A stretch of DNA of 41,125 bases from Burkholderiaceae bacterium (GTDB taxonomy: Bacteria > Pseudomonadota > Gammaproteobacteria > Burkholderiales > Burkholderiaceae): the NCBI GenBank assembly GCA_017998575.1, contig JAGOCV010000001.1, positions 1 to 41,125 of the forward strand, in the 5' to 3' direction. Under the pieces are notes generated by a model. That model searched no databases, was not told where the DNA came from, and saw only the letters and a list, made by a program, of their open reading frames with translations. Both the position numbers and the translations under genes were made by a program. Positions 1 to 41,125 of the stretch are shown here, piece after piece. Position 1 is the first letter of the stretch; the number at the start of each line of letters is the position of its first letter.

Positions 1-315
1 CATCAGCACGGCGGCCGAGCCCAGGCCGGCCAGCGCCCAGCGCGCGCGCATCTGCGGGAACAGGCGGCTCTCGACCGCGTACACGGTGAGCACCAGCCAG
101 GCGGTGATGGAGAGGGCGGGGGCGAAACCGAAGCGTGGCAGCGTCTGCGTGAGCTCGTTGACCAGCATGGCCGCGTGCAGCAGCCAGGCCGCCACCAGCG
201 CCCCCTGCGAGGCGCGTGCCGACAGCTGCGATGCGGCGGCGGCGGGCACGGCGTACGCCACGGCGGCGGCGCAGCCCAGCCACAGGCTGGTCAGGGTCGT
301 GCTCGCTAGAATCAT
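1..315 (-). CDS. CcsA/YpjD-like inner-membrane protein, N-terminal part
   Basis: The frame opens at an ATG (complement of 313-315) and runs off the left edge, giving 105 codons. The visible part is strongly hydrophobic, with likely membrane segments at about residues 5-27, 37-52 and 66-81, joined by short polar loops. Genes of the cytochrome c assembly (CcsA/CcmC-like, E. coli YpjD) family commonly stand divergent to ffh in proteobacteria, and that neighbourhood is the main reason for the name. The haem-handling WWD-type motif of the family would lie outside the window, so the function is inferred from topology and context. It shares a gap of about 90 bases with ffh, which must hold both promoters. 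Confidence 0.6.
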   Translation of the reverse strand, partial: MILASTTLTSLWLGCAAAVAYAVPAAAASQLSARASQGALVAAWLLHAAMLVNELTQTLPRFGFAPALSITAWLVLTVYAVESRLFPQMRARWALAGLGSAAVLM

Positions 316-407
316 GGGCAGAGTTTAGCGTTTCGCCGTCTTCCGGCCGCCCAGGATGCAGCATCCCGGCGCGCCCCACACGCCGGCTCATCCCCGGCGC
401 CACCGCC

Positions 408-1796
408 ATGGCCTCCTCCGCCCTCACCGAAAAGTTTTCCCGCCTCGTCAAGCAAGTCAGCGGACAGGCCCGCATCACCGAAGCCAACGTGCAGGACATG
501 CTGCGCGAGGTGCGCATGGCCCTGCTCGAAGCCGACGTGGCACTGCCCGTGGTGCGTGACTTCATCGCACGCGTCAAGGAAAAGGCGCTGGGCCAGGAGG
601 TGCTGGGCTCGCTCAAGCCCGGGCAGGCACTGGTGGGCATCGTCAACAAGGAACTGGCCGCCACCATGGGCGAGGGTGTGTCCGACCTCGACCTGGCCGT
701 GCAGCCGCCGGCCGTCATCCTGATGGCCGGCCTGCAGGGCGCGGGCAAGACGACGACCACGGCCAAGCTGGCGCGCCACCTGGTCGACAAGCGCAAGAAG
801 AAGGTGCTCACCGTGTCGGGCGACGTGTACCGGCCCGCCGCCATCGAGCAGCTCAAGACGGTGACGGCGCAGGCCGGCGCCGAGTGGTTCCCCAGCACGC
901 CCGACCAGAAGCCCGTGGACATCGCGCGCGCCGCGCTCGACCACGCACGCCGCCACTATTTCGACGTGCTGCTGGTCGACACGGCCGGGCGGCTGGCGAT
1001 CGACGAGGCGCTGATGAAGGAAATCCGCGACCTGCATGCCGCCATCGACCCGGTGGAGACGCTCTTCGTCGTCGATGCCATGCAGGGCCAGGACGCGATC
1101 AACACCGCCAAAGCCTTCAAGGAAGCGCTGCCGCTCACCGGCATCGTGCTCACCAAGATGGATGGCGACTCGCGCGGCGGCGCGGCACTGTCGGTGCGGC
1201 AGATCACGGGTGCGCCGATCAAGTTCGCGGGCGTGTCCGAGAAGATCGACGGACTCGAGGTGTTCGACGCCGAGCGCCACGCGGGCCGCATCCTGGGCAT
1301 GGGCGACATCGTCGCGCTGGTCGAGCAGGTCACGGCCAACGTCGACATGGCGGCGGCGCAGAAGCTCGCGGCCAAGGTCAAGAGCGGCGGCGGCTTCGAC
1401 CTCAACGACTTCCTGGGCCAGCTGCAGCAGATGAAGCAGATGGGCGGCCTCTCCAGCCTGATGGACAAGCTGCCCGCGCAGATGCAGGCCAAGGCCGGCC
1501 AGGTCGACATGGACCGTGCCGAGCGGGATGTGCGCCGCAAGGAAGGCATCATCAACAGCATGACGCCGCTGGAGCGCCGCAAGCCCGAACTGCTCAAGGC
1601 CACGCGCAAGCGTCGCATCGCGGCCGGCGCGGGCGTTCAGGTGCAGGAAGTCAACCGCCTGCTCAAGGAATTCGAGCAGATGCAGGACATGATGAAGAAG
1701 ATGAAGGGCGGCGGCCTCATGAAGATGATGAAGCGCATGGGCGGCATGAAGGGCGGCCTGCCAGGCATGGGCGGTGGCGGCATGCCGCGCTTCTGA
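408..1796 (+). CDS. ffh: Signal recognition particle GTPase Ffh
   Basis: Ffh binds 4.5S RNA and signal sequences of nascent membrane proteins and docks with FtsY at the inner membrane. The 462-residue product has the usual length and order: N domain (about 1-95), G domain with P-loop GLQGAGKTTT (108-117), DTAGRL (191-196) and TKMDGDSRGG (249-258), then a methionine-rich M domain from about residue 300 ending in a Gly/Met-rich tail. The ATG at 408 is chosen because MASSALTEKFSRLVKQVSG is the typical Ffh start; in-frame sequence upstream is low-complexity Arg/Pro and unlike the family. It is divergent from the CcsA-like gene and is followed by a terminator hairpin shared with opgH. Confidence 0.97.
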   Translation: MASSALTEKFSRLVKQVSGQARITEANVQDMLREVRMALLEADVALPVVRDFIARVKEKALGQEVLGSLKPGQALVGIVNKELAATMGEGVSDLDLAVQPPAVILMAGLQGAGKTTTTAKLARHLVDKRKKKVLTVSGDVYRPAAIEQLKTVTAQAGAEWFPSTPDQKPVDIARAALDHARRHYFDVLLVDTAGRLAIDEALMKEIRDLHAAIDPVETLFVVDAMQGQDAINTAKAFKEALPLTGIVLTKMDGDSRGGAALSVRQITGAPIKFAGVSEKIDGLEVFDAERHAGRILGMGDIVALVEQVTANVDMAAAQKLAAKVKSGGGFDLNDFLGQLQQMKQMGGLSSLMDKLPAQMQAKAGQVDMDRAERDVRRKEGIINSMTPLERRKPELLKATRKRRIAAGAGVQVQEVNRLLKEFEQMQDMMKKMKGGGLMKMMKRMGGMKGGLPGMGGGGMPRF

Positions 1797-1826
1797 GCGT
1801 CAGGCCCGGCCGCAAGGCCTCAAACA

Positions 1827-1861
1827 ACAACGCCCCGGCGATCGCTCGCGCGGGGCGTTGT
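1827..1861. terminator. Bidirectional hairpin terminator between ffh and opgH
   Basis: CAACGCCCCG (1828-1837) pairs with CGGGGCGTTG (1851-1860), extended by one A-T pair at 1827/1861, across a 13-base loop. A short TCTTTG tract follows on the plus strand and a T/G-rich TTGTTTG tract follows on the minus strand. It sits between two converging genes, so it can end both transcripts. The T tracts are short. Confidence 0.7.
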
Positions 1862-1878
1862 CTTTGATGCTGCGGGAA

Positions 1879-3891
1879 TCAGGCGGCCAGCAATTGGGCA
1901 CCTGCGCGGCGTGCGCGGTGGTTGCTGGCGTGCATCCAGGCACGGCGCAGCACCATCGGCGACCACGCTTCTTCGGGAATCAGCAACCAGCGGCGCTGGC
2001 GCAGCGCGGTACCCAGCTCGATCTGGCTCGTGAACACCGTCAGCGGGATCGCCAGCAGAAGCGGCAGGCCCACCGGCATCAGCCAGATGAGCGCGCTGGC
2101 GTCGATGAACGAGATGCCGACGGCCAGCAGGCCGATCACCAGCGTCATCGGGGCCAGCTGGCGCACGGCGTGCATCCAGGGCACGGCAGCGGCTTCACGC
2201 GGGGGCGACTTCCAGTCCAGCTTGATGCCAGTCACGGCCACCAGCACGAACAGCGAGTGGGCCAGCATGCGGATGGGTGCCTGCAGCAGGGCCAGGCCGG
2301 CTTCGAGCACGGCGCTCTTCATCAGGCTGGGCACGCCGCCGAACAGGCGTTGCTCGCCCTTCATGATCACGGCCACCAGGCCCAGCACGCGCGGCAGGAA
2401 CAGCATGCACAGCGTCCAGCCCCACAGCGCCATCAGTTCGCTGGGCACCAGGTGCCAGTTGGTGGCGATGCGCGCGCCAGACAGCCACAGGGCCGTGCCG
2501 AGCGTGAGGAAAGCCAGCCACAGCGGGGCCGACACATAGGCCAGCGTGCCGGTGACGAACATGGCGCGGTGCACCGGGTGGATGCCCGGCTCGGCCATGA
2601 GGCGCGAGTTCTGCAGGTTGCCCTGGCACCAGCGGCGGTCGCGCTGCAGCTCGGCCAGCAGGTCGGGCGGCTGCTGCTCGTAGCTGCCGGTCAGGTCGGA
2701 CACCAGCCAGACGTGGTAGCCGGCACGGCGCATCAGCGCGGCCTCGACGAAGTCGTGGCTCATGATGCCGCCAGACATGCCGCCCGTGCCCTTGATGGGC
2801 GCCAGCGCGCAATGCTTCATGAACGGCTCGACGCGGATGATCGCGTTGTGGCCCCAGTAGTGCGACTCGCCCAGCTGCCAGAACTGCATGCCGAGCGTGA
2901 ACAGGCGGCCGGTCACGCGCGAAGCGAACTGCTGCGCGCGGGCGTGCAACGTCACGTGGCCGATGGCCTGCGTGGTGGTCTGGATGATGCCGGCCGTGGG
3001 GCGCGCTTCCATCAGCTTGGCCAGGGTGACGATGCAGTCGCCGCTCATGACGCTGTCGGCGTCCAGCACGACCATGTACTTGTAGTCTTTGCCCCAGCGG
3101 CGGCAGAAGTCGGCCACGTTGCCGGCCTTGCGGTGCGTGCGGCGGGTGCGCAGGCGGTAGTACACCTCGACCTGCGGCTGGTTGGCGTTGGCGGCCAGCG
3201 TGGCGCGCAGTTCTTCCCAGGCGGCGCGTTCGGCCGCGATGATCTCGGGGTCGTAGCTGTCGGAGAGCACGAACACGTCGAAGTTGCGCGGATGGCCGGT
3301 GGCCGCCACCGATTCGGCGGTGGCGCGCAGGCCGGCGAAGACGGTGTTCACGTCCTCGTTGCAGATCGGCATGATGATGGCAGTGCGCACGTCGTCGGCC
3401 AGCATGTCGTTCTGGACCTCCTTCGCCGAGACCGTGTGCTCGTCGCCGAACAGCATGACCCAGAAGCCCATCATCGCGGTCATGAAGCCGCTCACCACCC
3501 AGCCCGACAGCAGGCCGAACAGCAGGATCTGGCCCCATTCGAGCAGGGCGTTGTCGTAGTCGGGCTGCACGCCGGCGAACAGCATGCTGGCCACCGCCGC
3601 CGACGACAGCGTCAGCACCGTAAAGGTCAGGCGGCGGCGCGCGGCGGCCAGCTGCCAGGGCTGCTGCTTCGGTGTGCGCGCGGCCGGGCGGGCCACGCCG
3701 GCCAGGCGGTTCACACGCAGCATCAGCGCGGTGCCGATGCTGTTCCAGAAACCGCGCCACGGCCGCATGGGCATCGATCCGCGATGGATCGGCGGCGCGG
3801 TCAGCGCATTGGGGTGGCGGGAGGAAACCAGTTCCTCCGGGCGCGACACGGGGTGACCCGTGCTCATTCGGGAAGGATGATGTTGCTCCAT
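1879..3891 (-). CDS. opgH: Glucans biosynthesis glucosyltransferase H
   Basis: OpgH (MdoH) polymerises the beta-1,2 glucose backbone of osmoregulated periplasmic glucans from UDP-glucose at the inner membrane. The 670-residue product shows GT2-type features: the VVLDADSVMSG nucleotide/metal motif (around 277), SHD (378-380) and QRDRRW (416-421). Membrane segments flank it at about 88-108 and 120-148, with several more after residue 440. It is shorter than E. coli MdoH (about 847), mainly at the N terminus. The ATG at 3891 overlaps the end of opgG by 28 bases. An alternative ATG at 3867 overlaps the opgG stop as ATGA and would fit translational coupling. Neither has a strong ribosome-binding site, so the start is open. 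It is co-transcribed with opgG. Confidence 0.93.
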   Translation of the reverse strand: MEQHHPSRMSTGHPVSRPEELVSSRHPNALTAPPIHRGSMPMRPWRGFWNSIGTALMLRVNRLAGVARPAARTPKQQPWQLAAARRRLTFTVLTLSSAAVASMLFAGVQPDYDNALLEWGQILLFGLLSGWVVSGFMTAMMGFWVMLFGDEHTVSAKEVQNDMLADDVRTAIIMPICNEDVNTVFAGLRATAESVAATGHPRNFDVFVLSDSYDPEIIAAERAAWEELRATLAANANQPQVEVYYRLRTRRTHRKAGNVADFCRRWGKDYKYMVVLDADSVMSGDCIVTLAKLMEARPTAGIIQTTTQAIGHVTLHARAQQFASRVTGRLFTLGMQFWQLGESHYWGHNAIIRVEPFMKHCALAPIKGTGGMSGGIMSHDFVEAALMRRAGYHVWLVSDLTGSYEQQPPDLLAELQRDRRWCQGNLQNSRLMAEPGIHPVHRAMFVTGTLAYVSAPLWLAFLTLGTALWLSGARIATNWHLVPSELMALWGWTLCMLFLPRVLGLVAVIMKGEQRLFGGVPSLMKSAVLEAGLALLQAPIRMLAHSLFVLVAVTGIKLDWKSPPREAAAVPWMHAVRQLAPMTLVIGLLAVGISFIDASALIWLMPVGLPLLLAIPLTVFTSQIELGTALRQRRWLLIPEEAWSPMVLRRAWMHASNHRARRAGAQLLAA

Positions 3892-5471
3892 GTTTCGCTC
3901 ACGACGTCGTTGTGGTGTTGAAGGAAGGCGCGCAGCTCGACCGGCTGGGCCGGGTCGGTGCGCTGCACGCGCAGGGTCATCCGCCAGGCGCCGGTGGCGC
4001 GGTTGCGGTAGACCAGGGATTCGGTGATGCGGGCATGCTCGCCCACGGTGGCGACCGCTTTGACGGGTGCGTCGGCTGCCAGCGTGTCGAGCGATGGGCC
4101 GGCGAAATCGACCACGTACTGCACGCGCGACTGGCGCTCTTGCGGCGAGAGCCGGCTGTAGCCGATGCCGCGACGCGTCTGCACCGTGTAGCCGCCCGGC
4201 GGCTGCTGCATTGCCGCGCCCTGCCAGAGCAGGTCGTAGGCGAATTCGAGCGGCTGTCCGGCGGCGGGCATTTTTTCCGGCACCCAGTAGGCCGCCACGT
4301 TGTCGTGGGTTTCGTCGGGCGTGTTGAGCAGCAGAAGCTCGACTCGTCCCGGACCCCAGTCACCCACCGGGCGCACCCAGGCGCTCGGGCGCTTTTCATA
4401 GCGCGCTTCGGGGTCCTCGTAACTTGCGAATTGGCGGTCGCGCTGCATCAGTCCGAAGCCGCGCGGGTTGGTCGTGGTGAACGAAGTCACCGTCTTGCGG
4501 GCCGGGTTCTGCAACGGACGCCAGATCCACTCGCCCTCGCCGGTAGCGATCATCAGGCCGTCGGAGTCATGCACTTCGGGACGGAAATCGCTGGCATCGG
4601 GCTGGTTCTCGCCCGACAGGAACATGCTGGTCAGCGGGGCCAGGCCGAGCATCGCCGGGGCTTCGGTGCCTTCGCGCATCCACACGCGGGCGCGCACACG
4701 CATTGCGGTTTCATCGCCGGGCGTGATGTCGAAGTGATAGGCGCCGGTCGCGCGCGGCGACTCCAGCAGCGCATAGACGGTCAGCTTGCGGTCGTTCTCG
4801 GCCGGACGTTGGAGCCAGAACTCGGTGAAGGCCGGAAATTCCTCGTCTCCGGCGCCGCCCACGGTGTCGATCGCCAGGCCGCGGGCAGACAGGCCATAAC
4901 CCTGGCCCTTGCCCAGCGCGCGGAAATAGCTGGCGCCCTGGAACACGACGAGTTCGTCTTTGTACTCGGCCGAGTTCAGCGGGTAGTGCACGCGCAGCCC
5001 CGCGAAACCGAGATCGCCCCACTTCGAGGTGTCGAAGGTGTTCTTGCCGTAGTCGAACAGCGACCCGCTGTAAGCCACGTGACGCACGCCCTCGGGTGTG
5101 ATCTCGTTGATCAGCACGGGCTCGGTCTGGTACATGCCCAGGTGGAAGAACATGGCCTCGAACGGGCTGGCGTCGTTGCGCCACAGCGCCTGGTCGGGCT
5201 TGAAGCGGATGTCGCGGTGCTGGTCGTAGGTGATGCTGCGCAGCTCGGCCGGGAGGCTGGCGCCAGCCTTGTCGCCGGATGCCGCGGACGCCGGTTCCCA
5301 GGCCTGCCGCGAGCGCTCGCGCGCGATGCCCGAGAGGGTGTCGAAATCGAACACGGGAGCCGCCTTGGCCTGCACTGCCACAGAGTGCAGCAGGGCCCCG
5401 GCGGCCACCATCAGGCTGGCCGCGCGCAGCGCCAGTCGAAGGGTGGTGAGGGGTGCGGTTGCACGTTGCAT
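3864..5471 (-). CDS. opgG: Periplasmic glucans biosynthesis protein G
   Basis: OpgG (MdoG) is a periplasmic protein needed to assemble or branch osmoregulated periplasmic glucans. The 535-residue product starts with a Sec-type signal peptide (positive n-region, hydrophobic 13-33, probable cleavage after VAVQA at about 35). The mature part begins FDFDTLSGIARERSRQAWEP, which is typical of the OpgG/OpgD family. There is no twin-arginine motif, which favours OpgG over the Tat-exported OpgD. It is first in an opgG-opgH operon. A consensus sigma-54 promoter lies immediately upstream. Its predicted +1 falls about one base before the ATG, so the mRNA may be leaderless or the start may need revision; the next ATG (codon 21) would destroy the signal peptide. 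Confidence 0.93.
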   Translation of the reverse strand: MQRATAPLTTLRLALRAASLMVAAGALLHSVAVQAKAAPVFDFDTLSGIARERSRQAWEPASAASGDKAGASLPAELRSITYDQHRDIRFKPDQALWRNDASPFEAMFFHLGMYQTEPVLINEITPEGVRHVAYSGSLFDYGKNTFDTSKWGDLGFAGLRVHYPLNSAEYKDELVVFQGASYFRALGKGQGYGLSARGLAIDTVGGAGDEEFPAFTEFWLQRPAENDRKLTVYALLESPRATGAYHFDITPGDETAMRVRARVWMREGTEAPAMLGLAPLTSMFLSGENQPDASDFRPEVHDSDGLMIATGEGEWIWRPLQNPARKTVTSFTTTNPRGFGLMQRDRQFASYEDPEARYEKRPSAWVRPVGDWGPGRVELLLLNTPDETHDNVAAYWVPEKMPAAGQPLEFAYDLLWQGAAMQQPPGGYTVQTRRGIGYSRLSPQERQSRVQYVVDFAGPSLDTLAADAPVKAVATVGEHARITESLVYRNRATGAWRMTLRVQRTDPAQPVELRAFLQHHNDVVSETWSNIILPE

Positions 5472-5483
5472 GCCCCATATAGG

Positions 5484-5498
5484 GCAAACCCTGTGCCA
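5484..5498 (-). promoter_or_regulatory. Sigma-54 promoter of opgGH
   Basis: Read on the minus strand this is TGGCAC-AGGGT-TTGC, an exact match to the sigma-54 consensus TGGCAC-N5-TTGC with the obligatory GG and GC at the correct spacing. It points at opgG. The predicted +1 is near 5472. An IHF consensus and a GlrR-type site lie upstream in the order expected for an enhancer-dependent promoter. Confidence 0.85.
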
Positions 5499-5517
5499 GC
5501 CTAGAAAAATCGTTTCA

Positions 5518-5530
5518 TATCAACGACTTG
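5518..5530. promoter_or_regulatory. Consensus IHF binding site
   Basis: TATCAACGACTTG fits the IHF consensus WATCAA-N4-TTR at every position. It lies about 45-60 bases upstream of the predicted opgG transcription start, between the sigma-54 promoter and the GlrR-type site, where IHF bending would bring the bound activator to the polymerase. Confidence 0.7.
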
Positions 5531-5544
5531 GATAGACTTTCTCC

Positions 5545-5575
5545 TGTAAGCAGGTGTACATCACTGCTTTACACC
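5545..5575. promoter_or_regulatory. Nested inverted repeats in the opgG upstream region
   Basis: GGTGTA (5553-5558) and TACACC (5570-5575) form a perfect inverted repeat. TGTAAGCAG (5545-5553) pairs with CTGCTTTACA (5564-5573) except for one bulged base. The element lies between the IHF site and the GlrR-type site. It could be an operator for another regulator; no family can be assigned. Confidence 0.35.
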
Positions 5576-5593
5576 ATCCAAACACCCCCAATC

Positions 5594-5611
5594 TGTCGCC
5601 GTCCGGCGACA
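5594..5611. promoter_or_regulatory. GlrR-type enhancer site TGTC-N10-GACA
   Basis: TGTCGCC-GTCC-GGCGACA is a perfect 7-base inverted repeat and exactly matches the TGTC-N10-GACA consensus known for E. coli GlrR (YfhA). It lies about 130 bases upstream of the predicted opgG +1 and about 43 bases after the glrR stop. A weaker copy, CGTC-N10-GACA, lies at 5661-5678 within the end of glrR, so activator binding may be multi-site as at E. coli glmY. Confidence 0.75.
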
Positions 5612-5653
5612 AGTGAGGTGCCATGCCCGAAAAAATCTTTTCAGATCAACGGG

Positions 5654-7051
<1,398 letters not shown>

Positions 7052-7076
7052 GGCTGTATCGCGCCCTCGGTGCGTG

Positions 7077-7763
7077 TCAGGGCGCGGTCCGCGCGCCGTT
7101 GCCGTGGTTGCCTGGATGGGCGCCGGTGGGGCTGTTGGGTGCGCGCGGCGCCGTGAGGCTGCGCTCGATGGCGCGCATGGCTTCGAGCCGTTCGTTGAGC
7201 TGATCGATGCGCCGTTGCGTATCGCGCATCTGCTGGTTCTGCTTGTCGATCTGGTCTTCCAGCCGGCGCTGCTCGCCGGCGCGGGCGATCAGCAGGCGCA
7301 CGAGTGGCTGCACCGCGCGGGCCTCGGGCGTGGTGCCGGCCTGCGCGCGCTGCAGCAGGCCGAGCGCGCGCGCGGTGTCTGCGGGAACGCGCGTGTTCAG
7401 CAGGGCCAGCGCCAACTCGGCCTGCGCGATGGGATCTTCGGGCTCACCGTAGCGGGCGATCTCGGCCGTCAGATCGGCTGGCGGCAGGGCGCGCAGGCGG
7501 TCGGCCTGCGCCAGCAGCAGGTCGGTGGGCGAATTGCGCGGGCGCACGGGCGCGGCGACCTGGACCTCGGGCGGGACGATGGGCGCGCTGGTGACCGCCG
7601 GCGGCGGCGCCGGCGCGACGACGACGGGGGGCTCGGGCAGGGGCGCGGGCACAGGCGGCGGGGGCGGTGCCGCGCAGCCGGCCACCATCCCCAGCGCGAG
7701 CAGCGCGCCCAGCAGGGAGCGGCACGCGCCGGCCGCGCCGGGGGTGAGGGAATCAGAGGGCAT
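7077..7763 (-). CDS. QseG-like lipoprotein of the GlrK/GlrR system
   Basis: The 228-residue product has a lipoprotein signal ending in the lipobox VAGC (Cys at about 31), then a Pro/Val-rich linker (about 33-70). A tetratricopeptide-like helical region and a coiled coil (about 165-205, rich in Gln, Asp and Arg: QIDKQNQQMRDTQRRIDQL) follow. Size, lipidation and place between glrK and glrR match E. coli QseG (YfhG), an outer-membrane lipoprotein reported to act with the sensor kinase. Sequence similarity itself is not visible by eye, so the assignment rests on architecture and synteny. The start at 7763 overlaps the glrK stop by 11 bases, and the gap to glrR is 25 bases. Confidence 0.7.
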   Translation of the reverse strand: MPSDSLTPGAAGACRSLLGALLALGMVAGCAAPPPPPVPAPLPEPPVVVAPAPPPAVTSAPIVPPEVQVAAPVRPRNSPTDLLLAQADRLRALPPADLTAEIARYGEPEDPIAQAELALALLNTRVPADTARALGLLQRAQAGTTPEARAVQPLVRLLIARAGEQRRLEDQIDKQNQQMRDTQRRIDQLNERLEAMRAIERSLTAPRAPNSPTGAHPGNHGNGARTAP

Positions 7764-9171
7764 GGGGTAGTTCGATACGGAAATGGGCACCGGTGCTCGC
7801 GGGCACGAGGACGATGCGGCCACCGTGGGCCGCAATGTACTCCTGCACGATGGACAGGCCAATGCCGGTGCCGCGCACGGCATCCTGCGGCTGGCGTTCG
7901 CCCCGGTAGAAGGGTTCGAAGATGCGGTCACGGTCGCCGCGCGCCACGCCGGGACCGCCATCGACGATGTCGATGCGCGCCAGGCCGTCGACGTGCAGCA
8001 CCGACATGTGGATGGCCGAGCCTTCGGGCGAGAAGCGGATCGCGTTGGAGAGCAGGTTGGCCAGCGCCGTCCCGATCTTTTCCGCATCCACCATGGCCTG
8101 CAGCGGCTCGCCCTCCACGCGCACGCGCAAGTTGCGGGCCTGCCACTGCAGGCGCTGGATGTCGACCTGCTGCTCCAGCAGCACCAGCAGGTCGCAGCGC
8201 TGTCGGCGCAGCTGGCGTGCCTCGAAGGCGGCCGCGTTGAAGCGCAGCAGCGCCTCGATCTGGCCCTGCAGCGCAGCCGTGTTGGCCTGCAGGATGTGCA
8301 CCACCTCGCGCTGGCCGGGGTTGAGCTCGCCCGTCACGCCGTCTTCCAGCAGCGAGACGCCTTCGCGAAGCGCGGCCAGCGGCGTCTTGAGTTCGTGCGA
8401 GATGTGGCGAAGAAAGCGCGACTTGTCGGCATCCAGCTCCGAGAGGCGCAAGCGCAGCCAGTCGAGTTGCTGCGCCAGCCGGCGCACGTCGGACGGGCCG
8501 GGAATATCGATCGGTTCGTCGAGCCGGTTCTCGCCCAGTCCGACGATGGCGCGCTCCAGCCCCTTGAACGGCCGCGCGAGCCAGATGCCGAAGCCGAACG
8601 CCATCGCCACCGCCAGGCCGATGGCGGCCATCACCTGCTGGGCCAGCAGGCGGCGGCTGCTGTCGAGCTGGGCCAGCAGCGTCTGGTTGCGGCGCGCGAT
8701 GCCCTGCTGCACCTGCTGCGCGATGGCGGCGTTGAGCGAATCCATCTCGCGGAATTCGGCCGCCACGGCGCGCTCGCGGTCCAGCGCGGTCTCGGGCGGG
8801 CCGCCCAGCATGCCGGTGATGCGCGTCAGACGCTCGAGCCAGGCCCGTGCCTCATCTTCGGGCAGCTCGTTCTCGGTCAGCCGCTGCACGATGGCGCGCG
8901 CGTCGCGCGCTGCGTCGTCGAAGCGGCGGCGCAGCTGCGTGTCCGACAGCACCAGCGACTGGCGTGCGGCGCGCTCCATCGCCAGGCTGCGTTCGGTGAG
9001 CGCCTGTGCCGAGGTCGACAGGCTGATGGCGCGTTGCGCCCCATCGCGGCTTTGCGCCATCAGATCTTCTAGCGTGAACAGCGCGCGCAGCGAGGCACCG
9101 CCCAGCAGCGCGGCGATCAGCAGGAAGGCCACCAGCAGCCACTGGCGGAACGAGACGCGGTGCAGGCTCAT
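7753..9171 (-). CDS. glrK: Sensor histidine kinase GlrK (QseE)
   Basis: Membrane sensor that phosphorylates GlrR. The 472-residue product has TM1 (about 11-33), a largely helical periplasmic domain (about 35-180), TM2 (about 181-200), HAMP (about 200-250), HisKA with FLRHISHELKTPLAAL (phospho-His 259), then HATPase_c with NLLSNAIRFSP, DGGPGV and GTGIGLSI. The ATG at 9171 is preferred over in-frame codons further upstream because MSLHRVSFRQWLLVAFLL gives a normal short N terminus before TM1, it follows miaB by only 25 bases, and GGAGA lies about 11 bases upstream. It is in one operon with miaB before it and the lipoprotein and glrR after it. Confidence 0.93.
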   Translation of the reverse strand: MSLHRVSFRQWLLVAFLLIAALLGGASLRALFTLEDLMAQSRDGAQRAISLSTSAQALTERSLAMERAARQSLVLSDTQLRRRFDDAARDARAIVQRLTENELPEDEARAWLERLTRITGMLGGPPETALDRERAVAAEFREMDSLNAAIAQQVQQGIARRNQTLLAQLDSSRRLLAQQVMAAIGLAVAMAFGFGIWLARPFKGLERAIVGLGENRLDEPIDIPGPSDVRRLAQQLDWLRLRLSELDADKSRFLRHISHELKTPLAALREGVSLLEDGVTGELNPGQREVVHILQANTAALQGQIEALLRFNAAAFEARQLRRQRCDLLVLLEQQVDIQRLQWQARNLRVRVEGEPLQAMVDAEKIGTALANLLSNAIRFSPEGSAIHMSVLHVDGLARIDIVDGGPGVARGDRDRIFEPFYRGERQPQDAVRGTGIGLSIVQEYIAAHGGRIVLVPASTGAHFRIELPHAL

Positions 9172-9196
9172 CGGCGGCGTGTTCTCCGGTGCGGCT

Positions 9197-10549
9197 TCAG
9201 GCCGCGACGCCCTCGCGCAACGCCACTTCGCCGCTGAGCGTGTAGGCATGCGATTCGGTGATGGTCACGTCCACCATCTGGCCGATGAGTCGCGCCGCCT
9301 GCGGGCCGCCGGGGAAGTTGACCACGCGGTTGCACTCGGTGCGGCCCGACAGGCGAGAGGCGTCCTTGCGCGACGGACCTTCGACCAGCACGCGCTGCAC
9401 CGTGCCCACGCGGCTATCACCGATGCGGCGCACGTTGTCGTCGATGGCAGCCTGCAACTCCTGCAGCCGCGCGAGCTTGACGGCATGCGGCGTGTCGTCA
9501 TGCAGGTTGGCCGCCGGCGTACCGGGGCGCGGGCTGAAGATGAACGAGAAGCTCGCGTCGTAGCCCACGTCGTGCACCAGCTTCATCATCTTGCGGAAGT
9601 CGTCGTCGGTCTCGCCGGGGAAGCCGACGATGAAGTCCGAGCTCATCGACATGTCGGGCCGGATCGCGCGCAGTTTGCGGATCGTGCTCTTGTATTCCAT
9701 CGCCGTGTAGCCGCGCTTCATGGCCATGAGGATGCGGTCGCTCGCGTGCTGCACCGGCAGGTGCAGGTGGCTCACCAGTTGCGGCACGCGCGCATACACA
9801 TCGACCAGCCGCTGCGTGAACTCGTTCGGGTGGCTGGTGGTGTAGCGGATGCGCTCGATGCCCGGGATACCGGCCACGTATTCGATCAGCAGCGCGAAGT
9901 CGGCGATCTCGGCCGTGTCGCCCATGGCACCCCGGTAGGCGTTCACGTTCTGGCCCAGCAGCGTCACTTCCTTCACGCCCTGTGCGGCCAGGCCGGCCAC
10001 CTCGACCAGCACGTCGTCGAACGGCCGGCTCACCTCTTCGCCGCGCGTGTACGGCACGACGCAGTAGCTGCAGTACTTGGAGCAGCCTTCCATGATCGAT
10101 ACGAAGGCGGTCGGACCTTCGACGCGCGCCGGCGGCAGGTGGTCGAACTTCTCGATCTCGGGGAAGCTGATGTCCACCTGCGGCCGGTCCTGGCGCTCGC
10201 GTGCGGCCAGCAGCTCGGGCAGGCGGTGCAGCGTCTGCGGGCCGAACACCACATCCACATAGGGCGCTCGCGCGATGATGGCCTCGCCCTCCTGGCTGGC
10301 CACGCAGCCGCCCACGCCGATCTTCACGCCGCGCGTCTTCAGGTGCTTGATGCGGCCGAGGTCGGAGAACACCTTCTCCTGGGCCTTCTCGCGCACCGAG
10401 CAGGTGTTGAAGAGGATCAGGTCGGCCTGCTCGACGTCCTGCGTGGGCTCGTACCCTTCGGCCGCGCCCAGCACGTCGGCCATCTTGTCCGAGTCGTACT
10501 CGTTCATCTGGCAGCCGAAGGTCTTGATGAAAACTTTCTTGGGGGTCAT
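9197..10549 (-). CDS. miaB: tRNA-2-methylthio-N6-dimethylallyladenosine synthase
   Basis: Radical-SAM methylthiotransferase that adds the 2-methylthio group to i6A37 of tRNAs reading UNN codons. In its 450 residues the N-terminal UPF0004 domain carries Cys13, Cys50 and Cys82 for the auxiliary cluster. The radical-SAM motif C-x3-C-x2-C is at 156/160/163 ([16 protein letters not shown]), and a TRAM domain closes the protein (about 380-445). The start at 10549 ([20 protein letters not shown]) is family-typical and has AGAGGT about 6 bases upstream. It heads or shares the operon with glrK. Confidence 0.97.
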
Positions 10550-10636
10550 GGCGACCTCTGTATGCGTCGTGGAAGTAAGAAGAGGCGACGCCGGTGCGCC
10601 GGGCCATCGGCCCGCGCGCACGGCCGCACGTGAGGG

Positions 10637-11122
10637 TCAGCGTGCCGACGTGTTGCCCAGGCCGGGCAGCTGGTCGTAGGGGGTCTTGCCGTCGTCGCGC
10701 TTCGGGGCGTCCGCCTCGGAGCCGAACAGGAAGTTGCGCTCGGGCGTGGCGCCGGGGCGCTTGAGGGCGATCTCGGCCGGCGTGAGGATCCACACGTCGT
10801 GGATCAGCCCGTGCGCCTCGCGCGTGTAGTTGACGATGAATTCGCGGCCGGACAGCGCGCCCGACATCACCAGCATGTTGCGGTCGTCGCGGATGCGTGC
10901 CCCGGGTGACAGCCGCGCCGGTCGCCGGTCGATGAGCACCTCGGGTGCGGCGGTGACGATCAGCGTGCCGCGCAGGGCGTTGGCCGGGAACGGGCGGGAT
11001 TGCGGTTCGGCGAGCTGGGCGCGGGCGCCAGTGACCATCAACAGGGCCGAAAGCGCAGCCAGGCCCGCGAGCGTGGCGCGCCGGCGCGCTGGGCGGCACG
11101 AAGGTGTGGGGCAGCGGTTCAT
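10637..11122 (-). CDS. Hypothetical secreted protein upstream of miaB
   Basis: 161 residues with a basic N terminus and a hydrophobic stretch (about 16-34) ending in GARA, a plausible Sec signal peptide. The mature part is small, with a beta-rich look: alternating hydrophobics in LRGTLIVTAAPEVLIDRRPARL and a MSGALSGREFIVNYTREAHGLIHDVWILT segment. It ends in a charged tail. I do not recognise a named family. It lies 87 bases upstream of miaB on the same strand and may share its transcript. The ATG at 11122 is the only ATG giving the full signal peptide; the ribosome-binding site is weak. Confidence 0.75.
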   Translation of the reverse strand: MNRCPTPSCRPARRRATLAGLAALSALLMVTGARAQLAEPQSRPFPANALRGTLIVTAAPEVLIDRRPARLSPGARIRDDRNMLVMSGALSGREFIVNYTREAHGLIHDVWILTPAEIALKRPGATPERNFLFGSEADAPKRDDGKTPYDQLPGLGNTSAR

Positions 11123-11417
11123 GGTGTCGATCCAGAGGCTGTGATGGCTGGTGCGGCGCGCGCTGCGCCGCTTCAGGGCGCGCCAGTGTACCCGCCATGC
11201 CAGCCACCGGGCCCTGGAAACGCCGTGTTTGCGGCCAACGCAGGCATCGCGCGCCCCGCCCGCTGCGCCAATTGCGCAAACTACCTAGTGTTTGTAGGCG
11301 AAAAGACTCTTGTACCTTTTGAAACTATTTCGTAGATTTTGAGAACTAAAGTGCAGGCGCTGAGAAGTCACGGGAACCGTTCGGGTCGCCCGCGGTGGCT
11401 GTCTTTCTGGGGGTGAC
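11123..11417. other. Divergent intergenic region with an inverted repeat
   Basis: No gene is visible. The part from about 11270 to 11350 is markedly AT-richer than its surroundings. It contains CAAAC (11277-11281) and GTTTG (11290-11294) as a perfect 5-base inverted repeat over an 8-base spacer, with a nested CTAC/GTAG pair. It is a candidate operator/promoter region for the response-regulator gene at 11418. No convincing sigma-70 hexamer pair was found. Confidence 0.4.
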
Positions 11418-12119
11418 GTGAGGATCGCAATCCTTGAGGATGATGCGGCGCAGCTCGATCTGCTGCGCCATACGGTGAAGGCGCTGGGCTATGCGCCCCA
11501 TGTGTTCAGCAGCGGCCAGGCGCTCATGCGCGCGATCGGCCGGGATACGTTCGACATGTTCATCCTTGACTGGGAGCTGCCTGACACCACCGGCATCCAG
11601 GTCCTGCGCTGGGTCCGGACCCAGCAGGGCATGCTGATCCCGGTACTCATGATCACCCAGCGCTCCTCCGAGTCCGACATCATCGAGGGCCTCAACGCCG
11701 GCGCCGACGACTACATGGTCAAGCCCGTGCGTGTGCCCGAACTCATCGCGCGCATCCGCGCCATGCTGCGGCGCGGCTACCCCGAGCCGGCGGGTGGCAA
11801 CGAGGTGTTCGGCGCCTACCGCTTCGATTCCGGCGCCGGCGTGGTCGAGCTTGCGGGGGAGCGGATCGAGCTCAAGCAGCGCGAGTTCGACCTTGCGCTG
11901 TACATGTTCCGCAAGGCCGGCCGGCTGGTGTCGCGCCAGCAACTGCGCGATGAAGTCTGGCGCCGCCAGGACGACAGCGATTCCCGTACCCTCGACGTCC
12001 ACATGTCGCGCCTGCGCACCAAGTTGCGACTGCGCAGCGAGCACGGCTGGCGCCTGCTGTCGGTGTACAGCCAGGGATACCGGCTCGAACAGGCGGCGTC
12101 GGAAGTCGCCACACCCTGA
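11418..12119 (+). CDS. OmpR-family response regulator
   Basis: 233 residues: receiver domain (1-118; acidic E7-D8-D9 cluster, phospho-acceptor D51 in FILDWELP, T80, K102 in YMVKP) and an OmpR/PhoB-type winged-helix domain (about 130-228; ELKQREFDLALYMFRKAG, DVHMSRLRTKL, GWRLLSVYSQGYRL). The start is GTG at 11418, preceded by a G-rich stretch (GGGGGT) close upstream; no ATG fits. The gene for a CHASE2 kinase begins 11 bases after its stop, so the two form a cognate pair in one operon. Three phased direct repeats after the kinase gene are plausible binding sites for this regulator. Confidence 0.93.
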   Translation: MRIAILEDDAAQLDLLRHTVKALGYAPHVFSSGQALMRAIGRDTFDMFILDWELPDTTGIQVLRWVRTQQGMLIPVLMITQRSSESDIIEGLNAGADDYMVKPVRVPELIARIRAMLRRGYPEPAGGNEVFGAYRFDSGAGVVELAGERIELKQREFDLALYMFRKAGRLVSRQQLRDEVWRRQDDSDSRTLDVHMSRLRTKLRLRSEHGWRLLSVYSQGYRLEQAASEVATP

Positions 12120-12130
12120 CTGAGGCATCG

Positions 12131-14512
12131 ATGCATCTGCGGCTGGCCAAACGCTTCCCCGTGATCCGCTGGCTGGTCTTCAGCGTGCTGCTGGCGGGCC
12201 TGGGCGCCGCGCTCGGCAGTCTGGGCGGCCTGGGCCGTGCCGACCTCGCCCTCACCGACAGCCTGCGCCTGTTCGATTCGCGCCCGCACCGCGACGACAT
12301 CGTGGTGATCGCGCTGGACGACGCCAGCCTCGATGCGCTTGGTCCGCTGCCATGGAGCGAGTCGGTGTACGAGCGCCTTTTCGATACCGTGGCCGAAGGC
12401 CAGCCGCGCGTGCTGGGCATGCTGATTCCCTGGAACCGGCGCTTCCTGTCCCCGCGCGCCGACGAACGGGTACTGGCCGATGCGGTGGCGCGTGTACGCA
12501 ACGTGGTGCTGCCGGTGCCGATGACCGGTGCGCGCGGGCGCGCGGCGGTGCCGCTGCCACCGGCCCCGTTGCTGGCGGCGGCGGCCGAGTCGGCCGGCCA
12601 CGTGCGCGTGCAAATCGATGCCGACGGCGTGGCGCGTTCCGTCTGGCTGCGTGAAGGTCCGCCCGGCCAGGCCTGGGACCACATGGCGCTGGCGCTCTAC
12701 CGCACCGGGGCCGGCGACGTGGGGCTCCCGTCGTCCAACGGCGACGGAAGCGACCGCCCCTGGCAGCATCTGCCCGATGACAGCAGCGCCGACTGGCTGG
12801 CCGAGAACCGGCTGATCGTGCCATTCCCGACGACGCGCGTGAGGCACTTTCCGCTGGTGGACGTGGTTGCCGGGCTGGTGCCAGCGGAGGAATTCCGCAA
12901 CCGCTACGTGCTCGTGGGCAGCACCGCGCCGGGCGTGGGCAGCGCCTTCATCACGCCGGTGGCCGGCCGCGATTCGCTCATGCCCGAAACCGACGTCGTC
13001 GCCGCAGTGCTGCAGTCGCTGCTCGAACAGCGCTACGTGCAGCCCGCCTCGCCGCACCTGAACGCACTGGCCAATGCGCTGCCGGCCCTGGGTGCGGGCG
13101 TGGCGCTGGCGCTCCTGTCCACCGGCGCGGCGCTCGCGGCCCTGGCGGGCCTGGCCGTCGCCACCTTGGCGGCCACTGCGCTGCTGCCGGTAATCACCGA
13201 AATCCAGGTCTATCCGCTGGCGGGCCTGCTGGCCCTGCTGGTGGCGTGGCCCCTGTGGGTGTGCGTGCGCCTCTTCACGGCGGTTCGCTCGCTGTCGGCC
13301 GAGATGGGCGAGATGGACGACTCGGTTTTTCCGTCGCAGCAGGACGCACCGCCGGGCTCGGACATGATCGAGCGCCACATCGGCCGGCTGCACGAGGCCA
13401 TCGAGCAGTTGCGCAGCAGCCAGCGACTGGTGGCCGACAGCCTGGACAGCGTGCCGGACGTGACGCTCATCGTCGATGGCGAGGGCCGCGTGCGCATCGC
13501 CAATGCGGCCGCGCTGCGTTACCTGCGTGCGGCCGGCGTGCGCGATGTCGTAGGCACGCGCATGGGCGAGATCGGGCAATCCATCCTGGCCGACGATGCG
13601 CGCATGCGCGTGGCGGCGCTGTTCACGCCCGATCCGCCTGCAGAGGGCCGCACGGAAGTGATCGACCGCCAGGGCCGCGAGTTCCTGCTGCGCGTGATTC
13701 CGCGCACCAGTGATGGACTGGGCGGGAAATCCTCCGAAGGCTGGATCGTGAGCCTCGTAGACATCCACACCGTGCGCGAGGCGCAGAAGCAGCGTGACGA
13801 CGCGTTGCGATTCATCTCGCACGACATGCGCGCGCCGCAGTCGTCCATCATCAGCCTGATCGAATTGCATCAGCGCGGGGCCGAAGAAGCCCAGGACACC
13901 GCCCGCCTGCTCGAACGCATCCAGCGCTACGCGCGCTCGGCGCTCGATATGTCGGAGGATTTCATCCAGTTCGCCCGCGCCGAAGCCGGCAGGATCGAGC
14001 CCGAGCCGAACGACCTGCACGCGCTGCTGGAAGAGGCCGCCGATCTGGTGTGGCCGCGCGCGAGGGCACGCGGCATCCGCATCGAGCTGCCCGACGACGA
14101 GGCCGTCGAGGCCATGGCCGTCTGCAACGTCGATCGCTCGCTCATGACGCGCGCCTTCATGAACCTGCTGGACAACGCAATCAAGTTCTCCCCCGAAGGC
14201 ACGACGATCCACTGCGAGATCGCGCCGGAGCCGCCGTTGCATCCGGGCCAGGCGCCGCGCTGGCGCGTGTCGGTGCGCGATCAGGGGCCGGGCCTGCCGG
14301 TGAGCGACACCGAGATCCTGTTCGAGAAGTTCCGGCGCGCCCATATGCCGCACGCGCCGCGCATCGAAGGCGCCGGGCTGGGGCTGACGTTCGTGCGGTC
14401 GGTCGTGCAGGCGCACGGCGGCACACTGTCGGCGCTCAACTGCGCCGAGCAGGGCGCCGAGTTCCGCATCTGCCTGCCGGCCAACGGCCTGCGCGGCACG
14501 GCGGGCCGGTAA
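12131..14512 (+). CDS. CHASE2-domain sensor histidine kinase
   Basis: 793 residues: TM1 (about 12-32), an extracytoplasmic CHASE2 domain (about 38-300; RLFDSRPHRDDIVVIALDDASL and RYVLVGSTAPGVGSAF are typical), a block of three membrane segments (about 312-384), PAS (about 432-548), HisKA with RFISHDMRAPQSSII (phospho-His 564) and HATPase_c (NLLDNAIKFSPEG, DQGPGL, GAGLGLTFV). The H-box reads HDMRAPQ rather than the common HELRTPL. CHASE2 is an input domain whose ligand is generally unknown. It is cotranscribed with the response regulator and followed by a repeat array and a RES-like operon. Confidence 0.93.
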   Translation: MHLRLAKRFPVIRWLVFSVLLAGLGAALGSLGGLGRADLALTDSLRLFDSRPHRDDIVVIALDDASLDALGPLPWSESVYERLFDTVAEGQPRVLGMLIPWNRRFLSPRADERVLADAVARVRNVVLPVPMTGARGRAAVPLPPAPLLAAAAESAGHVRVQIDADGVARSVWLREGPPGQAWDHMALALYRTGAGDVGLPSSNGDGSDRPWQHLPDDSSADWLAENRLIVPFPTTRVRHFPLVDVVAGLVPAEEFRNRYVLVGSTAPGVGSAFITPVAGRDSLMPETDVVAAVLQSLLEQRYVQPASPHLNALANALPALGAGVALALLSTGAALAALAGLAVATLAATALLPVITEIQVYPLAGLLALLVAWPLWVCVRLFTAVRSLSAEMGEMDDSVFPSQQDAPPGSDMIERHIGRLHEAIEQLRSSQRLVADSLDSVPDVTLIVDGEGRVRIANAAALRYLRAAGVRDVVGTRMGEIGQSILADDARMRVAALFTPDPPAEGRTEVIDRQGREFLLRVIPRTSDGLGGKSSEGWIVSLVDIHTVREAQKQRDDALRFISHDMRAPQSSIISLIELHQRGAEEAQDTARLLERIQRYARSALDMSEDFIQFARAEAGRIEPEPNDLHALLEEAADLVWPRARARGIRIELPDDEAVEAMAVCNVDRSLMTRAFMNLLDNAIKFSPEGTTIHCEIAPEPPLHPGQAPRWRVSVRDQGPGLPVSDTEILFEKFRRAHMPHAPRIEGAGLGLTFVRSVVQAHGGTLSALNCAEQGAEFRICLPANGLRGTAGR

Positions 14513-14517
14513 TCATG

Positions 14518-14577
14518 AACAAACGTTTCCCGTGTGATAACAATGGTTGCCGGCAGCATTAACAACTGTTGCCGACA
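14518..14577. repeat. Three phased 17-base direct repeats (iterons)
   Basis: Repeats start at 14518, 14539 and 14561, that is 21 and 22 bases apart, or two helical turns. All three share AACAA-N2-GTT-N-CC; copies 2 and 3 differ at only 4 of 17 positions. Each contains AAC-N4-GTT, a short dyad. They lie in the 200-base gap between the CHASE2 kinase gene and the small operon at 14713. Same-face direct repeats are characteristic of OmpR-family binding sites; the dyad in each would also suit an antitoxin autorepressor. The rest of the gap (14578-14712) holds no recognisable gene and no clear promoter hexamers. Confidence 0.65.
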
Positions 14578-14712
14578 AACCCGAGTCCTTCTTCCCTCTG
14601 CAGAATTCCTTCCATCCCGTGATCGACGCCGATCCGGGTGCGGCAAGTCGCCGCAGCCGGCCGCCCCGAGCGGGCCGGTGCAGCCCACACGACAGGCAAG
14701 GAAGGAACGGAC

Positions 14713-15087
14713 ATGGACGATTTCGCAGACACGATCAGCATCGAGCGGCTGGTGACGATGAACGACTTCCAGGACACCATGATCATGGAAGACTTCATCG
14801 ACGAACCCGTGCGCCGTCTGGTGGCCCGGCTGGCCGAAGACATCATCCCGCCCGCGCAGGCCGCCCGCCAGCACATGCAGGCCCGTCCGCGCAGCACGCA
14901 CCAGTCCAGCCGCGACGGCAGCCTTCACGGCCTGGCCGTGGAAGTGCTCGGCCGCGAGCGTGCGACGAAGTGGGTGGACCGCTGCGATGCGCTCGAGGCA
15001 CCCGTGCTCAACGCCTGGCTGCTGCGCCGCGCGCGCAGTGCCAAGCCGGTCGATTTCAGCGTCGCGGCGGCGGCGGTGTGGGCGTGA
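14713..15087 (+). CDS. MbcA/ParS-like antitoxin candidate
   Basis: 124 residues of otherwise unrecognised sequence. The C-terminal part LAVEVLGRERATKWVDR (about 74-90) resembles the A-x-x-V-F-G-x-x-x-A-x-x-W-L motif of the Xre/MbcA/ParS toxin-binding domain, and the next gene encodes a RES-family protein, the usual partner. The N terminus lacks an obvious Xre helix-turn-helix. It has an internal near-repeat instead: DDFADTISIE (2-11) against NDFQDTMIME (17-26). The ATG at 14713 has AAGGAA about 7 bases upstream. The stop overlaps the next start (TGATG), indicating translational coupling. The antitoxin role is inference; the gene is well supported by the coupled chain. Confidence 0.55.
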   Translation: MDDFADTISIERLVTMNDFQDTMIMEDFIDEPVRRLVARLAEDIIPPAQAARQHMQARPRSTHQSSRDGSLHGLAVEVLGRERATKWVDRCDALEAPVLNAWLLRRARSAKPVDFSVAAAAVWA

Positions 15088-15665
15088 TGAGCGGCTCGCC
15101 GGGCTGCGCGTCCGGCACGCTGCGGCTCTACCGCCTGGCCACGGCCACGCGGCCCGCGCGACAGGTCTGCATGGAGCCGGCGGTACGCGCCGGCCAGTGG
15201 CATGGCGCAGGCGACCGCGTGTTGTACGGCTATGAATCGGAAGAACTGGCGGCGCTGTCGCTGTCGCACCTGACACTCGGCGTGGAGCCGGCGCGGTTGG
15301 TGCACGAGCGCATCGAGCTGCCGGCCGATCCGTGGCTGCATGCCGAATTCAATGTGGCCGAGGATCCGCGCGCCCGCCGCGCCGTGTCCTCGCCCGGCGC
15401 GGCGCTGCCGCTGGTCAACCTGTGCGAAGTGCTGCGCGAGCGCAACCTGCTGGCCGTGTGGGTGCGCTCGCCGTACGTCACGCGCCAGCGCACGGTGCTG
15501 ATCCACGTCGACCATCCGGATTTCGAGCGCGTTCGCATCCGTTCGCACGTGATGCCCGGCGAGCAGTTCTTCGCCCACGGCCCGTGCAGCGCCGAGCCCG
15601 ACGACGCCTGGGCGCCGACCCAGATCCTGCGCCATGCGGCCGGTCCGCACGGGATGCGGCCATGA
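15087..15665 (+). CDS. RES-domain family protein with degenerate active site
   Basis: 192 residues. LYRLATA (14-20), AGQWHGAGDRVLYGYES (35-51), VHERIELPAD (72-81) and VRSPYVTRQRTVLIHVDHPDF (126-146, split here as VRSPYVT and VLIHVDHPDF) follow the RES fold pattern of the P. putida Res toxin as I remember it (GRWHQAGRPVVY, RIELPD, VPSAIMP, FNPRHP). RES proteins are NAD-degrading toxins named for conserved Arg, Glu and Ser. Here the Arg of GRW is Gln37 and the Glu of MLEVLVH is Ser58, while the Ser is kept (S128). The usual Asn before the HP motif is also lost. The enzyme may therefore be inactive or changed in activity. It is coupled to both neighbours by 1-base and 4-base stop/start overlaps. 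Confidence 0.6.
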   Translation: MSGSPGCASGTLRLYRLATATRPARQVCMEPAVRAGQWHGAGDRVLYGYESEELAALSLSHLTLGVEPARLVHERIELPADPWLHAEFNVAEDPRARRAVSSPGAALPLVNLCEVLRERNLLAVWVRSPYVTRQRTVLIHVDHPDFERVRIRSHVMPGEQFFAHGPCSAEPDDAWAPTQILRHAAGPHGMRP

Positions 15666-15931
15666 GCGCCGACCCGCTGCCCGACGGCCAGCCGCACGAT
15701 CCCGCGCAGCCGCCAGACCATGCCACGCGCGCTGGCGCGCCCGAAGATGCGTCCGCGCCCGAAACCCCGGCGGACATCGACGACGCACTGACCCAGCTCG
15801 CGCGGCAGCTGTTCGCCGACAGCGGCCCGGTGCCGGAATGGGTGCAGGGCCGCGTCCATCCGGGCCGCCCGCCGGCGCGCGATGAAGGCCGGATGCGTGG
15901 CCCGTCGTCCGACGAGGCACAGGACGGCTGA
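15662..15931 (+). CDS. Small acidic Pro-rich protein of the RES-like operon
   Basis: 89 residues; the ATG overlaps the stop of the RES-like gene as ATGA, which supports translation. The first 40 residues are rich in Pro, Asp and Ala and probably disordered. The only ordered-looking part is a short amphipathic helix, DIDDALTQLARQLFADSG (about 38-55), followed by a polar tail. No family is recognised. A perfect terminator follows 30 bases after the stop, making this the last gene of a three-gene unit. Confidence 0.6.
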   Translation: MSADPLPDGQPHDPAQPPDHATRAGAPEDASAPETPADIDDALTQLARQLFADSGPVPEWVQGRVHPGRPPARDEGRMRGPSSDEAQDG

Positions 15932-15960
15932 ACCCGGGCGGCGCACGGCGGCGGAAACGA

Positions 15961-15984
15961 AAAAGCGGCCCGGGGGCCGCTTTT
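15961..15984. terminator. Rho-independent terminator after the RES-like operon
   Basis: AAAAGCGGCC (15961-15970) and GGCCGCTTTT (15975-15984) form a perfect 10-base stem over CGGG. The plus strand continues TTTTGTCTTG and the minus strand ends in a run of T (complement of GAAAAA), so it can serve both the plus-strand operon and infA on the minus strand. Confidence 0.9.
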
Positions 15985-15993
15985 GTCTTGCGT

Positions 15994-16012
15994 GGGTGCC
16001 TTGCAGGCACCC
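15994..16012. terminator. Hairpin directly after infA
   Basis: GGGTGCC (15994-16000) pairs with GGCACCC (16006-16012) over TTGCA. It lies 17 bases after the infA stop and just before the stronger hairpin at 15961-15984, giving two hairpins in tandem for minus-strand transcription. It has no T tract of its own. Confidence 0.4.
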
Positions 16013-16028
16013 GATGGCACAGGGCTCG

Positions 16029-16256
16029 TCAGGAACGGGCGAGGTGGCGGAACTTGATGCGCCCCTTGGTCAGGTCGTAGGGAGAGAGTTCGACGGACAC
16101 CTGGTCGCCGGCCAGCACACGGATGCGGTTCTTGCGCATCTTGCCGCCCGCGTAGGCGACGATTTCATGGCCGTTGTCCAGCACGACGCGAAAACGTGAA
16201 TCGGGCAGCACCTCGTTCACCTTGCCGCGCATTTCAATCAGGTCTTCCTTCGACAT
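16029..16256 (-). CDS. infA: Translation initiation factor IF-1
   Basis: 75-residue S1-type OB-fold protein that binds the 30S A site during initiation. [20 protein letters not shown], then [33 protein letters not shown] and LTKGRIKFR are all family-typical, and the length is within a few residues of the E. coli protein. It stands alone rather than in a ribosomal-protein operon. The 186 bases between it and the tRNA gene upstream (16257-16442) hold no gene. Confidence 0.96.
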
Positions 16257-16442
16257 TCCTGTGAGTCCTTTCGATGCGACGTGCCTTCGTCAGGTCCGGC
16301 CGCACCGGACGCCGGACATGCCCACCGCACCCGGCCGGCGCCCACGGGGCTGAACCGGCGCCTCGACGCCTGTACAGCAGGGGAGGGGGTAGGGGAAAAG
16401 CCAGCCCGCGCCGCTGATGGAGCAGGCACGGACCGGGAGATC

Positions 16443-16519
16443 TGGTGGCGCTTCACGGATTCGAACCGCGGACCTGTGGATTATGATTCCATCGCTCTAA
16501 CCGACTGAGCTAAAGCGCC
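16443..16519 (-). tRNA. tRNA with CAT anticodon, probably elongator tRNA-Met
   Basis: The minus strand folds as a complete cloverleaf of 77 bases: acceptor GGCGCTT paired with AAGCGCC, discriminator A and encoded CCA. The D arm is GCTC...GAGC, the anticodon loop is ATCATAA (anticodon CAT, complement of 16483-16485) and the T loop is TTCGAAT. The first anticodon-stem pair is A27-C43, a mismatch. The G1-C72 pair excludes initiator tRNA. A CAT anticodon could also belong to the lysidine-modified tRNA-Ile2, which cannot be ruled out by eye. Confidence 0.9.
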
Positions 16520-16528
16520 AAGCCCTTA

Positions 16529-16559
16529 ATTATAGCCTGCGCCCGCAGGTTGCGCGCAA
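16529..16559 (-). promoter_or_regulatory. Promoter of the tRNA gene
   Basis: Minus strand: a perfect -10 TATAAT (complement of 16529-16534) lies about 10 bases before the mature tRNA 5' end. The best -35 is TTGCGC with a long 19-base spacer, so the -35 is poor. Predicted +1 is near 16522. Confidence 0.6.
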
Positions 16560-16580
16560 GCCCCCGGCGGGGGCTTGCGC
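16554..16580. terminator. Long GC hairpin after the VWA lipoprotein gene
   Basis: GCGCAAGCCCCC (16554-16565) and GGGGGCTTGCGC (16569-16580) form a perfect 12-base stem with a 3-base loop, 36 bases after the stop of the von Willebrand gene. No T tract follows on the minus strand, so it may slow or end transcription without being a classic intrinsic terminator. It overlaps the -35 side of the tRNA promoter. Confidence 0.5.
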
Positions 16581-16615
16581 GATCGGGGCGGCGCACCCCG
16601 TTGCCGGGCCCGCGT

Positions 16616-18151
16616 TCAGCCGCCAGCGCGGGCCGTCGGCAGCCGGCCCAGCTCCTCCCTCACCAGACGCACGATCAGGCGGTCGAGCGATTCCACGGAA
16701 TAGCCCGACACGTCCTGCGACGTCTCGCGTCCCGGCCCGCTGCTGCCCGGGCGCGCGGCATCGGCATAGGTCAGGAAGACGAAGCGCCCACCCGTGTACT
16801 GGGCGATCTGGCGCTGGATGTACTCACCCTGCCGGTCCAGCCCGCTGGCCGCCACGCCGAACACCTTGATGCCCTTGCCCAGGGCGGCCAGCATGTCGCT
16901 GTCGTATTGCGGGCCGCCGTAGTCCAGATGAGGCGGCGCGTCGGCCAGCAGCACCACCATGCGCGTGGTGCCCGCGCCGCGCCAGCTGAGCTGGTGCACG
17001 GTCTCGTGCAGCGCCTCGTTCATCGCCTCCGGGTAGTCGCCGCCACCGGCGGCGCGCAGCTTGTCCAGCACACCCTGGAAGGCGCCCAGATCGTTCGTGA
17101 AATCGTGGCTGCGCAGCAGGAAGGCGTCGCCCTTGTCGCGGTAGGCCACGAGGCCGAAGCACAGGTCGGGCCGGCTGGGCAGGCGCGACACTTCGCGGGC
17201 GATGTCGGCCAGGCTGGCCTTGAGCTTGCCGATCTCGTCGGCCATGGAGCCGGTGGCATCGATCAGGAACACCAGGTCGAGCTGCGCGCGCGCGGGCAGC
17301 GCTGCGCCGCTCAGGATCACTTCGACCGCGCTCTTCTGTCCGCGGCGCAGGAAGCCGCGCGCCTGCTGCGTGCCCTGGCGCACCGCCACTTCGTAGACCG
17401 GCGAGCGCATCGGATCGAACGCGTTCGGATGCAGCCAGACACGGCCGCCCGTGTCGGTGCGCGCCCACATCGCGTGGCCCTGCGGCGCGCGCACGGCCAC
17501 TTCGGCGTCGGGCACGGGGCGGCCCGCCGCGTCCTTCACTTCCAGCAGGTAGCGCTCGCTCACATCGCGCGCACGGTGTTCCACCTGCGTGCGGTCGCGG
17601 AAGGCGAGGTAGCCGGCGAAGTCGGCGTTGTCGTCCACCACGCCGGCGGTGACCTGCGGGCGCTGCGGCTGGGGTTGCGGCGCCGGGCGGCGGCCGGGCG
17701 GCAGGATGGGTGGGGCGGCAGCCGCCGCCATGTCTTCGGCCGCAGCGGCGCGGCCCGCGGGCGCCGCCAGCGCCGGGGCGGCCGGCGACGGCGCGGGCGA
17801 GGCTGCCATCACTTCGGCGCGCGAGCGGCGGGCGTCGCCGGACCGGCGTTCGAGTTCGCGCGCCTCCTGCGCGGCGCCGTCGCTGCCGGGCACCTCGCGG
17901 GTTTCGATCGGCCGGCGGCAGTCGGTGGCGCTGGGCGCCTGGAAGTCGGGTACGTGGAACACCGGCGGCCAGGGCTGGATGGCGACTGGCGGCCGGGGCT
18001 GCGGCTTCGGTTCGGGCCAGGCCGGCCCCGGCATCGGCGTCAGGGCCTGTGCCGTGCAGGCGGCCAGCAGCAGTTGCGTGCAGGCCAGCGCGGCCAGCCG
18101 GCGGACCGGGCGGCGTGCGGGAGCGTGGGCGAGGGGTGCGGAACGTGTCAT
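16616..18151 (-). CDS. von Willebrand factor A domain lipoprotein
   Basis: 511 residues. The N terminus is a lipoprotein signal with lipobox LAAC (Cys at 32). A long Pro/Ala-rich segment follows (about 38-165), then a small beta-sandwich-like region (about 195-285: LLEVKDAAGRPVPDAEVAVRAP, GGRVWLHPNAF). The VWA domain (about 290-490) has a MIDAS-type DATGSMADE (298-306), GLVAYRDKGD and DYPEAMNEAL. The MIDAS reads D-x-T-G-S, an accepted variant of DxSxS. The start at 18151 has a strong GGAGGA about 6 bases upstream. It is divergent from an ECF sigma factor gene, 141 bases away, which may control it. The precise role is unknown; a cell-envelope adhesion or sensing function is only a guess. Confidence 0.88.
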   Translation of the reverse strand: MTRSAPLAHAPARRPVRRLAALACTQLLLAACTAQALTPMPGPAWPEPKPQPRPPVAIQPWPPVFHVPDFQAPSATDCRRPIETREVPGSDGAAQEARELERRSGDARRSRAEVMAASPAPSPAAPALAAPAGRAAAAEDMAAAAAPPILPPGRRPAPQPQPQRPQVTAGVVDDNADFAGYLAFRDRTQVEHRARDVSERYLLEVKDAAGRPVPDAEVAVRAPQGHAMWARTDTGGRVWLHPNAFDPMRSPVYEVAVRQGTQQARGFLRRGQKSAVEVILSGAALPARAQLDLVFLIDATGSMADEIGKLKASLADIAREVSRLPSRPDLCFGLVAYRDKGDAFLLRSHDFTNDLGAFQGVLDKLRAAGGGDYPEAMNEALHETVHQLSWRGAGTTRMVVLLADAPPHLDYGGPQYDSDMLAALGKGIKVFGVAASGLDRQGEYIQRQIAQYTGGRFVFLTYADAARPGSSGPGRETSQDVSGYSVESLDRLIVRLVREELGRLPTARAGG

Positions 18152-18292
18152 CGGATCCTCCGGTGGGTGGTGATGCGGGATGACACGGGCAGGGGCTGTG
18201 GATGGGGTCGAGCGGCGCGAAATATTTTTTCTGGCCGCCCATCGACCCCGCTGCCTCCCGCCGCGCGTGCAAGCTGATGTGAGAATCCCCGC

Positions 18293-18919
18293 ATGCCCGA
18301 CGCTTCGCGCGACGACGACCAACTGATGCTGGCCTACGCCCGCGGCGACACCGCCGCCTTCGACGAGCTGTACGCACGCCACGAGAGTGCGCTGCTGCGC
18401 TTCGTGCGCCGCCTGCTGGGCCAGCCGCTGGCCGCGCAGGCCGACGAGGTGTTCCAGGACACCTGGATGCGCATCATCGCGGCGCGTGCGGGCTACGTGG
18501 CGCGCGGCGACGAGGGCGGCGGCCGCGCGAGCTGGCGCACCTGGGCCTTCACCATCGCCCACCACGCGGCCATGGACCGGCTGCGCACCAGCGGGCGCGA
18601 AGTCACCCTGGAGATGGCGGATGACGCCAGCGACCCGATGGAATGGCTGCAGGCCTCGCTCGACATGAGCCACCCGGCCACCGAAGACGTGGCCTTCTGG
18701 CGCGCGGCCGGCCAGCAGTTGCTGGATTGCCTGGACGCCCTGCCCGATGCGCAGCGCGCCGCGTTCCTGCTGCACCACGAGGACGGCGCCTCGGTCGAAG
18801 ACCTGGCGCGGCGGCTCGCCCTGCCGTTCGAGACCGCCAAGAGCCGCCTGCGCTACGCGCTGCAGAAACTGCGTGGCTGCATGCAGTCGTACCTGATGGT
18901 GCTGGAGGCCAGGACATGA
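18293..18919 (+). CDS. ECF-type RNA polymerase sigma factor
   Basis: 208 residues with sigma region 2 (about 12-100: AFDELYARHESALLRFVRRLL, ADEVFQDTWMRII, RTWAFTIAHHAAMDRLR) and sigma region 4 (about 145-200: LPDAQRAAFLLHHEDG, SVEDLARRLALPFETAKSRLRYALQKLR). The two are joined by an acidic linker. There is no region 1 or 3. The ATG at 18293 is the only start giving the usual length. The stop overlaps the next start (ATGA), so the adjacent membrane protein is a likely anti-sigma partner. The divergent VWA lipoprotein gene is a candidate target. Confidence 0.93.
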   Translation: MPDASRDDDQLMLAYARGDTAAFDELYARHESALLRFVRRLLGQPLAAQADEVFQDTWMRIIAARAGYVARGDEGGGRASWRTWAFTIAHHAAMDRLRTSGREVTLEMADDASDPMEWLQASLDMSHPATEDVAFWRAAGQQLLDCLDALPDAQRAAFLLHHEDGASVEDLARRLALPFETAKSRLRYALQKLRGCMQSYLMVLEART

Positions 18920-20037
18920 GTACCCACCGCGCCGATCGGCCTGGCGCCTCCCCGTTGCGCGATGCACGTCTGGCGCGAGCGCTCGACCATGCGCCCGATG
19001 CGCACCTGCGTCCCGACGGCGCCGTGCGTGCGGCCGTGCTGTCGGCCGCGCGCGAAGCCGTGGCACCGCCGGCCGCGCCCGTGCGGGCCGGCTGGCGCGC
19101 CTGGCTGGGCGGCGGCCGTGGCACGGGCATGCCATGGAATGCGGCCTTCGCCACGCTGCTCGTCGCCGGCTTCGTCACCCTCTTGTGGCAGGGCGAGCCC
19201 GTACCCGATGCGCGCCTGGACACGCCAGCGCCCGCGGCCGAACCGGCTGGCGCCGGGCCGGCCGAAGTGCCCGTGGCGCCGGCCGTGTCGTCACCCGCGC
19301 CCGCACCGGCACCGGCACCGGCACCGGCACCGGCACCGGCACCGGCACCGGCACCGGCACCGGCACCGGCACCGGCACCGGCACCGGTTCTCAGGCCGGC
19401 GCCTCCATCGGCCGCGGAGCGTGGGCCGGCCCGCGACATGCGTGAAGCTGAAGCCTCGCGCCAGCGCCGCGCCGAGGCGCCGGCGATGCAGTCGGCACGA
19501 CCTGCGCCTGCATCTGCGCCGACAAGTCCATCGGCCGATGCCGCCGATGCCTTCGGTGGGCCGGCCGGAGCCCCGGCCGTTGCGGAGTCGGCGAGTCCGG
19601 CGCCGCCATCCGCGCCCCCGGCACCCGTCGCGGCGCCTGCCGCACCTGCGCCTGCCGCCCGCTCCGCCGCACCGATGGCCGCCCAGCGCCTCATGGTCGG
19701 AACAGCCGTGCCCGGCGACTGGACGCACTTGCGCGTCGCGCAACCCGGCGGGGGCGTGCTGGCGCTGGATCGTTCGGCGGCCGGGTCACTGCCCGACCTG
19801 CTGCGTGCCCTCAGGCCGTCGGCTGACCCCCCGGGCGTGGCAGCCGATGCGACTGCGCCCGCGCAGCGCATCGAACTGCGCCGGGGCGACGCCGTGCTCG
19901 GCACGCTGGAGCTGCAGGCCGACCGCTGGCGCTACCAGCCGCTGGCGGCCGATGCACCGGCGCGCACCGGGCGGCTGGATGCGGCTGCGGCTGCGGCCTG
20001 GCGCGCCGAACTCGCGCGTCTGGCGGCGCCGCGCTAG
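18916..20037 (+). CDS. Single-pass membrane protein, candidate anti-sigma factor with Ala-Pro repeat
   Basis: 373 residues. A cytoplasmic N-terminal part (1-73) contains short helices but no HxxxC-type zinc anti-sigma motif. One membrane segment follows (about 74-92, WNAAFATLLVAGFVTLLWQG), then a long Pro/Ala-rich periplasmic linker including 14 Ala-Pro pairs at 130-157. The compact C-terminal domain (about 255-370) contains WTHLRVAQPGGGVLALDR, QRIELRRGDAVLGTLEL and DRWRYQPL. Translational coupling to the sigma factor and the topology suggest an anti-sigma role, but no diagnostic domain is visible. The start at 18916 is fixed by the ATGA overlap. Confidence 0.75.
   Translation: MSTHRADRPGASPLRDARLARALDHAPDAHLRPDGAVRAAVLSAAREAVAPPAAPVRAGWRAWLGGGRGTGMPWNAAFATLLVAGFVTLLWQGEPVPDARLDTPAPAAEPAGAGPAEVPVAPAVSSPAPAPAPAPAPAPAPAPAPAPAPAPAPAPAPVLRPAPPSAAERGPARDMREAEASRQRRAEAPAMQSARPAPASAPTSPSADAADAFGGPAGAPAVAESASPAPPSAPPAPVAAPAAPAPAARSAAPMAAQRLMVGTAVPGDWTHLRVAQPGGGVLALDRSAAGSLPDLLRALRPSADPPGVAADATAPAQRIELRRGDAVLGTLELQADRWRYQPLAADAPARTGRLDAAAAAAWRAELARLAAPR
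19303..19386 (+). repeat. (GCACCG)14 hexanucleotide microsatellite
   Basis: Fourteen perfect tandem copies of GCACCG (84 bases). They are in frame in the membrane-protein gene and encode 14 Ala-Pro pairs. A change in copy number alters linker length by two residues per unit without a frameshift. The perfection of the array suggests recent expansion by slippage. Confidence 0.95.
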
Positions 20038-20072
20038 AAGAGCCCTGCCGCGCCACCGGGCTCAGGGCGCAT

Positions 20073-20849
20073 TCAACTGTGGTTGAAGGTGGCACGGCGC
20101 TTGTTCATGAAGGCATCCATGCCTTCCTTCTGGTCGGCGGTGGCGAACAGCGCGTGGAACAGCCGGCGCTCGAACATCACGCCGTCCGAGAGCGAACCTT
20201 CGAAAGCCCGGTTGACCGATTCCTTGGCGGCCATCACGGCCAGTTGCGAGAACTCGCTGATCTGCAGCGCGGCGCCCAGCGCTTCGTCCATCAGTTTCTC
20301 GAGCGGCACCACGCGCGACACCAGGCCCGCGCGCTCGGCTTCGGTGGCATCCATCATGCGGCCGGTGAGCGCCATGTCCATGGCCTTGGACTTGCCTACC
20401 GCGCGCGGCAGGCGCTGCGTGCCGCCCGCGCCGGGAATCACGCCGAGCTTGATCTCGGGCTGGCCGAACTTCGCGTTGTCGGCCGCGATGATGAAGTCGC
20501 ACATCATGGCCAGCTCGCAGCCGCCGCCCAGGGCAAAGCCGCTCACCGCCGCGATCACCGGCTTGCGCACGCTGCGGATGGTTTCCCAGTTGCGCGTGAT
20601 GTAGTCGCCCTTGTAGACCTCGGAGAACGTGTAGGTGGCCATGGCGCCGATGTCGGCACCGGCGGCGAACGCCTTCTCGCTGCCCGTCACGATGATGCAG
20701 CCGATGCCGTCGTCGGCGTCGAAGGCCTTGAGCGCGGCGCCCAGCTCGTCCATCAGGGCGTTGTTGAGCGCGTTGAGCTGCTTGGGCCGGTTGAGCGTGA
20801 CGATGCCCACCTTGCCTTCCGTGCGCACGACGATGTTCTCGTAGGTCAT
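20073..20849 (-). CDS. Enoyl-CoA hydratase
   Basis: 258 residues, the normal length for short-chain crotonase-family hydratases, which hydrate trans-2-enoyl-CoA in beta-oxidation. Visible motifs are the oxyanion-hole segments AAGADIGAM (about 62-70) and [15 protein letters not shown], with the first catalytic Glu, then [20 protein letters not shown] with the second catalytic Glu. Both glutamates are present, favouring hydratase over isomerase activity. AGGAG stands about 8 bases before the ATG at 20849. It is separated by 43 bases from the NRAMP-family gene that ends upstream on the same strand; common transcription is possible but not shown. Confidence 0.93.
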
Positions 20850-20892
20850 GGGTGAAGTCTCCTGCCAAAAAAAACCGATTGTGGGGGAAAGC

Positions 20893-22179
20893 TCAGTACA
20901 CGAGCGAGACCAGGAACGCCACCGAAGCGATGCCCATCAGCGCCGTGGCCAGCCATCCGCCCAGGCGCAGCCGTCGGCCGATCGCGAAGCGGCCCATCAG
21001 CGCCTTCGAGGCCGCCATGTGCATGGTGACGACCATGATGGGAACGGCCGCGATCCCGTTGAGCACGGCCGCCCAGAGCAGCTCCTGCACCGGATCGACA
21101 TCGTTGAGATTGAGGGCCACGCCCACCACCACGGACGCGATAAGCACCGCGTAGAAACCGCGCGCCTGCGCCGTGGTTTTCTCCAGGCCCGCGGGCCAGC
21201 CCAGTGCCTCGGCCATGGCATAGGCCGAAGAGCCCGCCAGCACTGGCACCGCCAGCATGCCGGTGCCGATCAGTCCGGCGGTGAACAGCAGGTAGGCCAT
21301 CTCGCCCACCAGCGGGCGCAGCGCCTGCGCGGCCTGCTCGGTGGTGTCCACCTGCGTGATGCCGTGGCTGTGCAGCGCCAGCGCGGCCGTGAGCATGATG
21401 CAGAACGCGATCACGTTGGAGAACAGCATGCCGGCCCAGGTGTCGATGCGGATGCGCCTGAGGTGGGCACGGGCGTCGCGGGTGCCCATGTCATGCGGGC
21501 CGGCCTCGCCGCGCAGGGCATGCCCTTCGGCCTCCTGGCTGGCCTGCCAGAAGAAAAGGTAGGGGCTGATGGTGGTGCCCAACACGGCGACGATCATCAT
21601 CCAGTAGTCGCGGCCAGCCGACAGGCGCGGCACCAGGCTGTCGGCGAAGACGCGGCCCCAGTCGATGCCGCCGGCGAACAGCACGGCCGCGTAGGCCAGC
21701 AGGCTGAGCGTGAGGGCCTTGAGGACTGGCGAATAGCGCGACAGCGGCAGGAACACCTGCAGCCCGAGCGACACCAGCGCGAAGCCGATCAGCCACAGAT
21801 GCGTGGAGCCACCGGCCAGCAGGCGTGCGGCGCTGGCCATGGCGGACAGATCGGCGCCCAGGTTGATGGTGTTGGCCACCACCAGCAGCATCACCACGGC
21901 GGCCACCAGCGGCGCCGGATAGCGCTCTCGAAGGTTGGCCGCCAGACCGCGCCCGGTCACCCAGCCGATGCGCGCGCTCACCAGCTGGATCGATGCCATC
22001 AGCGGCAGTGTGAGCACCGTGGTCCAGAGCATGCCGGTGCCGAACTGCGCGCCCGCCTGGGTGTAGGTGGCGATGCCGCTGGGATCGTCGTCGGCGGCGC
22101 CCGTCACCAGCCCGGGCCCCAGGGATTGAAGGAAACCGGCCCTGGCGGGCGCGGGCGTCTTGTCTTCGTGTTCCGGCAT
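20893..22179 (-). CDS. NRAMP-family divalent metal transporter, atypical metal site
   Basis: 428 residues with about 11 hydrophobic segments and the NRAMP fold pattern: [23 protein letters not shown] in segment 1 (named here at residues 21-43) and [10 protein letters not shown] in segment 6 (202-211). Canonical Mn/Fe transporters have DPGN in segment 1 and MPH in segment 6. Here these read DPSG (32-35) and SPY (205-207), so the metal-binding Asn and the Met are replaced. This places it in a divergent branch of the family whose cargo may not be Mn or Fe. ATG 22179 is chosen for a short polar N terminus before segment 1. It lies 56 bases after the desulfinase-like gene on the same strand. Confidence 0.88.
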
Positions 22180-22235
22180 GCAGCGGCCTTCGGGGCGGGA
22201 GTGGCCCGAGGTTACGCCGTGCCGGCGCGTTTGTC

Positions 22236-23282
22236 TTAGGGCGTTCTTAAGGGGGTGCCGCTGTCGTCGCGCAGTGCCTGGGCCAGCGGGCCCGCTGCGA
22301 CCCATTCGTCCACGCGCAGGGCGTGGCCGGTGAAGCCGTGGCGATGGAGGAAGTCGGCCTGCACCTGCAGCAGGGCCAGCCGGTCGGCATCGAGATCGGG
22401 GGCGAAGCCGGCGTGGAAGCCATCGCGGTAGGCCTCGCGCACTTCGGCGGCATCGCCACCGGCCTCGCGCTCCAGGATGGCGCGCACGTCGGCCGTGTGC
22501 TCGCGGGCCCAGCGGGCCGCGCGCAGCGATTCCTGCAGGAAGGCCACAGCCCATTCGGGCCGGTGCTGCAGCAGCTCGTCATGCACGGTGAGCGGGCGCG
22601 GCGTGCCATTGTTCACGCGCAGCCGGCGCTCGGGCAAGGCGTCGATTTCGATGGCCGCAACCAGCCCGGCCGCGCGCGCGGCGGCCAGGCCGCCCGAGCC
22701 CTTCACGTAGGCGGCATCGGCGCGGCCTTCGGCCACGGCCGCCAGCGCCATCCAGCCGGTGCCGGGCCGGCCCGCGCGCAGCTTGCCGGGCGGCACCGTG
22801 GCGCCGACCGGAACGTCGACGACCTGCACCGCGTCGAGCCCCAGGCCCGCATGGCGCAGCACCGATTCGAAGCCGGCCAGCGCCATCGCGCGCTGATGGC
22901 TGGCGTGGCGCTCGGCGGCCCAGCCGGGCACGGCAATGCGCCGGCCGGCCAGCGTGGCGGCGGTGACCGGCTCATCGGCGCGCGAGACGATGAGCTGGCG
23001 CTCGTCGATCCATGTGAGGCCGATGAGCCACGTGGGTGCGCCGTTCGCGCGCGCGACGATGGCCGGCACGTTGCCGCCCTCGCGCACGAGGCCGGGCAGG
23101 GCGTGGTCGTAGTGATGACGGGCGATGTGCGCGGGCGCGTCCTGCAGCACGCCCAGCGTGAGGCCCAGGGCCTGCGCGCGCTCGCCCAGCCAGCCCTGCG
23201 AGAACGCCAGGCCGCTGGCGGTGGGCACGGGGCAGCGGGTGTACCAGAGATCGGCCAGCGTGTCGGTGGATGTTGTCGTCAT
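22236..23282 (-). CDS. DszB-like desulfinase (ABC substrate-binding fold, no signal peptide)
   Basis: 348 residues with no signal peptide, so cytoplasmic, unlike the related SsuA-type binding proteins. TRCPVPTA (15-22) matches the NCPVPNA of Rhodococcus DszB, placing Cys17 at the catalytic Cys27. HHYDHALPGLVREGGN (56-71) matches the DszB segment with catalytic His60 and Arg70 (here His56/57 and Arg67). PVTAATLAGRRIAVP matches PITAAADLAGRRIGV, and the C terminus (RLALLQVQADFLHRHG) also fits. DszB cleaves 2'-hydroxybiphenyl-2-sulfinate to 2-hydroxybiphenyl and sulfite. The comparison is from memory. It is the last gene of an operon with an SsuD-like monooxygenase and ABC importer, so a C-S bond-cleaving step in organosulfur use is likely; the true sulfinate is unknown. 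Confidence 0.75.
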   Translation of the reverse strand: MTTTSTDTLADLWYTRCPVPTASGLAFSQGWLGERAQALGLTLGVLQDAPAHIARHHYDHALPGLVREGGNVPAIVARANGAPTWLIGLTWIDERQLIVSRADEPVTAATLAGRRIAVPGWAAERHASHQRAMALAGFESVLRHAGLGLDAVQVVDVPVGATVPPGKLRAGRPGTGWMALAAVAEGRADAAYVKGSGGLAAARAAGLVAAIEIDALPERRLRVNNGTPRPLTVHDELLQHRPEWAVAFLQESLRAARWAREHTADVRAILEREAGGDAAEVREAYRDGFHAGFAPDLDADRLALLQVQADFLHRHGFTGHALRVDEWVAAGPLAQALRDDSGTPLRTP

Positions 23283-23296
23283 GGCTGTGCCGAGCG

Positions 23297-24214
23297 TCAG
23301 TTCGCGTTGCCCCGCTCGTGCGCCGCATGCCAGTGCAGCAGGTGCCGCTCGACCGCGAGGAAGCCGTAGTTGAGCGCATAGCCCACGGCGGCCACGGTGG
23401 CGGCACCGGCATACATGCGCGCGATGTCCAGCGTCTGTTGCGCATTGAGGATGTAGAAGCCGATGCCCGAATTGCCGGCGATCATTCCCGAGGCGATGGC
23501 CAGCACCAGCGAGCTGGCCAGCGCCAGCCGCAGGCCCACGAATATCTGCGGCGCGGCGGCCGGCACCACGATCTCGCGCAGCGTCTGCCAGCCGGACAGG
23601 CCGAACGACGCGGCCGTGTCGCGCAAGGCCGCCGGCACGGCACGCGCGCCCGAGTACGAAGCGATCAGGATCGGCTCCACCGCCGACAGCACGATGGCGA
23701 ACACATTCATCTCGCGGCCCAGGCCGAGGTAAAGAATGATCACCGGGATGAACACGATGGTGGGCACCGGGCGCATCAGCTCCACCAGCGGCTCCAGCAG
23801 CGCATACACCACGCGCACGCGCGCCATCAGCACGCCCAGCACCAGGCCGATGACGGCGGCGATGCCATAGCCGTATGCCATCGAAACCAGCGTATCCGAG
23901 AGGTTGGCGGGCAGCTCGCCATGGCGCATTTCATGCAGCCACACAGTGGCGATGCGGCTGGGCGCGGGCAAGCCGGGCGAGGGGCTGACGGCGGCCCACG
24001 CTTCCCACACCAGCAGCAGCAGCGCCAGTGCGCTCCAGCCGAAGGCGCGGCGGCGGAAGAAAGCAAGGGGTGGGCGTGGATCGGCCTGCGCGCGGGTGGC
24101 GGGGACCACCGTGGCGTGCGGCGGAACTGCGGGTTGGGACGCCAGGGCAGCGGCAACGCTGCCCGCCGTGATGGACGGCCCCGTGGCGGAAACGGCGGCG
24201 GTGGTGGTCTGCAT
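23297..24214 (-). CDS. ABC transporter permease, sulfonate/taurine type
   Basis: 305 residues with a variable Ala/Thr-rich N-terminal extension of about 50 residues, six hydrophobic segments from about residue 55, and the permease EAA-like loop (DTAASFGLSGWQTLREIVVPAAAPQIFVG) that docks on the ATPase. The SsuC/TauC-type pattern MRPVPTIVFIPVIILYLGLG is clear. ATG 24214 is the first sensible start after the ATPase gene stop (29-base gap); no strong ribosome-binding site precedes it. It forms one importer with the ATPase and binding protein genes upstream. The desulfinase-like gene follows after 14 bases. Confidence 0.92.
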   Translation of the reverse strand: MQTTTAAVSATGPSITAGSVAAALASQPAVPPHATVVPATRAQADPRPPLAFFRRRAFGWSALALLLLVWEAWAAVSPSPGLPAPSRIATVWLHEMRHGELPANLSDTLVSMAYGYGIAAVIGLVLGVLMARVRVVYALLEPLVELMRPVPTIVFIPVIILYLGLGREMNVFAIVLSAVEPILIASYSGARAVPAALRDTAASFGLSGWQTLREIVVPAAAPQIFVGLRLALASSLVLAIASGMIAGNSGIGFYILNAQQTLDIARMYAGAATVAAVGYALNYGFLAVERHLLHWHAAHERGNAN

Positions 24215-24243
24215 TGGATGCGCGAAGGAACGGTGGGAAACGG

Positions 24244-25056
24244 TCAGGCGGCCAGGCGCGTCTCGCGCGCCGGCTCGGGGGTCAGCACGTGGTCGAGCAG
24301 CGCACGGCGCGATTCGAGATAGCGCGTCGATTCGCGCGTGCTCACCTGGTGGCGCGGTCGCTGCAGATCGATGGGCAGGCTGGCCGCCAGGCCCCGGCCG
24401 CGTGCGTCCATCACCACCACGCGGTCGGCCAGGTAGGCGGCCTCGTCGATGTCGTGCGTGACCAGGATGGCGGTGAAGCCGAGCTGCTGCCACAGCTGCA
24501 GCACCATGTCCTGCAACTGTGCGCGGCTGAGCGCATCGACCGAGCCGAAGGCCTCGTCGAGCAGCAGCACGTCGGGCCGTGAGGCCAGGGCGCGCGCGAT
24601 CGCCACGCGCTGCTGCATGCCACCCGAGAGCTCGCGCGGATAACGTCTGAGCGCATGGCCCAGGCCCACCAGGTCGGCCACGTGCGGCACGATGTTCACC
24701 GGCCCGCCGGCATCCACCGCATGGCGCGAGCCGAAGCGGATGTTGTTCTCCACCGTCAGCCAGGGCAGCAGCGACTGCGTGTAGTCCTGCGCCACGAAGC
24801 GCGCGCGCGGCGGCGGTCCCAGCACCGGCGCGCCGTGCACGTGTACCGCCCCGCTGTTCGCGCGCAGCAGTCCGCCGATCAGGCGCAGCAGCGTCGACTT
24901 GCCCGAGCCCGAGCGGCCGACGATGGCCACGAACTCACCGTGCCGTATCCGCAGCGACACGCCTTGCAGCGCCTGCACGCGGCCGTTGCGGCCCTGGTAG
25001 GCGTACGAGGCGTCGTCCACCGAGATGGCGAAGGCCTGCGATGCGCTTTGCGTCAT
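24244..25056 (-). CDS. ABC transporter ATPase, sulfonate/taurine type
   Basis: 270 residues with Walker A GRSGSGKST (about 47-55), Q-loop FVAQDYTQSLLPWLTV, signature LSGGMQQR, Walker B VLLLDEAFGSVD and switch His in LVTHDIDEA. The Q-loop followed by LLPWLTVENN is typical of the SsuB/TauB/NrtD group, which energises uptake of sulfonates, taurine or nitrate. It lies between the binding protein (22-base gap) and permease genes, consistent with one transcript. Confidence 0.94.
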   Translation of the reverse strand: MTQSASQAFAISVDDASYAYQGRNGRVQALQGVSLRIRHGEFVAIVGRSGSGKSTLLRLIGGLLRANSGAVHVHGAPVLGPPPRARFVAQDYTQSLLPWLTVENNIRFGSRHAVDAGGPVNIVPHVADLVGLGHALRRYPRELSGGMQQRVAIARALASRPDVLLLDEAFGSVDALSRAQLQDMVLQLWQQLGFTAILVTHDIDEAAYLADRVVVMDARGRGLAASLPIDLQRPRHQVSTRESTRYLESRRALLDHVLTPEPARETRLAA

Positions 25057-25078
25057 GGCTACGGGTCCGGGGACGGGT

Positions 25079-26080
25079 TCAGACGCGCGTGGCCGTGGCC
25101 GTGGGCAGCAGCAGCGGGCGCAGGTCGATGGCCTTTTTCACCGTGCCGTGCTTTTGCGCCACCTGCAGCCATTCGCCGGTGGCGGCCAGGTCGATCGGCC
25201 CCGAATGCGCGGCGTTGGCGTCGTCCATGCGCTTGATCGTGCCGGGCACCTCGCGCTCCACCGCGAAAAGGTCAACCTTGTCGTACTTGAGCGAGATGCG
25301 CGCCTTCTGCTCGGCGGTGTAGCCGTTGTAGCGGGCTGCGCCCTCACGTGCGGCACGCACGAAGCGCGTGGCGTGCCCGGCGTTGGCGCCCACCCAGTCG
25401 CGGCGCGAGAAGAAGCCGGCGGTGGTGGCCGTGGCCGGAATCTGTTCCCAGGGCCGGCCTTCGAGGATGCGCACCTTGAACTGCTGTTCCCATTGCGCCA
25501 CGTTCGGGTCGGCCGCGATGGCCGCGTCGATCTGGCCGTTGTGCAGCGCCGCGCCCACCGTGTCGCGCTGGTTGATCACGATGAACTGCACGTCGCTGGC
25601 GCTGAGGCCGAAGCGTTCCAGGTACAGCGTCACGCGCAGCTTGCTCTGCGCATGCGCGGCCACGCCGATCTTCTTGCCCTTGAGGTCGCGCGGCGACTGC
25701 ACGCCCGAGCGGGCCGAGGCGATGATGAAGTCCGAATTGCCGCGGCCGTTGGCCGACTGCAGGAAGGCGAGATCGAAGCCGTTGTCCAGCGCGCCGACCC
25801 AGGCGAACAGGTCGGCGAAGCCGATCTCCAGCGAATTGCCGACCACGGCGGTGAGGATGTTGGGCCCGCCAGCCAGCGTGACGAGCGAGATGTCCAGCCC
25901 TTCGCGTGCGAACAGGCCTTCCTCGATGGCGGTCTTCACCCCCGGAATGGAGCCGTGCGGCGCGCCCACGCGCAGCTTCACGGGGTCGGCCGCGAAGACG
26001 CGTGGCGCCGCGACGAGGGCGGCCGACGTGGCGGCGAGTTGCAAAAGCGCGCGGCGTGAGGGACGGTGGATGCTGGACAT
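25079..26080 (-). CDS. ABC transporter substrate-binding protein, SsuA type
   Basis: 333 residues with a twin-arginine-like signal peptide (PSRRALLQLAATSAAL, cleavage near 30) and an SsuA/TauA/NMT1-type periplasmic binding fold. Motifs include GVKTAIEEGLFAREGLDISLVTLAGGPNI, split here as VKTAIEEGLFAREGLDI and LAGGPNI, LKGKKIGVAAHAQSK and NQRDTVGAALHNGQIDAAIA. Family members bind sulfonates, taurine, nitrate or pyrimidine precursors. The neighbouring SsuD-like and DszB-like enzymes point to an organosulfur ligand. It is the first importer gene after the monooxygenase gene (72-base gap). Confidence 0.92.
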   Translation of the reverse strand: MSSIHRPSRRALLQLAATSAALVAAPRVFAADPVKLRVGAPHGSIPGVKTAIEEGLFAREGLDISLVTLAGGPNILTAVVGNSLEIGFADLFAWVGALDNGFDLAFLQSANGRGNSDFIIASARSGVQSPRDLKGKKIGVAAHAQSKLRVTLYLERFGLSASDVQFIVINQRDTVGAALHNGQIDAAIAADPNVAQWEQQFKVRILEGRPWEQIPATATTAGFFSRRDWVGANAGHATRFVRAAREGAARYNGYTAEQKARISLKYDKVDLFAVEREVPGTIKRMDDANAAHSGPIDLAATGEWLQVAQKHGTVKKAIDLRPLLLPTATATRV

Positions 26081-26152
26081 GGCTCTGGATGACGGTCGTC
26101 GTTGGAAGAAATGGAATCGGCGGCGCTTGCGCGCCGGCCTTGCGTCGTTTGC

Positions 26153-27307
26153 TTACGCGCTCTCGGTTTCGCGCGCGATGTCGAGCACGCTGCGCGGGGT
26201 CTTGCCCCAGGCGTAGGGACGCGGCTCGCCCTGCCCGGCCTGCCAGGATTTCTCCAGAGGCAGCAGCGGCATCACCTGGTCCGCGAAGCGGTGGGCTTCC
26301 TCGATCAGCGGATTGCCCGAGACGATGAAAGCCTCGACGCCGAGCGCGCGGTATTCCAGCAGCACCCTGGCCACCGTCTGCGGCCCGCCCACCACCGCCA
26401 GGCCGGGGCCGTGCCGCAGCAGGCCGAAGCCGGACCACAGGCCGGGGTGGATTTCCAGGTCTCGCGCGTGGCGCGGCCGCTCTCCGCCGTGCAGGGCCGT
26501 CTGGCGCACCTGACCCACGGCATCCTGCTTGCGGTTGTTGGCCTGCACGCGCGCGATGGTGTCGTCGCTGGTGTCGTCCAGCATCTGCTGGGCAGCGGCC
26601 CAGGCCTCGTCGTCGGTGTCGCGCACGATCAGGTTCAGGCGGATGCCGTAGCGCAGCTTGCGGCCGTAGGCGGCGGCGCGCGCGCTCACCTGGGCGATGG
26701 TCTCGGCCGTCTGCCTGGGCGGTTCGCCCCAGGTCAGATATGTGTCGACGTGACGCGCGGCCACGTCGATGGCGATGTCCGACGAGCCGCCGAACCACAG
26801 CGGCGGGTAGGGGCGCTGAAGCGAGGGGAACTCGGCCTCGGCGCCCTGCACCTTGAGGAACTCGCCGTCGAAATCGACACGTTCGCCTGCCATCACGCGG
26901 CGGTAGATCTCCAGGAACTCGTCGCAGCGGCGGTAGCGCTCGTCATGGTCCAGGTGCACGCCAGCGGCGGCGAACGAGGTGTGGCCGTTGACGATGTTGA
27001 GCAGCACGCGTCCGCCCGTGTGCTGGTCGAGCGTGGTCACGTGCTTGACCAGCTGCGTCGGCGTGAAGACCGACGGATGCACCGCCAGCAGGAAGCGCAC
27101 GCGCGTGGTCACCGAGGCCAGCGTGGCCGCCGTGACGAACGGGTCGAGCCCGCCCGAGGGCTGCGTGGCGAACAGCGCGCCCGAATAGCCGCGTGCGTCC
27201 AGCGTGGAGGCGAGCGCCTTGAGGTAGTTGATGTCGACCGCGCGCGACCACTTCGGGTCCCACGGATAGCGGCCGTCGCGGTTCACGATGTACCAGAGGA
27301 TTTCCAT
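26153..27307 (-). CDS. SsuD-like FMNH2-dependent monooxygenase
   Basis: 384 residues, closely following E. coli SsuD (381) along its length: PTQLVKHVTTLDQHTGGR, YPPLWFGGSSDIAIDVAARH, YLTWGEPP, DSVGQ-like DAVGQVRQTALHGG, GLLRHGPG. SsuD releases sulfite and an aldehyde from alkanesulfonates, using FMNH2 and O2. By an alignment from memory, the positions of SsuD Cys54, His228 and Tyr331 are here Gly52, Asn (GIRLNLIVR) and Asn (VSGNPLIEE), while Arg226 and Arg297 are kept. The fold and flavin use are therefore clear but the substrate is probably different. No flavin reductase gene is in the operon. The aldolase gene precedes it by 39 bases. Confidence 0.9.
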   Translation of the reverse strand: MEILWYIVNRDGRYPWDPKWSRAVDINYLKALASTLDARGYSGALFATQPSGGLDPFVTAATLASVTTRVRFLLAVHPSVFTPTQLVKHVTTLDQHTGGRVLLNIVNGHTSFAAAGVHLDHDERYRRCDEFLEIYRRVMAGERVDFDGEFLKVQGAEAEFPSLQRPYPPLWFGGSSDIAIDVAARHVDTYLTWGEPPRQTAETIAQVSARAAAYGRKLRYGIRLNLIVRDTDDEAWAAAQQMLDDTSDDTIARVQANNRKQDAVGQVRQTALHGGERPRHARDLEIHPGLWSGFGLLRHGPGLAVVGGPQTVARVLLEYRALGVEAFIVSGNPLIEEAHRFADQVMPLLPLEKSWQAGQGEPRPYAWGKTPRSVLDIARETESA

Positions 27308-27346
27308 GTTGTCTTTCGGGTTCGGGGGAGGGGGAAGGCCGCGCCT

Positions 27347-28042
27347 TCAGGCGCGCGCCATGGGCTGGGCGCCGCCCAGGGCCTGGGCGTGGATGAACAC
27401 GGCGGCCGCGTCGTTGATGCTGGCGAGCAGGTCGGCTGCCTGCGCCACGCTTTCGTGGAAGGCCAGTACACCGTGATTGGCCAGCAGCACGGCGCGCGTG
27501 TCCGGATGCTCGGCCAGCAGTGCGCCGATCTGCGCAACCAGGTCGCCGTTGTCGCGCTCGCCGAAGCGGGTCACCGGGATCTCCACGCGCTGGCCACGGT
27601 TGTAGAGCGGCTCGTAGTGCGGCGGGATCGGCCGGTGCGCGACGGCGAAGGCGGTGGCGTAGGGCGAGTGCGAGTGGATCGACATGCGCGTGCCCGGCCG
27701 CGACAGCGCCAGCAGATGCATGCCGATGACCGAGCGGATGCCCTTGCCGAGACGGCCGGCCACGAACTCGCCGTCGAAGGTGACGACGCCGAAGTCCTCC
27801 GGACCAAGGTCGCGTGGCAGGCCGCGCGCGGTGATCAGGACGTGGCCGTCGGCGTCTTCCAGCCGCACGGCGATGTTGGCGGCGCCGCCCTGCAGCGCGC
27901 CGCGCTCGTGCAGCAGCCCCACCTGGTGCAGCACCTGCGCGCGCAACTGCGCGTCGCGCGGGCCCAGTGCCAGAGGCGTGCCGGCAATCGGCACCATCGA
28001 GGAACCGAAGGCGATGGCGGAGGGGGTGGCGGTGGAAGACAT
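27347..28042 (-). CDS. Class II aldolase/adducin-family protein
   Basis: 231 residues with the class II aldolase fold. Features are N-terminal helices, GAANIAVRLED, the zinc ligands HSHSPYATAFAV (about 140-151) and NHGVLAFHESV with the third His. Family members are Zn aldolases or decarboxylases acting on small hydroxy-carbonyl compounds, often phosphorylated. It is the first gene of the organosulfur operon, so it may process the carbon skeleton or aldehyde left after C-S cleavage; that role is inference. ATG 28042 is preferred since in-frame sequence upstream of it runs into the regulatory region. Confidence 0.85.
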   Translation of the reverse strand: MSSTATPSAIAFGSSMVPIAGTPLALGPRDAQLRAQVLHQVGLLHERGALQGGAANIAVRLEDADGHVLITARGLPRDLGPEDFGVVTFDGEFVAGRLGKGIRSVIGMHLLALSRPGTRMSIHSHSPYATAFAVAHRPIPPHYEPLYNRGQRVEIPVTRFGERDNGDLVAQIGALLAEHPDTRAVLLANHGVLAFHESVAQAADLLASINDAAAVFIHAQALGGAQPMARA

Positions 28043-28126
28043 GGCGTCGTGGGGCGCGCGTGCGGCGTCTGAACGGAAGCGGATGACGGTCAAGCAAGCA
28101 CGCGGATCACCGTCGATCAGTCCATT

Positions 28127-28157
28127 CTTGGTTGAACACGACGACGGGCCAACCAAG
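28127..28157. promoter_or_regulatory. Inverted repeat upstream of the organosulfur operon
   Basis: CTTGGTTG (28127-28134) and CAACCAAG (28150-28157) form a perfect 8-base inverted repeat over a 15-base spacer, 85-115 bases before the aldolase start. The length and TTG...CAA ends would suit a LysR-type regulator, the class (CysB, Cbl, SsuR) that controls sulfonate genes elsewhere. No regulator gene is in the operon. The rest of the 28043-28340 gap holds no gene. Confidence 0.5.
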
Positions 28158-28260
28158 CATTCCGAGGATGCATATGCGGCGAACGAGCAAGCCGCTGCCA
28201 TCAGCTCATGAACATTTCCGATCCGCCGCTGCTACGGGAAAACCCAAGCAAGAATTCGCC

Positions 28261-28276
28261 AACCGAGTGGTCGGTT
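28261..28276. promoter_or_regulatory. PaaR/TetR-like operator before paaG
   Basis: AACCGA-GTGG-TCGGTT is a perfect 6-base inverted repeat. ACCGA...TCGGT palindromes of this size are characteristic of TetR-family PaaR regulators of phenylacetate genes in betaproteobacteria. The right arm would act as the -35 for a -10-like TAGATT at 28293-28298 (16-base spacing), so repressor binding would block the promoter. Confidence 0.6.
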
Positions 28277-28303
28277 ATCGATGCGTTGATGCTAGATTTC
28301 CCG

Positions 28304-28325
28304 CAGGACGCGCAGCTGCGTCCTG
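28304..28325 (+). promoter_or_regulatory. 5' leader hairpin of the paaGIK mRNA
   Basis: CAGGACGC (28304-28311) pairs with GCGTCCTG (28318-28325) over a 6-base loop. The predicted +1 from the TAGATT -10 is near 28305, so the hairpin would sit at the very 5' end, and the ribosome-binding AAGGAG follows immediately (28326-28331). It could stabilise the mRNA or gate ribosome access. Confidence 0.5.
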
Positions 28326-28340
28326 AAGGAGACAAGCCCG

Positions 28341-29147
28341 ATGACCGAACCCGCCGTCACGTATGCGGTGCATGGCGCCGTGGCCGTGGCCACGCTCAAC
28401 CGGCCGCAGGCGCTCAACGCCTTCACGCGACAGATGCACGAGGATCTGCGCGCCGCCTGCGACCGCGCCGAGGCCGACGCAGATATCCGTGCGCTGGTGA
28501 TCACTGGCGCCGGCCGCGGCTTCTGCGCGGGCGCCGATCTGTCCGAGTTCGATTTCGCGCCCGGCCCCGGCCTGGTGGAGCGGGCCGACCCCGGCCCCGT
28601 GATCGAGCAGAACTTCAACCCCACGGCGCGTCGCCTCATGGGCCTGCGCGTGCCCACGGTGGCGGCCGTCAACGGCGTGGCGGCCGGTGCCGGGGCGTCG
28701 CTGGCGATGAGCTGCGATCTGGTGGTCGCCAGCAGCGGCGCCAGCTTCATCCAGGCGTTCAGCCGCATCGGCCTGATTCCCGATGCGGGCGGCAGCTGGC
28801 TGCTGCCGCAGCGCGTGGGCCTGGCGCGCGCGCTGGGCCTGGCGATCACGGGCGACAAGCTCACCGCCGTGCAGGCGCAACAGTGGGGCCTGGTGTGGGA
28901 GGTGGTGGACGGCGACGGCGCGCAGTGCGTGCAGGCCGCGCTGTCGCTGGCCGAACGGCTGGCCGCCATGCCGACACGCGCGCTGGTGGCCACGCGCCAG
29001 CTCATGCGCGAGGGCGCCACGCGCACGTGGGACGAACAGCTCGATGCCGAGCGCGACATGCAGTCGGCGCTGGGACGCACGCACGATTACATCGAAGGCG
29101 TGACCGCCTTCCTCGAGAAGCGCGCGCCGCGCTTCAGGGGCGAATGA
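28341..29147 (+). CDS. paaG: 2-(1,2-epoxyphenyl)acetyl-CoA isomerase PaaG
   Basis: 268-residue crotonase-family enzyme of the phenylacetyl-CoA pathway, converting the ring epoxide to the oxepin-CoA. Motifs: GRGFCAGADLSEFDF (oxyanion hole), NGVAAGAGASLAMSCDLVVA and SRIGLIPDAGGSWLLP. The first hydratase Glu is replaced by Ser (GASLAM), and the second active-site position is Asp in PDAGG, as expected for PaaG-type isomerases. AAGGAG stands 9 bases before the ATG. The stop overlaps the paaI start. The operon is paaG-paaI-paaK behind a PaaR-like operator. Confidence 0.88.
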   Translation: MTEPAVTYAVHGAVAVATLNRPQALNAFTRQMHEDLRAACDRAEADADIRALVITGAGRGFCAGADLSEFDFAPGPGLVERADPGPVIEQNFNPTARRLMGLRVPTVAAVNGVAAGAGASLAMSCDLVVASSGASFIQAFSRIGLIPDAGGSWLLPQRVGLARALGLAITGDKLTAVQAQQWGLVWEVVDGDGAQCVQAALSLAERLAAMPTRALVATRQLMREGATRTWDEQLDAERDMQSALGRTHDYIEGVTAFLEKRAPRFRGE

Positions 29148-29599
29148 TGGCCGCCCCGCTGACGCCCGACGAACGCGCGCGCCGCGTCGGTGAGGCCATG
29201 TTCGCGGACGACCGCGCCTCGCGCGAGACCATGGGCATGGCGCTGGTGTCGTGCTCGCCGGGCCGCGCCGTCATGCGCATGGAAGTGCGCGAGCTTCACC
29301 TCAACGGCCACCGCATCTGCCACGGCGGCTTCATCTTCACGCTGGCCGATTCCACCTTCGCCTTCGCGTGCAACAGCTACAACCGCGCGGCGGTGGCCGC
29401 CGGCGGCAGCATCGAATTCCTGCGCCCGGGCGAGCTGGGCGACGTGCTGACCTGCGAGGGCACCGAGCAGGTGCTGTCGGGCCGGCACGGCATCTACGAC
29501 ATGCGCGTGACCAATCAGCGCGGCGAAACCGTGGCGCTGCTGCGCGGCAAGAGCGCGCAGATCCAGGGCACCGTCTTCCACGAGGAGCCATCCCCATGA
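29144..29599 (+). CDS. paaI: Hydroxyphenylacetyl-CoA thioesterase PaaI
   Basis: 151-residue hotdog-fold thioesterase thought to rescue CoA from dead-end phenylacetate intermediates. LNGHRICHGGFIFTLADSTFAFACNSYN (split: NGHRICHGGFIF, LADSTFAFACNSYN) is the PaaI signature with the conserved Asp, and GGSIEFLRPGELGDVL follows. Two ATG codons (29144 and 29147) are both in frame; the first overlaps the paaG stop as ATGA. Its own stop overlaps the paaK start as ATGA, so all three genes are translationally coupled. Confidence 0.93.
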   Translation: MMAAPLTPDERARRVGEAMFADDRASRETMGMALVSCSPGRAVMRMEVRELHLNGHRICHGGFIFTLADSTFAFACNSYNRAAVAAGGSIEFLRPGELGDVLTCEGTEQVLSGRHGIYDMRVTNQRGETVALLRGKSAQIQGTVFHEEPSP

Positions 29600-30894
29600 C
29601 CGCCAGCTTTGCGCTCGAGCCGATCGAGCGGGCATCCACCGACGAGTTGCGCGCGCTGCAGCTCAAGCGCCTGAAGGCCACGCTCTCGCACGCGTGGCGC
29701 AATTCGCCCGTCTACCGGGCCAAGTTCGACGCGGCCGGCGTGCATCCCGACGACTGCCGCTCGCTCGCCGATCTGGCGAAGTTCCCGTTCACCACCAAGG
29801 CCGACCTGCGCGACAACTACCCGTTCGGCCTGTTCGCCGTGCCGCGCGAGCAGTGCGTGCGCCTGCATGCTTCCAGCGGCACCACCGGCAAGCCCACGGT
29901 GGTGGGCTACACCCGCAACGACATCGAGATGTGGTCGCACTGCATGGCGCGCAGCCTGCGCGCGGCGGGCGCGCGGCCCGGCGACCTGGTGCACGTGAGC
30001 TACGGCTACGGCCTCTTCACCGGCGGCCTGGGCGCGCACTACGGCGCCGAGAAGCTGGGCCTCACCGTCGTGCCCTTCGGCGGCGGGCAGACCGAACGCC
30101 AGGTGCAGCTGATCAACGACTTCCGCCCCGACATCGTCATGGTCACGCCCAGCTACATGCTGGCCATGGCCGACGAGTTCGAACGCCAGGGCATCGATCC
30201 GGCCAGCACCAGCCTGCGCCTGGGCATCTTCGGCGCCGAACCCTGGACCAACGACATGCGCGCGGCGATCGAGCGGCGCATGGGCATCGACGCGGTGGAC
30301 ATCTACGGCCTGTCGGAAGTCATCGGCCCCGGCGTGGCCAACGAGTGCGTGGAGACCAAGGACGGCCCCACCATCTGGGAAGACCATTTCTTTCCCGAGA
30401 TCGTCGATCCGGCCACTGGCGAGCCCGTGGCCGACGGCGAGATGGGCGAGCTGGTCTTCACCAGCCTGACCAAGGAAGCCCTGCCCATCATCCGCTACCG
30501 CACACGCGATCTCACACGCCTCTTGCCAGGCACGGCGCGCACCATGCGCCGCATGGAAAAGATCACCGGCCGCAGCGACGACATGATGATCGTGCGCGGC
30601 GTGAACGTGTTTCCCACGCAGATCGAGGAGCTCATCCTGCGCCAGCAGGCGCTGGCGCCGCACTACCAGTGCGTGCTCTCGCGCGAAGGCGCCATGGATT
30701 CGCTGGCCGTGGTGGTGGAAGTGCGCGCCGGCCTCTCGCACGACACGCCCGCCGCGCGGCAGGCCGTGGTCGACCTGCAGCACGACATCAAGGCCTACGT
30801 GGGCACGACCGCGCGCGTCGAGGTGCGGCCCGAGGGCAGCATGGAGCGCAGCATGGGAAAGGCCAAGCGCGTGCTGGACCTGCGGGCGCGCTGA
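29596..30894 (+). CDS. paaK: Phenylacetate-CoA ligase
   Basis: 432-residue adenylate-forming enzyme that activates phenylacetate with ATP and CoA, the entry step of the aerobic hybrid pathway. Motifs: HASSGTTGKPT (91-101), DIYGLSEVIGPG, YRTRDLTRL and the C-terminal SMGKAKRV with the conserved Lys. Length and sequence are typical. It is the last gene of the coupled paaGIK unit; the ring-epoxidase genes paaABCDE and paaZ are not in this window. It converges on the M61 peptidase gene with only 24 bases between stops and no clear terminator. Confidence 0.95.
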   Translation: MTASFALEPIERASTDELRALQLKRLKATLSHAWRNSPVYRAKFDAAGVHPDDCRSLADLAKFPFTTKADLRDNYPFGLFAVPREQCVRLHASSGTTGKPTVVGYTRNDIEMWSHCMARSLRAAGARPGDLVHVSYGYGLFTGGLGAHYGAEKLGLTVVPFGGGQTERQVQLINDFRPDIVMVTPSYMLAMADEFERQGIDPASTSLRLGIFGAEPWTNDMRAAIERRMGIDAVDIYGLSEVIGPGVANECVETKDGPTIWEDHFFPEIVDPATGEPVADGEMGELVFTSLTKEALPIIRYRTRDLTRLLPGTARTMRRMEKITGRSDDMMIVRGVNVFPTQIEELILRQQALAPHYQCVLSREGAMDSLAVVVEVRAGLSHDTPAARQAVVDLQHDIKAYVGTTARVEVRPEGSMERSMGKAKRVLDLRAR

Positions 30895-30918
30895 ACGCCC
30901 CGACGACCGGAAGGCCGC

Positions 30919-32700
30919 TCAGTCCAGCCAGCCGCCCAATGCCTTGGCATCGCGCGCCGACAACCGCCACGTGGTGGCGCCCTGCGGCAGTTCGAGCGGC
31001 AGTCGCAGCAGGCGCTTGTCGCGCGCGACGACGGCGGTGATGCGGCGCGCGGCCGTGCCCGCGTAGAGCGCGATGTCGTCGAGCCGGCCGATGCGCCAGC
31101 CCTGCGGCTCGGCGCCGCGGCGCGCAGGCAGCTCGATGCCCAGCCATTCGTCGCCGGCGGCCAGCCCGGCCTGCTGGCCGGCGCCGCCGGACAGCACCAT
31201 CTTCACCTGCACGGCCTGGCCTTCGGTCACGCGCAGGCCCAGCGCCTGCGCCATCTGCGCCGGATCGTCATGCACCTGGGCGCCGTGCTTTTCCAGCAGC
31301 GGGCGCAGCGGCAGCTCGTCGGTGCCGTGAACCCAGGCCGCGATCTCGCGCGTGAACGCCCGTCCGCCCACATCTTCGAGCACGGCGGCGAAGTCGGCCT
31401 CGGTCATCGGGCCGGCGGCGCAGCGCTGCCACAGCCCACGCATCACGTCGTCGAGCGTGCCGCGGCCTTCGGCGCGCAGCGTGAGGTCGAATGCCAGACC
31501 CACCAGCGCGCCCTTGGTGTAGTAGCTGACGGTGGCATTGGGCGTGTTCTCGTCCTGGCGGTAGTACTTGACCCAGGCGTCGAAGCTGGCCTGCGCCACC
31601 GACTGCACGAAGCGCCCTGGCGTCTGCAGCACCTGGTTGGCCGTCTTGCACAGCAGGCGCAGGTAGGTGGCGTCGTCGATCAGGCCGGTGCGCCGCAGGA
31701 ACAGGTCGTCGTAGTAGCTGGTGAAGCCTTCGAAGAACCACAGCAGCTGGCTGTAGTTCTCGGCGTCGTAGCGGTAGCGCTCGAACTCGGCCGGCCGCAG
31801 GCGCTTGACGCTCCAGGTGTGGAAGTACTCGTGGCTGACCAGGCCCAGCAGCGTGGTGTAGCCGTCGGTGCTGCGCGCATCGCCCAGGCGGGGCAGGTCG
31901 CGCCGGTCGCAGATGAGCGCCGTGGAGTTGCGGTGTTCCAGCCCGCCGTAGCCATCGTTGACGGCGTTGAGCAGGAACACGTAGCTCTTGAACGGCGGAC
32001 GGCGCGAGCCGTGCCAGAAGCGGATCTGCGCCTCGCAGATGCGGCGCGTGTCGCGCAGCAGGCGCTCGCCGTCGAACGAGGCGGGCGCACCGGCCACGAC
32101 GAAGCGGTGGTTCACGCCACCGGCCTTGAAGCGCCCGCTCCAGAACGCGCCCATCTCGACGGGGCAGTCGGCCAGCTCGTCATAGTCCTGTGCCACATAG
32201 CTGCCAAAGCCGCGCGAATCGACGGAGACTGGCGTGAGCCCGGTGGCCAGTTCCCAGCGCGGCGTGCCACGCGGCAGGCGGGGCGGGGGCAGCTCGATGG
32301 CGTGCAGGCCGCCCTGCTGGCCTTCCACGCGCAGGCACACGCTGGTCGGGTTGAAGAAGCAGCGGCTCTCGTCGAGCCAGGCGGTACGCACCGAGTTGTC
32401 GAAGGCGTACACCTCCCACGACAGTTCGAGCGGTTTGGATGGGTCGGCCTGTACGCGCCAGCGCGCCTTGTCGATCTGCTCCACGGTCAGCTCGTGGCGG
32501 CCCTGGCGCGCCACCAGGCGCTGCAGGTGGCGCGAGAACTCGCGCACCAGGTAGCTGCCCGGAATCCAGACCGGCAGCGACAGCTCGGTGACAGCCTGCG
32601 GATGATCGATGCGCAGGCTGGCGTGCAGCAGGTGCTCGTGCGTGCTGCCGATCTCGACGCGGTAGTGCAGCGCCGCGGCGCCCTGTGCGCGCCCCGCCAT
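30919..32700 (-). CDS. M61 family glycyl-aminopeptidase-like metalloprotease with PDZ domain
   Basis: 593 residues: N-terminal M61 beta domain (about 10-205), catalytic thermolysin-like domain with GGLEHRNS (253-260), zinc site HEYFH (290-294) and WFFEGFTSYYDD (third ligand Glu324), and a C-terminal PDZ domain (about 485-570). No signal peptide is seen at the chosen ATG, so it appears cytoplasmic. The ATG at 32700 overlaps the dsbC-like stop by one base (TGATG), which argues against longer upstream starts. Order ubiH-like, dsbC-like, M61 on one strand suggests one operon. Confidence 0.92.
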   Translation of the reverse strand: MAGRAQGAAALHYRVEIGSTHEHLLHASLRIDHPQAVTELSLPVWIPGSYLVREFSRHLQRLVARQGRHELTVEQIDKARWRVQADPSKPLELSWEVYAFDNSVRTAWLDESRCFFNPTSVCLRVEGQQGGLHAIELPPPRLPRGTPRWELATGLTPVSVDSRGFGSYVAQDYDELADCPVEMGAFWSGRFKAGGVNHRFVVAGAPASFDGERLLRDTRRICEAQIRFWHGSRRPPFKSYVFLLNAVNDGYGGLEHRNSTALICDRRDLPRLGDARSTDGYTTLLGLVSHEYFHTWSVKRLRPAEFERYRYDAENYSQLLWFFEGFTSYYDDLFLRRTGLIDDATYLRLLCKTANQVLQTPGRFVQSVAQASFDAWVKYYRQDENTPNATVSYYTKGALVGLAFDLTLRAEGRGTLDDVMRGLWQRCAAGPMTEADFAAVLEDVGGRAFTREIAAWVHGTDELPLRPLLEKHGAQVHDDPAQMAQALGLRVTEGQAVQVKMVLSGGAGQQAGLAAGDEWLGIELPARRGAEPQGWRIGRLDDIALYAGTAARRITAVVARDKRLLRLPLELPQGATTWRLSARDAKALGGWLD

Positions 32701-33425
32701 CACTTGCTGGAGCTGGCGAGTTGCGCTTCGACCTGGCTGGCGTTGATGGCGCCGGGGATGCGCGTGCCGTCCGAGAAGATCAGCGTGGGCGTGCCGGTGA
32801 TCTTGTACTTGCGGCCGAACTCGACGTTGCGCTGCAGCGCGGCCGGATCGCAGGCACCGCTCACGGGCGGGATGGCGGCCTCGCGCACCATGTAGTCCTG
32901 CCACACGCGGCCCTTGTCCTTGGCGCACCAGATGGCGCGGCTTTTCTCGACCGAGTCCTGGCCCAGGATGGGATAGAGGAACATGTGGATCGTGACGTTG
33001 TCCACCTTCTGCAGGTCGCGCTCGAAGCGCTTGCAGTAGCCGCAGTTGGGGTCTTCGAACACCGCCAGCTTGCGCTTGCCGTTGCCGCGCACGATGGTGA
33101 ACGCATCCTTGACGGGCAGCGAAGCGAAGTCGACCGCGGTGAGCCTGGCGATGCGCTCCTCCGTCAGGTCGCGCTGTTCCTTGGTGTCGATCAGGTTGCC
33201 CTGGATGAGGAAGTTGCCCTGGGCGTCGGTGTAGAAAATTTCCGAGCCGTTGACGCGTACCTCGAACAGGCCGGGCATGGGCGCGGGCACCACTTCGTCG
33301 ATGGACGGCATGCGCGGCAGGCGCTCGGCCAGGTTTTTGCGGATCACGGCCTCGTTGGCCAGCGCGCCGACGCTGAAGGCGAAGGCCGCGCAGGCCAGGA
33401 CGAGTCGTTGGTGGAGTTTCTTCAT
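32700..33425 (-). CDS. dsbC: DsbC-family thiol:disulfide interchange protein
   Basis: 241 residues with a Sec signal peptide (MKKLHQRLVLACAAFAF..., cleavage near ALA at 24), an N-terminal dimerisation domain (about 25-90) and a thioredoxin fold with active site CGYC (128-131). Cis-Pro is in TGTPT (210-214), and a second cysteine pair (C167, C192) is present as in E. coli DsbC. It isomerises wrong disulfides in the periplasm and would be kept reduced by DsbD. The MKKLHQR start (33425) is preferred to an in-frame ATG 33 bases upstream because it begins directly at the signal peptide. Confidence 0.93.
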   Translation of the reverse strand: MKKLHQRLVLACAAFAFSVGALANEAVIRKNLAERLPRMPSIDEVVPAPMPGLFEVRVNGSEIFYTDAQGNFLIQGNLIDTKEQRDLTEERIARLTAVDFASLPVKDAFTIVRGNGKRKLAVFEDPNCGYCKRFERDLQKVDNVTIHMFLYPILGQDSVEKSRAIWCAKDKGRVWQDYMVREAAIPPVSGACDPAALQRNVEFGRKYKITGTPTLIFSDGTRIPGAINASQVEAQLASSSK

Positions 33426-33499
33426 GGTGTCTTGTAGCCCGATATCCAGTGCCGGCACCGTGCCGGCGGTCGCAGCGCCCGTCTCGCGCGCCGGTGGCT

Positions 33500-34615
33500 T
33501 CAGCGCAGGCCCATCGCCTGCCGCGCCACCTGCCGCTTGATCCAGCCGCTCTGATCGAATCCCTTCATGCCCCAGTTGCGCAGCCCGGGCAGCGGCCCGT
33601 CGTCGCGCGAAAACAATTGCTGCAACCCATCGGTGGCCAGCGTCATCGGCAGCACGCCGGCAGCGCGGGCCCGCGCGTATTGGCGCAGCAGGCGTTCGTC
33701 ATCGGGGCCTCGCCAGAAGGCGCGCTCGTGCATCACCTTCGCCAGTTCGGCCGCATCGGCCAGCCCGAGGTTGAGTCCCTGGCCGGCCAAGGGGTGCATG
33801 CTGTGCGCCGCATCACCGGCCAGCGCGAACGCGCCGGCCGCCGTGCGGCCCACCCAGCGGCTGGCCATGGCGCGCTGCAGGGGCCAGGCCACGCGTTCGG
33901 ACGCGAGTTCGATCGCGCCCAGCTCGCCGTGGCTGGCCTGATGCAGCGCGGCCGCGAAGGCCGCCGGGTCTTGCGCCAGCAATTGCGCCACCCGATCCTT
34001 CGGAACTGACCACACCAGCGCCACCGAGTTCCCGCCCGGTCCGCCGAGCGGCAGCAAACCGAGCACCGAGCGGTCTTCGAACCATTGCCGGGCCGCCTGG
34101 GCGTGCGGTTTTTCACACAGCAGGCGCGCCGCGATGGCGCTCTGTGCGTAAGGCGTGACGTCGTACTCGACGCCGAACTCGGCACGCGTCTGGCTCGCCC
34201 GGCCTTCGCACACCACCGTCAGGCGGGCCGGCGCGGGCTCGTGCACCACGTCGATGTGCGAGTGGTAGCGCACGGCAGCGGCCAGGCGCTCCTCGAGCGC
34301 GGGCACGTCGACGATCCAGGTGAGGGCCTCGACCTGCTGCCGGCCGGCGGAGAAATGCACCGTGCCGCCTCCATCGCCGTGCACCACCATGTCGAGCACG
34401 GGTGTGGCCAGCGTCTCGTCGGGCCACACGCGCAGTTCCTGCAGCAGGGCGCGCGAGGCAGCGTTGAGCGCGTAGGCGCGCACGTCGGGCCGGGCCTGGG
34501 GTTCGGCCGGGGCTTCCACCAGCGCCACGCGCCAGCGCTCGCGTGCCAGCAGCAGGGCCACGGTACGGCCGACGATGCCCGCGCCGCGGATGCAAATGTC
34601 CACATTCGAAACCAT
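33500..34615 (-). CDS. UbiH/UbiF-family FAD-dependent hydroxylase
   Basis: 371 residues. The Rossmann FAD motif GAGIVG lies at 11-16 and the second FAD motif GDAAHSMHPLAGQGLNLG at 267-284, both typical of aromatic-ring hydroxylases of the ubiquinone pathway. The conserved Gly-Asp, Pro and GQG are intact. Which ring position it hydroxylates cannot be told from the sequence. ATG 34615 is the family-typical start just before the FAD motif. It is divergent from the AsmA-like gene across 85 bases and lies 74 bases upstream of the dsbC-like gene. Confidence 0.9.
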   Translation of the reverse strand: MVSNVDICIRGAGIVGRTVALLLARERWRVALVEAPAEPQARPDVRAYALNAASRALLQELRVWPDETLATPVLDMVVHGDGGGTVHFSAGRQQVEALTWIVDVPALEERLAAAVRYHSHIDVVHEPAPARLTVVCEGRASQTRAEFGVEYDVTPYAQSAIAARLLCEKPHAQAARQWFEDRSVLGLLPLGGPGGNSVALVWSVPKDRVAQLLAQDPAAFAAALHQASHGELGAIELASERVAWPLQRAMASRWVGRTAAGAFALAGDAAHSMHPLAGQGLNLGLADAAELAKVMHERAFWRGPDDERLLRQYARARAAGVLPMTLATDGLQQLFSRDDGPLPGLRNWGMKGFDQSGWIKRQVARQAMGLR

Positions 34616-34700
34616 CGGGGCATTGTAGGAGGCGGCACAATCGTGCGGGACGGCTGCGCCGATGTCCGGCACACCGTGGCAGTCTTTCGTCCGACATCGC

Positions 34701-36740
34701 ATGACCTCCCTCAAACGCCCCCTTGCCTGGACGCTCGCCATCGTGCTGGGCGTGCTGCTGCTGGCCGGTGCGGTGCTGGCCGTCTTCGTGGCCACCTTCG
34801 ATGCCAACCGCTACAAGCCGCAGGCCATCGAATGGATGCGTACGCACTACGACCGCGAACTGGCCATCGATGGCCCGCTGGCACTGCGGATGTGGCCGCG
34901 CCTGGCGCTGTCGGCGCAGGGCGTGCGGCTGTCGGGCCCCGGCCGCGCGGGCGAATTCGCAGCCGTGGCCAGCGCCGACGTAGCACTGGAACTGCTGCCC
35001 CTGCTGCGCGGCGAGGTGCGTGCAGGCCGTGTCAGCGTGCATGGCGTGCGCCTGGCCTACCTGCGCGACGCGCGTGGCCGCAGCAACCTGGACGACCTGC
35101 TCGCGCCGGCCCCGCCCGAACCCGCCGCGGCAGCCGGCGCGGCGCCGTCCGGCCCGGTAGCGATCGACGTGGCCGGCATCGACCTGCGCGACGCCGTGCT
35201 GCATGTGAAGGACGACCTCGGCGGCGTGGCCGGCACCGTGACGCTGCAGCGCCTGCAGGCCGGCCGCATCGCGCCGGGCATGCAGACGCCGGTGGAGCTG
35301 CAACTGGCGCTGGACCTGGCCCAGCCCGCCATCCGTGGCGACCTGTCCGGCCGCACGCAACTGAGTCTGGCGGCCCAGCCGGCCCGCGGCGGCGCGCCGG
35401 CCGCCACGGTGGTCACGCTGGGCGAATCCAGCCTGTCGTTCAGGGGCACGGCGGCCGACGTGCGGGTGGCGCGCGCCGAGATCGGCCTGGCCGGCACGGC
35501 CTACGCGGCCGAGAGCCACACCACCACCGTGCAGGGCCTCAAGCTCGCGCTGGAAGCCGCGCTGCCCGGCCTGGGTGCGCAGACGCTGGAACTGCAGGGC
35601 ACGGCCGCGGCTTCGCCCCGCCGCGCCGACTGGCAACTGCAGGGCCGCTGGCGCGCGCCGGGCAACGACGGCCCGATCTCCACCAGCGGCCGATACGCCA
35701 TCGACACCGGAACCATCGATGCCCGGGCCGAACTGCAATCGCTCGACCTCGATGCGCTGCGCGCGGGGGCGCCCGCGCCAGCGGCAGTGGCCGCCGCATC
35801 GGTCCCTGCCGCGCCGGCCAGGGGCGGCCCGGCCGCGGCCAGCGGCGACGCCGCGCCGGTGGACTTGCGCCCGGTCACGCTGCTCAAGGGCACCGTGCAG
35901 GCCAGGCTGGGCACGCTGGTGGCCAACGGCGTCCGTTTCTCCGACATGGCCGTCACGCTCAAGGGCGACGGCCGGGCGCTCGACGCCGCGCCGTTCAGCG
36001 CGCGGGTGTGGAGCGGCCGCATCGAAGGCCGCGCGCGCGCCGAGGCCGCCGCATCGCGTCTGGCAATCGCCGCCACGGCCAGCGACATCCGCATCGAGCA
36101 GGCCATGGCCGACCTGTCGGGCCGCGACACGGTGCGCGGTACCGGTCGGCTCGAGTTCGACCTGAACACGCGCGGGCAGACCGTGGGCCAGCTCAAGTCG
36201 CAACTGGCCGGCCGCGCTGCCGTCCAGTTGCGCGATGGCGCCGTCAAGGGCTTCAATCTGGCCGAACTCGGCCGCAAGGCCAAGGCGGCGCTGGCGCTCA
36301 GGAAAGACGACTATGAGAAGGCCAGCGCCACCGCGCAGACCGATTTCTCCGAGATCGCGATGAGCTTCACCATCGCCCAGGGCATCGCGCGCAGCAGCGA
36401 CCTGGCCGCCAAGAGCCCCTACCTGCGCGTGGGCGGCGAGGGGCAGATCGACATCCCGCGCTCGGCCATCGACTACACCGCCTTCGTCACCGTGACCGAC
36501 ACCTCCAGGGGCCAGGGCGGCGCCGAGCTGTCGGCGCTCGAAGGCGTGCGCCTGCCGGTGCGTCTCACGGGTCCGCTCGATGCCATGCAGTACCAGGTGC
36601 AGTGGTCGGCCGTGGGCGGCGCCATCGCCAAGGAGGCGGTGAAGCAGAAGCTGGAAGAAAAGCTCGGCCTCGATTCGCAGGAGAAGAAGGACGCGCTGAA
36701 GGACAAAGCCCGCGAGAAACTGAAAGGACTTTTCAAGTGA
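34701..36740 (+). CDS. AsmA-family envelope protein
   Basis: 679 residues: short cytoplasmic N terminus, one membrane segment (about 12-32), then a long periplasmic region. The start reads FDANRYKPQAIEWMRTHYDREL-like (AsmA N-terminal pattern, DGPLALRMWPRLALSAQGVRL). The AsmA_2 C-terminal part (about 500-640) includes GTGRLEFDLNTRGQT, SQLAGRAAVQLRDGAVKGFNLAE and IDIPRSAIDYTAFV. Low-complexity Ala/Pro linkers lie at about 133-150 and 355-395. AsmA-like proteins are large periplasmic beta-structures linked to lipid transport and outer-membrane homeostasis. MTSLKRP at 34701 is preferred to an in-frame ATG 39 bases upstream. The stop overlaps the next start. Confidence 0.9.
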   Translation: MTSLKRPLAWTLAIVLGVLLLAGAVLAVFVATFDANRYKPQAIEWMRTHYDRELAIDGPLALRMWPRLALSAQGVRLSGPGRAGEFAAVASADVALELLPLLRGEVRAGRVSVHGVRLAYLRDARGRSNLDDLLAPAPPEPAAAAGAAPSGPVAIDVAGIDLRDAVLHVKDDLGGVAGTVTLQRLQAGRIAPGMQTPVELQLALDLAQPAIRGDLSGRTQLSLAAQPARGGAPAATVVTLGESSLSFRGTAADVRVARAEIGLAGTAYAAESHTTTVQGLKLALEAALPGLGAQTLELQGTAAASPRRADWQLQGRWRAPGNDGPISTSGRYAIDTGTIDARAELQSLDLDALRAGAPAPAAVAAASVPAAPARGGPAAASGDAAPVDLRPVTLLKGTVQARLGTLVANGVRFSDMAVTLKGDGRALDAAPFSARVWSGRIEGRARAEAAASRLAIAATASDIRIEQAMADLSGRDTVRGTGRLEFDLNTRGQTVGQLKSQLAGRAAVQLRDGAVKGFNLAELGRKAKAALALRKDDYEKASATAQTDFSEIAMSFTIAQGIARSSDLAAKSPYLRVGGEGQIDIPRSAIDYTAFVTVTDTSRGQGGAELSALEGVRLPVRLTGPLDAMQYQVQWSAVGGAIAKEAVKQKLEEKLGLDSQEKKDALKDKAREKLKGLFK

Positions 36741-37615
36741 GTGACGCAGTGAATGACGTGACGGCCACCATCGCCCGCCTGTTCGTCTACCCCATCAAGT
36801 CCTGCGCGGGCGTGGAGGTGCGAGAGGCCGTGCTGACCGAAACCGGGCTCGAATTCGACCGCGCCTGGATGCTGGTGGACGAGGCCGGCGTGTTCGTCAC
36901 CCAGCGCGAGCTGCCGCGCATGCAGCTCATCCGCCCGCAGCTCAAGCACTTCGACATGGTGCTGCGCGCGCCCGGCATGCTGGCGCTGCACATCTCCCTC
37001 AACGAAGTCGAAGAGCCCGTGCGCGTGAAGATATGGGATGACGAGGTCGCCGCCTACGACATGGGCGATGTGGCCGCCCAGTGGTTCAGCGATTTCCTGG
37101 GCCGCAAGCTGCGCCTGGTGCGGTTCGACCCCGAATTCAAGCGCCCCTCCAGCCGCAAGTGGACGGGCGATGCCGAAGCGTTCAACCAGTTCAACGACGG
37201 CTATCCGGTCCTGGTGACCAGCGAGGCTTCGGTCGCCGGGCTCAATGAGCGCCTGGCCGCCGCGGGCCGGTTGCCCGGCGGCCAGCCCGTGGGCGTGGAA
37301 CGCCTGCGGCCCAACATCGTGCTGGCTGGCGTCGAGGCGCACGACGAGGACCGGCTCGACCTGTTCACCGTGGACACGGGCGAGGGCGCCGCCACGCTGC
37401 GCCCGGTCAAGCCCTGCGTGCGCTGCCCCATCCCTGACATCGACCCCGCCACCGCCCAGAGCAGCCCCGAAGTGGGCGACATGCTGCGCACCTACCGCGC
37501 CAACGCCCGCATGGACGGCCGCATCACCTTCGGCACCAATGCCATCGTGATCGAGGGGGTGGACCGCGTGCTGCGCGTGGGCCAGGCCGTGCGCGCCGAC
37601 TACGTGTTCGAATGA
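36737..37615 (+). CDS. MOSC domain protein
   Basis: 292 residues: MOSC N-terminal beta-barrel domain (about 10-125; [27 protein letters not shown]) and MOSC domain (about 140-290; [24 protein letters not shown], and the conserved Cys in [13 protein letters not shown]). MOSC proteins bind a molybdenum-cofactor sulfur or reduce N-hydroxylated compounds (YcbX/mARC group), and this one has the YcbX-like core without the C-terminal ferredoxin. The start is GTG at 36737, overlapping the asmA-like stop as GTGA; no ATG fits. The stop overlaps the next ATG. Confidence 0.9.
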
Positions 37616-37890
37616 CGATGCCCGACGAGCTGCCCGCCCTGGCTGACCCCGCGCCGCCGGCCCAGCCGCGCAACCCGCTGCACGGCGTCACGCTCGAGGC
37701 CATCGTGAACGCGCTGGTGGCGCATTACGGCTGGGACGAACTGGGCCGCCGCATCCCCGTGCGCTGCTTCACGCACGAACCCAGCGTGTCGTCGAGCCTG
37801 CGCTTCCTGCGCAAGACGCCGTGGGCGCGGGAGAAAGTCGAAGGCCTGTACCTCTTCATGCTGCGCGATGCCCGGCGGGGCGGCCGGTAA
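37612..37890 (+). CDS. VF530-family small DNA-binding protein (DUF2132)
   Basis: 92 residues. The core [33 protein letters not shown], here seen as [18 protein letters not shown] and [16 protein letters not shown], then [17 protein letters not shown], is the VF530 signature; members are compact helical proteins with DNA-binding resemblance. The Pro-rich first 20 residues are extra. The ATG overlaps the MOSC stop (ATGA), so asmA-like, MOSC and VF530 genes are coupled in series. Confidence 0.92.
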
Positions 37891-37961
37891 AATCGCCGGT
37901 TCGCCGCCGTTCGCGGTTTCCGCGGCCCCTTCTCTCCGCCTTCCCTGAAAGCCCCCCGACC

Positions 37962-39053
37962 ATGAGCCTCCAATGCGGCATCGTCGGCCTGCCCAACGTG
38001 GGCAAGTCCACTCTCTTCAACGCGCTGACCAAGGCCGGCATCGCGGCTGAAAACTATCCGTTCTGCACCATCGAGCCCAACGTCGGCGTCGTCGAGGTAC
38101 CCGATCCGCGCCTGAAGGCGCTCAGCGACATCGTGCAGCCCGAGCGCGTGGTGCCCGCCATCGTCGAATTCGTCGACATCGCCGGCCTGGTGGCCGGCGC
38201 GAGCACCGGCGAAGGGCTGGGCAACAAGTTCCTGGCCCACATCCGCGAAACCGACGCCACCGTCAACGTCGTGCGCTGCTTCGACGACGAGAACGTGATC
38301 CACGTGGCCGGCCGTGTCGACCCGATCTCGGACATCGAAGTCATCCAGACCGAGCTGTGCCTGGCCGACCTCTCCACGGTCGAAAAGGCGCTGCATCGCC
38401 ACACCAAGACCGCGCGCTCCGGCGACAAGGACGCGATCAAGCTGGTCGGCCTGCTCGAGCGCTGCCAGAAGGCGCTCAACGAGAACATTCCCGTGCGGGC
38501 GCTGGAGTTCAGCAAGGAAGAGCTGCCGCTGGTGAAGTCGTTCACGCTCATCACCGCCAAGCCCGCCATGTTCGTGGGCAACGTGAGCGAGGACGGCTTC
38601 GAGAACAACCCCTACCTCGACCGCCTGCGCGAATACGCCGCGAAGCAGAACGCACCCGTGGTGGCGATCTGCGCCAAGATCGAAGCTGAACTGGCCGACA
38701 TGAGCGACGAAGACAAGCGCATGTTCCTCGCCGAGATCGGCCAGGAAGAGCCAGGCCTCGACCGCCTGATCCGCGCCGCCTTCAAGCTGCTGGGGCTGCA
38801 GACTTACTTCACTGCAGGCGTCAAGGAAGTGCGCGCCTGGACCATCCGCATCGGCGACACCGCGCCGCAGGCCGCCGGCGTCATCCACGGCGATTTCGAA
38901 CGCGGCTTCATCCGCGCGCAGACCATCGCCTTCGACGACTACATCGCCTTCAAGGGCGAGAACGGCGCCAAGGACGCGGGCAAGATGCGCAGCGAAGGCA
39001 AGGAGTACGTCGTCAAGGATGGGGACGTGTTGAACTTCCTGTTCAACGTCTGA
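37962..39053 (+). CDS. ychF: Redox-regulated ATPase YchF
   Basis: 363-residue OBG-like P-loop protein that binds ribosomes and hydrolyses ATP. Motifs: [15 protein letters not shown] (9-23), [10 protein letters not shown] (switch II region), coiled-coil insertion (about 130-200), NVSEDGF (in place of the GTPase NKxD motif, explaining ATP preference) and a C-terminal TGS domain ending [12 protein letters not shown]. The start [16 protein letters not shown] is invariant in the family. It follows the VF530 gene after 71 bases, with a -10-like TAAAAT near 37888, so it may have its own promoter. Confidence 0.97.
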
Positions 39054-39062
39054 GGCTTCTTC

Positions 39063-39085
39063 GGGCCGGATGTCGATGCCGGCCC
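39063..39085. terminator. Hairpin after ychF
   Basis: GGGCCGG (39063-39069) pairs with CCGGCCC (39079-39085) over a 9-base loop, 9 bases after the ychF stop. No T tract follows, so termination is only likely, not certain. Confidence 0.4.
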
Positions 39086-39145
39086 CGCCGGGTCATCGTG
39101 GGAATGCAGGGCGCAGGTTGCGTCCATCACTCCAACGGAGATCCC

Positions 39146-39298
39146 ATGCGGTTCATGGTCTTTGTCAAGGCGCCTGCCGACAGCGAAGCCGGCGTCATGC
39201 CCGACGCGTCGATGCTTGTCGCTATGGGCCGGTTCAACAACACCCATGCCGCTCGTGCTGGGCTGCTACTGAAGCTGGCGCCCGGGCTTGCCGTGTGA
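39146..39298 (+). pseudogene. Truncated YCII-family protein gene
   Basis: MRFMVFVKAPADSEAGVMPD followed by MLVAMGRFNNTHAARAGLLL matches the N terminus of YCII-related proteins (typically MRFMVIVKA...DSEAGVMP...AMGKYNEELVKAGVLL), which are usually more than 110 residues. Here homology stops after about 43 residues, and the frame ends at residue 50 after KLAPGLAV, so the C-terminal part with the family's catalytic His/Asp region is missing. GGAG lies 8 bases before the ATG, so the remnant could still be translated. The last 33 bases overlap the convergent gene at 39266. A deletion joining the YCII start to foreign sequence is the simplest reading. Confidence 0.6.
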
Positions 39299-39805
39299 CC
39301 CCAGGCTGGGCGGGAGCCGTTGCTGCTGCGTGCTAATCAACATCGATTCCATCGACGCCGTGAGCCGGTCGGCGGCCTCGGCCACTTCATGCGCCTGACG
39401 CACGGCGTTCATGGCCAGCTCCAGAACCACCGCGGCCTCGATCTTCTGTCGCGGCGAATGCGCGCGGTCCAGCGCTGCCTCTGCAGCTTCCTGCGCATCG
39501 TTGGCGCGTTCCACCGACGCACGTGCGGCTGCCGGAGCCTGTGCCACTGAAACGGCCAGATCCTGCGCCGTCACGCTCATCTGTGCCGCCGCGTCGCGCG
39601 CCTGCTCCAGCTTCAGGCGAGCTTCTCGGAAGGCGCTGTAGTCGTCGATGACTCGGATCGCCATACCGAGCTGCGGATGACGCGCCACGCTGGCGCGCAA
39701 CTTCCGCAGCTGTTCGGTGTCGTAGCCGAGCAGGGAGGCGAGGACGGTCGGCGCCGACAGTGAATCGGCGCGCGACCATTCCAGCGCGAGATCGTCGAAA
39801 TCCAT
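39266..39805 (-). CDS. Hypothetical Ala-rich coiled-coil protein
   Basis: 179 residues starting MDFDDLALEWSRADSLSAPT. The start at 39805 has a perfect AGGAGG 8 bases upstream; longer reading would need a TTG. Residues about 35-65 form a compact segment (LRKLRASVARHPQLGMAIRVIDDY). Residues about 65-165 are Ala, Glu and Gln rich with heptad-like spacing, suggesting a long coiled coil (REARLKLEQARDAAAQM, VERANDAQEAAEAALDRA). There is no signal peptide or membrane segment. No family is recognised. Its polar C-terminal tail overlaps the truncated YCII gene on the other strand. Confidence 0.65.
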   Translation of the reverse strand: MDFDDLALEWSRADSLSAPTVLASLLGYDTEQLRKLRASVARHPQLGMAIRVIDDYSAFREARLKLEQARDAAAQMSVTAQDLAVSVAQAPAAARASVERANDAQEAAEAALDRAHSPRQKIEAAVVLELAMNAVRQAHEVAEAADRLTASMESMLISTQQQRLPPSLGSHGKPGRQLQ

Positions 39806-39869
39806 GGGAGCAACCTCCTCGGCTGATGATTCAGGCGCCAAGGTTACCGAGCCATGACAGCAGTTCCCC

Positions 39870-39902
39870 GTCGGAATCCGCTGACTGGCGCTGTCGGAAT
39901 CC
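39870..39902. repeat. Two short direct repeats in a non-coding gap
   Basis: GTCGGAATCC occurs at 39870-39879 and again at 39893-39902, 23 bases apart, each followed by a GCT or CGCT. They lie in the gap (39806-39998) upstream of the coiled-coil gene and after the FkbM gene. They could be a regulator site or chance; nothing else is visible in the gap. Confidence 0.3.
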
Positions 39903-39998
39903 CGCTCAGAACGCAGTCAACCGGCTTTTCCGGGCGCGGCGGACACGGGTGGTGCACGGCAAACGAATGCCGTCATCAGGTCACCAGACCGCACTGCC

Positions 39999-40865
39999 TC
40001 AGCCCCTCAGACCCACCAGATCGAACTGGAAGAAGTCCGGGTTGTCGCCTGGTGCCTTGGCGAGGATGGCGTCAACGGTGAGTGGTAGAAGATCGCCGCC
40101 TGCGGTGAGCTCGTGGAGCGTGAAGCCCGCGTCGGCCAACAGCTGGGGCAACGCGCGGGGATCGTGGCCCGCCTTGCGCAGGAAGGCGGGCGAGTATTCG
40201 AGGATGAGCGCGCGCGTGCGCGCCAACGTTTTCGTAGCTCCCAGGAGCACCTCCTGCTCGAAGCCCTCGACGTCGATCTTGAGCAGTTCGACCGTGCGGC
40301 CGGCGTAGTGCGCGAGGGCTTCGTCGAGCGTGACGATCGGCAGGTCTTCACCGCCCAGATCTCCGCCGACGTGCTGCATGGGCAGGAAGGAGTGCATGCC
40401 GGGGTTGGCGTCGGGTGCGTGGTGCAGGTGTGCCGTGCCGCTCTCGCGGCCCACGCCCTTGGCGACGACTTCGACGTGGTCTTCGCAGCGGTTGTCCTGG
40501 ATGTTGCGACGCAGCCGCGCCAGTGTGGCCGGCGCCGGTTCGAAGGCGACCACCTTCGCTCCCGGGCCGCCGTGACGGGCCAGCAAGCAGGTGTACCACC
40601 CGAAATTCGCCCCGACATCGACGTAGAGGGCGTCACGTGCCCCAGTCGCCCGGCCCAGCATCCAGTTGCTGATGTTGGGCTCGTAGGCACGGTACTTGGC
40701 CAGGTGCCACGAGAAGATCGTGTCCATGGGCACCGTGAAAGACATGTCCAGTGCGGGAATGCGCGCCGTGTAGTCCGGCGAGCCGCTCCAGCGGGTCGCG
40801 AACCAGTGGCGAATGCCGCGCAGCGCGCTGGCGGCGCTGCGGCGGCGGTGGAGTTGCTCAGGCAT
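39999..40865 (-). CDS. FkbM-family SAM-dependent methyltransferase
   Basis: 288 residues with the class I methyltransferase core: DVGANFGWYT (motif I, 83-92), VVAFEPAPATLARLRRNI (motif II acidic residue in FEP) and LLKIDVEGFEQEVLLGA, the FkbM hallmark. FkbM enzymes O-methylate sugars or polyketides, and many bacterial members act on surface polysaccharide. No glycan genes are next to it here. The ATG at 40865 overlaps the end of recJ by 8 bases, so it is probably co-transcribed with recJ. Confidence 0.92.
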   Translation of the reverse strand: MPEQLHRRRSAASALRGIRHWFATRWSGSPDYTARIPALDMSFTVPMDTIFSWHLAKYRAYEPNISNWMLGRATGARDALYVDVGANFGWYTCLLARHGGPGAKVVAFEPAPATLARLRRNIQDNRCEDHVEVVAKGVGRESGTAHLHHAPDANPGMHSFLPMQHVGGDLGGEDLPIVTLDEALAHYAGRTVELLKIDVEGFEQEVLLGATKTLARTRALILEYSPAFLRKAGHDPRALPQLLADAGFTLHELTAGGDLLPLTVDAILAKAPGDNPDFFQFDLVGLRG

Positions 40866-41125
40866 CGTGGGCTCCCTCGATCAGAAATCGTACCTTGCGC
40901 TCTCCGCGCCATTCATCCGCATCGAGGCGGAACGCCAGCACCACGCGCGCGGGCAGGGCATCGGTGTGGCCGAACCAGATGGCGTCCACCGGCTGGCCCT
41001 GGTGCCTGAGCTTGAGGGCCAGATGCTTTTCGCCCACCAGACGCTGCGACACCACTTCCACTTCTTCGCTGAAGGTGGGCGGCGCGAAGCCTTGGCCCCA
41101 GACCTCGCGGTGCAGGGTGTCCACC
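40858..41125 (-). CDS. recJ: Single-stranded-DNA exonuclease RecJ, C-terminal end
   Basis: The 88 visible residues are the end of a larger protein entering from the right edge. EVWGQGFAPPTF, VVSQRLVGEKHLALKLRHQG, AIWFGHTDALPARVVLAFRL and DEWRGERKVRFLIE match the C-terminal OB-like domain of RecJ, the 5'-3' single-strand exonuclease of recombination and mismatch repair. The catalytic DHH motifs lie outside the window. Its stop codon lies inside the start of the FkbM gene. Confidence 0.92.
   Translation of the reverse strand, partial: VDTLHREVWGQGFAPPTFSEEVEVVSQRLVGEKHLALKLRHQGQPVDAIWFGHTDALPARVVLAFRLDADEWRGERKVRFLIEGAHDA

Follow-up and report, generated by a model that had tools for sequence, protein, structure and literature searches.

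A six-gene operon with a DszB-like desulfinase candidate, a non-canonical SsuD-family monooxygenase and an aldolase-fold protein in a Burkholderiaceae bacterium: a possible organosulfur scavenging system

Gene content and distribution of the operon

The window, a stretch of 41,125 nucleotides (contig JAGOCV010000001.1 of the Burkholderiaceae assembly GCA_017998575.1), carries six minus-strand genes between positions 22236 and 28042. They lie where the original prediction had placed them, and its coordinates and gaps of 14 to 72 bp were confirmed; in the order of transcription the intergenic gaps measure 39, 72, 22, 29 and 14 bp. In family searches each gene name held at the family level.

28042-27347, minus strand: aldolase-fold gene (Pfam Aldolase_II, PF00596)
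27307-26153, minus strand: SsuD-family FMNH2 monooxygenase with an altered pocket (Pfam Bac_luciferase)
26080-25079, minus strand: substrate-binding protein of the SsuA/NMT1 type with a hydrophobic N-terminal stretch (Pfam NMT1)
25056-24244, minus strand: importer ATPase, SsuB/NtrD-like (Pfam ABC_tran)
24214-23297, minus strand: importer permease, SsuC/TauC-like, starting at the ATG of MQTTT (Pfam BPD_transp_1)
23282-22236, minus strand: DszB-like desulfinase candidate, 348 amino acids (weak match to Pfam NMT1)
22230-28232, no strand assigned: block absent from the near relative G001, comprising the operon and about 190 bp upstream

The family matches supported the predicted ABC importer as one of the sulfonate type. 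A dszA/dszC-type gene was not found among the six operon genes in the family searches, as had been expected, and the proposal of a route separate from dszABC is supported; a flavin reductase gene (ssuE) was likewise not found among the six. A promoter scan returned no promoter, and terminator-like sites numbered 2 against 2.3 in shuffled sequence.

G001, the nearest of the genomes searched, aligns collinearly with three stretches of the window, at 93.5 % (13449-19321), 91.8 % (19350-22229) and 93.3 % (28233-39085). Where the window has the complete block, from 22229 to 28233, G001 has 39 bp. Searches of G001 found no match to the DszB-like protein and, at 1e-60, none to the SsuD-like protein. 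Among 399 genomes of the family, 13 contained a DszB-like match at 1e-40, with a best identity of 50 %. Neither an IS element nor direct repeats were seen at the block edges in the window, and the GC content of the block (0.707) was like that of the flanks (0.712 and 0.700). None of 1713 matching plasmid records held 80 % of the block DNA; a DszB-like protein was present in 87 plasmid records, always below 60 % identity. The operon is sporadically distributed and conserved, and its acquisition by transfer seems more probable than repeated loss. The operon copy at the Rhizobium locus L007 is followed by genes resembling IS66 and another transposase (10473-13851, by eye), which fit a mobile history.

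Several features of the flanks were observed besides. The break in the G001 alignment at 19321-19350 falls inside a long Ala-Pro repeat of a plus-strand ORF (19291-19743), as if the repeat length varied. An Nramp metal transporter gene (20893-22308) lies just downstream of the DszB-like gene, its start region differing from G001 near the block edge. Genes resembling those for an enoyl-CoA hydratase, a thioesterase and a phenylacetate-CoA ligase (28341-30894; phenylacetate catabolism, by eye) adjoin the operon, and this stretch is present in G001, where the operon is absent.

Cys and Met account for 22 of the 1871 residues of the six operon proteins (1.18 %) and for 174 of 5953 (2.92 %) in 12 other genes of the window, whose starts were roughly set and one of which is equally poor (1.16 %). 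The substrate-binding protein has no Cys and, apart from the start, a single Met. In seven related loci the six-gene set, taken alone, had a Cys and Met content of 1.39-1.70 %. The low content fits expression under sulfur limitation.

A DszB scan of genome contigs found no relative, whereas an alignment scan did, and the best 80 of 525 confirmed DszB-like loci were fetched. All six genes (an SsuD-like match of at least 55 %, an aldolase-fold match of at least 50 % and importer genes, within 6 kb) occurred together at 6 of these 80 loci, a grouping beyond chance that bears out the prediction of a real operon. Rhizobium sp. PP-CC-3A-592 and Aquamicrobium sp. LC103 have the genes in the order of the window, four Microbispora loci in a different order; at a fifth Microbispora locus (L006), the seventh locus overall, the sequence stops before the SsuD gene. 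The Microbispora binding protein is only 34-35 % identical to that of the window, thus the transported compound may differ there. A gene resembling LacI (by eye) stands upstream at one of the five Microbispora loci, L005, and a LacI regulator was for this reason rejected as part of the module. Among the matches listed, at least 10 of 38 SsuD-like proteins of 55 % identity or more (window included) agree with a DszB-like protein in the length of the longest contig and presumably share that contig, and Aquamicrobium adds an eleventh pairing through L053; these pairings are a lower bound, many contigs being short.

The DszB-like protein and its monooxygenase partner

The DszB-like protein is a true relative of DszB. 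Its PDB sequence matches were the DszB entries 2de2 (E 2.5e-18) and 2de3 (7.4e-17), the other five of the seven listed chains having E values of 0.06 or worse, and 31 % of the aligned residues (90 of 292) are identical to DszB. Cys17, His57 and Arg67 align with Cys27, His60 and Arg70 of DszB and are present in 213 of 214 alignment rows of DszB-like proteins; the fold and a Gly-Gly behind the Arg are common to both proteins as well. The claim of a desulfinase homologue with the DszB Cys, His and Arg was thereby borne out, with DszB as nearest solved structure. Both fold and sequence are closer to DszB than to SsuA, a point against a ligand-binding protein. A hydrophobic leader is absent. As a prediction, the assignment as a desulfinase is good. 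Five further residues, Arg16, His60, Lys194, Asn224 and Arg229, are near-invariant in the clade (212-213 of 214) and absent from DszB, thus the substrate, and even the reaction, may differ; a second difference from DszB is an operon without dszA and dszC. It is improbable, in our judgement, that Cys, His and Arg serve another protonation, e.g., the decarboxylation of a carboxylated aromatic compound, while the monooxygenase frees the sulfur.

Relatives of the DszB-like protein amounted to 1402 matches among 8000 candidates scored. In a tree of 71 chosen rows, which included four of the six-gene loci (L005, L007, L008 and L053), the window protein fell with these four into one 40-row clade (SH-aLRT 98); the tree was a quick one with SH-aLRT as its only support measure, no bootstrap, and the outgroup DszB on a very long branch. 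Sphingomonas naasensis (L079) has three DszB-like genes at one locus, one of them with Asp replacing the catalytic His.

Canonical SsuD itself frees sulfite from a sulfonate. The previously suggested oxygenation of a sulfonate to a sulfinate is therefore not SsuD chemistry, and the SsuD pocket residues are moreover lost from the window protein. Pocket or functional roles are presumably held in SsuD by Cys54, Arg226, His228, Arg297, Tyr331 and His333. The structures 7olf and 7oh2, which we take to be the sulfoquinovose monooxygenase SmoC, retained the His and the Tyr in alignments. In comparison with E. coli SsuD and 7jv3, presumably MsuD (so also in PMC8234197), the window monooxygenase keeps Arg226 and Arg297 and has Cys54 replaced by Gly, His228 by Asn, Tyr331 by Asn and His333 by Leu. 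Family membership and the two Arg are thus common to SsuD/MsuD, 7olf, 7oh2 and the window protein, and to that extent the SsuD-like label stood; the score of 393.0 bits against the SsuD equivalog TIGR03565 lies below its cut-off of 518.2, and with the four replacements a canonical SsuD operon was ruled out. In the set of relatives (38 rows of at least 55 % identity, window included) both Arg and Gly54 were present in 38 of 38, Asn228 in 35 (otherwise one Tyr and two Ser), Tyr331 in two and His333 in one; the full SsuD pocket pattern occurred in none. From these residues an anionic substrate and an altered chemistry may be inferred. Direct likeness to an SfnG-like neutral sulfone monooxygenase was unsupported: the two proteins found for comparison, L085 and L086, both from incomplete genomes, lack the two Arg that the window protein retains. 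A sulfone could still be the substrate of the operon.

Apart from the operon enzyme, the genomes of Rhizobium and Aquamicrobium have another protein that shows the SsuD pattern in full (L095, L096), and Nocardiopsidaceae L015 and L059 have an extra SsuD-like gene with His228 and Asn331. An SsuD-like search of 398 genomes of the phylum gave no match at E 1e-120, true relatives scoring 1e-160 or better. At E 1e-110, 3 of 297 genomes from the order of the Rhizobium genome and 8 of 297 from that of the Microbispora genomes matched, 1 and 7 of which belong to the window subfamily as judged by E-value. A large sister group of sequences (P0159-P0240) from Rhizobium, Agrobacterium, bacilli and cyanobacteria goes by 'alkanesulfonate monooxygenase' or LLM oxidoreductase wherever its members carry a name. 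Both Arg are found in nearly all of its rows, with mostly Tyr or Asn at 228 and mostly Leu at 333, which makes the sulfonate name doubtful for that group too.

An SsuD-like enzyme acting alone could desulfonate a sulfonate to sulfite, the DszB-like protein being a cytosolic, non-enzymatic binding or regulatory protein of SsuA fold. The retained Arg226 and Arg297 agree with this, as do the SsuA/NMT1 fold common to DszB and the names of the relatives: among the 120 matches listed most are called ABC transporter substrate-binding proteins and nine desulfinase. We consider it unlikely, however, in view of the Cys, His and Arg in 213 of 214 rows, of a protein nearer to DszB than to SsuA by fold and sequence, and of the loss of Cys54, His228, Tyr331 and His333 from the monooxygenase pocket.

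The aldolase-fold protein and its counterparts in other DszB-like clusters

The operon had been predicted to encode a Zn aldolase. The PF00596 domain and the metal histidines (His123, His125, His190) stood, and Tyr143, the FucA Tyr, is retained; at the position of the catalytic Glu73 of FucA, however, the window protein has Val105. All five residues are invariant in the six proteins of the alignment. In a fold search with a model of middling confidence (pLDDT 72), the non-heme iron enzyme pyruvic oxime dioxygenase was level with ribulose-5-phosphate epimerase, YgbL and FucA, the E values spreading over about one order of magnitude. When the aldolase alignment was searched against the PDB, FucA came out ahead of pyruvic oxime dioxygenase by sequence (1.9e-18 versus 1.1e-11), a result that argues against the dioxygenase as the closer relative. 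Pyruvic oxime dioxygenase is described as an Fe(II) enzyme of the class II aldolase fold which likewise lacks Glu73 (PMC5216522). Fold and three metal histidines are thus shared by the window protein with both enzymes, the missing Glu73 with the dioxygenase and the Tyr, lost from the dioxygenase, with FucA. With the catalytic Glu lost, aldol cleavage of the carbon product is unproven and the earlier claim unsupported; a retro-aldolase was not accepted as established chemistry. A search for the aldolase-fold protein in 300 genomes of the order, run without a positive control, gave no match at E 1e-30.

Of the 80 fetched loci, 73 extended 4 kb or more to either side of the DszB-like gene and were surveyed. 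A DszB-like gene together with flavin monooxygenase and importer genes was present at 71 of them, thus this combination is not unique to the operon. A layout with permease and ATPase genes upstream and two or more LLM monooxygenase genes downstream of the DszB-like gene, here called the bds layout, was found at 54 of the 73; the window operon has the same kind of content in a different layout, with a single LLM gene upstream of the DszB-like gene. Many bds-layout loci hold one further gene, between the second LLM gene and the binding-protein gene, which encodes a class II aldolase-fold protein. Five of five genes submitted to a Pfam test scored above the cut-off (three from this position, one from Eremiobacterota, one from Janthinobacterium). 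With two profiles built from such genes, an aldolase-fold gene was located no more than 6 kb from the DszB-like gene at 51 of the 73 loci (46 of a second type, 5 of the window type), or 54 of all 80; the other 523 kb of the 80 loci contained no match, and at 22 of the 73 the gene was not found at the same threshold. The aldolase-fold gene beside DszB-like genes is a new observation; its counts are not independent, the loci being related and many from Nocardia. An LLM gene lies upstream of 39 of the 47 second-type genes at a distance of up to 400 bp. HxH is retained and the third His is Gly in 47 of 47. In these genes (L014 12251-12958 and the like) the motif of the third His reads E-A-N-G-G, again 47 of 47; that its Glu is a carboxylate ligand is pure guesswork.

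The second LLM partner in the other DszB-like clusters is 32-39 % identical to the window monooxygenase and has at position 228 Asp in 54, Glu in 4 and His in 2 of 60 rows, both His being from Eremiobacterota. In the 54 bds-layout loci it retains both Arg and His333, with Asn, Val or Gly at 331.

The desulfurization of an imported sulfonate or sulfosugar, followed by cleavage of the carbon product by a true retro-aldolase, was the scheme put forward originally. The PF00596 domain, the metal histidines, the Tyr and FucA as nearest solved structure by sequence profile are in keeping with it, as is the LacI-like gene at L005. That gene is confined to one of five Microbispora loci, however, and the invariant Val105 together with the third His lost from all 47 second-type counterparts makes the scheme rather improbable.

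A related system is the bdsABC cluster of Gordonia terrae C-6, for which PMC3868597 describes a desulfinase, an FMNH2-dependent monooxygenase and an 'alkanesulfonate monooxygenase'; extracts of E. coli with bdsABC converted benzothiophene to o-hydroxystyrene, and the adjoining transporter genes and the 'hypothetical' GTC6_01590 were up on benzothiophene (PMC3868597). As in the window, a desulfinase gene neighbours flavin monooxygenase and sulfonate-type transporter genes. The order by locus number in Table 1 of that paper matches the Nocardia/Rhodococcus-type loci (54 of 73), where GTC6_01590 takes the position of the aldolase-fold gene, a likeness by position only. The bds cluster has two monooxygenases, the window one, of another subfamily, and the bds-type aldolase-fold protein has two metal histidines against three in the window, G. 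terrae again being likened by position only. The matches listed in a search with a Williamsia protein include Gordonia soli, not G. terrae. The protein table for Rhodococcus IGTS8 (PMC8557817) names an SsuA/DszB protein among the ssu proteins, which we read as up on dibenzothiophene from its place ahead of 'downregulated' in the table. According to PMC11852219 a DszB analogue was not found in Gordonia alkanivorans 135, and PMC6395730 reports a sulfolane-degrading Rhodoferax without dszB. Among the papers listed in our literature searches, whose coverage mostly left out subscription papers, none was seen to describe the six-gene set or the aldolase-fold partner.

Proposed function

The most plausible interpretation of the operon is that it represents a variant of the DszB-like clusters for sulfur scavenging. 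We give about an even chance to a sulfur-starvation operon, probably acquired by horizontal transfer, which would scavenge sulfur from a small anionic, already oxidised organosulfur compound through the following steps, all proposed from family membership and residues. The SsuABC-like importer would take up the compound, and the SsuD-family FMNH2 monooxygenase with its non-canonical pocket would oxygenate the carbon adjoining the sulfur to give a sulfinate, its flavin being reduced by an enzyme encoded outside the operon. In the cytosol, Cys17 of the DszB-like enzyme would protonate the carbon of the C-S bond, assisted by His57 and Arg67, and sulfite would be released. The aldolase-fold metalloprotein may act on a hydroxy or carbonyl group of the carbon moiety, either ahead of the C-S cleavage or following it, in a reaction that dispenses with the usual Glu base. 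Against this explanation stand the missing flavin reductase among the operon genes and the aldolase-fold gene itself, which the construct that desulfurised benzothiophene did not contain and which 22 of 73 loci lack.

DszB has mainly been studied in the context of fuel desulfurization. The clusters of the large DszB-like clade, where examined, include importer and monooxygenase genes. A more speculative reading, which we regard as possible though doubtful, is that class II aldolase-fold proteins whose aldolase catalysis has been lost, e.g., as non-heme metal oxygenases or lyases, are the dedicated enzymatic partner of a widespread natural organosulfur pathway based on DszB-like desulfinases, of which the DszABC fuel desulfurization would be a specialised offshoot and the window operon a form with three histidines and a new subfamily of SsuD-like monooxygenase. 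The recurring aldolase-fold neighbour, in which the usual aldolase residues are missing, gives a definite and testable clue to the substrate. The natural substrate of the DszB-like clade, once found, could explain the origin of DszB and yield new C-S cleaving enzymes.
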